DNA of 43,574 nucleotides from Pseudomonas sp. (GCF_026224925.1 NZ_JAMFRV010000107.1:1-43574); one strand, 5' to 3'; counted from the first letter of the stretch, positions 1 through 43,574 are shown. Notes: generated by a model from the letters alone, not told the origin. A program made the numbers and translations.

Positions 1-580
1 GATGTCCAATCGTGCCGGCCTCACCGACCATTACGTGCTGCCCCAGAATGATGTCCGGCTTCGGAAAGCGTTCCATCATCCCGTCGTCAATCATCGCCTT
101 TGCTCCCCTGCCGATCTCTTCGCCGGGCTGAAAGACCAGCATCAAAGTACCGCTCCATAAGTCACGATGATCCGCCATCAGCTGTGCGGTGCCCATCAAC
201 CACGTCACATGCAGATCGTGGCCACACATATGTGCCACATCCACGGTCTCTCCGTCGGCGGTTTGTCCCTTCTTCTGACTGGCATAAGGCAGGCCGGTCT
301 TTTCCGCCATTGGCAAGGCGTCCATGTCGGCGCGCAGCATGACCGTTGGACCGTCACCGTTTTTCAATAGGCCGACGACGCCAGTTACGCCAATCTGTTC
401 GTGGACTTCATACCCGAGCTTCTTGATATAGGCGGTCGCGATAGCCGCTGTGCGTGTTTCCTGCATTGAAAGCTCAGGATTGGCATGGAGATCCTTGTAA
501 ATGACCTCCAAGGCAGGCAGCACCTTGCGGATATCACCGGACATTTTTGACATTCTTTGATTACGAGCCAAGGTATCCAT
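1..580 (-). CDS. M20-family amidohydrolase/aminoacylase, 5' part only (gene runs off the left edge)
   Basis: This reading frame is absent from the ORF track because it has no stop inside the window. I translated it by hand from the ATG at 580 and it stays open for 193 codons to base 1. The start is supported by GGAGGGG just upstream. The protein shows the M20D amidohydrolase hallmarks in order: RADMDALP, the metal-binding HMCGHDLH and the catalytic/metal-binding QPGEE. Members of this family (hippurate hydrolase, N-acyl-amino-acid amidohydrolase, IAA-amino-acid hydrolase) are dinuclear-metal enzymes that hydrolyse N-acyl amino acids in the cytoplasm. The C-terminal half and the dimerisation domain lie outside the window, so the substrate cannot be judged. 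The TRIC-family gene lies 112 bp upstream on the same strand and may be cotranscribed. Confidence 0.9.
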   Translation of the reverse strand, partial: MDTLARNQRMSKMSGDIRKVLPALEVIYKDLHANPELSMQETRTAAIATAYIKKLGYEVHEQIGVTGVVGLLKNGDGPTVMLRADMDALPMAEKTGLPYASQKKGQTADGETVDVAHMCGHDLHVTWLMGTAQLMADHRDLWSGTLMLVFQPGEEIGRGAKAMIDDGMMERFPKPDIILGQHVMVGEAGTIGH

Positions 581-692
581 TTACCCCTCCAATTCAAGGC
601 AATAGTTATAAATCGGTCGATATCTGTATCTGGGACTACACATCACTCTGCGACGTTCCAAACGATATTTTCATATGGGCGTAGGGCAGTGC

Positions 693-1310
693 TCACGAAC
701 TCTTTTTGATCGCGGGCAGGTTCCATTGATATTTCAATGACAGCATTCGTATCAGGGTACATAGCGCAATCGCAGCCCAGGGACTAAACCGATGATCAAT
801 CCAGTGCAGATCGCCGAGGACCTGGATTGTCGCCCCCAGCAGCGCTGCCGATGCATAGATTTCCTTGGTCAACACCACGGGAACCCGACCGAGTAGCACG
901 TCCCTGATAATGCCGCCGCCTACCGCCGTAATGACCCCTAGCAGGAGGGACAATTCGACATCTGGTACATGTGTGTAGACTTTGTGGGCACCGAACGCAG
1001 CAAAAAAACCCAATCCGACTGCATCGAAGAACAGCGTCGGCTGAGCCAGCCGAAGCAATAAATGCTGAAAAAAAGCAGCCAAAGCGACCGCCAAGGCAAT
1101 AACGACAAGATACTCGATGTTAATGAGGCCGGCGGGGGGGAGCGCACCAATGCATAGATCGCGAATCACACCGCCGCCACAGGCGGTCACAAAGGCGACG
1201 ACAAAAACGCCGAATATATCCAGCTGGCGATCAATCGCAGCCAAAGCGCCGCTCACGGCGAAGACAAACGTTCCCATCAGGTCAATGGCAGGAAATACCT
1301 CGAATCCCAT
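693..1310 (-). CDS. TRIC/UPF0126-family membrane protein (YicG/YadS type)
   Basis: The 205-residue product is almost entirely hydrophobic, with about seven predicted membrane segments. It is an internal duplication: each half carries the family signature GGGxIRD (CGGGVIRD near residue 45 and VGGGIIRD near 130). That is the bacterial UPF0126 family, related to animal trimeric intracellular cation channels. Some bacterial members have been proposed to move cations or small amino acids such as glycine, and the role here is not known. The length is normal for the family. The ATG at 1310 follows CAGGAAACAAAA. The 5' leader holds an 11-codon mini-ORF and a hairpin, listed separately, which may regulate this gene. 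The M20 amidohydrolase lies downstream on the same strand. Confidence 0.88.
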   Translation of the reverse strand: MGFEVFPAIDLMGTFVFAVSGALAAIDRQLDIFGVFVVAFVTACGGGVIRDLCIGALPPAGLINIEYLVVIALAVALAAFFQHLLLRLAQPTLFFDAVGLGFFAAFGAHKVYTHVPDVELSLLLGVITAVGGGIIRDVLLGRVPVVLTKEIYASAALLGATIQVLGDLHWIDHRFSPWAAIALCTLIRMLSLKYQWNLPAIKKSS

Positions 1311-1362
1311 TTTTGTTTCCTGAATGCAGTGGCCTTGCGGCGCAAAAAACTGTATGAGTTAT

Positions 1363-1391
1363 AGCGCAAAGAATAGTGCCATTCTGGCGCT
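1363..1391 (-). promoter_or_regulatory. Hairpin in the leader of the TRIC-family gene
   Basis: Read on the minus strand, AGCGC-C-AGAAT-GGCACT-ATTCT-TT-GCGCT folds into two 5-bp helices separated by a small internal loop, with a 6-nt apical loop. It begins directly after the stop codon of the mini-ORF and ends about 50 nt before the TRIC start codon. A T6 run follows about 13 nt after the stem. That is too far for a textbook terminator, but it is compatible with an attenuator or a translational switch. The structure is visible in the sequence; the function is inference. Confidence 0.4.
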
Positions 1392-1427
1392 TCAGTGATG
1401 GCCGAGATTTTTGAGTTGCGCCGTCAT
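1392..1427 (-). CDS. Possible 11-residue leader peptide upstream of the TRIC-family gene
   Basis: A perfect AGGAGG (1434-1439) is followed 6 nt later by ATG and eleven codons, MTAQLKNLGHH, then TGA. This is a better ribosome-binding site than most full-length genes in the window have. The stop codon abuts the hairpin at 1363-1391. The arrangement of strong site, tiny ORF, hairpin and gene is what leader-peptide regulation looks like. The peptide ends in His-His, but there is no long run of one amino acid. It could also be a stand-alone small protein, a remnant of a lost gene, or chance. I recognise no homologue. Confidence 0.35.
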   Translation of the reverse strand: MTAQLKNLGHH

Positions 1428-1637
1428 GCTTAGCCTCCTATCACGTGAGAACAAGCAGAGCCGAAAAGCCAGGCTCTACTGGGTTACTCAGTCAGGTAGA
1501 CAATACCTCCAGAGTTTCAATGGATGAAATCTGTGATTGATATACGTCACATAACAAGATCGAATACCTTTGAGGGATTGTCGGCGCAGGGCTCAAGTCT
1601 GATGGGATGCGGAGGGGGCTCTAGCGAAGACTGGGTC
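1428..1637. other. Non-coding stretch between the mini-ORF and the LysR gene
   Basis: No convincing gene is present. The ORF at 1524-1769 on the plus strand overlaps the LysR gene and has no ribosome-binding site. There is a 6-bp inverted repeat, AGAGCC/GGCTCT at 1457-1477, with a 9-nt spacer. It may sit in the 3' end of the lysR transcript or the promoter region of the mini-ORF. No T-run follows, so I do not call it a terminator. Confidence 0.4.
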
Positions 1638-2564
1638 TCATACAGTGTCGAACAGAACAGGTGTTGCAGCCTGTTGAATAAAATCACGCATCCAGATCAC
1701 TGCTGGATCAAAATGGCTACGTGGATGCCAAGCCAATTGCAGGGTAAAGCAAGGCGCCGCAAAAGGTAGCTCGTAGAGCTCTAAATCACCGCCCAATTGA
1801 ATGAAATGTCCGGCTGGCAATGTGCACACGTAGTCACTATTGCGCAGCAGATGGGGGATCAGCGCCAGTTGCGGCAAAGTCATGACCACCCTACGTCGGC
1901 GCGCCTGACTGGCCAGATATTCGTCCATGTAGCCGATTGGGGTGCCTAAGGCGCCAGACATCGTTAAGTGTTCAAGATTGCAATAGGTGTCCAAATCCAA
2001 AGCAGCGGTACCGCGCGGATGGCCTTGGCGTTGAGCCATGAGAAATCCTCCCTCGTAAAGCGTGCGGGCCTTCATGCTAGCAGGTATCAACCGATCTAAA
2101 TCAATGAGCATATCGACTTCGCCGCGTTCAAGCTGAGTCGCGATATGGTCTGGTCGTGGTCGTTGGATATCTATTCGTAGCCTGTGCGGGCCGAGCGTTT
2201 GTAGAAGCGCCACCAGCTTCATGCCAACTGCGAGCATTGCATCCTCACCCATGGCGATACTGAACTCTCGGGTGTCTTTGTAGGGGTCGAAGGTAGGCTG
2301 AAAATTGATGACTTTTTCCAGGCCGTTAAGTGCTGCGCTTAACGGCAGAGCTAACGTCAATGCCAAGGCGCTAGGGGTCATGCCTCGACCGTTTTCAGCG
2401 GCTAAAAGTAAGGGGTCGCCAAACACCGTTCGCAGTCGCCCCAGTTGTGCAGACATCGCCGGCTGGCTGATATTCAGGCGCTGTGCGGCGCGGGTTACGT
2501 TGCGTTCCTGGAGCAAAATTTCCAAGGAGACAAGGAGGTTCAAATCGATCTGAGACAAGTCCAT
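1638..2564 (-). CDS. LysR-family transcriptional regulator (NodD/NahR-like)
   Basis: The 308-residue protein has the LysR winged helix-turn-helix at residues about 6-64 (DLNLLVSLEILLQERNVTRAAQRL, then SQPAMSAQLGRLR, with FGDPLL). A periplasmic-binding-protein-like effector domain fills the rest. The N-terminal wording and the GRGMTPSA segment place it near NodD/NahR/LinR-type regulators, which often sense aromatic or plant-derived effectors. It is transcribed away from the secreted-protein/porin/dehydrogenase block. LysR regulators commonly control a divergent neighbour, so regulation of the 2977-8496 block is a reasonable but unproven inference. The first 400 bases upstream are AT-richer than the genes. 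Length and start are normal for the family. Confidence 0.92.
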   Translation of the reverse strand: MDLSQIDLNLLVSLEILLQERNVTRAAQRLNISQPAMSAQLGRLRTVFGDPLLLAAENGRGMTPSALALTLALPLSAALNGLEKVINFQPTFDPYKDTREFSIAMGEDAMLAVGMKLVALLQTLGPHRLRIDIQRPRPDHIATQLERGEVDMLIDLDRLIPASMKARTLYEGGFLMAQRQGHPRGTAALDLDTYCNLEHLTMSGALGTPIGYMDEYLASQARRRRVVMTLPQLALIPHLLRNSDYVCTLPAGHFIQLGGDLELYELPFAAPCFTLQLAWHPRSHFDPAVIWMRDFIQQAATPVLFDTV

Positions 2565-2976
2565 TCAGAGTCCTACGCGTATCAGAGAATCAACTACCAG
2601 CGAGCGGCTTTAGGCTGGTTACGAATGAGTCTATTTAACCAGATTATATGACCTATATTTGTTATTTATTTGATCTATCGTTAGCGGTGCATTATTTTGC
2701 CTGCATCCTTTAGCTCGCAACTCAAAAAATGGCTGAGGCGGTGATCAGCGGTTGTACCGCACGTCGAGGCTATATACGCGGGGCGCTTGGTAAGCACCGC
2801 TGCGACCATCGTCGTGCCGGGCTTATTGTATTGTCGCCAGACCGAGGGATGAATAATCTCCGGAGCTTCTATTGTTCTTCCGTTTTGTTTAACCCGGAAG
2901 GGAAGCATTTTTGCAAAGACCCTCTACACTACTCTCTACAGACAAGAACGCGTTCAATACCTTGAGGAGTACCGAC
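2565..2976. other. 412-bp divergent control region
   Basis: This stretch lies between the LysR gene (minus) and the small secreted protein (plus) and holds no convincing gene; the listed ORFs lack ribosome-binding sites. Visible dyads are GCGGT-TGT-ACCGC at 2748-2760 and CTCCGGAG at 2858-2865, the latter inside an imperfect longer dyad AATA..CTCC/GGAG..TATT about 110 bp before the plus-strand start codon. Either could be a regulator site. I could not identify a convincing -35/-10 pair. Confidence 0.35.
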
Positions 2977-3246
2977 ATGAAGAAGAACCTACTGATAACC
3001 AGTGGATTGTTCGTAGTTGCCGCTTCATTCAACCTGCAGGCGACTGCCGCTGAGGATTTGTGCGCCGCAAACCTGCAAAGCCTGCAGGACCAAAAGGTTA
3101 GCACCGCCGAGAGCTACCCGCAGGTCAAGACGCTGGTAGAGGAAACAATCACGAACGCAAAAGCTGCTCAGGCCCAAGGAGATAACAAAAAATGTATAAG
3201 CATTACCAGGAAGGCGCTGATCAAGCTAAGAACCTATAATAATTAA
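2977..3246 (+). CDS. Small secreted protein of unknown function
   Basis: The ORF track begins at 2911, but the ATG at 2977 has GAGGAG 7 nt upstream and opens directly onto a signal peptide (MKKNLLITSGLFVVAASF..., likely cut after QATA), so I use that start (89 residues). The mature part is about 65 residues, probably helical and charged. It has two cysteines (DLCAAN and KKCISI) that could form a disulphide in the periplasm. I do not recognise the family. It lies upstream of the porin and dehydrogenase genes and could be a periplasmic accessory to them. A 10-bp inverted repeat follows the gene, so it may be transcribed alone. Confidence 0.7.
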   Translation: MKKNLLITSGLFVVAASFNLQATAAEDLCAANLQSLQDQKVSTAESYPQVKTLVEETITNAKAAQAQGDNKKCISITRKALIKLRTYNN

Positions 3247-3308
3247 CACCGTACACGTTTTTCAATTTTTACTGGCGGGCATGCTGTATCGCACAGCAAG
3301 CTCTTTAT

Positions 3309-3334
3309 GCCTATGAGGTCATTGCCTCATAGGC
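3309..3334 (+). terminator. Perfect 10-bp inverted repeat after the small secreted-protein gene
   Basis: GCCTATGAGG-TCATTG-CCTCATAGGC is a perfect 10-bp stem with a 6-nt loop, located 63 bp after the stop codon at 3246. There is no T-run behind it, so it is either a factor-independent-like but weak terminator, a processing or stability hairpin, or a protein-binding palindrome in front of the porin gene (start 3536). The remaining 200 bp up to the porin show nothing else that I can name. Confidence 0.4.
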
Positions 3335-3535
3335 TAGCTGTCTCCTGAGATATCCTCCCCTTGGGATTACGATCGTACGTTATATCTGGTGGTGATGGCT
3401 AAAGGCTTTTAGGTCGATATCAATTTAGATGGCACGCTACGTAAAAATGGTGAAAAAATTCTAGTCCGCATTATTTAAAGTGGTATTGCCGCGTTTCGCG
3501 TCTACTCTTTAATCACCCAGCACCGGGAAACGACG

Positions 3536-4882
3536 ATGAGCACTAAAAATAAAATAGTATTAAGCGGATGCTTTTTGCTAGGGTGGGTCAGTTGTGCCGC
3601 CCATGCCGATGAAGAGATGTTTTCTTCTACTTCCCGATGGATGACCGGCGACTGGGGAGGGCTGCGCACAGAACTGCTCGATAAAGGTTACGACGTCCAA
3701 CTCAGTTACCAGTCAGAGAGCGCCGCCAACCTCAGTGGCGGTTATGATCACGATCACACGGCACGTTATACCGATCAGTTCAATATTGGCGGAGCCCTCG
3801 ATCTAGAAAAAATTATGGGCTTACATGCTGCGAATCTGCAACTGCAGATTACTGAGCGCAGTGGTCGAGACCTGACCAATGATCGGCTGGCGGACCCTCG
3901 TACCGGTACTATTGGTTCATCCGTACAAGAAAACTACGGGCGCGGCCAAACCTGGCGGCTCACCGTTCTGGCCTATCAGCAGAAGTTCTTCGATGACGTG
4001 CTCGACATCAAAGTGGGTCGGTTGCCAATAGGCAGCGATTTTGACTCGACCGGCTGCGTATTCCAAAACAACTCGATGTGTGGCGGGCTGGTCGGTCACG
4101 GGGCTACCGTGTGGTACAACTCGCCGGTTGGACAGTGGGGTGGGCGGATCAAAATCAACATAACGCCGCAGGTCTATGCCCAAGTGGGTGCGTATGAGTA
4201 CAACCCGACGCTGCTGGATAGCAACAATGGTTTCAAGTTGAACACCTCAGGTCGCCAAGGTAATACCTATGTCGGGGAACTGGGCTGGACACCTTCCCTG
4301 GGCGCCGAAGGGATGACAGGCAAGTATATGGTGGGCGGGTACTGGAACTCTGCCAACGCTAACGACGTATTGAGAGATGACAACGGTGTCGACAAGCAAC
4401 TCTCCGGTAATCCTGCCGATGTACACGACGGCCGCTTTGGTTACTACGCCTACGCACGCCAACAAGTTACAACGGTCGGCGGTGATGCCAAGCGTGGCTT
4501 AAGCCTGTTCGTGCACTACGCAGGGTACGACAAAGACACGAGCACGATCGATTGGCAGGCCCAGATGGGTGCAATTTATGCGGGTCCATTTGATGCGCGC
4601 CCTCAGGACTCGGCGGCCATTGGTATCAGTGAGCTCCACGTCAACCCGGCAGTGACAAAGAACCAGGCTTTGCACAATCAAGTCAACAACCTCGATGATT
4701 ATAACAACCCTGCCTATCAGCCAATCCAACACGCGGAATATGCAGCTGAAATTCACTACGACTTCAAAGTGACGAACTGGTTAATGCTTCGACCTAACTT
4801 GCAATACCTGGCCAATCCAGGAGGCGTCTATCAGGTTGACAATGCGTTCGTTGCAGGTTTGACCGTTAATAGTAATTTCTAA
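3536..4882 (+). CDS. OprB-family carbohydrate-selective porin
   Basis: The 448-residue protein has a signal peptide (cut near AAHA/DEEM) and the OprB features: an N-terminal TGDWGGLRTELLDKG motif, GRLPIGSDFD in the mid region, many alternating amphipathic strands, and a C-terminal Phe (LTVNSNF) recognised by the BAM assembly machinery. OprB porins are outer-membrane channels for monosaccharides and polyols. Here the gene is followed by the FAD dehydrogenase subunits in the same direction (61 bp gap). It therefore probably admits the substrate of that dehydrogenase into the periplasm. The first 20 codons and the upstream DNA are AT-rich. Length is typical. The exact sugar cannot be read from the sequence. 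Confidence 0.9.
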   Translation: MSTKNKIVLSGCFLLGWVSCAAHADEEMFSSTSRWMTGDWGGLRTELLDKGYDVQLSYQSESAANLSGGYDHDHTARYTDQFNIGGALDLEKIMGLHAANLQLQITERSGRDLTNDRLADPRTGTIGSSVQENYGRGQTWRLTVLAYQQKFFDDVLDIKVGRLPIGSDFDSTGCVFQNNSMCGGLVGHGATVWYNSPVGQWGGRIKINITPQVYAQVGAYEYNPTLLDSNNGFKLNTSGRQGNTYVGELGWTPSLGAEGMTGKYMVGGYWNSANANDVLRDDNGVDKQLSGNPADVHDGRFGYYAYARQQVTTVGGDAKRGLSLFVHYAGYDKDTSTIDWQAQMGAIYAGPFDARPQDSAAIGISELHVNPAVTKNQALHNQVNNLDDYNNPAYQPIQHAEYAAEIHYDFKVTNWLMLRPNLQYLANPGGVYQVDNAFVAGLTVNSNF

Positions 4883-4943
4883 AGGACCACGTACCAACTC
4901 AATTGGGATTACGCCTCAATAACCTGTAATAGCAGGAAAAGAC

Positions 4944-5468
4944 ATGAACATCCTAAAGAGCGCGAACGTTATGAAACCCACCCGGCGGACTTTACTCAAA
5001 AGCCTGTTGACCGCCTATACCGCTTCATTGGTCCCGTGGGCTCTGGCCGAAACAGTAGACAACGCCGACCAAGGTGCATTTGTCGCCATGTCGGCGATCA
5101 TTGCCGGGCGACAAACCCTCGACAGTGAGTTGGCGAAAAATCTTTATCAAGCCCTCATCGCTGACGATCCGACCTTCGCCAAGGGCGTCAAGGACCTGCT
5201 GACGTTAGTCAACGAGCGCAAGATCGACCCCGCACAATTGCAAAAAATGCTTGATGACGAAAAGTCGCCATTGGCACCTGTTCCGCGAAAAATCGCCACT
5301 GCCTGGTTCATGGGCGTCGTGGGCAGTGGTGAGCATGCGCGCTGCCTTGCTTACGAAAATGCCTTGAACGCCGTGATTGTCGCTGATGTGCTCAAGCCGC
5401 CGACCTATGCCTATGGTCCTTATGGCAGTTGGGCAAAAAAACCAAATGTAGAGGTGCCAAATGTCTGA
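4944..5468 (+). CDS. Small (gamma) subunit of membrane-bound FAD-dependent sugar/polyol dehydrogenase
   Basis: The 174-residue protein carries a twin-arginine-like signal (TRRTLLKSLLTAYTASLVPWALA). Its body matches the FAD-SLDH / glucose-dehydrogenase gamma-subunit family, including AWFMGVVGSG and the C-terminal PPTYAYGPYGSW. In characterised complexes this subunit escorts the folded FAD subunit through the Tat system, because the large subunit lacks its own signal; the same is true here. An alternative ATG at 4971 (MKPTRR) is possible. The first ATG has AGGAAAAG upstream and is preferred. The stop overlaps the start of the large subunit by 8 bp, indicating translational coupling. Confidence 0.88.
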   Translation: MNILKSANVMKPTRRTLLKSLLTAYTASLVPWALAETVDNADQGAFVAMSAIIAGRQTLDSELAKNLYQALIADDPTFAKGVKDLLTLVNERKIDPAQLQKMLDDEKSPLAPVPRKIATAWFMGVVGSGEHARCLAYENALNAVIVADVLKPPTYAYGPYGSWAKKPNVEVPNV

Positions 5469-7107
5469 CCAGCTATCGGCTGATGTTGTGGTTATTGGTT
5501 CGGGGATCTGCGGATCGCTGGCAGCATTGAAATTGGTGAAGCAGGGCGCATCCGTTCTGATTCTCGAAGCTGGAGGGGCGATCGACCGTGGACGTATTGT
5601 CGCGGCGTTCCGTAACTCAACACGCAAAAGCGATTGGATGTCGCCTTATACCTGCTCGGAATGGGCGCCACATCCCGTCTACAAACCTGTCGATAATGGC
5701 TACCTGATACAGGCCGGACCCTATCCATATCCGGCGGAATATATTCGAGGAGTCGGTGGCACCACGTGGCACTGGGCAGCTCAGGCCTGGCGTGTGGTGC
5801 CCGGCGATATGCGCATTCACAGTTTGTATGGGGTAGGCGTCGACTGGCCGCTGACGTACGAGGAACTCGACCCTTTCTATCAGGAAGCGGAAGAAATCTG
5901 GGGTGTCTCGGGTGCAGAAAATACCGGTTCGCCGCGCAGCAAACCGTTTCCGATGGAACCCGTCACCGAACCCTATGCCATGCGCCGCATACGTGAGCGG
6001 CTAGCGCCGACCTACGCGGTGGTGGGCAATACGACCGCACGTAACAGTCGCAGCTACGACGGACGACCAGCTTGTTGCGGCAATAACAGTTGCCAGCCAA
6101 TCTGCCCGATTGACGCGCAATACCATGGCGGCATCGCGATTCAGTCAGCGGTGGATGCTGGCGCGAAGTTGCAGATCAATGCCGTGGTTTATCGTATCGA
6201 GCATGACGACAGTGGCAAGATCGTCGCCGTCCACTATTACGACCCGGATAAAAAAACCCATCGGGTTGCCGGCAAGACGTTCATCCTCGCCGCCAATGGC
6301 ATCGAGAGTCCTAAGCTGTTGCTGATATCGGCCAGCGACAAATACCCCAACGGTCTGGCCAACAGTTCCGGCATGGTCGGCCGCCACCTGATGGACCACC
6401 CAAGTACATCGGTTACCTTCGACGCCGATGAGGAATTGTGGCTGGGCCGTGGGCCACAAAGTCCCAGCTCGATCAACACCATGCGCGATGGTGCCTTCCG
6501 CAAAGAGCACGCGCCTTACCGCCTGGACTTTACCAATATCTCCCGGGTGAATAGCGCCACTGACGCACTGATCGCCAGCGGTGTATACGGTCCGGAGTTC
6601 GAGAAGCAATTGCGCCATCGTGCGGCGTTTGAGATCAGCCTCAAGGATGTGCTCGAAGTACTGCCTAACCCCGAGAATCGCATCACCCTCAGTTCGCAAA
6701 AAGACGCCTTGGGCATTCCCAAACCTGAAGCGCACTACTCCATTGATGACTACACCCGACGGGGCGCCCAAGCGTCGCACAAGGATTTTGCGCGCATCGT
6801 CGAACTCATGGGCGGTACCAATGTGCGCTATAGCGCAGAGGGTAATTTCGCTAATAACCAGCACATCACCGGCACCATGAGCATGGGGAATGACCCAAAA
6901 ACCTCGGTGTGTGACAGCTTCGGTCGGACCCACGATCATGAAAACCTGTTCATCTGCAGCACCGGTGTGATGCCTACCGCGGCGACCATGAACTCGACAT
7001 TGACCGGCGTAGCCCTGGCGCTACGCACCGCGCATCACATAATGCCCGATCGAATCATTGCTCGCGTATCGCCCTTTGGCTCATCGATCGAACAAGTGCG
7101 AGGCTGA
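5461..7107 (+). CDS. FAD/Fe-S catalytic (alpha) subunit of membrane-bound GMC dehydrogenase
   Basis: The 548-residue GMC oxidoreductase has the FAD-binding GSGICG at residues 13-18, the GGTTWHW substrate/FAD loop near 99-105, and the active-site His and Asn near the C-terminus (NNQHITGTMSMG; PTAATMNSTLTG). A cysteine cluster CCGNNSCQPICP (Cys 205, 206, 211, 215) matches the iron-sulphur motif of the FAD-glucose dehydrogenase alpha subunit. That cluster passes electrons from FAD to the cytochrome subunit. No signal peptide is present, as expected if it is exported with the gamma subunit. It would oxidise a sugar, aldonic acid or polyol in the periplasm. Relatives include glucose, sorbitol, gluconate-2 and 2-ketogluconate dehydrogenases, which cannot be told apart here. 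Confidence 0.92.
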   Translation: MSDQLSADVVVIGSGICGSLAALKLVKQGASVLILEAGGAIDRGRIVAAFRNSTRKSDWMSPYTCSEWAPHPVYKPVDNGYLIQAGPYPYPAEYIRGVGGTTWHWAAQAWRVVPGDMRIHSLYGVGVDWPLTYEELDPFYQEAEEIWGVSGAENTGSPRSKPFPMEPVTEPYAMRRIRERLAPTYAVVGNTTARNSRSYDGRPACCGNNSCQPICPIDAQYHGGIAIQSAVDAGAKLQINAVVYRIEHDDSGKIVAVHYYDPDKKTHRVAGKTFILAANGIESPKLLLISASDKYPNGLANSSGMVGRHLMDHPSTSVTFDADEELWLGRGPQSPSSINTMRDGAFRKEHAPYRLDFTNISRVNSATDALIASGVYGPEFEKQLRHRAAFEISLKDVLEVLPNPENRITLSSQKDALGIPKPEAHYSIDDYTRRGAQASHKDFARIVELMGGTNVRYSAEGNFANNQHITGTMSMGNDPKTSVCDSFGRTHDHENLFICSTGVMPTAATMNSTLTGVALALRTAHHIMPDRIIARVSPFGSSIEQVRG

Positions 7108-7113
7108 CCTTCA

Positions 7114-8496
7114 ATGAACTGGAAAAAGTGCCTCATCGGCCAACTGGTTATCTTGGCCACCAGCATCGTAACGCTGCAAGCCAGCGCTGCGACCCCTGAC
7201 AACGAGCTGATACAGCGCGGCAAATACCTTTCCACCGCCGGCGACTGTGTGGCGTGCCACAGCGCGCCAGGTGGGAAGCCATTTGCGGGCGGGCTTGCGT
7301 TGCCGACACCGATCGGCGAGATCATTGCCACCAACATCACCCCGTCAAAAACCGCTGGCATCGGCAATTACACGCTGGAGCAATTCAGTGACGCGCTGCG
7401 TAAAGGCATTCGCGCTGATGGCGCGCATCTATACCCGGCCATGCCCTATACGTCTTATGCCAAGGTCAGCGATGACGACGTCAAGGCGATGTACGCCTAT
7501 TTCATGAACGGTGTCGCTGTCGTGGACACGGCAGCCAAGCCGACTCAATTACCCTTTCCGTTCAACATTCGCTTGTCGATGGCCGGCTGGAATCTGTTGT
7601 TCCTCGATAGCCAACCCTACAAGCCAGACCCAGCGCAAAGCCCTGAATGGAATCGAGGTGCCTACCTGACTCAAGGCTTGACGCACTGCAGCGCATGCCA
7701 TTCGCCACGCAACCTATTGATGGCCGAGGTCGGCTCGAAGGAACTGGCCGGCGGTGAAGTAGGGACCTGGCATGCGCCGAATATCACCTCTGATGCCAAC
7801 AGTGGCATTGGTGGCTGGGACACCGGTGAGTTGGTCAAATACCTGAAGACGGGCCAGAGTTTGGGTAAAGGCCAGGCAGCCGGGCCGATGGCTGAAGCGG
7901 TCGATAATAGCCTGCAGTACCTCACTGACGCTGATCTGAAAGCTATCGCGGTTTACATCAAGAGCGTTCCTGCACAGCGTGAAGCTGCGGACAGTAAACC
8001 GGTCTTTGCCTTGGGTCAGAAAACCGATGAGCTGAGCAGCCTGCGTGGTGTTGCATTGCCTGCCGATCCGAACAAGATGACCGGCGCGCAAATCTATGAT
8101 GGCTACTGTGCTTCTTGCCACCAGGCTCAGGGCCAAGGCAGTTTCGACGGTGGCTTGCCTTCTTTGTCGCACAACACGGCGGTAGGTCGCAGCAACAGCC
8201 ACAACCTGGTGATGGTCATCCTCGAAGGAATTCATCGTAAAAGCGATGGCTCAGATGTGAGGATGCCCGGTTTTGCCAAAGAATTGACTGACCCGCAGAT
8301 TGCTACGTTGGCCAGTTACCTGACCAAACACTACGGCAATCCTGGCACCCAGATCAGCGTGGACCAGGTCGTAGAGCAACGGGCTGGCGGGGCGAAATCC
8401 CATTTGGCCGCGTTGGCACAGGGGGCCATTGCGGTGGGAGTTATTGTCGTTCTCATACTGGCTTTCTGGCTGATTCGTCGTCGACGTCGTACTTGA
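7114..8496 (+). CDS. Tri-heme cytochrome c subunit (beta) of the membrane-bound dehydrogenase
   Basis: The 460-residue protein has a signal peptide (cut near QASA/ATPD) and three heme-c attachment motifs: CVACH at 45-49, CSACH at 192-196 and CASCH at 332-336. A C-terminal membrane anchor (GVIVVLILAFWLI) is followed by a run of arginines. This is the standard architecture of the electron-transfer subunit of gluconate, sorbitol, fructose and FAD-glucose dehydrogenases, which hands electrons to ubiquinone. It starts 6 bp after the alpha subunit stop, so gamma-alpha-beta form one operon and one complex on the periplasmic face of the inner membrane. Confidence 0.94.
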   Translation: MNWKKCLIGQLVILATSIVTLQASAATPDNELIQRGKYLSTAGDCVACHSAPGGKPFAGGLALPTPIGEIIATNITPSKTAGIGNYTLEQFSDALRKGIRADGAHLYPAMPYTSYAKVSDDDVKAMYAYFMNGVAVVDTAAKPTQLPFPFNIRLSMAGWNLLFLDSQPYKPDPAQSPEWNRGAYLTQGLTHCSACHSPRNLLMAEVGSKELAGGEVGTWHAPNITSDANSGIGGWDTGELVKYLKTGQSLGKGQAAGPMAEAVDNSLQYLTDADLKAIAVYIKSVPAQREAADSKPVFALGQKTDELSSLRGVALPADPNKMTGAQIYDGYCASCHQAQGQGSFDGGLPSLSHNTAVGRSNSHNLVMVILEGIHRKSDGSDVRMPGFAKELTDPQIATLASYLTKHYGNPGTQISVDQVVEQRAGGAKSHLAALAQGAIAVGVIVVLILAFWLIRRRRRT

Positions 8497-8678
8497 GTCG
8501 CGCTTATAACGAGAAAGGTAGGCGCTGAACAAAAGGCGGGCTTTCTAAATACGGCAGTGGCGTTAGCGTCAATCCGCGAATTTATTGTCACTGCATCGGG
8601 TAAAGCTGCTCATACCCCGATAACGCATGTGCGAGCCCGCTGTTTTATTTTTCTCACTGCTCCTTAAGGGGGTAAATT
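8497..8678. other. Intergenic region with nested inverted repeats before the efflux genes
   Basis: GCGGGCT (8536-8542) pairs with AGCCCGC (8634-8640), enclosing about 90 nt. Inside it, ATCGGG and CCCGAT form a second arm. The right arm is followed by TGTTTTATTTTT, so the end of this region could act as a terminator for the dehydrogenase operon. The loop is much larger than normal, and a structured leader of the FUSC gene is an alternative. Confidence 0.3.
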
Positions 8679-10667
8679 TTGGGCACCACTTTTAGGGCCC
8701 TTTTTGCGCCCAACCTGTCTGCCGTTCAGTTTTCCGTTAAGACACTTATTGGCGCAGGGCTTGCTTTATGGCTAGCCCTGCGATGGGGGCTAGAGCAACC
8801 TTCGTGGGCACTTATGACGGCTTTTGTCGTCGCTCAACCGCTTTCCGGAATGGTGCTGCAAAAGGGTCTCGCTCGTTTATTCGGTACCCTGGTGGGAACC
8901 ACCATGTCGGTGGTTTTTATGAGCATAGCGGCTCAGGCACCGTGGCTTTTTCTCCTTAGTCTTGCGTTATGGCTGGGGTTGACCACCGCCTTTTCCACAA
9001 TGATGCGTAGCGCCTTTTCCTACTCCTGCGTGTTGGCGGGTTATACCGTCGCAATTATCGCCTTGCCGGCGTTAAGCAACCCTCTAGGCGTTTTCGATCA
9101 GGCAGTGGCACGGTGTACGGAGATCAGCCTGGGAATTATGTGTGCAACGTTGGTCAGCGCCTTGTTATGGCCTTCAAGGGTAGAAGTCGCGCTCACCAAT
9201 CAAGCACGGGAAGCTAGCAAGTATGGTGTTCAGGCGGCACAGGCGAGTTTGGTCGGAGGCGATACGGCTCGTAACGATCTACTCGAGCTGCTTTCCAGAA
9301 TCATCGCAGTAGATGCTCAGCGCGAGCACGCATGGTTTGAAGGTCATTCCGGACGACAGCGTGCACGGGCTATTGGGGCGCTGGTCCAATCATTATTGAT
9401 GATGCTGCGCCTTTGTCGTTCAGTCCGTAGGCAATGGCAACAACTGGACGACGTCCAGGCGCATGCCTTGGCACCCTGGTTGGAAGAGGTCAGGCAGGCT
9501 TTGTCGGCCCCTGACCAAGCAGAGGTTGAAGCATTGAGGCTCCGACTCTGGGAGCACGCCAATAATCCCCAAAGCAGCAATGCCGAACAATTCTGCATGG
9601 GGCGTATGGCATTAGTGCTGGATAACGCTATTGCTAGCAGCCGTGCGCTGAAGGACGTAGAGGAGGGGCGTGGAAACTCCCCGGGGTCGATCAGTCTCGC
9701 CGTACACAGAGATGCGGTCTCCGCAGTCTTGTTTGGTACGCGTAGTGCATTGGCTTTTCTGGCGATGGCTTGCCTTTGGCTTGCGACGGCCTGGCCAGCA
9801 GCAACCAGCGGAATGTTACTCACTTGCGTGGTGTGTGGGTTGTTTGCAAGCAAGGAAAACGGCGCTCAAATCGGCATGAGTTTTCTACGCGGAATTGCCC
9901 TTGCGGTACCGACTGCCCTATTTGTCGGACAGTTTATTTTGCCGCAATGGAGTAGTTTCGCCATGCTCTGTCTGGCATTGGGCGTACCGTTATTCTTCGG
10001 TGCACTGGGTATGGCGCAGCCTAAGACCGCCGGCACGGCAACTTCTTTTTGTCTGCACTTTATTGTCCTGATTTCCGTCAGTAATCACATGACGTATAGC
10101 GCAGGGACGTTTTTTAATAATGCGATGGCGATTGCTATCGGTGTTTCCGCCGCCGTACTGGCATTCCAATTATTGGTCTTTCGTTACCCCGTCTGGCAAA
10201 GCCGCCGATTGCGAAATTCAACCCTTCAGGATCTGGTGCGCTTGACTCAGCGCGACCTAACAGATGCTGAAACCTGGTTCGGTGGCCGCATGGCAGACCG
10301 CTTATTACAGTCCGCACAGCTGCGTAAGGATCCGTTGAAAGCTGATCGTTTGCACCTGGACGGCGATATGCACGGGCTGGATATAGGTGATGAACTGATT
10401 CACCTGCGTAAATGTCTCGCTATGTCAAAGGTCTCCATGGGAGGGCCTGACAGGCTTTTCTTGAATGCCGTAGCCGACGTGCTTGAGCAACCACCTAGAA
10501 GCAAGCGTGCAGGTGCGCTGGATTCAGCAACAGACCTGTTTCTGCAGGCATTGGACCGTTATCCGGATAGTAATGAGCTGCGCCTCGCTCGCGGTGCTGC
10601 CCGGCAAATTAGACATAGCTGGCAGCGCTGGTGTGAGAGTCAGGAGGACATCCATGGGTTTACGTGA
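8679..10667 (+). CDS. FUSC-family (AaeB-like) inner-membrane efflux protein
   Basis: The 662-residue protein has two clusters of membrane helices (residues about 15-165 and 350-500), each followed by a soluble helical region. This is the layout of the FUSC/aromatic-acid-exporter family that includes E. coli AaeB. It starts at TTG, supported by AAGGGGG 6 nt upstream; no better ATG is near. Known relatives, together with a HlyD-type adaptor and a DUF1656 protein, expel aromatic carboxylic acids or other weak acids. The gene overlaps the DUF1656 gene by 14 bp. Codon use is visibly more A/T-rich than in the catabolic operons to the right. The substrate may be the acid made by the dehydrogenase upstream, but that is inference. 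Confidence 0.88.
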   Translation: MGTTFRALFAPNLSAVQFSVKTLIGAGLALWLALRWGLEQPSWALMTAFVVAQPLSGMVLQKGLARLFGTLVGTTMSVVFMSIAAQAPWLFLLSLALWLGLTTAFSTMMRSAFSYSCVLAGYTVAIIALPALSNPLGVFDQAVARCTEISLGIMCATLVSALLWPSRVEVALTNQAREASKYGVQAAQASLVGGDTARNDLLELLSRIIAVDAQREHAWFEGHSGRQRARAIGALVQSLLMMLRLCRSVRRQWQQLDDVQAHALAPWLEEVRQALSAPDQAEVEALRLRLWEHANNPQSSNAEQFCMGRMALVLDNAIASSRALKDVEEGRGNSPGSISLAVHRDAVSAVLFGTRSALAFLAMACLWLATAWPAATSGMLLTCVVCGLFASKENGAQIGMSFLRGIALAVPTALFVGQFILPQWSSFAMLCLALGVPLFFGALGMAQPKTAGTATSFCLHFIVLISVSNHMTYSAGTFFNNAMAIAIGVSAAVLAFQLLVFRYPVWQSRRLRNSTLQDLVRLTQRDLTDAETWFGGRMADRLLQSAQLRKDPLKADRLHLDGDMHGLDIGDELIHLRKCLAMSKVSMGGPDRLFLNAVADVLEQPPRSKRAGALDSATDLFLQALDRYPDSNELRLARGAARQIRHSWQRWCESQEDIHGFT

Positions 10668-10860
10668 ATGGTCGATAGGTGGGGTGTTGCTCAGCCCCTT
10701 TTTGTTTTACATGGCGCTGGCGTTTGCGATCACAATTGGTTTACGAGCGTTGCTGCATTTAACGGGTTTGCATCGGTGGATCTGGCACGAAGCATTATTC
10801 GACGTTGCGCTTTTCGTTTGCGTTTTGGCGTTAGTGACCACGGTGTTAGGGCCGTTATAA
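10654..10860 (+). CDS. DUF1656 small membrane protein (AaeX-like)
   Basis: The ORF track shows a 125-residue frame from 10483. The true start is the ATG at 10654, which has AGGAGG 6 nt upstream and gives the typical 68-residue DUF1656 product with two membrane helices (LSPFLFYMALAFAITIGL; LFDVALFVCVLALVTTVL). The family is found almost only between FUSC and HlyD efflux genes, as here. It is thought to be a small inner-membrane partner of the exporter, though its mechanism is unknown. The start lies inside the end of the FUSC gene, implying coupled translation. The HlyD gene follows 10 bp later. Confidence 0.88.
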   Translation: MGLREWSIGGVLLSPFLFYMALAFAITIGLRALLHLTGLHRWIWHEALFDVALFVCVLALVTTVLGPL

Positions 10861-10870
10861 AAAGGAGTAA

Positions 10871-11746
10871 ATGATGCGCATGTTGGTACGCGTTGGAGTG
10901 ACCCTCGCGCTGGTCTTGGTGGCTGTGTTTGCTGGGTATGAACTGTGGCGCTATTACATGCTGTCGCCTTGGACACGCGATGCGCGTATTCGCGCGGATG
11001 TCACCACCCTCGCACCTGACGTATCGGGTTGGGTAGAGCAACTGAAGGTCGTTGATAACCAGGCGGTCAAGGCTGGAGATCTGTTGTTGACGATTGACCA
11101 TGACCGTTTCGAGGCTACGTTGCAAAAAGCGCGTGCTGTAGCTGAAACCCAGCAGCAAAAACTAAAGCAAAGTGAGCACCAAGCGCAACGTCGGACCACT
11201 ATTGGAGCAGGTGCGGTGAGCGCCGAGCTGCTTGAAAACGCTCAAATCGATGCGAAAGTCGCGCGAGCAGCAGTCGATGAGGCATTGGCCGATGTCAGGT
11301 TGGCAGAGATCGATTTGGCCCGGAGCACGATGGTTGCGCCACGCAGCGGCCATGTCACTAACTTACAGTTAGCGCAGGGGAACTACGTCAATACTGGACA
11401 ATCCATCATGGCGCTAGTGGACGACTCGACTTTTTATGTTCTAGCCTATTTCGAAGAAACCAAGCTTCCCCGGGTAAAAGTGGGTGATCCCGTAAAGATT
11501 TGGCTCATGAGCACGGGTGAACCTATGCGCGGTCATGTCCAAAGCATAAGTCGCGGCATCACGGACGCCAATACCAACCCTGATCAGCAACTGTTGGCAG
11601 AGGTTGAACCCACCTTTAACTGGGTACGCCTGGCACAGCGCATACCCGTGAGAATCAAAATAGATCAAATTCCAGAGGGGAGTATTTTGAGCGCAGGAAT
11701 GACGGCGAGTGTTCAGGTAGAGCACCAAGAAAAACCCGATAATTGA
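10871..11746 (+). CDS. HlyD-family periplasmic adaptor (AaeA/EmrA-like)
   Basis: The 291-residue membrane-fusion protein has an N-terminal membrane anchor (VGVTLALVLVAVFAGYELW) and the SPWTRDARIRAD segment characteristic of AaeA/EmrA-like adaptors. A first lipoyl half (VSGWVEQLKVVDNQAVKAGDLL) leads into a short coiled coil at about 85-145, followed by the second lipoyl half (APRSGHVTNLQLAQGNYV) and a beta-barrel domain. It bridges the inner-membrane FUSC pump to an outer-membrane channel, which is not encoded here. Two ATGs are in tandem; AAAGGAG upstream suits either. It is the last gene of the plus-strand block and converges on the hydrolase gene 42 bp away. Confidence 0.9.
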   Translation: MMRMLVRVGVTLALVLVAVFAGYELWRYYMLSPWTRDARIRADVTTLAPDVSGWVEQLKVVDNQAVKAGDLLLTIDHDRFEATLQKARAVAETQQQKLKQSEHQAQRRTTIGAGAVSAELLENAQIDAKVARAAVDEALADVRLAEIDLARSTMVAPRSGHVTNLQLAQGNYVNTGQSIMALVDDSTFYVLAYFEETKLPRVKVGDPVKIWLMSTGEPMRGHVQSISRGITDANTNPDQQLLAEVEPTFNWVRLAQRIPVRIKIDQIPEGSILSAGMTASVQVEHQEKPDN

Positions 11747-11748
11747 AA

Positions 11749-11772
11749 TGGCACAGTGTTGCTGGAGTGCCA
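11749..11772. terminator. Weak inverted repeat between convergent genes
   Basis: TGGCAC (11749-11754) and GTGCCA (11767-11772) form a 6-bp stem with a 12-nt loop in the 42-bp gap between the convergent HlyD and hydrolase genes. The position fits a shared terminator. The stem is short and there is no T-run on either strand. Confidence 0.25.
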
Positions 11773-11788
11773 GACTCATCCGGCAGGA

Positions 11789-12556
11789 TTAGTACGGTAT
11801 GAAACCTTGCTGTGAATCGGCCTCCCGATAAACCTCCGCGATCACGGCCGCAAGTTCCCCCGGGTGGGTCAGAAAGGCTTCGTGGGGACTGTCGATTTCA
11901 ACGACGCTGTCGACGTGCAACCTTTGCGCAAACCGTCGTTGCCAAGTCGCTGGCAGGATGTCATCGCGCAGGGTGAGGATGAACGTTGACGGTATTAGAC
12001 CCGGATAGCCAGGGCGATAAACAGGTTGAATCGCGACAGCGGGTGGCGTTGTTTCTTGCGCGACTTCACCTAGTAGCCATGCCAGTTGAACCGGGTTGAG
12101 GTCAGCCCCAAACATAGCGACGGCCATTTGCTCAGGAGAAGTAATGAGCGGATCAAGTGGCCAGCCAACTTCACCTTCCTGCTCGCCGTGCCGTGAGTTG
12201 CCGAGCATTTGCATGATCGATTGGCCCTCTTCCGGAACGGCGGTGGCCAAGTAGATCAAATGCCCAAATAGTGCTGGGTCTTCAACGGCCATCATTGGCA
12301 GTAAAACCCCGGCTATAGAGTGGCCGAGTAACAGCCCGTCGCGGACATCAAGCTGGCGAAGTTCAGCGTTTAATTCCTCAACGATAGAGGACAGTGTTAG
12401 CTCGGTGACAGGCCTGCCACGTTTGGTCCCGCAGCCGGGCATGTCGAGGGTGATGATGCGCTCGAAGCTATTACCCTTTTGTTCCAGAGCTTGGATAAGC
12501 TCAGTCCAACACCAAGAACCGTGTTGGCCGCCGTGGAGAAGAATCAGATCGGTCAT
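11789..12556 (-). CDS. Alpha/beta-fold hydrolase (esterase-like)
   Basis: The 255-residue protein has the oxyanion segment LLHGGQHGSWCW at the N-terminus and the nucleophile elbow GHSIAG (Ser80). A candidate acid lies near LTLRDD and the catalytic His in SPHEAFLTHP. This arrangement resembles plant methyl-esterase/hydroxynitrile-lyase-like and pyrethroid-hydrolase EstP-like hydrolases. No signal peptide is seen, so it acts in the cytoplasm. It is the last gene of operon A, 15 bp after the small unknown gene. It may open an ester or lactone so that the alcohol or acid can be handled by the GMC and aldehyde dehydrogenases. The substrate is not readable from sequence. Confidence 0.87.
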   Translation of the reverse strand: MTDLILLHGGQHGSWCWTELIQALEQKGNSFERIITLDMPGCGTKRGRPVTELTLSSIVEELNAELRQLDVRDGLLLGHSIAGVLLPMMAVEDPALFGHLIYLATAVPEEGQSIMQMLGNSRHGEQEGEVGWPLDPLITSPEQMAVAMFGADLNPVQLAWLLGEVAQETTPPAVAIQPVYRPGYPGLIPSTFILTLRDDILPATWQRRFAQRLHVDSVVEIDSPHEAFLTHPGELAAVIAEVYREADSQQGFIPY

Positions 12557-12571
12557 TATGCGCTCACTTTT

Positions 12572-12844
12572 TCAGGGCTTTGGGCAATGTCGGTAGAGGC
12601 TGCACGCCTTACCATCTGCCGATGCGCAGCGTACGACGTAGCCTTGGTAAACGACTTTGTGCAACATCGTCGCTTCATTGACCTCTTCGCCCGATATCAA
12701 GACATGGCCGCCGCGCCGCCCGAGGGATATGCGGTAGTGGGGCGCGGTGTCATCCCGGCATTTGACGCGCACCGGAAATACCTCGGTGCCGTCAGCCAAG
12801 ACGAAACTGAACTGCTTAGAGCATCGATCCAGTTCCGCGGCCAT
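12572..12844 (-). CDS. Conserved-looking small protein of unknown function in operon A
   Basis: The track gives 104 residues from 12886. The ATG at 12844, with GGAGAA placed 5 nt upstream, is the better start (90 residues, MAAELDRCSK...). The product is soluble, with no signal peptide or membrane segment, and holds four cysteines, two in CSLYRHC at the C-terminus. The middle (FSFVLADGTEVFPVRVKCRDD) looks like beta-strands. It is tightly packed, 16 bp after DUF1329 and 15 bp before the hydrolase, so it is almost certainly translated with operon A. I do not recognise the family and assign no role. Confidence 0.7.
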   Translation of the reverse strand: MAAELDRCSKQFSFVLADGTEVFPVRVKCRDDTAPHYRISLGRRGGHVLISGEEVNEATMLHKVVYQGYVVRCASADGKACSLYRHCPKP

Positions 12845-12860
12845 AAGGTTCTCCAGTGGG

Positions 12861-14237
12861 TTAGCGTTGAGTTTCTCTAGAAACAATAGCTTCGGCGTTC
12901 ATTTCCAGTTCGGAGCGCGGGGTGTCGAAGAACTTGTAGCCGCCTTTGAGCCCGTCGTTCACCAGCGCCCACATACCCTTGTTAAAGTCGTAACTGACGT
13001 TCTTCACGTTGTAAGGCAGGGTTTTGTCATACAACTGCACCCCACTTAGGAAGATCGAACGGTACAACGAGCCACTGGCATCCCAGGCGTCATACAGGCC
13101 GGTGCCAAAGTTGTCTTCATCAAGGTAATAGGTGCGCTTGCTGTAAACGTGACGCATGCCCGGCTTGAGGGTCGCTTCAACTACCCATACGCGGTGCAAC
13201 TCCCAACGTTCGCATGCAGGGTTGGCGTGGTGCGGCGTAAATTGGTCTTCCTGTTTGCAGTCAAAATAAAATTTGTAGGCGTTGTAGGGAATGTACATCT
13301 CTTTGCGCCCGACTAACTTGTAGTCGAAACGATCCTGCGCGCCCGAGAACATCTGAAGTTCGTCGAACAAGTTAACCCCGCCCTGGTTCGATACTGGCGT
13401 GTCGTAACCAAATTCGGGCGCCAGCTTGATGCGTCGCTGGCCAGGTGTGTAGCTCCAGGCACGGCGTGGCTTGGCAATCGGGTCGAGGTAGTCGTCAAGT
13501 ACGATCAACTGGCCCGCACTGCGCGCCGGGTATTTATCCAGCGCGTAAACCCGGGCGTACATCTGCGGGTCACGGTCCGCTTGCTTGACCTGATAGTAAG
13601 GCTGCTCTTCGAACGTCCGTTGCTCGGCGGTTTTGGTGAGTTGGCCGTTAGCATCGATGACCCAGCTATTGGAGGAAGAGGTGGTCGAGTAACCATGACC
13701 GATCTTGTAACGCAGTTGCTGGTTCCACATGACCTCGTTGCCGTTTTTTGGAACCGGGAAGGGCAGGCCGCCACGGCACACCGGGTCTACCGCCAGCCCG
13801 TCGTTGAGGGTTTTGCAGCTGCCGGCGTTACGCACAGTGGCGTCGAGGACTTCTTGTGGGTAGGCGGTAGTGCGGTGGCTCGGGTAGATGTCCAGGTAGT
13901 ACTCGGGGTACTTCTTGAGCAGTGTTTTCTGCCCGTCGCTGAGCTTGTCCGCGTACTTGTCCATGTTTTTCGAATCAATCCGCACCAGCGGCTTTTCATC
14001 TTTGTACGGGTCGACCCAGAAACCGCTGTCGGCTATGAAGCCCGGCGGCGCAGTGCGCAGGCCGCCCTCGTAGGCCGGGATCGAACCGTCGGCGTTACCG
14101 GCACGGATCGCACCGAACGGGGTCAGGGTTTTTCCTAGTTCCGCGGCTTCTTGCGCAGTCACTGCAGCCACGCTGACGGCAGAACAACCGAGCAGCGCGA
14201 AGGCCAGGACCAGGCTAGGGGTTTGATGTCGTAACAC
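12861..14237 (-). CDS. DUF1329 periplasmic/outer-membrane-associated protein (copy 1)
   Basis: The track begins at a TTG (14270). The GTG at 14237, preceded by CAGGAG 8 nt upstream, starts directly at the signal peptide (VLRHQTPSLVLAFALLGCSAVSVAA) and is preferred (458 residues). LLGC may be a lipobox. The body has the DUF1329 signatures: LTPFGAIRAGNADGSIPAYEGG, DIYPSHRTTAYP, CRGGLPFP.PKNG and CERWELHRVWVVEAT. Family members have a LolA/LolB-like fold thought to carry hydrophobic ligands, and they nearly always accompany a DUF1302 barrel, as here. It probably helps a lipophilic substrate across the periplasm. It is paralogous to the gene at 35377. Confidence 0.9.
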   Translation of the reverse strand: MLRHQTPSLVLAFALLGCSAVSVAAVTAQEAAELGKTLTPFGAIRAGNADGSIPAYEGGLRTAPPGFIADSGFWVDPYKDEKPLVRIDSKNMDKYADKLSDGQKTLLKKYPEYYLDIYPSHRTTAYPQEVLDATVRNAGSCKTLNDGLAVDPVCRGGLPFPVPKNGNEVMWNQQLRYKIGHGYSTTSSSNSWVIDANGQLTKTAEQRTFEEQPYYQVKQADRDPQMYARVYALDKYPARSAGQLIVLDDYLDPIAKPRRAWSYTPGQRRIKLAPEFGYDTPVSNQGGVNLFDELQMFSGAQDRFDYKLVGRKEMYIPYNAYKFYFDCKQEDQFTPHHANPACERWELHRVWVVEATLKPGMRHVYSKRTYYLDEDNFGTGLYDAWDASGSLYRSIFLSGVQLYDKTLPYNVKNVSYDFNKGMWALVNDGLKGGYKFFDTPRSELEMNAEAIVSRETQR

Positions 14238-14291
14238 GGGCGTTTCTCCTGAATTCTTGTTGGAGACCAAGCAGAAAAGTTATCTGACTGC

Positions 14292-15947
14292 TTAGAAAGA
14301 GGTCTTGAACGTGAAGGCCAGCCAGCCGCGATCGGTACTGCCCACGCCGCCGTTACCGCCCACGGTGTTGCCGGCTAGGGTTTTCGATTGGGCGGTGGTG
14401 TCGGCGTAACGCAAGCCGAACTCGTAACGTTGGGCGTAGGTGAGTTTGACCCCGGCGGACCAGGACAGTGAGCCTTCGTTGCCGCCACCGGCAGTGGCAG
14501 CGTTACCGTGCAGGCCGTAGTTGGTAGTGATTGGTACGTCCATGTCCCATGACGGGAAAATCGACAGGTAAGTCGGCGTGAAGTTGACCGCCAAGCCGTA
14601 ATAGTCGCGGGTCGAGCAACCATCGGACTTGTCACCCGCACCGGCGACACCGGTGCGCTCGTTGACACAGCCTGGCTGGCCCACACCGTCGTACAACTCT
14701 TTGTGTTCGGTGACGCGTTGGAGGTGGCTGTAGGCAAATTCGGCAACGACCGTGGCGTTCTCGGCCAGGAAGCTGCGCGGCATCAGGTACACGCCGTTGG
14801 CGATAAAATGCAGAGTGTCGCCACGCGGCCCTTGGTCATCAGTCGGGTCCACGCTGGTGGCATTCAGCGCGCCGTTCATGCGGTATGACAACTCGCTACC
14901 CACCGAGACCGATTCGATAACCCGGGAAAAGCTCAAGCCCACCAGCTTGACGTCACGCGGGTACACCAGGCGATAGTCGGCCTGGGCGAAGCGTATTTCC
15001 GGCGCCAGCCACGGTTGGTAATCGTCAAATTGGCGGTAGTAGGCGCCAAAGTTCGATTCGATGGACTCGACGTTCAGCTTGGCCATCACGCCCCAGTTGG
15101 CGCTATCACGGCCGAACTTGGAGGAGGAGTGGTTAAGGTATTGACCGTTGCCCAGCGGCAAGCGATCGGTGCCTTCGAAAAACGGGTCCGCCGGACCAAA
15201 ATAGGTGCCGCCATACGGTAACCGGGTGTTTTCCCATTCATAGAAATATTGCCCGGCGATGGTCAGGGCATCGGTGACCTGCGCCTTGGCAAATATCTGC
15301 CCGACCGGCAGGAACACTTCCTTGATCTCGATCCCTGGACTGGTGACTGCCTTCACACCGTCCGTAGGCGCCTGGGAGTAGGAAATCGAATGCGCAGCGA
15401 ACAGTAAACCTTCGCCCCAATAGTTAGTTTGCCGACCGACTTTGACGTTGACCAGCGCACCCGCCAGCGAGAAGTTTTTCCAGACAAAGGCGTCCAGTAT
15501 TTCGCCGGACGGACCATTGACGTATCGACTGACCTGCGAACTGTAATGGTTGTTGTTGTAACTGGTGCCGTAGGCGGGGTTGCTTGGACTGACGCTGCTA
15601 TCGTCATAGGCTTGGTCATACCAGCCCGCAGCGCTCATGCGTGCGCCCCAGTTGTTGAGGTAGGAGAAGTCCAACTCGGTCAACAGGTCGAGGCGGTTGG
15701 TGACGACGTCGCCCTTGTTGAACTTGCCGTCCGACTCGTCATAGTTGGGGTTGTTCATGATGCGGCTGTCCTGGCCCTCCGTGCGCATTCCCAGGGTGTA
15801 ACGAACGGTGTTGTCCCAGCGCAGCTGGTAGTCGGGATTGGGTAGCTCGATCGAGTCGGCGCAGGCCAGACCGCTGGCGCCCAGCACCAACAACGTGATG
15901 GCTCCGCGCGTGACGGCGTTGCGCCCCTGCAAGGTCATGTCTTTCAT
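14292..15947 (-). CDS. DUF1302 outer-membrane beta-barrel protein (copy 1)
   Basis: The 551-residue protein has a signal peptide (cut near GLACA/DSIE), then NPDYQLRWDNTVRYTLGMR and YDESDGKFNKGDVVTNRLDL. Many aromatic-rich amphipathic strands follow, and it ends in a C-terminal Phe (LAFTFKTSF). These are DUF1302 hallmarks. The family forms large outer-membrane channels near genes for degradation of hydrophobic compounds; no member has a firmly settled substrate that I can cite. The gene lies between the aldehyde dehydrogenase and DUF1329 of operon A. It shares long near-identical stretches with the copy at 33667. Confidence 0.9.
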   Translation of the reverse strand: MKDMTLQGRNAVTRGAITLLVLGASGLACADSIELPNPDYQLRWDNTVRYTLGMRTEGQDSRIMNNPNYDESDGKFNKGDVVTNRLDLLTELDFSYLNNWGARMSAAGWYDQAYDDSSVSPSNPAYGTSYNNNHYSSQVSRYVNGPSGEILDAFVWKNFSLAGALVNVKVGRQTNYWGEGLLFAAHSISYSQAPTDGVKAVTSPGIEIKEVFLPVGQIFAKAQVTDALTIAGQYFYEWENTRLPYGGTYFGPADPFFEGTDRLPLGNGQYLNHSSSKFGRDSANWGVMAKLNVESIESNFGAYYRQFDDYQPWLAPEIRFAQADYRLVYPRDVKLVGLSFSRVIESVSVGSELSYRMNGALNATSVDPTDDQGPRGDTLHFIANGVYLMPRSFLAENATVVAEFAYSHLQRVTEHKELYDGVGQPGCVNERTGVAGAGDKSDGCSTRDYYGLAVNFTPTYLSIFPSWDMDVPITTNYGLHGNAATAGGGNEGSLSWSAGVKLTYAQRYEFGLRYADTTAQSKTLAGNTVGGNGGVGSTDRGWLAFTFKTSF

Positions 15948-16002
15948 CGGTTTACCTTATTTTTATTGTCAATGCGTGGTTCGGGAAGCGCGCTTGGCTG
16001 AC

Positions 16003-17496
16003 TTAGCGGCCAATGGGGTAAATGATCGACTTTTCCTGGGTGAACTCTTTGAGCCAGTCGGGACCGAATTCACGGCCGATACCGGAGCGCTTGAAACCGC
16101 CGATGGGTGCATAGGGCATCTGTCCGCCACCGCCATTCAGGTACACGCTGCCTGCGCGGATGCGCCGGGCCATGTGCAATCCGGTGGCGGCGTCTGCAGT
16201 GAAAATCCCGCCATTGAGGCCGAAGCGCGAGTCGTTTGCGATGGCCAATGCCTGTTCATCGGTCTCGAAACCAATCGTCACGCCCACCGGGCCGAAGATT
16301 TCTTCCTGAGCGATTTCCATGTCATTGCGCACGTCATCGAACAGCGTCAACTCGCTGAAGAAGCCGCGTTTAAGGTCCGCCGGGCGTCCGCCGCCGCACA
16401 CCAGACGCGCTCCGCTCTCGCGGCCCCGGTCGATAAAGCCCTGAACCTTGGCCCGCTGAGATTCGCGGATCAGCGGCCCCATCATCACCGTCGGGTCGGC
16501 TGGGTCGCCGACTTTGATCTGGCTGGCGATGGCCTGAGCGATCTGCATGAACGGCGCGCGGATAGATTCATGCACCACAAACCGCGTCAGCAGTGCGCAA
16601 CCCTGACCAGCGTTCACCGTCAAGCCGCCGACCGCTGCCATCGCTGCCGTTTGCACGTCGGCATCGGCCCGTACGATCAGTGCTGATTTGCCGCCAAGCT
16701 CCAAGTGAACACGTTTGAGGGTGGGGGCAGCCTGGCTCATGATGCTGATGCCGACGGCTTCGGAACCGGTGAAAGAAACCATGTCCACGCGCGGGTCACT
16801 GCTCAGCAGCGCGCCGATCTGAGGGCCGCCGGTAATGATATTCAGCACCCCGGCGGGAAGCCCGATTTTTTCCGCCAGTTGCCCGAACAGCAACGCTGAG
16901 TAAGGGGTGAATGGCGAAGGTTTGAGCACCAGCGTGTTGCCGGCCAGGAGGGCAGGGAAGACCTTTGCCAAGTTCAACAGGAACGGGAAGTTGTAGCCGG
17001 TAATGCCCGCCACCACGCCGATTGGCTCGCGCTCAATGCTGCCACCGCCCAGCAGTAATGGGCCGCCGGGATTGAACGGATTAGGTGCTGCGTGCGTTGC
17101 AATCTGCCGGGGTTCGCCGTTCAACGACTGATCGATGGCGGTCAGCACATGGCCCAGCGGCATATCCACTTGCATCCCATAAGTCACGCCTTGGGAGCAG
17201 CCGACTTCAGCGATGATCAAGGCGGCAATGGCTTCGCGTTCTGCAACCAGTGCCGCATGCAGGCGCCGCAAATAACCGGCGCGCTCGTGCATGCTCATCA
17301 GCGGCCACGGCCCATGATCGAAGGCATGGCGTGCGGCGGCGATGGCAGCCTCTGCGGTGCTCTTGTCGCCGACGGGCGCGTGTCCAATCACCGCTTCGGT
17401 GGCCGGGTTCAGTACTGCTTCGTAGTCCGTCGTCGGCACCCAGTGACCGTCGATGTACAGTTTGTCCAAATGAGTAAAGGGAATGCTCATCAGCAT
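16003..17496 (-). CDS. NAD(P)-dependent aldehyde dehydrogenase
   Basis: The 497-residue ALDH superfamily member has the catalytic Asn169 (GYNFP), the general base Glu266 in LELGGKS, the nucleophile Cys300 in GQGCALLTR, the cofactor motif FTGSEAVG and EEIFGPV. It oxidises an aldehyde to a carboxylic acid in the cytoplasm. Its start overlaps the end of the GMC oxidoreductase gene by 7 bp, and AAGGAG precedes the two possible ATGs (MLM). The alcohol-oxidising enzyme and the aldehyde dehydrogenase are therefore coupled and likely act in sequence. The aldehyde itself cannot be named. Confidence 0.92.
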   Translation of the reverse strand: MLMSIPFTHLDKLYIDGHWVPTTDYEAVLNPATEAVIGHAPVGDKSTAEAAIAAARHAFDHGPWPLMSMHERAGYLRRLHAALVAEREAIAALIIAEVGCSQGVTYGMQVDMPLGHVLTAIDQSLNGEPRQIATHAAPNPFNPGGPLLLGGGSIEREPIGVVAGITGYNFPFLLNLAKVFPALLAGNTLVLKPSPFTPYSALLFGQLAEKIGLPAGVLNIITGGPQIGALLSSDPRVDMVSFTGSEAVGISIMSQAAPTLKRVHLELGGKSALIVRADADVQTAAMAAVGGLTVNAGQGCALLTRFVVHESIRAPFMQIAQAIASQIKVGDPADPTVMMGPLIRESQRAKVQGFIDRGRESGARLVCGGGRPADLKRGFFSELTLFDDVRNDMEIAQEEIFGPVGVTIGFETDEQALAIANDSRFGLNGGIFTADAATGLHMARRIRAGSVYLNGGGGQMPYAPIGGFKRSGIGREFGPDWLKEFTQEKSIIYPIGR

Positions 17497-19106
17497 GTCG
17501 CTCCTTCAATTTTGCCGGTCATGAGTTCCGCAGCGCGCATGGCAACGGCCATGGCCGGGGCGTTGGTGTTGCCGGATGGCAGGGTCGGCATCACCGAGGT
17601 GTCGACCACGCGCAGGCCTTTAACGCCACGCACACGCAGGTGCAGGTCCACCACCGAGGCTTGGTCGTCGCCCATGCGGCAGGTGCCGGAAACGTGAAAT
17701 GCGGTTTGACCGTAATGGCGCAACGCAGCGAGGATCTGCTCATCGGTTTGCGCGTCAGGGCCGGGGGTGAGTTCTTTGACGATGAACGGCTTGAGCGACG
17801 GTTGCTCGGCCAGTTTTCGGAACCAGCGGACCAGCGCAATGCCTGCGGTGCGGTCGACTTCGGCGCTCAAATAGTTGGCATCGATAAGCGGCGCCACCGA
17901 CGGGTCTTTGGATTGGATACGGATTTCACCCTGGCTTTCGGGGTGCAGAAAATAACCGCCGAGGGTCAGGCCTGGCTTTTTGTCGATCATCACTTTGTTG
18001 CCGTCGCCCAGCATCGAGTACAAGCTCACGCCGATTTGCGCGTCGGGACGATCCAGGCCCTTGCGGGTTTTGACGAAGCCGCCAGCCTCGTGGGCTGCGT
18101 GGGTCATTGGGCCTTTCTTGCTGACGAAATAACGCAGCACCGAGCGCAGCAATCCGAAACCGGAAAAGCTGTGATTGAAGCTGCCGCGGGTAACCCGGTA
18201 CTGCATGGCGATGTACAGGTGTTCACGCAGGTTGCGACCGACGTTCGGCGAATCGCTGACCACCTTTATGTCCAGCGAACGCAGCAGGTCACCGGGACCG
18301 ACACCCGATAGCTGCAGCAATTTCGGACTCTCGATGGCCCCCGCGCACAGTACGGCCTCGCGAGCGATACCTACCGTGCTCTGACCTGATGCATCGCGAA
18401 GCTGCAGCGTCACTGCTCGGCCGGCCTTGAACTCGATGAGTTCCACGGTGGTGCCTGTGAGCACGGTCAGGTTAAGGCGCTCGCGTACAGGATCAAGAAA
18501 CGCCTTGGCGGCGCTGAAGCGCTGACCGCCCCAGGTGGTTTGCGGTTGGTAGCCGAAGCCGCCGTGTTTCACCGCGTCGACGTGGTTGGTATCAGCCACT
18601 TTCGCCGTCCCGAGCTGAGCGGCTGCGGCGATCACCGCGTCACACAGTTCATCGCCGGAGGGATGCACACTGACTTTCAGCGGGCCACCCACGCCACGCC
18701 AATCTGCGGCACCCAACTGGTGGTCTTCGAGGGCGACAAACTGCCGGCCAATGTCTTTCCAGCCCCAACCGCTGCAGCCATTGGCTTCCCAGCCATCGTA
18801 ATCAGCCGGAGCGCCGCGCACATAGACCATGCCGTTGACAGAACTGGAGCCGCCCAGGGTTCGGCCCTTGAGCCATAGTTCGTTGCCGAGGTCTTTGCCG
18901 CGTGAGGCCTGATAGTCCCATACGTGGGGGTTGCCGGGCGCCAGCAGTTTGCCGATGCCTCGGGGCATGGCGATCATTGCACTGCTGTCTTGCGGGCCGC
19001 TTTCGATCAGCAGCACCGATACAGTGGAATCGCTGGACAGCCGATTTGCCATCACGCAGCCGCAAGAGCCCGCGCCGACAATGACGTAGTCGTAGGATTT
19101 GTGCAT
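17490..19106 (-). CDS. GMC-family FAD alcohol oxidoreductase (choline dehydrogenase/AlkJ-like)
   Basis: The 538-residue protein has the FAD dinucleotide fold GAGSCG (residues 11-16) with the ribose-binding Glu35, the GMC signatures GRTLGGSSSVNGMVYVRG and GAIESPKLLQLSGVG, and the catalytic His471 (FHVSGTCRMG) and Asn515 (SGNTNAPAMA). There is no signal peptide or iron-sulphur cluster, so it differs from the GMC enzyme at 5461. Relatives oxidise aliphatic, polyethylene-glycol or terpenoid alcohols to aldehydes and donate electrons to quinone. It is the first gene of operon A and is followed at once by an aldehyde dehydrogenase. Expression is probably controlled by the divergent TetR gene at 19365. 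Confidence 0.92.
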   Translation of the reverse strand: MHKSYDYVIVGAGSCGCVMANRLSSDSTVSVLLIESGPQDSSAMIAMPRGIGKLLAPGNPHVWDYQASRGKDLGNELWLKGRTLGGSSSVNGMVYVRGAPADYDGWEANGCSGWGWKDIGRQFVALEDHQLGAADWRGVGGPLKVSVHPSGDELCDAVIAAAAQLGTAKVADTNHVDAVKHGGFGYQPQTTWGGQRFSAAKAFLDPVRERLNLTVLTGTTVELIEFKAGRAVTLQLRDASGQSTVGIAREAVLCAGAIESPKLLQLSGVGPGDLLRSLDIKVVSDSPNVGRNLREHLYIAMQYRVTRGSFNHSFSGFGLLRSVLRYFVSKKGPMTHAAHEAGGFVKTRKGLDRPDAQIGVSLYSMLGDGNKVMIDKKPGLTLGGYFLHPESQGEIRIQSKDPSVAPLIDANYLSAEVDRTAGIALVRWFRKLAEQPSLKPFIVKELTPGPDAQTDEQILAALRHYGQTAFHVSGTCRMGDDQASVVDLHLRVRGVKGLRVVDTSVMPTLPSGNTNAPAMAVAMRAAELMTGKIEGATC

Positions 19107-19282
19107 TTTTATTGTTCTGCTCTACAGGGAAAGTACTGGACAGAACGGACTCTAAAACCGTCGCCACACATCCACAACGGACAGAAAACCCGATCTGTTC
19201 GGTATGGCTTGAAACTGACTTGTTGAACAGTGCTGAACACCGCTGCTTGCTTGCTCTGTGGGCCTGTGACAGTCTTGGCGAA

Positions 19283-19318
19283 GTTTATTGAAACACTCCT
19301 GAAGAAACTGTTTAAAAA
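19283..19318. promoter_or_regulatory. Candidate TetR operator region between operon A and its divergent regulator
   Basis: The 258-bp gap between the GMC gene and the TetR gene contains a cluster of GTTT/AAAC dyads: GTTT-ATTG-AAAC (19283-19294), AAAC-T-GTTT (19305-19313) and GTTTAAAAAC (19310-19319). They sit 46-80 bp before the TetR start. The position suits autoregulation and control of the divergent promoter. The half-sites are short and AT-rich, so chance is a real alternative. Confidence 0.3.
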
Positions 19319-19364
19319 CCACTACAAAAAGATATTCACCAAGCCTCTCACGTAGAGATTCCGG

Positions 19365-19994
19365 ATGAATCAGAATATTCCCACCGTTGCCGACTGGCCC
19401 CATGAGTCGGACGTCAGCGGCGACCGACATGCCTTACGCGCGCAACGCACGCGCGAACTAATGCTGGTGACCATGTATCACCTGGCACTGGAGAAGGATT
19501 ACTGCGACATCACGGTGCAGGATCTTCTCGACCGATCAGGCATCGCACGGTCGACGTTTTATACCCACTTTCGCGACAAAGAAGACCTGCTGGTCGCCGG
19601 CTACGGGGTCATGGGTGCGCCCGCGATAAAACTCAGTAGCGTCGCGGGTCGAGAGCGGGTGGTGCTGGATGTGTGCGGCTGGTTATTTTTGGCAACCGAG
19701 CAGCACGCGGCATTGACCACTTCGTTGATGAGTGGAACGTCTCGATACATTGTCTTGGCACACTTGGAAAACCTGCTGGTCGTTCAGGTTCGTGAGCACA
19801 TGAAGACGCACAACGCTTATGACTCCAGCGGTTTTAGCGGTGAGATTGCGGTGCGCAGCCTGGTCGGCGGGTTGCTCGCTCTTTGGCTTTGGTGGGTGCG
19901 CCACGATTATCCCTGCGCGGCGCTAGGACTCAGTGCAACTTTCAACGGACTGATGAGCCAAGGCATTTGGCCCGAAACGGATTGCACTGCCTGA
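19365..19994 (+). CDS. TetR/AcrR-family regulator, divergent from operon A
   Basis: The 209-residue protein has a TetR helix-turn-helix at residues about 28-72 (ITVQDLLDRSGIARSTFYTHFRDKEDLL). It is followed by a helical ligand domain with a C-terminal segment resembling TetR_C families of the DNA-binding repressor type. It is divergent from the GMC oxidoreductase gene with 258 bp between them, which is the classical arrangement for a repressor of that operon released by a pathway intermediate. An N-terminal extension of about 25 residues precedes the HTH. The start codon at 19365 has only a weak ribosome-binding site, so low expression is likely. Confidence 0.9.
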   Translation: MNQNIPTVADWPHESDVSGDRHALRAQRTRELMLVTMYHLALEKDYCDITVQDLLDRSGIARSTFYTHFRDKEDLLVAGYGVMGAPAIKLSSVAGRERVVLDVCGWLFLATEQHAALTTSLMSGTSRYIVLAHLENLLVVQVREHMKTHNAYDSSGFSGEIAVRSLVGGLLALWLWWVRHDYPCAALGLSATFNGLMSQGIWPETDCTA

Positions 19995-20062
19995 TCCACA
20001 GGTAGGGCTACCCGTCTAACGATGTCTTGTGAGAAGGAGTCATCCCGCTTGAGTTTTGAACG

Positions 20063-22093
20063 TCAAACTCGAAACGCCCCGATCAATTGTTTTAACTCTG
20101 CTATCTGAACGGTCAGCTCACCGCTGGCACGTTCTGTCTTATTGGCACCGGAGGCAGTGCGTTCACCCGCCTGGTTGATCGCGACGATGTTGCGATCGAT
20201 ATTATGAGCCACAGCCATCTGCTGCTCGGCAGCGGTCGCGATTCGCTGGTTCTGGTCGACGATCTGGCCCACGGCATCAAGTATATTGACCAGCGCTTTC
20301 TGCACCTGCCCTGATTGGCCGACTGCGCCGTTGGCGGTGTGATGACTCAGGCCCATGGCTTTTACCGCAGCCCCTACGCCGTTTTGCAGGGCTTCGATGG
20401 TCTGTTGAATTTCGTCGGTGGATTGTCGAGTACGTTGAGCCAACGTGCGTACCTCATCGGCCACTACGGCAAATCCCCGGCCTTGTTCGCCAGCGCGTGC
20501 GGCCTCAATCGCCGCATTCAGCGCCAGTAAATTGGTTTGCTCGGCGATACTCTTGATAACGTCCAGGACGGTGCTAATTGACGTACTGTCGTTGGCCAAT
20601 TGATTGATCACAGTAACCGAACACTCGATTTCCTCGGCCAATCGCACGATGCTTTTTTGCTGCGAATCGAGCAGCCCGCGGCCACTGGCGGTTTCCAGGT
20701 TGACACTCTGCGCGCTGGCGACCGCGGCGACGGCACTAAGTGCGACCTCTTGGGCCGTTGCCGTCATTTGGTTCATTGCGGCGGCGACCTGTTCAATCTG
20801 ACCTCGTTGATCTGTAACGGCCACGCTGCTTTGTGCCGAAACCGTTTCTACCTGGCCGGCCTGAAGCTGAACTTCGCCCACCGTGCGACCGACTTGTTCG
20901 ATCAAGTCATGGATCTTCTGCACCGTGGTATTGAGCGCCAGGCCGAGGTCGCCCAGTTCATCGCGGCTTTGTGCATGGAAGCTGACGGTCATGTCTCCTG
21001 TAGCGACCTTGCCCATCACCTGTCGAAGGCTGCGCAAGGTGCCGCGGGTTGCGATATAGAAGGCCGCAAACAGGTAAAAGATCGTCACGAACACCACGGC
21101 AACGCCGGCACTCAGTATCAGCATGTTGTTGCGCTTCTGCGCCAGGCGCTGCTGCAACTTATCGTCGAGCACGTGCAGGGTGGCATCGTTTAATCGATAG
21201 GTAGTGGCCATCAGTTCGCTGACCCGGTCATAAAACTGTTGCCACGGCATCTCGAGTTCGTCGGCAGCTACCACGTTTTTTTCGAACAACAGCCCACCTT
21301 GTTTCAGCGACGCCCGGCTGGCCGTTGCCAATGCCTGGAGCTGTTGTGTGGTGCTTGGGCTGACAAGCAACGCTTCGTCCAGCCTAAGGCCATAATCTGC
21401 GTCCAGTTTGTCCAGCGCATTGAGCAGGATGTCGAACTTCACGTTGGCAGAGGTGTTCAATAGCTTCTGCGCCAATGAGTAGGACCCCATCGTGCGACCT
21501 TGACCGAGCATCGACGTCACCTGCGCAGTCACCGTATTGACCAGCTCGATGAGCTGACGAACTTCAGGTTCATCGTCCTGGCTGAGCCCTGCCTGGCTGG
21601 CGATGATGCGGCAAAGCAGTTGAGCATCGGCGAGTATCCGGTCGATGATCAGACTCTTGTTCTGTAAGGAAGTCGCAGTCTGCTGCGCTTTGAACTGCTT
21701 GATCATCTGGTCGCGTTTGCTATTGAACGCGGCAATCTGGTCGTCGTCGATGCTGACCACCGCCAGCCTTTGCAGAGTGCTCATCACCTGTTGTTCAAGG
21801 GTGGCGATGCGCGACTCGAGGTCTTCGTTTTTGCCGGAAGGTCCGAGGATCGCATTGATTTCGGCCAGGTTGCTCAGCGCCTCCAGATCCTTGCGTAAGC
21901 CCAAGCTTGAACCCAGCAGATCCAGGCTTTGCAGCTCGACTTGGGTGCTCACGTACCGACGATACGAGTCGCGAACCAAATAGAGATTGCTGGCCAGCAT
22001 CGGCAGGAAAAAAAGCATGCTCATGAGACCGAATTTTTTGGCGAAGCTCAGGCGGTTCATCAGTGCAATTGCCGGATACATCAAGCTCATCAT
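20063..22093 (-). CDS. Methyl-accepting chemotaxis protein
   Basis: The 676-residue receptor has TM1 (about 21-42) and a large periplasmic helical sensor domain (about 45-320), then TM2 (about 325-350, [20 protein letters not shown]). A HAMP domain and a long signalling coiled coil follow, with the conserved hairpin tip containing [20 protein letters not shown]. The sensor is about 280 residues, longer than a four-helix domain, so a helical bimodular type is possible. No CheR-docking pentapeptide is seen at the C-terminus (IGAFRV). It is transcribed away from the CoA-transferase operon across a shared control region. This suggests taxis toward the compound degraded by the surrounding genes, but the ligand is unknown. 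Confidence 0.94.
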
Positions 22094-22192
22094 TTAGCCT
22101 TTTCCTTTCTGTTTTTATTTTTGTTCTTTAAAGCACGGCTTGTGAATTTTTCGAGTCATGCCCACTGATTCAGTCGGGGTATTCACATTAGT

Positions 22193-22210
22193 TATTCTTG
22201 ATTAAGAATA
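22193..22210. promoter_or_regulatory. 18-bp perfect palindrome between the chemoreceptor and CoA-transferase genes
   Basis: TATTCTT-GATT-AAGAATA is a perfect 7-4-7 dyad placed centrally in the 225-bp divergent region, 100 bp from the chemoreceptor start and 109 bp from the CoA-transferase start. Such symmetry is typical of a dimeric repressor or activator site. One of the TetR proteins or the AraC protein of this window could bind it. A second dyad, CTGGCC/GGCCAG, lies at 22245-22265. Confidence 0.45.
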
Positions 22211-22318
22211 CTAGTCTGTATTGAAAATTATGTTATTCATTGAACTGGCCGGAACGGCTGGCCAGCTAGCAAAGCCATTTAGGTGGCCTTTAAAAATAAG
22301 AAGAGTTGAGGGTGTGCC

Positions 22319-24547
22319 ATGAGCGACGGGATTCTTCACGCGATTCGGGTCATCGATGTGTGCAGCGGTATCGCCGGCTCGGCTGCAGGTTTGCAGTTGA
22401 GCGAAGCAGGGGCCGAGGTAGTGAAAGTCGAACCTGCTGCAGGCAACCGTCAGCGTGGCACGCCGCTCTTCCGCGTGCTCAATCGCGGAAAACTCAGCGT
22501 AGCCTTAGACCTTGAAACGCCTGATGCGCTAGGCGATTTGCTGGCTACTGCGGATGTACTCATACATGAGTTCACCCCCGCTAAAGCCGCCGCCCTTGGG
22601 CTGGATGACATTACCTTAGGCAAGCGTTTTCCTCGACTGGTGGTCTCGGCTATTGGTGGCTGGCCGCCGCGCCATGAATTGGCCAATGCACTGCCCAGGG
22701 AAACCCTGGTACTGGCCCGGCTCGGGCTGCTTGATGAGCAACCCGGTCACCGCCCAGGGCCGGTTTTTGTGCGCATGCCGTTCGCCAACTGGCTGGCCTG
22801 TTGGCTGTGTGTGGTTGGGGTCATGGCTCGGTTGATCGCCCGGGACCGAGACGGTCGCGGCGGCCCGGCGCATACCAGCCTGGCGCAGGCGGCACTGGTG
22901 CCGATGACCATGCACTGGACCCGTGCCGAAACGCCGACCGCAGTATTCGCCAAAGGGCTGGATAAACACATTCCGATTCCGTTACACCAGTGCAGCGATG
23001 GCCGCTGGATTCATGTGCATTACTCACCGGATAAAGCGCCTTGGATGTCGGCTGCGTTCACCGAATTTGGTGACGCCGAAGTGGCCCGGCTCAATGCGTT
23101 ATGGCCGCCCAGCCATGTAGCGCCAAACTTCGGTGCGAACCGGGCGGTGTTCGCCACCCGACCCGCCCAAGACTGGGTAGAGCACCTGTGGGCACACGAT
23201 GTGGCCGTGCAAATCGCCGCACCTTTTGGCTCGATTTACTTCGACGAGCAGGCGCGGCTCAACGGCTACGTGGTTCCGGTCGACGATCCGCTGCTGGGGA
23301 ACACCTTCCAGCCAGGGCCTTCTTATAGCGTCGAACCCCCAGCTCAAGTGCGTGGCCCCTTGCATGCATTGGGTGCGGATAACGCTCGCGTTTCGGCCCA
23401 TCAGCCTGCGGTCACGGCGCAACCAGAGCATCCTGTGCATACCGCGTTGCCACCCTTGCACGGTCTGAAGGTGCTTGATCTCGGCGCCTATCTGGCCGGT
23501 CCGTTCGCCTGCATGATGCTGGCTGATCTGGGAGCCGAAGTGATCAAGGTCGAAGCACCGGCCGGGGACGCGATGCGTCGGTTGGAGCGTACTTTTAGCG
23601 GAACTCAACGGGGCAAACGCGGGGTTGCTTTGAAGCTTGGCGATCCTCAGAGCCAGCCGTTGGTGGACGCGTTAGTGCGCTGGGCAGACGTGGTTCACCA
23701 CAACATGCGCCTACCTGCTGCGCGCAAACTCAAGGTCGATTACGCAAGCCTGCAAGCGCTTAATCCAGGTCTTCTTTACTGCCATGTCAGTGCTTATGGA
23801 CCCCATGGCCCGCGTGCCGATTGGCCCGGTTTCGATCAATTGATGCAGGCCTCGTGTGGCTGGGAAACTGCTCAGGGTGGACTCGGAAATCCACCGCAAT
23901 GGTTGCGATTTGGCGTGGGCGATTTCTTTGCTGGCTTGTCATCTTTGTATGCCTTGTTGCTGGGCCTTTATCAGCGCAATCGCAGTGGCGAAGGGCAGAT
24001 GGTGGCGTCGTCGCTGCTCGGCGCTACGATGCTGTCGATGAGCGAAGCGGTGGCGTTTGACGACGGCACTGTCAGTGAAGTCGATGTGCTCGACAGTGAG
24101 CAAACCGGGCTGGGCGCGGAGCATCGTTTGTACCGCTGCACCGACGGCTGGATAGCCGTGGCGGCGTTAGAGCCCACGGAGATCGAGCACTTTCAGGCGA
24201 CGGTAGGCGCCACGCCAACGGCTTATTTCAGCACACGCAGTCAAGCCCAGGCGTTGGCGGATTTGCACAGCGCCAAGGTGCCCGCGGAGATTGTTAGCGA
24301 AGCACAGCTCGATCCGTTTCTCGACGATCCGGCGCATGCCGCCGCTGGCCTGCATGCCCATTACCCCCACGCGGTTTACGGCCATCTGCAGCAGATCGGC
24401 GGCTTCTGGGATTTCGGCGATCTGCCGCTTTCTCTCAACCGTGCGCCGCCGGCATTGGGCGAACACAGCCGCGAAGTGCTTAACGCCCTTGGTTTTACCG
24501 ACGACCAGTTGCAACCGCTGGCCGACGCTGGCCTGCTAAAACTTTAG
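22319..24547 (+). CDS. Double-length family III (CaiB/BaiF) CoA-transferase
   Basis: The 742-residue protein contains two CaiB/BaiF units. Unit 1 (about 5-370) begins IRVIDVCSGIAGSAAGLQLSEAGAEVVKVE. Unit 2 (about 380-742) begins LKVLDLGAYLAGPFACMMLADLGAEVIKVE. Family III enzymes transfer CoA between acids through an aspartyl-CoA intermediate. Unit 2 has the expected Asp506 in PGFDQLMQA. In unit 1 the matching region (NALPRETLVLARLGL) has no Asp, so only the second half is likely catalytic and the first is probably structural. Family III proteins are usually about 400 residues and work as interlocked dimers, so this fusion may fold as an internal pseudo-dimer. It is the first gene of operon B and would activate the acid produced by operon A. 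Confidence 0.9.
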   Translation: MSDGILHAIRVIDVCSGIAGSAAGLQLSEAGAEVVKVEPAAGNRQRGTPLFRVLNRGKLSVALDLETPDALGDLLATADVLIHEFTPAKAAALGLDDITLGKRFPRLVVSAIGGWPPRHELANALPRETLVLARLGLLDEQPGHRPGPVFVRMPFANWLACWLCVVGVMARLIARDRDGRGGPAHTSLAQAALVPMTMHWTRAETPTAVFAKGLDKHIPIPLHQCSDGRWIHVHYSPDKAPWMSAAFTEFGDAEVARLNALWPPSHVAPNFGANRAVFATRPAQDWVEHLWAHDVAVQIAAPFGSIYFDEQARLNGYVVPVDDPLLGNTFQPGPSYSVEPPAQVRGPLHALGADNARVSAHQPAVTAQPEHPVHTALPPLHGLKVLDLGAYLAGPFACMMLADLGAEVIKVEAPAGDAMRRLERTFSGTQRGKRGVALKLGDPQSQPLVDALVRWADVVHHNMRLPAARKLKVDYASLQALNPGLLYCHVSAYGPHGPRADWPGFDQLMQASCGWETAQGGLGNPPQWLRFGVGDFFAGLSSLYALLLGLYQRNRSGEGQMVASSLLGATMLSMSEAVAFDDGTVSEVDVLDSEQTGLGAEHRLYRCTDGWIAVAALEPTEIEHFQATVGATPTAYFSTRSQAQALADLHSAKVPAEIVSEAQLDPFLDDPAHAAAGLHAHYPHAVYGHLQQIGGFWDFGDLPLSLNRAPPALGEHSREVLNALGFTDDQLQPLADAGLLKL

Positions 24548-24575
24548 GTCGACCCTTTCTCGCTACAAGGAACTG

Positions 24576-24603
24576 ACATGCACGAGCTTTACATGCACGA
24601 GCT
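24576..24603 (+). repeat. 13-bp tandem duplication across the start codon of an SDR gene
   Basis: ACATGCACGAGCT occurs at 24576-24588 and again at 24591-24603 (period 15), giving two in-frame starts and the N-terminus MHELYMHEL. AAGGA lies 7 nt before the first ATG. It looks like a recent slippage duplication that added five residues without breaking the frame. Confidence 0.6.
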
Positions 24604-25330
24604 GGATTTCAGCGGCAAGACTGTATTGGTCATCGGTGGCTCAAGCGGAATCGGCAACGGGATCGCGCAAAACTTCCGGAGTCGCGGCGCCGAGGTATAC
24701 GTCTGGGGTACGCGAGCAACAGCAGCGGATTACGCCGACTCGTCAGACTCCAATCTGCAGGGCTTGCATTACGCCCAAGTCGACGTCGGCGACGCTGCTC
24801 AGATAGAGCGCGCGCCCATTGTCTTTGGACAGCTGGACGTGCTGGTTCAGGCCCAAGGAACAGTGTTGTACGACCGCCAGGAATTTCAGGTGGAGGGCTT
24901 TCGCAAGGTGCTGGACATCAACCTCACCAGCCTCATGGTGTGTGCGCAAAAGTTTCACCCGCTACTCAAGGCGGCGCAGGGCGCGTTGATCATCGTCAGC
25001 TCGGCAGCCGCCTTCCATTCCACTCGTGGTAACCCGGCCTACAACGCGTCGAAAACCGGCGCGTTCGGTCTGACCCGAACTTTGGGCGAGGCGTGGGCGC
25101 GGGACGGGATTCGGGTCAACGGCATCGCGCCAGGGTTGGTGGAAACCAAATTGACGCGCATCACCACTGGCAATCCGAAGCGTCTTGAAGGGGCGTTGCG
25201 CACTATTCCATTGGGGCGTCTCGGTACTCCCCAAGACATGGCCAACGTCGCGCTGTTTCTTGCTTCACCGCTGGCCAGTTACATGCTTGGCCAAACCCTA
25301 TTGGTTGACGGCGGAATGTTACTCGCCTGA
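24578..25330 (+). CDS. Short-chain dehydrogenase/reductase (operon B, SDR 1)
   Basis: The 250-residue classical SDR has the cofactor motif GGSSGIG (20-26), Asp69, Asn115, and the catalytic Ser141/142, Tyr155 and Lys159 (PAYNASKTG), plus VNGIAPG and a C-terminal DGG. The usual NNAG motif is replaced by QAQG. It would oxidise or reduce a hydroxyl/keto group of a pathway intermediate with NAD(P). It begins 30 bp after the CoA-transferase stop and is followed by the acyl-CoA dehydrogenase gene, so a CoA-thioester substrate is plausible. The substrate and direction cannot be read from sequence. Confidence 0.9.
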   Translation: MHELYMHELDFSGKTVLVIGGSSGIGNGIAQNFRSRGAEVYVWGTRATAADYADSSDSNLQGLHYAQVDVGDAAQIERAPIVFGQLDVLVQAQGTVLYDRQEFQVEGFRKVLDINLTSLMVCAQKFHPLLKAAQGALIIVSSAAAFHSTRGNPAYNASKTGAFGLTRTLGEAWARDGIRVNGIAPGLVETKLTRITTGNPKRLEGALRTIPLGRLGTPQDMANVALFLASPLASYMLGQTLLVDGGMLLA

Positions 25331-25353
25331 TTGCATATTGAAAGGAGGGCCCG

Positions 25354-26655
25354 ATGGCCTGGGATTTTGAAACCGATGCCGATGTTCAGGCAGAACTGGA
25401 CTGGATCGAGCACTTCGTCCGTGAAGAAGTCGAACCCCTGGAGCACGTGCTTGGCAGCCCGTGGAATATCCATGACCCGTTGTTCAAGGAGCTGGTGCGA
25501 CCGCTGCAAGCGCAAGTGCGTGAGCGCCGCTTGTGGGCCTGTCACTTAGGTCCGGAACTGGGCGGGCCAGGTTACGGCCAGGTACGTTTGGCTCTGATCA
25601 ACGAAATCCTCGGTCGTGCGCTGTTTGGCCCCATCGTTTTTGGCTGCCAAGCGCCGGACTCCGGCAACAGCGAAATCCTCGCGCACTATGGCACCGTCGA
25701 ACAAAAACGCGCCTACCTGCAACCGTTGCTGGACGGCGAAATTGTCTCCTGTTTCGCGATGACTGAACCCCAAGGCGGCGCCGACCCTAGTGTGTTTACC
25801 ACCGAGGCGCGACGCGATGGTGACGACTGGGTCATCGACGGCGAAAAGTGGTTCGCCTCCAATGCCCGCTACGCTGCGTTTGTGATCGTGATGGCAGTGA
25901 CCGACAAAAGCCTTGGCGCCCATGGCGGCATGTCGATGTTCATCGTGCCGACCGACACACCGGGACTGCTGATCGAGCGCAACGTTGGCATCGCCGATGA
26001 TCCGGCCGCAACCCATGCCTACCTGAAATTCAATCAGGTTCGTGTGCCGTCCAGCAGCATGCTTGGCGAACCGGGACAAGCGTTTGTGGTGGCTCAGGTT
26101 CGGCTCGGCGGCGGGCGCGTTCACCACGCCATGCGGGTCATAGGTCAGGCGCAAAAAGCACTGGATGCCCTATGCCAGCGGGCCTTGTCGCGCAGCACCC
26201 AAGGCAGTCGGTTGGCAGATAAGCAGATGGTCCAGGAAAAGATCGCCGATTCGTGGGTCGAGCTGGAACAGTTCCGCCTGTTGGTGATGCGCACCGCGTG
26301 GCGGATCGACAAGTATCAGGACTATCGCCGGGTGCGCAAAGACATCGCGGCGGTCAAAGCGGCGATGCCCAAAGTGTTGCACGACATCGCCGCCCGGGCG
26401 TTGCAGGTCCACGGGTCGCTAGGAGTCAGCGAAGAAATGCCGTTTGCTGGTTTGATCATTCGCTCGTTCCAGATGGGCCTGGCGGACGGTCCGACTGAAG
26501 TGCACAAGGTCACGGTTGCCAAGCAACTGCTGCGTGATTATCAGCCGCAAGAACAGATGTTCCCCGATTACCACCGGCCGACGGCGGCGGCCAAAGCTCG
26601 GGAAAAGTACCGTGTGGAACTGGCCCGCTGTGGCGAACGGGAAACCCAGCGATGA
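25354..26655 (+). CDS. Acyl-CoA dehydrogenase-fold enzyme of the ACAD10/ACAD11/LvaC type
   Basis: The 433-residue flavoprotein has the acyl-CoA dehydrogenase FAD/substrate motifs CFAMTEPQGGADPS, IDGEKWFASNA and ALQVHGSLGVSEEMPF. At the place where medium-chain dehydrogenases carry the catalytic Glu of EGT, it reads ADGPTEVHK with Asp378. The DGPxEVH form is typical of ACAD10/ACAD11 and related bacterial proteins. In levulinate catabolism the related LvaC works with the kinase LvaA: a 4-hydroxyacyl-CoA is phosphorylated and the phosphate eliminated. The partner kinase gene starts inside this gene's last codons (ATGA overlap), which strongly supports the same type of reaction here. GGAGGG precedes the ATG. 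Confidence 0.9.
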   Translation: MAWDFETDADVQAELDWIEHFVREEVEPLEHVLGSPWNIHDPLFKELVRPLQAQVRERRLWACHLGPELGGPGYGQVRLALINEILGRALFGPIVFGCQAPDSGNSEILAHYGTVEQKRAYLQPLLDGEIVSCFAMTEPQGGADPSVFTTEARRDGDDWVIDGEKWFASNARYAAFVIVMAVTDKSLGAHGGMSMFIVPTDTPGLLIERNVGIADDPAATHAYLKFNQVRVPSSSMLGEPGQAFVVAQVRLGGGRVHHAMRVIGQAQKALDALCQRALSRSTQGSRLADKQMVQEKIADSWVELEQFRLLVMRTAWRIDKYQDYRRVRKDIAAVKAAMPKVLHDIAARALQVHGSLGVSEEMPFAGLIIRSFQMGLADGPTEVHKVTVAKQLLRDYQPQEQMFPDYHRPTAAAKAREKYRVELARCGERETQR

Positions 26656-27719
26656 GCAGCGATGACTGGCAAGCCTTGGTAGACATCTGCCGGTTGACGC
26701 GTTGGATGGACGCGCAAGGTCTGGAAAACGGCCCAATCAAAGACCCAAAACGCTTGACCGGTGGCACGCAGAATCTGTTGCTGCACTTTCGGCGTGGCGA
26801 GCGTGAGTTCGTGCTGCGTCGACCGCCGTTGCACCCGCGTCAGGACGGCAGCAAAACCATCGCCCGAGAGGCGCGTGTTTTGGCGGCGCTGGCGGGGACG
26901 GGAGTGCCCCACGCCGGTTTGATTGCAGCCTGTGATGACACCGCTGTGCTTGGTGCCGGCTTTTACCTGATGCAACCGGTGGATGGCTTCAATGCTTCGG
27001 CGGGGATGCCCGAGTTACATGCCAGCGATCCGCAGGTTCGTCGCGAGATGGGCTTTTCAATGGTCGACGCCTTGTTGCGGCTAGGCGAAGTCGATTATCG
27101 GGCAGTGGGTCTGGATGATTTCGGCAAGCCCGAAGGGTTTCTCCAGCGTCAGGCGCCGCGTTGGTTGTCGCAACTGCGCAGCTATTCCGATTACCTCGGT
27201 TGGCCCGGTGCTGCCGGGTTGCCTGATGTCGAGGCAATTGGGCAATGGCTGGTGCAAAACTGCCCGACTCACAACACCCCCGGGATTTTGCATGGCGACT
27301 TTCACCTGTCGAATGTGATGTTCAGCAACAGCGGCCCGCAGTTGGCTGCGATCGTCGATTGGGAACTGGCAACCCTCGGCGATCCGCTGCTGGATCTTGG
27401 GTGGCTGGTGGTCAGTTGGCCAGAAGCCGACGGCCGTGGCGCGGGGACTATTCATGTGCAGCCGTGGGGCGGGTTTCCCAGCGCCGATGAGCTGATCGCC
27501 CGATATCGCGCCGCCACTCGCCGCGACCTGTCCGCGCTAGATTGGTACATCGTGCTCGCCGGCTTCAAGCTCGGCATCCTCCTTGAAGGCAGCTACGCCC
27601 GAGCCTGTGCCGGCAAGGCACCCATGGATGTCGGCCAGACCCATCACGCGTCGGCGTTGCGTCTGTTCGAGCGCGCGCACGCCACGCTTTCGCGCAACAA
27701 ACCGAACTCTCAGTGGTAA
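26652..27719 (+). CDS. APH-type phosphotransferase, ACAD10/11 kinase-domain/LvaA-like
   Basis: The 355-residue protein has the kinase fold of aminoglycoside/choline phosphotransferases: RLTGGTQNLLLHF as P-loop-like strand pair, FVLRRPPLH with the ATP-binding Lys replaced in position by Arg as in ACAD10-like kinases, the catalytic loop HGDFHLSN (Asp216, Asn221) and the metal-binding IVDWE (Asp236) followed by LGDPLLDLGW. The sequence follows the kinase half of ACAD10/ACAD11 rather than antibiotic-resistance enzymes. Likely role: ATP-dependent phosphorylation of a hydroxyacyl-CoA for the adjoining dehydrogenase-fold enzyme. The LvaB helper of P. putida is not apparent here. Overlap with the preceding gene is 4 bp. 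Confidence 0.88.
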   Translation: MSSDDWQALVDICRLTRWMDAQGLENGPIKDPKRLTGGTQNLLLHFRRGEREFVLRRPPLHPRQDGSKTIAREARVLAALAGTGVPHAGLIAACDDTAVLGAGFYLMQPVDGFNASAGMPELHASDPQVRREMGFSMVDALLRLGEVDYRAVGLDDFGKPEGFLQRQAPRWLSQLRSYSDYLGWPGAAGLPDVEAIGQWLVQNCPTHNTPGILHGDFHLSNVMFSNSGPQLAAIVDWELATLGDPLLDLGWLVVSWPEADGRGAGTIHVQPWGGFPSADELIARYRAATRRDLSALDWYIVLAGFKLGILLEGSYARACAGKAPMDVGQTHHASALRLFERAHATLSRNKPNSQW

Positions 27720-27739
27720 ACCTTGAAAGGAGCCTCGCA

Positions 27740-28510
27740 ATGGAAACCCGTTTGCAGCTACAAGGAAGGAAGATCATCGTCACCGGCGGTGCTCGCGGGA
27801 TTGGCGCCGCGGTTGTGAAAGCGTACGTCGACGAAGGTGCTTATGTGGTGAGCCTGGACATAGGCGAAAGCGCGGTGCCAACAGCGGAGCGGGGCGGTGG
27901 CTGGGCCAAAAGTTATGTGTGTGATATCTCCAGCCCCGAGTCGATCAACCAAGCCTTCGCCTGGGCCTCACAGCAATTGGGTGGCCTGGATGTGTTGGTG
28001 CACGCAGCTGGCATTGCCCCAAATGCCATGGCCCATGAAATCGAACTGGATGAATGGGAACGGGTGTTTGCGGTCAATACTCGCGGTACCTTCCTCACCA
28101 ATCGTGCTGCCTATGAACTGCTCAAGAGCCATGGCGGCCGCATCATCAACTTCGCCTCTGCGGCAGGGGTGGTGGGTCAGCCGGGTAAGGCACATTACGC
28201 GGCAAGCAAGGGCGCGGTATTGGCGTGGACCCGCACAGTGGCGCGGGAGTGGGGCGCAAAAGGTATTACCGTCAACGCTATTGCGCCGGCAATGTGGACG
28301 CCCATGTACGAGAACACCCGGGCCAGCATGTCGGCTGATCAACTCAAACAGCACGACGCCTTCATGGACGGGCAAATTCCCATCGGCGGTCGCTTGGGCG
28401 ATGCAGCACAGGATTTGGCCCCGGTACTGGTGTTTCTGGCGGGAGAGGGTTCGCGTTTCGTCACCGGCCAGACGCTGATGATTGACGGCGGGATGGTGAT
28501 GCTCAGCTAA
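27740..28510 (+). CDS. Short-chain dehydrogenase/reductase (operon B, SDR 2)
   Basis: The track starts at 27713 inside the kinase gene. The ATG at 27740, with GAAAGGAG upstream, gives a normal 256-residue SDR beginning METRLQLQGRK. It shows TGGARGIG (15-22), Asp40 after the second strand (NAD preference), HAAG, Asn113, Ser140, Tyr153 and Lys157 (HYAASKG), and IDGG at the C-terminus. It is the last enzyme of operon B. A 3-hydroxyacyl-CoA dehydrogenase role following the kinase/ACAD pair would fit the levulinate-like scheme, but other alcohols are equally possible. Confidence 0.9.
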   Translation: METRLQLQGRKIIVTGGARGIGAAVVKAYVDEGAYVVSLDIGESAVPTAERGGGWAKSYVCDISSPESINQAFAWASQQLGGLDVLVHAAGIAPNAMAHEIELDEWERVFAVNTRGTFLTNRAAYELLKSHGGRIINFASAAGVVGQPGKAHYAASKGAVLAWTRTVAREWGAKGITVNAIAPAMWTPMYENTRASMSADQLKQHDAFMDGQIPIGGRLGDAAQDLAPVLVFLAGEGSRFVTGQTLMIDGGMVMLS

Positions 28511-28585
28511 GGCGGCTGTAACCACTTCGCCTGGCTAACCGAAAATAGTCTGAACTTGCATCAAGGTGGGCTTCTCTACTGCTGT

Positions 28586-28608
28586 GTGTGCATTGCTTGC
28601 ACACTTTT
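28586..28608 (+). terminator. Hairpin with T-run between operon B and the small secreted-protein gene
   Basis: GTGTGCA-TTGCT-TGCACAC forms a perfect 7-bp stem followed by TTTT, 75 bp after the SDR stop. It resembles an intrinsic terminator for operon B. It ends only 14 nt before the next start codon, just ahead of its CGGAG ribosome-binding site, so it may instead attenuate or protect the transcript of that gene. Confidence 0.5.
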
Positions 28609-28622
28609 CGGAGATATGCCTA

Positions 28623-28973
28623 ATGAACAGGTTTAGCTTTTTACTTGTGAGTGTCGTTGTCTGCTTGCCGCTACTGGCAAACGCCGACGATTTACTTATG
28701 GATAAACACCTCAATGGCCTGAAGATCGACGCCGGGATGGAAGGTAACAGCGACAGCGGCGGCCAGAGCGCCAGTGGCGCCTTGCAGGCATTAAAACTTA
28801 CCAATAATGACTCGGTTGCGGTGATATGCATGCTCAAACCAGGCCCGGCCGAGTCAAGCGATGCACAGTCGCCACCGGCGGTCATGGCCCCAGGCGAATC
28901 GGCGACTTTGCGGGTTGAGGGTAAATACACCGGCGCACCGCTCAAGGCCAGTCTGGAGTGCCATAAGAAGTAA
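28623..28973 (+). CDS. Small periplasmic protein of unknown function
   Basis: The track begins at 28566; the ATG at 28623, with CGGAG upstream, opens a clear signal peptide (MNRFSFLLVSVVVCLPLLANA, then DD). The mature protein is about 95 residues. It has two cysteines (VICMLK and LECHKK) spaced to form one disulphide, and a short beta-rich, Ser/Gly-rich body (DSGGQSASGALQALKLTN). Small secreted proteins of this general type are common in Pseudomonas, but I do not recognise a characterised function. It lies behind operon B after a hairpin and converges on the TetR gene with an 8-bp gap. Confidence 0.72.
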   Translation: MNRFSFLLVSVVVCLPLLANADDLLMDKHLNGLKIDAGMEGNSDSGGQSASGALQALKLTNNDSVAVICMLKPGPAESSDAQSPPAVMAPGESATLRVEGKYTGAPLKASLECHKK

Positions 28974-28981
28974 CGATTGCG

Positions 28982-29581
28982 TTAGTTCGGTGCGCCCGCA
29001 GTGGGCAATAGGGCGCCGCTGATCATCTTCATCTGTAGTTCGACTGCCGCCGTCATCGACAGGTGCGGGCCGAACCAGTTGCCTGCATCGTTGAGCAGAG
29101 ATAGCAAGCACGGAACTAAGGTGTTGACCGGCACTGGCTTGAATACCTGGCGCTCGATGCCGTGATGCAAGATCGCGGTCAATCGTTGAGAGCACACGGC
29201 GCGCAGGTGTTGAATGCGCACTTGTTGCTCCTGTTCCAGGCATCGGAACTCCATGCGCGTCAGGCGTGCGCGTTGATCCTGACGGAGGGTGAAATGCAGG
29301 TGTGCGCGCACAAAAATGCCAAGGGCTTTGAGCGGGTCTGCCCCTAGGGGTTTGAAGGTGGGTAGGGCATGCAGTAGCTCGGTTTCATAGCTTTCGATCA
29401 GCTCAAACAGCAGCGCCTGTTTACTCTCGAAATGGTTGTACAGCGACCCCGCCTGCATCCCCACGGCCGATGCCAACTGACGCAAACTCACCGCCTGGAA
29501 ACCCTGCTCGACAAACAAACACAGCGCTACATTTCTGATGTGTTCGCGGGGGGACGTACAGATTCTTTCGGCGACGGACAT
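28982..29581 (-). CDS. TetR/AcrR-family regulator
   Basis: The track uses 29638; the ATG at 29581 (MSVAERICTSPREHIRNVA) fits the family better and gives 199 residues. The helix-turn-helix lies at about 13-58 (AVSLRQLASAVGMQAGSLYNHFESKQALLFELI). The ligand domain contains a segment typical of TetR proteins controlling fatty-acid or acyl-CoA pathways (EFRCLEQEQQVRI), though that is only a resemblance. It lies downstream of the oxidoreductase gene on the same strand with 188 bp between them, enough for its own promoter. A 14-bp palindrome 66-79 bp before its start is a candidate autoregulatory site. Confidence 0.9.
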   Translation of the reverse strand: MSVAERICTSPREHIRNVALCLFVEQGFQAVSLRQLASAVGMQAGSLYNHFESKQALLFELIESYETELLHALPTFKPLGADPLKALGIFVRAHLHFTLRQDQRARLTRMEFRCLEQEQQVRIQHLRAVCSQRLTAILHHGIERQVFKPVPVNTLVPCLLSLLNDAGNWFGPHLSMTAAVELQMKMISGALLPTAGAPN

Positions 29582-29646
29582 AAGATTGCTCTTTAGCAGA
29601 TCTGTGAAGCCGACGTGCTGGCGACGGCATAAACACACAAAGCTTC

Positions 29647-29660
29647 CCGAATGAATTCGG
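29647..29660. promoter_or_regulatory. 14-bp perfect palindrome upstream of the TetR gene
   Basis: CCGAAT-GA-ATTCGG is a perfect 6-2-6 dyad, 66-79 bp upstream of the TetR start codon, in the range expected for an operator overlapping the promoter. Next to it, GTCCCACA (29660-29667) and TGTGGGAC (29688-29695) form a second dyad with a 20-bp spacer. Confidence 0.45.
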
Positions 29661-29716
29661 TCCCACAGGTGGTAGTAGATCCCCTAATGTGGGACTGAGT
29701 CATTTGGGAGGCCGCC

Positions 29717-29746
29717 GGCGCGGCGTATCAGACAAGACGCCGCGCC
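29717..29746 (-). terminator. 10-bp GC-rich inverted repeat after the oxidoreductase gene
   Basis: GGCGCGGCGT-ATCAGACAAG-ACGCCGCGCC is a perfect 10-bp stem with a 10-nt loop, 24 bp past the stop codon of the minus-strand oxidoreductase gene. The position and stability suit a transcription terminator or a 3'-end stabilising hairpin. There is no T-run on the minus strand. Confidence 0.5.
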
Positions 29747-29769
29747 AACGCATTAGCTCCTAAAGAGGA

Positions 29770-32700
29770 TCAGAGCTGCATGACGTCGATCTTTGTTCCG
29801 GTCATTGGCGCTGCGTCTACAAACAATGCTTTACCGTGCCACTGATTCAGTAACGTCTCGCGTTTTGCCTGGGCATGCACCAAGTAGCGCTCTTTGACCG
29901 GGCCATAGCCGCGGACGGCATCAGGCAGTTCTGCGAGGCTTACGGCGAGTAAGTGATTGTCCTGACTCAGCTCCTTAAGGATCAGATCAAGCACGGCTTC
30001 GTAACTCTCCAGCCATTGGCGTTCGACCTTGCGCTCATGGGTGCGGCCAAACGGGTCAAGCCAAGTGTTACGAAGGAACTTCATTCGCGCCAGCAGCTTG
30101 AAGCCTTGGAGCATCCATGGGCCGTAGCTGCTTTTCTTCGGCTCCACACCGGCCTTGTTCAGCACGGGCGGGGCGAGGTGGAAGCGCAGGGCGAAATCTC
30201 CCTCGAAATTCGCTTCGATTTTCTTCAGGAATTCCCCGTCAGTGAACAACCGTGCCACTTCGTACTCATCTTTGATGGCCAGCACCTTAAAGTAATAGCG
30301 CGCCACGGCTTCGGTCAGCGGACCGGGCTTGCCCAGCAACAGGGACTCGGCCTTGCGGATCGCTTCGACGCGGCCCAGATAGCGTTGCGCGTATGCTTCG
30401 TTCTGATAGGTCCGCAGAACCTCCATGCGCCGGCGGATGCGCTGATCAAGGGTTTGAGACAGTTCACGGTCCGGGCTTTTTGCTTTTAAGCTTTCCAGAC
30501 GTGCCAGCAGACGCGGCAGGTCAACCGCCGCACGACGTCCCCAGAGAAATGCCATGCGGTTGAACTCAACGGCCGTACCGTTCAGCTCGATGGCCTGCAT
30601 CAGCGCCTCTTCACCCACCGGCAGCCAGCCCATTTGATAGGCATGGCCAAGCATGAAGGTGTTGGTGGCGATGGAGTCACCCATCAACGCGGTGGCGATA
30701 CGGCTGGCGTCGAGGAACAACGCGTGGTCGCTGCCGACGCTGTCGACGATCTGTTCGGCCATGCCCTGACTGTGGAAACGCGGGTCGGGGTTAGCCGTCA
30801 AGTCGCCGGTTTCTGCCTGTCGGGCGAAGGTGCGGACGAACGCACTGGTAATGCTCTGTTCACTGTTAATCAACGCATGGGTCACGCCATGCCGCAGCTT
30901 TGTCAGGGTTTCGGTATGGGCACTAACCACCAAGTCGCAGCCCAACAGCAGGCTGGTTTCGCCCTCGGCTATGCGTGGCGCGAAGAGCTGATCTTGGCGC
31001 TGGGCGATGCGGATGTGCGACCACACCGCGCCGCCTTTTTGGGCCATGCCGGCCATGTCCAGATTGAGCGCGCCTTTGCCCTCGATAAACGCCGCCATGC
31101 CCAACAATGCGCCGATGGTGACCACGCCGGTGCCGCCAACGCCGGTCACCAGGATGCTGCACGGCTCGTCCAGCGCCAAGGGCGTTGGAGTCGGCAGGTT
31201 CCACTTTTCTTCCGCGCTTTGCGCCAACGCCTTTGGTTTACGCAGGGTCCCGCCCTCGACGGTGACAAAGCTGGGGCAGAACCCGGTCAGGCAGGTAAAG
31301 TCCTTGTTGCACGACGACTGATCAATCTCGCGTTTGCGGCCAAACTCGGTTTCCACCGGCACCACCGACATGCAGTTCGATTTGCTGCTGCAATCGCCAC
31401 AGCCTTCGCACACGGCTTCATTGATCACTACCCGGCGGGCAGGATCGGCGAACTTGCCACGTTTACGCCGGCGGCGCTTTTCTGCTGCGCAGGTTTGGTC
31501 GTAGATCAACGCCGACACGCCGGCGAACTCACGTAGCTCCTGCTGAACCTCATCCATTAGGTCGCGGCGATAGACCGGCACGCCGGGGGCGAGGTCGTCG
31601 ATGTGCTGGTATTTTTCAGGTTCTTCACTGACCACCACAATCTTCAACACGCCTTCAGCGGCGAGCTGACGGCTGATCTGCGCCACGCTGAGGCTGCCGT
31701 CCACCGGTTGGCCGCCGGTCATGGCCACGGCGTCGTTGTACAGAATTTTATAAGTGATCGAGACCTTGGCCGCCACTGACGCACGGATTGCCAAAAGCCC
31801 CGAGTGGAAGTAGGTGCCATCGCCTAGGTTGGCGAATACATGGCGGGTTTCGGTAAAGGGTGATTGCCCGATCCAGGCCACGCCTTCGCCACCCATTTGG
31901 CTGAACGTCTGGGTCTGCGGATAAATCCAGGCGGCCATGTAATGGCAACCGATTCCCGCCAGCGCACGGCTGCCTTCAGGGACCTTGGTCGAGGTGTTGT
32001 GCGGGCAACCGGAGCAATAATGCGGCACTCGTTCCATCAAGTTGCCCAGCGGTTGGCAGGCTTGCAATTGGGCATCGAGCACGGCCAGACGCACCTGCAA
32101 CGGACCGCTTTGGCACACACGCAAAATACGACGCGCCAAGGCCCGGGCAATCTGCGCTGGGGTGAGTTCGCCAATCGCTGGCAGCAACCAGTCAGTGTGT
32201 GGCAGGCTCCATTCGCCTTTGTCGTCGAACTTACCGACGATGCGCGGGCGAACGTCCTCGCGCCAATTGTAGAGTTCCTCTTTAAGTTGGTACTCGATCA
32301 GGTGGCGTTTTTCTTCGACCACCACAATCTCTTCCAGACCCTCGGCGAACTGCCGGACGCCGTCGGCTTCCAGCGGCCAGATCATCCCGACTTTGTACAC
32401 GCGCAAGCCAATCTGGTTGGCCAAGGTTTCATCGATACCCAGGATGTTCAGCGCCTGACACACGTCCAGATATGACTTACCTGAGGTGATGATGCCGATC
32501 CGAGCCTTGGGCGAGTCGAGCACGATGCGGTCCAGGCGGTTGGCCTTGGCGTAGGCGAGGGCGGCATACAACTTGTGTTCCAACAGGCGTTTTTCTTGCG
32601 CCAGGGGCGGATCTGGCCAACGGATATTCAGGCCGCCTTCGGGTATCGGGAAATCCGGGATGATTGGCTGGACCCGTTGCGGGTCGAGGTCGACGATGGC

Positions 32701-33324
32701 TGCGCTTTCTACTGTGTCGGCCACGGCCTTTAGCGCCACCCAACAACCGGAATAGCGCGACATTGCCCAACCGTGTATGCCGAAATCCAGGTATTCCTGA
32801 ACCCCGGACGGCGCCAGTACCGGCATCATTACGGCTTTGAAAATATGCTCGGTCTGGTGTGGCAGCGACGAGCTCCGGGCGCCATGGTCATCACCGGCAA
32901 TGGCTAGCACACCACCGAAAGCCGAGGTCCCGGCGGCGTTCGCATGGCGAAACACGTCGCCGCAGCGGTCGACACCAGGTCCCTTGCCGTACCACATGCC
33001 AAACACGCCGTCGTACTTGGCGCCTTCGAAAATACTGACCTGTTGCGTGCCCCAGACCGAGGTGGCCGCGAGGTCTTCGTTGACACCCGGATGAAACACC
33101 GTGTGGTTCGCTTTCAAGTGGTCGCGCGCTTTCCACAACGCCTGATCGAAATTACCCAAGGGTGAGCCGCGATAACCTGAAATGAAACCGGCGGTATTCA
33201 GCCCGTTGGCCAAGTCACGCTGACGCTGCATCAAGGGCAAGCGGACCAGCGCTTGAATGCCGGTCAGCAGCACTTTGCCGTGCTGCTGTAGGTACTTGTC
33301 TTCCAGGGACGGAAGCTTACTCAT
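29770..33324 (-). CDS. Fused indolepyruvate/2-oxoacid:ferredoxin oxidoreductase (IorA-IorB type)
   Basis: The 1184-residue protein joins all domains of a 2-oxoacid oxidoreductase. It has an N-terminal pyrimidine-binding-like region (GFISGYRGSPLGNFD), a TPP-binding domain near 500-545 (GDGTYFHSG, NDAVAMTGGQ), a ferredoxin-like segment near 636-685 (CEGCGDCSSKSNC, CNKDFTCLTGFC), a gamma domain from about 725 (VTGVGGTGVVTIG) and a C-terminal DUF6537-like region. Such enzymes convert an aryl or branched 2-oxoacid plus CoA to acyl-CoA and CO2, passing electrons to ferredoxin. The length is normal for fused proteobacterial forms. It is divergent from the second DUF1302 gene. The 2-oxoacid used here is unknown; amino-acid-derived arylpyruvates are one possibility unrelated to the island. 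Confidence 0.92.
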   Translation of the reverse strand: MSKLPSLEDKYLQQHGKVLLTGIQALVRLPLMQRQRDLANGLNTAGFISGYRGSPLGNFDQALWKARDHLKANHTVFHPGVNEDLAATSVWGTQQVSIFEGAKYDGVFGMWYGKGPGVDRCGDVFRHANAAGTSAFGGVLAIAGDDHGARSSSLPHQTEHIFKAVMMPVLAPSGVQEYLDFGIHGWAMSRYSGCWVALKAVADTVESAAIVDLDPQRVQPIIPDFPIPEGGLNIRWPDPPLAQEKRLLEHKLYAALAYAKANRLDRIVLDSPKARIGIITSGKSYLDVCQALNILGIDETLANQIGLRVYKVGMIWPLEADGVRQFAEGLEEIVVVEEKRHLIEYQLKEELYNWREDVRPRIVGKFDDKGEWSLPHTDWLLPAIGELTPAQIARALARRILRVCQSGPLQVRLAVLDAQLQACQPLGNLMERVPHYCSGCPHNTSTKVPEGSRALAGIGCHYMAAWIYPQTQTFSQMGGEGVAWIGQSPFTETRHVFANLGDGTYFHSGLLAIRASVAAKVSITYKILYNDAVAMTGGQPVDGSLSVAQISRQLAAEGVLKIVVVSEEPEKYQHIDDLAPGVPVYRRDLMDEVQQELREFAGVSALIYDQTCAAEKRRRRKRGKFADPARRVVINEAVCEGCGDCSSKSNCMSVVPVETEFGRKREIDQSSCNKDFTCLTGFCPSFVTVEGGTLRKPKALAQSAEEKWNLPTPTPLALDEPCSILVTGVGGTGVVTIGALLGMAAFIEGKGALNLDMAGMAQKGGAVWSHIRIAQRQDQLFAPRIAEGETSLLLGCDLVVSAHTETLTKLRHGVTHALINSEQSITSAFVRTFARQAETGDLTANPDPRFHSQGMAEQIVDSVGSDHALFLDASRIATALMGDSIATNTFMLGHAYQMGWLPVGEEALMQAIELNGTAVEFNRMAFLWGRRAAVDLPRLLARLESLKAKSPDRELSQTLDQRIRRRMEVLRTYQNEAYAQRYLGRVEAIRKAESLLLGKPGPLTEAVARYYFKVLAIKDEYEVARLFTDGEFLKKIEANFEGDFALRFHLAPPVLNKAGVEPKKSSYGPWMLQGFKLLARMKFLRNTWLDPFGRTHERKVERQWLESYEAVLDLILKELSQDNHLLAVSLAELPDAVRGYGPVKERYLVHAQAKRETLLNQWHGKALFVDAAPMTGTKIDVMQL

Positions 33325-33666
33325 CGGGCGTTCTCCAGGCTTATTTTGGCGTGCGTCCGCAGGGAGAAAACCGGCGCACTTGTTATGGGCCTGAGTCTAG
33401 ATCGGAGTCCCGTCATCGTAAAATCACAAATTTACGGGAGCGGTATTTGCTAAACAGATAGCTGCTTCGGATCACGGATGATCACTTCGCCCTCTGTTTG
33501 CGAGCCTTTGTATTTCATCGATAGCGACGTGCACTTGGGCAATAGCCTCAATCGTTGTCCGCTGTTACCCCGTCGCGTCTACTCCAGCCAGTCGTTCACC
33601 CATGGTGGACGCGCCATCTGAAAGTCAGCTGAACAATAAAAACAATGGGCATGACGGAGTGGATCG
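33325..33666. promoter_or_regulatory. 342-bp divergent control region with a CGTAAA/TTTACG dyad
   Basis: There is no convincing gene between the oxidoreductase (minus) and DUF1302 copy 2 (plus). A 6-8-6 dyad, CGTAAA-ATCACAAA-TTTACG, occupies 33417-33436 and is framed by CCCGT/ACGGG. It lies about 93 bp from the oxidoreductase start, a position suited to a shared operator. The 200 bp nearer DUF1302 show no structure that I can name. Confidence 0.35.
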
Positions 33667-35328
33667 ATGCGTAAATCGAGATTGAAGATTGCTAATGAAG
33701 CGTGGGGACTGGCAGCGTTGCTGGTGTGCGCGGGGGAAGTGGGCGCAGCGGAGTACGATATCGGCAATCCTGACTTCAACCTGCGCTGGGACAATACCGT
33801 TCGCTACAACATCGGCATGCGCGCTCAGGGACGCAACAGCGCACTGGCCAATAACGCTACCTATGATGAGTCTGATTCCAAGTTCGATCGCGGCGACGTG
33901 GTAACCAACCGCGTCGACCTGATGAGCGAATTCGAATTGACGTACAAGCAGTACCACGGCTTTCGTGTCAGTGGTTCGGGTTGGTACGACCAGGCTTATG
34001 CTGATGACGATGTCAAGACCAACGGTGGCAACGTCTATTACCCCGGAGCACCTGCCGGGCCCAGTACGCCGAGCTATCGTGGCGGTGAGTATTCCGGGCA
34101 GACCAAACGCTACCATAACGGCCCCAGCGGAGAACTGCTCGATGCCTTTGCCTTCACCCGATTTGACCTGGGTGACATCCCGATCAGCCTTCGCGCCGGT
34201 CGGCACACGGTCTATTGGGGCAATGGCTTACTAATCGCTGGCCATGCCATGTCTTACTCCCAGGCACCCATCGACGGGCGCAAGGCTCTGGCCAATCCTG
34301 GCACTGAAACCCGCGAGATATTCCTGCCGTTGACGCAGATTTCCGGCCAGGCACAGGTGACCGACAAACTCTCGGTCGCCGCGCAATATTTCCTGGAGTG
34401 GGACACCACCCGTGCACCGGAAGGCGGTACCTACCTGGCGGGGGCGGACGTCCAGCTACAAGGTCCGAACCAGCTACCGGTCGCCCCCGGTTTCGCCTTG
34501 CCGATCATCGACCCGAAAACCCCGAAAAACGCCGGTAACTGGGGGGTGATGGCGACCTACAGCCTCGACTTCATGCATTCGGACATCAGTGCTGCCTATC
34601 GCGAGTTCGACGACTACAACCCTTGGGGTCTGCAGGTCGGTTCGGACTTTGCGCGTTATATCTACGCCGAAAACGTCAAGCAATACAGCCTCGGTTGGGC
34701 GGCGGGACCGGTCTTGGGCGGTGCCTCGGTCGGGGTTGATTTGTCATATCGGCAGAACGCCCCACTGATGTCTAGCAGCTTCGGCCTGGTGGATAACCAG
34801 GGTGCACGGGGCGATACCTGGCACGTGGTCGCCAACAGCCTGTGGCTGCTGCCGCAGACTCGGTTCTTTGACACCGGCAACCTGATCACGGAAATCGCCT
34901 ACAGCCATTTGCAGCAAGTCACCAAGAACGAAAACCAGTTCCGCGGCGAGGGATACGGCGGCTGCGTGGGGCAGGACAGGAGCGACGGCTGCGCCACCAA
35001 GAACTATGTCGGTGTTGCAGTCAGTTTCGCTCCGCAATGGTTGGGTGTGTTTCCCGGCTGGAACCTGTCGGCGCCGATCAGCTTCGACTACGGCGTGTCC
35101 GGCAATGCGGCCACCGGTGGCGGCAGCGAAGGCAAGTACAGCTACAAAGTCGGAGTCAAGGGCGTGCTCGATGAACGCTACGAAGTGACCCTGGCCTACA
35201 TCGGTTATGGCAGCGACACCAAAGAGCGCTATGTGCCCGGCGTAGGCAATACCGTGGTTGGTGGACGCGGCGATATCGGTCTGACCGACCGAGACTGGGT
35301 GTCGCTGACCCTGAGTACGGCCTTCTGA
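33667..35328 (+). CDS. DUF1302 outer-membrane beta-barrel protein (copy 2)
   Basis: The 553-residue protein has a signal peptide (cut near VGAAE), then NPDFNLRWDNTVRYNIGMRAQ and YDESDSKFDRGDVVTNRVDL, which closely follow copy 1. Aromatic-rich strands follow and the chain ends in Phe (VSLTLSTAF). It should form a large outer-membrane channel. It is the first gene of operon D, with GGAG before the ATG, and is followed by DUF1329 copy 2 after 48 bp. Having two DUF1302/DUF1329 pairs in one island suggests either two related substrates or an old duplication of the uptake module. Confidence 0.9.
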   Translation: MRKSRLKIANEAWGLAALLVCAGEVGAAEYDIGNPDFNLRWDNTVRYNIGMRAQGRNSALANNATYDESDSKFDRGDVVTNRVDLMSEFELTYKQYHGFRVSGSGWYDQAYADDDVKTNGGNVYYPGAPAGPSTPSYRGGEYSGQTKRYHNGPSGELLDAFAFTRFDLGDIPISLRAGRHTVYWGNGLLIAGHAMSYSQAPIDGRKALANPGTETREIFLPLTQISGQAQVTDKLSVAAQYFLEWDTTRAPEGGTYLAGADVQLQGPNQLPVAPGFALPIIDPKTPKNAGNWGVMATYSLDFMHSDISAAYREFDDYNPWGLQVGSDFARYIYAENVKQYSLGWAAGPVLGGASVGVDLSYRQNAPLMSSSFGLVDNQGARGDTWHVVANSLWLLPQTRFFDTGNLITEIAYSHLQQVTKNENQFRGEGYGGCVGQDRSDGCATKNYVGVAVSFAPQWLGVFPGWNLSAPISFDYGVSGNAATGGGSEGKYSYKVGVKGVLDERYEVTLAYIGYGSDTKERYVPGVGNTVVGGRGDIGLTDRDWVSLTLSTAF

Positions 35329-35376
35329 TCGACCTGCGCTGCAACGACACCCAATAACAATGACGGGAGAATTCTC

Positions 35377-36735
35377 ATGAAATTTATATGGACAGGTTTT
35401 CTGGCCGCCGCGCTGATACCCGTGTTCTCTACACCGACCTTCGCCGACGAAAACTCCGTACCGGCTGATCTGGGCGCGCGCTTGACCCGTTTCGGCGCTA
35501 TCACTGCTGGCAACGCGGCAGGGACCATTCCTGCTTATGACGGCGGCTTGAAAGTGCCCGCGGGCATGGTCCCCGGAGACGGTAACTGGCCCAACCCTTT
35601 TCCTGGCGAGAAACCACGGCTGCGCATCACGGCCGCCAACGCCGCGCAGTACGCCGACCAGCTGGGGGCGGGGCAAATGCAATTGCTCAAGCAGAACCCT
35701 TCGACCTACTACCTGGAGGTTTACCCAACGCACCGTACGGCGGCGTTTCCCGAGAACTTCCTCGCTGCGACCCAACGTAACGCCAGTAATCCTGAGTGCA
35801 AGACGCTAAACGATGGGTTGTCCATGGCCGAAGCCTGCCGGGGAGGGCTGCCGTTTCCGCTGCCGAAGAACGGCATGCAAGTGATGTGGAATTACCTGCT
35901 TAATTACCAAGGTGTCAACGGCTGGGACTGGAACCACAGCGCCTATGTGGTCAGCCAAGGGCGGCCAACGTTGACCAACACCAACCGCTCGACGGGTGAG
36001 AAGCCCTTCTATCAAGTCGATGAACCGACCCGTGACCCAAAAATGGGTTCGCGGATTTGGTCCCGAACCATGGCGCCGGCGCGCAATGCCGGACAGGCGT
36101 CGGGTTATTGGGATTACCTCGATCCCGTGGCCGAGGCCCGTTACGCCTGGAGTTACTCCACCGGACAGCGACGCGTGCGCAAAGCCCCGGAATTTGCCTA
36201 TGACACACCCAACTCTGCCTTCGGTGGTGTGGCCTTCTACGACGAAATCTTCCTGTTTTCGGGAAAGATGGACCGCTTCGATTGGAAGCTGGTTGGCAAG
36301 AAGGAAATGTTCATTCCCTACAGCAACTATGACCTGAAGTGGAAATGCGACATGACCACCAAGTTGATGGAGAAACACATCAATCCGGATTGTGAGCGCT
36401 GGGAGTTGCATCGGGTCTGGGTGGTGGAAGCCACACGTAAGGATGGCATACGGCATGCCCAGAAGATCCGCCGCTATTACATCGACGAGGACACCTTCGG
36501 CGCTGCGATCTACGACGCCTGGGACGACAGCGGCGCGCTGTTTCGCACCGGCTCCCAATACAACATTGAGGCCTACGGCGTTCCCAACAACCCGCAGGAA
36601 GATTCGTACTCGCTGTACGACTTCACCCGCGATCAGTACGGCATGTTCGGCAACGGTCCGACCCGCTATCGCCAGGCTCCGGTGGCCGAGCGCGAGGCCA
36701 ATCCGCAAACCATCGCTGGCGGCCAGACCCGATGA
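35377..36735 (+). CDS. DUF1329 periplasmic protein (copy 2)
   Basis: The 452-residue protein has a clean signal peptide (MKFIWTGFLAAALIPVFSTPTFA, then DEN) without a lipobox. It carries the family signatures LTRFGAITAGNAAGTIPAYDGG, EVYPTHRTAAFP, CRGGLPFPLPKNG and CERWELHRVWVVEAT. It is clearly paralogous to the gene at 12861, though copy 1 may be a lipoprotein and this one is probably soluble. The proposed role is to accept a hydrophobic compound from the DUF1302 channel. Its stop overlaps an upstream alternative start of the SDR gene by 4 bp (ATGA), so the genes are at least tightly packed. Confidence 0.9.
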   Translation: MKFIWTGFLAAALIPVFSTPTFADENSVPADLGARLTRFGAITAGNAAGTIPAYDGGLKVPAGMVPGDGNWPNPFPGEKPRLRITAANAAQYADQLGAGQMQLLKQNPSTYYLEVYPTHRTAAFPENFLAATQRNASNPECKTLNDGLSMAEACRGGLPFPLPKNGMQVMWNYLLNYQGVNGWDWNHSAYVVSQGRPTLTNTNRSTGEKPFYQVDEPTRDPKMGSRIWSRTMAPARNAGQASGYWDYLDPVAEARYAWSYSTGQRRVRKAPEFAYDTPNSAFGGVAFYDEIFLFSGKMDRFDWKLVGKKEMFIPYSNYDLKWKCDMTTKLMEKHINPDCERWELHRVWVVEATRKDGIRHAQKIRRYYIDEDTFGAAIYDAWDDSGALFRTGSQYNIEAYGVPNNPQEDSYSLYDFTRDQYGMFGNGPTRYRQAPVAEREANPQTIAGGQTR

Positions 36736-36758
36736 GTACTGAACAGGAGCGTAAAACC

Positions 36759-37556
36759 ATGAATCGTCTCAAAGGAAAAGTCGCGGTGATCACCGGCGCG
36801 GGCAGCGGCATCGGTCGGATCAGCGCACAGACATTCGCCCGGGAGGGCGCGCAGGTGGTGGTCACTGACCTGTATGCCGCCAGCGCAGAGGAGGTCGCAC
36901 GTTCGATAAATGAAGCAGGCGGCAGCGCCCTGGCGCTGAAGGTCGATGTCGGCGTGGAAGCCGACCTCAAGCACATGATCGATAGCACCATTGACCACTT
37001 CGGACGCATCGACGTGCTGTTCAACAACGCGGTCAGCAAGAACCCGGCGACGGCGCGTGATGTGGACTTCATTGACTTCAACGAAGCGCTGTTCCACACC
37101 AATATGCGCGTCAACGTGCTGGGCGGGGTGCTGGCGTGCAAGTGGGCGTTGCCGCACATGCTGGCGCAGGGCAGCGGCTCGATCATCTTTACCTCGTCCA
37201 CCAGTTCGATTGCCGGTGAAGTCGCGCAGTTCAGCTATGGCGCTTCCAAGGCCGCCGTCAATTGGTACACACAGACCATTGCGGCCACCTTCGGCAAGCG
37301 TGGCGTGCGCTGCAACGCGATCTTGCCGGGTGTGATCCGCACCCCGGCGCTGGAAGGCTGGGCCAACGAAGCCATGACCCAGGCGTTCCTCGATATCCAG
37401 AACGTTCCGAGGCTGGGCGAGCCAGAAGATATCGCGGCGATGGCGCTGTTCCTGGCCAGCGATGAATCCGCTTACGTGAACGGTGCATTGATGCGTGTCG
37501 ACGGCGGTATGAGTTGCGCCACACCTATGGTGCCGGTGGTACGGGCCTGGCTTTGA
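36759..37556 (+). CDS. Short-chain dehydrogenase/reductase (operon D, SDR 3)
   Basis: The track starts at 36732 (ATGA overlap with DUF1329). The ATG at 36759, with CAGGAGCG upstream, gives the usual SDR N-terminus MNRLKGKVAVITG (265 residues). It has TGAGSGIG (12-19), Asp37 (NAD preference), NNAV in place of NNAG, Ser146/147, Tyr160 and Lys164 (YGASKAAV) and a C-terminal DGG. It probably oxidises a secondary alcohol of a pathway intermediate. The neighbour downstream is the epoxide-hydrolase-like protein; a diol produced by such an enzyme would be a suitable SDR substrate, but this is inference. Confidence 0.9.
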   Translation: MNRLKGKVAVITGAGSGIGRISAQTFAREGAQVVVTDLYAASAEEVARSINEAGGSALALKVDVGVEADLKHMIDSTIDHFGRIDVLFNNAVSKNPATARDVDFIDFNEALFHTNMRVNVLGGVLACKWALPHMLAQGSGSIIFTSSTSSIAGEVAQFSYGASKAAVNWYTQTIAATFGKRGVRCNAILPGVIRTPALEGWANEAMTQAFLDIQNVPRLGEPEDIAAMALFLASDESAYVNGALMRVDGGMSCATPMVPVVRAWL

Positions 37557-37594
37557 ATCTGGCTAGAAAACTGATCTAAACAGGAAGTTCTCAA

Positions 37595-38029
37595 ATGGGC
37601 ATGCCACAAGAAAATCTGATTCGCGAATTTTGCCAGGCCTGGGGCGATGGTTCCGCCGAGTCGCGACCGCAGTTGGAAAAAATTCTCTCGATGCTGGCCG
37701 AGGATGCGGTCTGGCAGCTCTGGGTGCCGGGAGGCCCAGTGATTCGTGGGCGCGAGTCGTTGCGGCTGGAGATCCAGCGGCAGATGTCCTACGTCACCCA
37801 CAACCTTTGCACAATCAAAAATATCGTCTCGTCAGACCGCGTGGTGATGACCGAGCGCGATGACTACGCCGTGTCCAGCGGAAAACCGATGCCGCACTCG
37901 ATGGTGGCGGTGTTTGAGTTGGATGAGTGCGGCTTGATCACTGCTTGGCGCGAGTACTTGGATACCGCCGATCTGGCGAAGAAAAAGGGCGTCGCGCTGG
38001 AACAGGTCGGGGGGCCGGCTCGGGCGTAG
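37595..38029 (+). CDS. SnoaL-fold protein resembling limonene-1,2-epoxide hydrolase
   Basis: The 144-residue protein belongs to the NTF2/SnoaL fold. Its C-terminal half follows the limonene-epoxide hydrolase pattern: TERDD (Arg88, Asp90) and WREYLD (Asp123) correspond to the Asp-Arg-Asp triad that activates water in that enzyme. The Tyr/Asn pair that helps position the water in characterised enzymes seems replaced (VWQLW), so an epoxide-hydrolase reaction is plausible but not certain. An isomerase, dehydratase or non-catalytic SnoaL protein is the alternative. It lies within operon D between an SDR and an APH-type protein. AGGAAG precedes the ATG. Confidence 0.75.
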   Translation: MGMPQENLIREFCQAWGDGSAESRPQLEKILSMLAEDAVWQLWVPGGPVIRGRESLRLEIQRQMSYVTHNLCTIKNIVSSDRVVMTERDDYAVSSGKPMPHSMVAVFELDECGLITAWREYLDTADLAKKKGVALEQVGGPARA

Positions 38030-38060
38030 ACCCCGGCCGTGGCAACTAATGGAGAACGTT

Positions 38061-39443
38061 ATGCAAACATCAGAACAACAAGGCTCGAAACAACAAGCGC
38101 AAAGCAGCTCGGTCGTCGAGGACAACTTGCGGCGTTGCGTCGAGCAGCTTTTGGGGGGCCGGGTGACTGACATGCAGCGCCTGATTCGCTGGCGTCCGGC
38201 CTGGAATATCCAGGTGCAGCGCGGTGACGAAACCATCGGCGTGCACATCCGCGGCGAGCGTGGTGGCGATGTCAGCCCGTTCCCGGACTTGCGACGCGAG
38301 GCTGATATCCTGATCCTGCTGGGCGAACAGGGCATCCCGGTGCCCAGAATCTACGGCTTCTGCGAAGACCCTCAGGCCATCATCATGGAACTGGTGCCGG
38401 GCACCCGCGACGTTAGTGCTGCGGTGGGTGACAAACAGCGTCATTCGGTGGCGCGCCAGTATGTGCGGGCTATGGCGGCCATGCATCAGTTGCCCGTCCA
38501 GTCGTTCGTCGACAAGGGCATACGGCTGCAACGCACCGCCACCGAGATTTCCCTGGCCGGACTCGAAGCCTATTACCCCTTGTACGAGCGCAACAAGAGT
38601 AAGCCCCAGCCTTTGGTGGAGTTCGCCCTTGGCTGGCTGCGTCGCAACGTCCCTCAACAGCGGACCAAGGCTGCATTTGTGCAGTACGACTCGGGTCAGT
38701 TCCTGTTCGAGAACGGCCAGGTCAACGCGTTGTATGACTTCGAATTCGCCATGATCGGCGACCCGCTGGCGGATCTGGCATCAGCACGGATGCGTGACAA
38801 CTACGAGCCACTGGGCGAGACGTTCAGTGAGCTGTATCGCTATTACCAGCAACTGACCGGCGAGCCGGCTGATCCGGACGTGGTGCGCTTCCATACCGCG
38901 CTGTTTTCCACGGTTAGCGCCATGCAGTTTTCCTCAACGGTCGCTACGCCGCAGCCCGGCGATCCCCATGACACCTACCTCGAATTCGATTTGGCGTTGC
39001 GTCGGGTGGTGGTGCATGCCCTGGCCGAATCCATGGGTATCGGCATCGAAATCCCGCCGCAGCATATCGTCGAAACCGGACCCAATGCGTCGCTGCTGGG
39101 GATGCTCGAAGACTCCCTGGCGCAATTGGAGGTGGACACTGAGTTTCAGCAATCGCGGCGTAAGGCTGTGAGCAAGATCATCGAATACCTGGGCAAAGCC
39201 GACGCCATGACGCTGAGCCTGCAACGCCAGGATCAGCACGAGGCCGAGCTGTTATTAGGGCGCCGTTTCGACGACTACGCACAGATGGACCCGGCGCTGG
39301 ACGCTTTCGTGCGCAGTGTGGGGCCGGAATACGACCAGCGCTTGTTGAAGCTGTTCATGTCACAGATTGAACGACGGGTTCAGGTATTTGGCGGCACCGC
39401 CATCGGCGCCTCGGCCAGTCATATCGATCTTCCACCCATTTAG
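38061..39443 (+). CDS. APH-type phosphotransferase-like protein with altered catalytic loop
   Basis: Of two tandem ATGs the second (38061, GGAG 6 nt upstream) is preferred, giving 460 residues. The N-terminal about 280 residues follow the APH/choline-kinase fold (WRPAWNIQVQRG, IPVPRIYGFCED, IIMELVPG). The Brenner motif HGDxxxxN is changed to QYDSGQ: Asp210 is kept, His and Gly are lost, Asn becomes Gln, and the loop is two residues shorter. The metal-binding YDFE (Asp226) is kept. A C-terminal helical extension of about 150 residues follows. It may be a kinase with unusual chemistry or a substrate-binding pseudokinase. It is the second APH-type gene of the island and is only distantly like the one at 26652. 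Confidence 0.82.
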   Translation: MQTSEQQGSKQQAQSSSVVEDNLRRCVEQLLGGRVTDMQRLIRWRPAWNIQVQRGDETIGVHIRGERGGDVSPFPDLRREADILILLGEQGIPVPRIYGFCEDPQAIIMELVPGTRDVSAAVGDKQRHSVARQYVRAMAAMHQLPVQSFVDKGIRLQRTATEISLAGLEAYYPLYERNKSKPQPLVEFALGWLRRNVPQQRTKAAFVQYDSGQFLFENGQVNALYDFEFAMIGDPLADLASARMRDNYEPLGETFSELYRYYQQLTGEPADPDVVRFHTALFSTVSAMQFSSTVATPQPGDPHDTYLEFDLALRRVVVHALAESMGIGIEIPPQHIVETGPNASLLGMLEDSLAQLEVDTEFQQSRRKAVSKIIEYLGKADAMTLSLQRQDQHEAELLLGRRFDDYAQMDPALDAFVRSVGPEYDQRLLKLFMSQIERRVQVFGGTAIGASASHIDLPPI

Positions 39444-39457
39444 TGCCAGGAGTTCGC

Positions 39458-40270
39458 ATGTCAGCCTTCGACAACTTCAAACAAAAATACGGTCCATGGG
39501 CGTTGATTGCCGGCGCCTCCCACGGCGTCGGGGCAGCCTTTGCCCGACAATTGGCCGAGCGCGGATTGAACTGCGTGCTGGTCGCGCGGCGTGAGGATGC
39601 CTTGCGCGATCTGCAGCAGGAATTGATCGAGCGTTACGCCGTTGAGGTGAGAGTCATCAGCCTGGACCTCGCACAACCCGATGCAGCAGTACGGTTGATC
39701 GCTGCGGTGGCGGATCTGGACATCGGTCTGTTGGTTTACAACGCGGGTGGCGACCCGTACATCACCCGGTTCCTAGATAGCTCCACGGACGATTGGGCCT
39801 CGCTGCTGCGGCTCAACGCCTTGACCGTGATGGAGTGCTGCCATGGATTCGGCGCCAGGATGTTCGAGCGTCAGCGCGGCGGGCTGGTGCTCGTCGGTTC
39901 GCAATCGGCCTTGGGCGGCATTCGCAAGCTGGCCATGTACAGCGCGACCAAGGCCTTTGCACTGAACCTCGGTGAATCGCTCTGGGCCGAATGGAAGGAC
40001 CACGGCATCGATGTCCTGAACCTGCTGATCGGTACCGTGGATACGCCGACCATGCGCCAGGCCATGGTCAAGCTGAACATCAAGGATGCCCTGAGCATGG
40101 AACTGCCCAGCGCGTCCGATATCGTGACCATCGCCCTGCATGAACTGCCCTATGGCCCGACCTTTGTCCACCCCGAAGACACCGTTGGCGATGGAGCAAT
40201 GAGGCAGGCCCGGCGAGCGCATGTGATCAAGATAAGCGCCGAAGCAGCGGTGTTCATTGGTGCGGATTGA
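39458..40270 (+). CDS. Short-chain dehydrogenase/reductase (operon D, SDR 4)
   Basis: The track uses a GTG at 39443. The ATG at 39458 with CAGGAG upstream gives 270 residues starting MSAFDNFKQKYGPWALIAGAS. It has GASHGVG (19-25), Arg44/45 after the second strand (NADPH preference), NAGG (95-98), Ser148, Tyr161 and Lys165 (YSATKAF). The AxGASHGVG and SATKAF wording and the missing C-terminal DGG place it with the DltE/YqjQ-type SDRs (Sdr-A group) rather than FabG-like ones. It differs in subfamily from SDRs 1-3, so it probably has a different substrate or runs as a reductase. Confidence 0.88.
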   Translation: MSAFDNFKQKYGPWALIAGASHGVGAAFARQLAERGLNCVLVARREDALRDLQQELIERYAVEVRVISLDLAQPDAAVRLIAAVADLDIGLLVYNAGGDPYITRFLDSSTDDWASLLRLNALTVMECCHGFGARMFERQRGGLVLVGSQSALGGIRKLAMYSATKAFALNLGESLWAEWKDHGIDVLNLLIGTVDTPTMRQAMVKLNIKDALSMELPSASDIVTIALHELPYGPTFVHPEDTVGDGAMRQARRAHVIKISAEAAVFIGAD

Positions 40271-40338
40271 CACATCGCGTCAGGCTGATCACACGTGCGG
40301 TAGCGGATTTAACGTTTGTTTAATCAAGAGAACCCGAC

Positions 40339-41616
40339 ATGAAAACCTTTAACTCGATTGAGTTCAAACGCGGATGGCGGGTGCTGATTCTGGCGCTGGT
40401 GGGGGTGGCGACAAGCTCCAGTTCATTGCTGCTGTACAGCTTCAGTTCCATGGTTATTCCGCTGGAAAACGCCATGGGTTGGGGGCGCAGTGAATTGCAG
40501 GCGGCCATCACTGCCTTGTCTCTGGGCACTATCGTCGCTTCGCAACTGGCGGGCTGGTTGAACCTGCGGTACGGCCTGCGTACCGTGACCGTGATTTCAT
40601 TGCTGGCGCTGACGATTAGCCTGTTGCTGCTGACGCGTATGGGCGGGTCGATCTGGACGTTATATCTGGGTTTTTTCCTGGTGCCGCTGGCCGGGTTGGG
40701 CACCTTGCAGATCACCTGGTCGCACTTGGTCAATCTGTGGTTCGAAGAGAATCGCGGGCTGGCGCTGGCGATCATTCTCAGTGGCTCAGGTATGGCCGCC
40801 ATCGGGCTACCGCTGATCACCACCTGGGCCGTCACCCGCTGGAACTGGCAGGCCGGATTTATCGCGTTGGCGGTGCTGCCGGTGCTGCTGGCTTTGCCAT
40901 TGGCATTGCGCTGGTTGATGCCCAAGGCGCAGCTCACTCAAACGGCGACTGAATCGCTCGCACCGGTCATCGCTGCATCGGGCATGGTCTTGAGCGACGC
41001 ATTGCGCTCCTGGCGTTTCTGGATCTGCAACCTGTCCATGACCCTGGTGGTGTCCTGTGTCGTGGGGCTGGTGACCAACATCGTGCCCTTGCTACAGGAT
41101 CGCGGGCTGAGCGCCGCGCAAGCCAGTCAGGTATTCAGCACCTTCGGTATTTCCCTGATCTTCGGACGTCTGGTGGTGGGGTATCTGATTGACCGGTTAT
41201 GGGCGCCGGGCGTGGCCGCGCTGGCATTGCTGATGCCCGCGTTCGCCTGCCTGATCTTCGCCTTTGCTGAGTCGGACCCGTTCTGGTTCATCCTCGCGAC
41301 CTTGCTGGTGGGTCTCGGCGCCGGAGCGGAGTTCGACATAGCGGCCTTCTTGATCGCGCGTTATTTCGGCATGCGTGATTACGGCCGTCTGTTCGGCGTG
41401 CATCTAGGTTTGATCACTGCCGGTGCGGCGATCGCGCCTTTGTTCTTTGGCGCGCTATTCAAGCTGACTGGCAGCTATCAGGCGATGCTGATCTTCAGCT
41501 GCGCCTGTTTTATCGTCGGTCCGCTATTGCTGTTGCTGCTGGGCCAATATCCCCGGTTCAGTCAAGAACCCCAGACAGAAAATGATTTCGCCTCACTCAA
41601 AGTGAGACATATTTGA
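40339..41616 (+). CDS. Major facilitator superfamily transporter (monocarboxylate-porter-like)
   Basis: The 425-residue protein has about twelve membrane helices with the central cytoplasmic loop at about 195-220. The motif NLRYGLRT after helix 2 corresponds to MFS motif A, and the layout resembles OFA/MCT-type carboxylate transporters. It lies in the inner membrane and probably imports the organic acid or alcohol substrate, or exports an overflow product. It starts 68 bp after SDR 4 with AAGAGAA upstream and is followed by the MDR gene after 64 bp, so it belongs to operon D or has its own promoter. Confidence 0.9.
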   Translation: MKTFNSIEFKRGWRVLILALVGVATSSSSLLLYSFSSMVIPLENAMGWGRSELQAAITALSLGTIVASQLAGWLNLRYGLRTVTVISLLALTISLLLLTRMGGSIWTLYLGFFLVPLAGLGTLQITWSHLVNLWFEENRGLALAIILSGSGMAAIGLPLITTWAVTRWNWQAGFIALAVLPVLLALPLALRWLMPKAQLTQTATESLAPVIAASGMVLSDALRSWRFWICNLSMTLVVSCVVGLVTNIVPLLQDRGLSAAQASQVFSTFGISLIFGRLVVGYLIDRLWAPGVAALALLMPAFACLIFAFAESDPFWFILATLLVGLGAGAEFDIAAFLIARYFGMRDYGRLFGVHLGLITAGAAIAPLFFGALFKLTGSYQAMLIFSCACFIVGPLLLLLLGQYPRFSQEPQTENDFASLKVRHI

Positions 41617-41680
41617 TAAAACTGTTCTACTATTGCCATTCAGAACCGTTGCTGACCACAAAAACTATAAGGAGTCCGTC

Positions 41681-42607
41681 ATGCGTGCTGCTGTCATTCA
41701 CGAGCGTAACGCCCCACCCGTACTGGAAGATTTCCCCGAGCCGCAAGCTCAGGATGGCGCCACCCTGATCGATGTCGACACTGCCGGGCTTGGTGGTTGG
41801 GATGTATTGGGTGCCTATCGACTGGGGGTGAGTTACCCCTGCGTCATTCGTGGTGAAGGAGTCGGTCGCACGGCGGATGGACGTCGGGTGTATTTCGGTG
41901 AGCGCTCGGTGCAGCCTTTCGGCGCTTTTGCCGAACGCACGTTGGTGCCGACCGAAGAAGTTTGGGACGTGCCAGACCATATCGACGACAAGACCGCGAT
42001 TAGTATGGGCATTGCCGCCACCGGCGCTATCGTGCCGCTGGAAAAGGCCAACATCCAGAAAGGTGAGAAGGTGCTGATCCTCGGCGCCACTGGCACGCTT
42101 GGCTTGATTGCCCTGCAATTGGCCCGGTACTTGGGCGCGGGTAAGGTCGTGGGCGCGGCGCGCTCGGAACAGGCCTTGCTTAGCCTCAAGTCCCGAGGTT
42201 TTGCCGATGAGGTGGTGCGTCTTGGTGGCGACGATGACACCGCTGCGCTTAAGGACGCCGCTGACGGTGGCTTTGACGTCGTACTGGATCTGGTCTGCGG
42301 ACAACCCTTGCTGTCATCACTCAAGGCGACCAACTGGGGTGCGCGCATCATGACCATCGGCACGGGTGCCGGACGCAAGATCGAGCTAGACATTGCCGAC
42401 CTGCTGTTCCGCAACCTTTCGTGCATTGGCACCGGACAGCGTCCGCCTGCAGATCGCCGGTTGATCTGGGAACGTTTGCTGGGGATTGCGCAAGAGCAGC
42501 ATATCCATGTGGATTACGCCGATTACACCCTAGAGCAGGCTGCAGAAGCTTGGGCAGCACAAGTCAAAGGTCCCCACGCGAAGATCACCGCCAGCATTCG
42601 TCGTTGA
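41681..42607 (+). CDS. Zinc-independent MDR-family (quinone oxidoreductase-like) reductase
   Basis: The track begins at 41633; the ATG at 41681 has AAGGAG 6 nt upstream and gives 308 residues starting MRAAVIHERNAPP. It has the MDR GroES-like N-terminal domain and a nucleotide-binding domain with ILGATGTLG. The Cys/His zinc ligands of alcohol dehydrogenases are missing, as in quinone oxidoreductases and enoyl reductases. It may reduce an activated double bond or quinone using NADPH. It is the last gene of the plus-strand block and converges with the AraC gene across a terminator-like hairpin. Confidence 0.88.
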   Translation: MRAAVIHERNAPPVLEDFPEPQAQDGATLIDVDTAGLGGWDVLGAYRLGVSYPCVIRGEGVGRTADGRRVYFGERSVQPFGAFAERTLVPTEEVWDVPDHIDDKTAISMGIAATGAIVPLEKANIQKGEKVLILGATGTLGLIALQLARYLGAGKVVGAARSEQALLSLKSRGFADEVVRLGGDDDTAALKDAADGGFDVVLDLVCGQPLLSSLKATNWGARIMTIGTGAGRKIELDIADLLFRNLSCIGTGQRPPADRRLIWERLLGIAQEQHIHVDYADYTLEQAAEAWAAQVKGPHAKITASIRR

Positions 42608-42616
42608 TGATGATTA

Positions 42617-42637
42617 CAGGCCGCCTTGTGCGGCCTG
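42617..42637. terminator. Hairpin between the convergent MDR and AraC genes
   Basis: CAGGCCGC-CTTGT-GCGGCCTG is a perfect 8-bp GC-rich stem with a 5-nt loop, 9 bp after the MDR stop and 3 bp after the AraC stop. The position fits a bidirectional terminator. Downstream T content is modest on both strands. Confidence 0.6.
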
Positions 42638-42640
42638 CAA

Positions 42641-43540
42641 TTATTGGCGCGAGCGAAACTGCTCGGGCGTGACGCCGACTTCCTTGCGGAAGGCCGCGGT
42701 AAACGCTGCGGCATTGAGGAAACCGGTTTGATAGGCGACCTGTTTGATCAACAGGCAGGGATCGCTGAGCAACGCCATGGCCTTGTTGATCCTCGCCTGC
42801 GCGGCGTAGCGCCGCAGGGTTACGCCGGTGGTGTTCTTGAAGTAGATCGACAGTTTGCGTACCGGCATGTCGCAGAGCCGGGCTAACTGATGCAGGGACA
42901 GTTCTTGTTCCGGCCCTGCGTCCAACAGTTCATTGAGTTGACGCAACTGGGCGGGTGACAGTTTGCCCTCGACGGTCGGCGTGGGTTGCCGGCCCAGGTA
43001 TTTGCCGCGCAGTTCCAGGGCAATGCTGGTCAACAGGTATTCGGTGTGTAGTGGGCTGGCAAACCCGGGTGCCGCGACCTCATCGGCCAGACGCTGCAAG
43101 GACGCATGCAGGTAGCGGTTTTCCAGGTTCAACATGCTGTCGTGGATGCAGCGTTCCCAGTCCCAGCGATACGCTGCGAGCGGGCCGAGGTTTGCGGGGT
43201 TGAACAGGCAGATCAGCGCTTTTTGCTGACAAACGTCGTGCCTGAGGTGAAAGGCAGTGTCGTGGGGGATGAACAGCAGCGGCCCCAAAGGTTTGAGGTG
43301 CGCGCACGAGTCACCGGAAAAGCTCCCTTGATTGTTTGTAGGGCCAGTTCGTTGCGGTTCGTCCGACGGCAACAGCAATCGGATCAGGCAACTGTTGTGG
43401 GTCTCGACCAACGCGGTTCCGCTGCTGGGCCAGGTGGCAAGCTCAAGGCGAATATCGAAGCCTTTCTGTGAGAATGCCGCTTCGGTATGGAAATGACCGG
43501 CGTGGGAGTCGTCGCATTCGCTGTAGTGAATAGCTTCCAT
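42641..43540 (-). CDS. AraC-family transcriptional regulator
   Basis: The 299-residue protein has a C-terminal AraC double helix-turn-helix (about 200-298): LSLHQLARLCDMPVRKLSIYFKNTTG, then IKQVAYQTGFLNAAAFTAAFRKEVGVTPEQFR. The N-terminal 180 residues are a weakly conserved sensor domain. AraC proteins of this layout usually activate a nearby catabolic operon on binding substrate. It is convergent with operon D and its target is probably one of the island promoters. AAGGT precedes the ATG and the start lies 34 bp from the right edge, so its promoter lies mostly outside the window. Confidence 0.92.
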   Translation of the reverse strand: MEAIHYSECDDSHAGHFHTEAAFSQKGFDIRLELATWPSSGTALVETHNSCLIRLLLPSDEPQRTGPTNNQGSFSGDSCAHLKPLGPLLFIPHDTAFHLRHDVCQQKALICLFNPANLGPLAAYRWDWERCIHDSMLNLENRYLHASLQRLADEVAAPGFASPLHTEYLLTSIALELRGKYLGRQPTPTVEGKLSPAQLRQLNELLDAGPEQELSLHQLARLCDMPVRKLSIYFKNTTGVTLRRYAAQARINKAMALLSDPCLLIKQVAYQTGFLNAAAFTAAFRKEVGVTPEQFRSRQ

Positions 43541-43574
43541 GTTTTACCTTCAGCCATTTTTGTTTTTTTCTGGA

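Follow-up and report, generated by a model that had tools for sequence, protein, structure and literature searches.

In a 43,574-nucleotide stretch of Pseudomonas sp. DNA (the whole of what was analysed, here called the window), a gene encoding an acyl-CoA dehydrogenase (ACAD) homologue overlaps by 4 bp (ATGA at 26652-26655) with a gene encoding an APH-fold kinase. Could these two proteins act in succession on one hydroxyacyl-CoA, the kinase phosphorylating it and the ACAD eliminating the phosphate, and what might the substrate be? An earlier note on this DNA had proposed such a pair, with a substrate other than levulinate. We found both of its reading frames and their overlap, at 25354-26655 and 26652-27719, and Pfam confirms the double CoA-transferase and the two SDRs that it had described around them. 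The genes of the window are as follows.

12861-19106, minus strand: DUF1329, DUF1302, aldehyde dehydrogenase and GMC oxidoreductase genes, the other arm of the supercluster discussed below.
22319-24547, plus strand: double class III (CaiB/BaiF) CoA-transferase, 742 aa, the conserved first gene of the operon (Pfam).
24578-25330, plus strand: SDR1, a proposed 4-oxoacyl-CoA/4-hydroxyacyl-CoA oxidoreductase with a putative LvaD-like role (Pfam; conserved beside the kinase).
25354-26655, plus strand: predicted phosphate-eliminating ACAD homologue of the W-type, 433 aa (Pfam, PDB relatives, alignment, tree).
26652-27719, plus strand: APH-fold kinase, 355 aa, a proposed 4-hydroxyacyl-CoA kinase homologous to LvaA and the ACAD10/11 kinase domain (Pfam, PDB relatives, tree).
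27713-28510, plus strand: SDR2, probably an SDR of the 3-hydroxyacyl-CoA dehydrogenase type with a putative downstream role (family; conserved in the operon).
28982-29638, minus strand: TetR-family regulator, which likely controls the operon (Pfam; position conserved).
29770-33324, minus strand: indolepyruvate ferredoxin oxidoreductase family protein (IOR; 2-oxoacid oxidative decarboxylation), 1184 aa, kept with the operon, Massilia included.
33667-36735, plus strand: DUF1302 and DUF1329 pair, envelope proteins that recur in the supercluster with MMPL and YCF48 genes.
36732-42607, plus strand: SDR3, a SnoaL-like protein (37595-38029), APH2 (APH-like, 38049-39443), SDR4, an MFS transporter and a Zn-type quinone reductase homologue.

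Pfam assigns the Acyl-CoA_dh_N, Acyl-CoA_dh_M and Acyl-CoA_dh_1 domains to the window ACAD and the APH domain to the kinase, and an NCBIfam search of the operon and cluster proteins returned a specific model for none of them. The closest PDB relatives of the ACAD are a Mycobacterium abscessus protein (4hr3) and human and mouse ACAD11, far above short-chain acyl-CoA dehydrogenase; among the closest to the kinase are 9o56, 3dxp and the kinase domain of ACAD11. In the CoA-transferase, the second half has a 'vGDffaG' Asp that aligns with the catalytic Asp region of formyl-CoA transferase, while the first half has RMPFANWLACW at that position and no Asp.

The same gene order, ACAD and then kinase with a 4-bp overlap, is present in at least 11 further Pseudomonas loci and in Massilia. 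Compared with relatives, the CoA-transferase, SDR1, ACAD and kinase have dN/dS values of 0.04-0.14, indicating strong purifying selection. Because of this selection, and because order and overlap are repeated in other loci, the pairing is not a chance arrangement. The CoA-transferase, SDR1, ACAD, kinase, SDR2 and divergent IOR genes recur in loci L013 and L031-L035, with the TetR gene in most of these. The other genes of the window (GMC, ALDH, two DUF1302/1329 pairs, SDR3, SnoaL, APH2, SDR4, MFS and Zn-ADH) are syntenic in genomes G005 and G088.

The tree comparison suggested in the earlier note places the ACAD with LvaC/ACAD11 and apart from ordinary ACADs: the W-type sequences, as we call the subfamily of the window ACAD, and the LvaC/ACAD11-type sequences form one clade against 11 ordinary ACADs, with support of 100/100. 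The note's proposal would have been refuted by an ACAD placed among ordinary ACADs; the tree shows the opposite. Within the clade, the W-type (98/96) and LvaC/ACAD11 (100/99) sub-clades are sisters, and both sub-clades are also found in other trees. On these phylogenies the window ACAD is a member of a sister subfamily, characterized by HHAMR, that lies outside the LvaC/ACAD10/11 clade; it is about 40% identical to ACAD11, whereas LvaC is 56% identical (PMC11342911). The window kinase is about 28-30% identical to the ACAD11 kinase domain and, in a tree constructed without KT2440 LvaA, is placed in a 26-row clade (100/99), apart from the ACAD11 kinase and the canonical Pseudomonas kinase.

Do the catalytic residues agree with phosphate elimination? 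In ACAD10/11, an Asp base replaces Glu, and R626, H634 and R637, located on one helix, hold the 4-phosphate; ACAD11 mutants of R626, H634 or R637 halt at the phospho-intermediate, with elimination blocked (PMC12440821). Mutation of the catalytic Asp leads to loss of ACAD activity (PMC11342911; PMC12440821). The corresponding features of the window are these.

26101-26136, plus strand: ACAD motif RLGGGRVHHAMR, the phosphate-binding helix by homology (alignment to mouse ACAD11).
26485-26487, plus strand: ACAD Asp378, equivalent to the ACAD11 catalytic Asp753, which is mostly Glu in ordinary ACADs (alignment).
27297-27299, plus strand: kinase catalytic Asp216 (of HGD), equivalent to ACAD11 D220, with Asn221 equivalent to N225 (alignment).

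At the positions of interest, the window ACAD can be aligned to ACAD11 without ambiguity, and R250, R255, H258 and R261 correspond to R626, R631, H634 and R637 of mouse ACAD11. Equivalents of R626, H634, R637 and D753 are invariant in all 24 W-type and all 12 LvaC/ACAD11-type sequences, and the ordinary ACADs of the window's genome lack this phosphate-binding and elimination residue set. With both the Asp in place of Glu and the Arg626/His634/Arg637 equivalents, the window ACAD is predicted from its sequence to be of the phosphate-eliminating kind. The two subfamilies differ steadily in two places, RLGPGR in the LvaC/ACAD11-type being RLGGGR in the W-type and HHCMR being HHAMR. The exact HCMR motif is thus absent from the window ACAD, and HAMR is found in all W-type sequences. 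The M. abscessus protein 4hr3 likewise has HAMR (Ala for Cys), although it belongs to the LvaC/ACAD11 clade and is not W-type; it shares the HHAMR variant and the ADGP catalytic segment with the window ACAD, as do the M. tuberculosis-type FadE2-like ACADs.

The kinase retains HGD, an Asn five residues on, and DWE. Two Arg residues that were proposed to bind CoA in the ACAD11 kinase are also conserved, namely R176 and the Arg that precedes the alpha-C Glu (numbered 84 in our count and R86 in the paper). The motifs that the earlier note had read from the sequence, ADGPTEVH(K) in the ACAD and HGDFHLSN and IVDWE in the kinase, are indeed present in the translations, and its proposal of a kinase and a phosphate-eliminating ACAD acting on a hydroxyacyl-CoA gains support from the tree and the catalytic residues.

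A further argument comes from the partners of the kinase. Kinases of the window clade adjoin a W-type ACAD in Pseudomonas, Massilia, Caulobacter and Variovorax, and an ACAD of the LvaC/ACAD11 type (50-54% identical to ACAD11) in Sphingopyxis, Sphingobium, Sphingomonas JE1, Sulfitobacter and Sandaracinobacteroides. SDR1, at 54-93% identity, adjoins the kinase in Pseudomonas, Massilia, Caulobacter, Variovorax, Sphingopyxis, Sphingobium, Sphingomonas JE1 and Sulfitobacter, and is thus present with both partner types. Since the partners are swapped beside the same kinase and SDR1, the W-type ACAD would be expected to do the same step. This argues that the two ACAD types are functionally equivalent behind the same kinase, and we regard the swap as the best non-experimental argument for phosphate elimination by W-type ACADs.

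What, then, might the substrate be? Comparison of neighbourhoods across genomes shows that the operon sits in a syntenic catabolic supercluster of about 85 kb in Pseudomonas genomes G088, G005 and G086, and also on Massilia and Caulobacter plasmids. In G088 the supercluster is continuous (about C4:84-172 kb). It encodes Rieske ring-hydroxylating alpha and beta subunits, both of the 3-phenylpropionate dioxygenase type. An extradiol dioxygenase resembling BphC, an isomerase/decarboxylase resembling HpaG, a thiolase of the SCP type, an IclR-like regulator and two P450s that are 65% identical to each other are also encoded there, along with MFS permeases, SDRs, a thiolase and an acyl-CoA ligase. 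On a plasmid of Massilia putida, the operon is accompanied by two P450s, several ACADs, a CrtO-like FAD oxidoreductase, the IOR and an extradiol-type VOC protein. Near the pair, there are genes for isovaleryl-CoA dehydrogenase and/or acyl-CoA carboxylase in Massilia, Caulobacter and JE1 (carboxylase in JE1).

The abietane cluster of P. abietaniphila encodes the ring-hydroxylating dioxygenase DitA, the ring-cleavage dioxygenase DitC, the P450 DitQ, the sterol-carrier-like DitF, the isomerase DitH and the dehydrogenase DitI (PMC13063091; PMC10710418), and LB400 uses two CYP226 P450s, according to the title of a paper cited in PMC6891630. The pathway for abietane resin acids has been characterized for its first steps only, and most dit genes are functionally uncharacterized (PMC13063091). 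As in the dit clusters of P. abietaniphila BKME-9, Paraburkholderia xenovorans LB400 and P. abieticivorans, DitA-like alpha and beta subunits, a DitC-like protein, an HpaG-like protein, SCP/thiolase-like proteins and two related P450s are encoded in one large cluster. The LB400 dit cluster is reportedly about 80 kb long and located on a megaplasmid. The dit gene set (ring-hydroxylating dioxygenase alpha and beta, extradiol dioxygenase, P450, SCP-like protein and isomerase) thus occurs together in the supercluster which, in family composition and layout, looks like a dit-type cluster for abietane diterpenoids. This context supports the earlier expectation that the substrate is not levulinate, and narrows it.

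In the window's own genome, a draft of 795 contigs, the dit-like genes lie on contigs separate from the window (C169, C366, C476 and C563), so their linkage to the window is inferred from relatives. Among 300 sampled Pseudomonas genomes, 17 have a window-type kinase, 12 of them a close one (at least 59%); G221, an eighteenth match, groups with the canonical kinases and was not counted. A DitA1-like gene is present in 11 of the 12 Pseudomonas genomes with a close kinase, including that of the window (94%), these genes having mostly been located by taking the position predicted from synteny with G088. For the twelfth, G356, the stretch that was fetched has a P450 but no DitA1-like gene. Among 72,556 plasmids, a DitC-like gene (at least 60%) is found only on those of Massilia and Caulobacter, which are also the top two matches to the kinase. 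DitA1-like proteins (at least 53%) are encoded on five plasmids, all of which carry a relative of the window kinase, that of Croceicoccus being distant.

The same phosphorylation and elimination could also serve a non-diterpenoid substrate, such as a 4-hydroxy fatty acid (simple or branched), an acid derived from a gamma-lactone or a 4-oxo acid from a monoterpenoid, with the catabolic island merely shared with the dit-like genes. Around more distant W-type pairs, no dit-like genes were found in the surrounding clusters, so the W-type subfamily as a whole is not specific to diterpenoids, and the isovaleryl-CoA dehydrogenase and acyl-CoA carboxylase neighbours in Massilia, Caulobacter and Sphingomonas JE1 point to an intermediate that bears an isopropyl group. 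However, in nearly all of the Pseudomonas genomes concerned, the close kinase clade is accompanied by dit-like genes at the position predicted by synteny, and both plasmids with a DitC-like gene carry the kinase. We therefore consider a non-diterpenoid substrate unlikely, though a serious alternative.

A second alternative, a redundant duplicate of the housekeeping pathway for levulinate and 4-hydroxy acids, would explain the homologous enzymes and the SDR alongside them, as in the lva operon. However, the window's genome already has an ACAD of the LvaC/ACAD11 type (L040 on contig C215, 55-59% identical to ACAD11) and a canonical kinase (L041 on contig C532), a kinase type that has relatives in 291 of the 300 sampled Pseudomonas genomes, far more than the window-type kinase. 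Neither an LvaB gene nor an LvaE-type synthetase is among the operon genes (22319-28510), and the W-type and LvaC-type clades are separate. A redundant copy is thus very improbable, and we rejected the levulinate operon as the identity of this locus, given the missing LvaB, the separate clade and the canonical-type pair elsewhere in the genome. The earlier statement that LvaB and an acyl-CoA synthetase are lacking holds within the window, but the wider cluster does have an acyl-CoA ligase, on another contig of the same genome. We also considered whether a secreted 135-aa protein (28566-28973) could substitute for LvaB, and rejected it because it has a signal-peptide-like N-terminus and was not found in L031-L035. 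Extra LvaC-like ACADs in G013, G054, G070 and G083 were inspected as candidate LvaC genes, and no lva operon was recognised.

Finally, although the support for the pair is drawn from sequences and the fold is common to ordinary ACADs, it is very improbable that the ACAD is an ordinary dehydrogenase whose base happens to be Asp and that a kinase for another molecule lies next to it by operonic convenience, since the residues for phosphate binding do not vary, ordinary ACADs fall outside the clade in the tree, and adjacency of the kinase to alternative ACAD subfamilies is repeated in several lineages.

We thus favour, as a probable reading, a split ACAD10/11-like unit that acts on a 4-oxo/4-hydroxyacyl-CoA after ring cleavage in a dit-type resin-acid supercluster. 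The CoA ester would be supplied by the double CoA-transferase and/or the acyl-CoA ligase encoded in the cluster. SDR1 most likely reduces the 4-oxoacyl-CoA to the 4-hydroxyacyl-CoA, presumably in this direction, as LvaD does, and so would provide the substrate of the kinase, which is predicted to phosphorylate the 4-hydroxyl. In the ACAD, Asp378 would take the alpha proton and FAD would serve as a transient hydride store while phosphate is expelled, giving a 2-enoyl-CoA. This product could enter beta-oxidation with no net redox change, where SDR2 and the cluster thiolases would act. The substrate itself would be derived from the resin acid and formed after ring cleavage; several 4-oxo intermediates can be drawn from abietane chemistry, none of which is forced by the data. 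More speculatively, the isovaleryl-CoA dehydrogenase and carboxylase neighbours would fit an abietane isopropyl group that ends as isovaleryl-CoA, and the IOR would fit the 2-oxo acid remaining from extradiol cleavage.

Compared with known systems, the pair resembles mammalian ACAD10/ACAD11, which function in 4-hydroxy acid catabolism, in having a kinase act before an ACAD and in the equivalents of the catalytic Asp, of R626, H634 and R637, and of D220, N225 and R176 of the kinase. The mammalian proteins are fusions, whereas here the kinase and the ACAD are two separate proteins and there is no HAD domain. In P. putida too, the kinase LvaA and the ACAD LvaC are encoded by genes of their own, together with the SDR LvaD, and the same chemistry is proposed. 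Unlike the lva operon, that of the window lacks LvaB, has a CoA-transferase in the place of LvaE, and is set in a large diterpenoid-like cluster.

The published accounts of the abietane pathway that we covered describe no phosphoelimination step by a kinase and an ACAD. Literature searches for dit clusters with CoA transferase or acyl-CoA dehydrogenase, and for plasmid pJE1, returned nothing relevant; a search for strain GD02 returned only work on acetovanillone. The LB400 and BKME-9 clusters could already include the pair, so the novelty of the resin-acid link may be smaller than it appears. We nevertheless lean, by a modest degree, towards an unrecognised phosphorylate-and-eliminate step in abietane catabolism, carried out by a second, previously undescribed subfamily of phosphate-eliminating ACADs (RLGGGR-HHAMR) that can take the place of the LvaC/ACAD11-type next to this kinase and SDR, and whose substrates probably include bulkier, branched or cyclic 4-oxy-acyl-CoAs.

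For the abietane resin acid pathway, these results would provide a concrete candidate for a downstream step, together with its gene set. For ACAD10/11 enzymology, they offer a natural comparison set, two ACAD subfamilies that have a kinase and an SDR in common. Their core residues (R, R, HH, M, R, D, H) are invariant, and the changes that tell the subfamilies apart are P to G and C to A. The route for 4-hydroxy acids appears to be modular, its SDR, kinase and ACAD having been moved between large catabolic islands, including those on plasmids.

Elsewhere in the same genome, two further contigs carry a canonical acyl-CoA dehydrogenase (ACAD) and kinase:

Contig C215 (locus L040), 882-2117: LvaC/ACAD11-type ACAD
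Contig C532 (locus L041), 1863-2930: kinase

This type of kinase is present in 291 of 300 Pseudomonas, and no lva operon was recognised around either gene; the two apparently constitute a housekeeping 4-hydroxyacyl-CoA system. In another Pseudomonadales genome (L095:4474-5691 and 7485-8786), genes for the W-type ACAD, the subfamily found in the window, and an LvaC/ACAD11-type ACAD lie in proximity, with a distant kinase nearby. On a Sulfitobacter plasmid (L101), an LvaC-type ACAD reading frame (13941-15047) adjoins the vanG resistance gene predicted by PLSDB, a 102-bp match (13800-13901) that is probably a false call.

Within the window, the class III CoA-transferase of the operon (22319-24547) is double, with the catalytic Asp in its second half only. 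The dit-type supercluster also encodes a second APH-like protein (38049-39443, 464 aa, with a C-terminal extension). Its kinase HxD...N signature is changed to QYD without an aligned Asn, so this protein could be a kinase that has degenerated or one that works in a different way. A CrtO-like (beta-carotene-ketolase-related) FAD oxidoreductase is cluster-conserved (L179:13311-14807 and L171:3747-5354). Finally, the operon is accompanied in both Pseudomonas and Massilia by a conserved single-chain indolepyruvate ferredoxin oxidoreductase family protein (29770-33324), for which a 2-oxo acid derived from ring cleavage is a possible substrate for decarboxylation.
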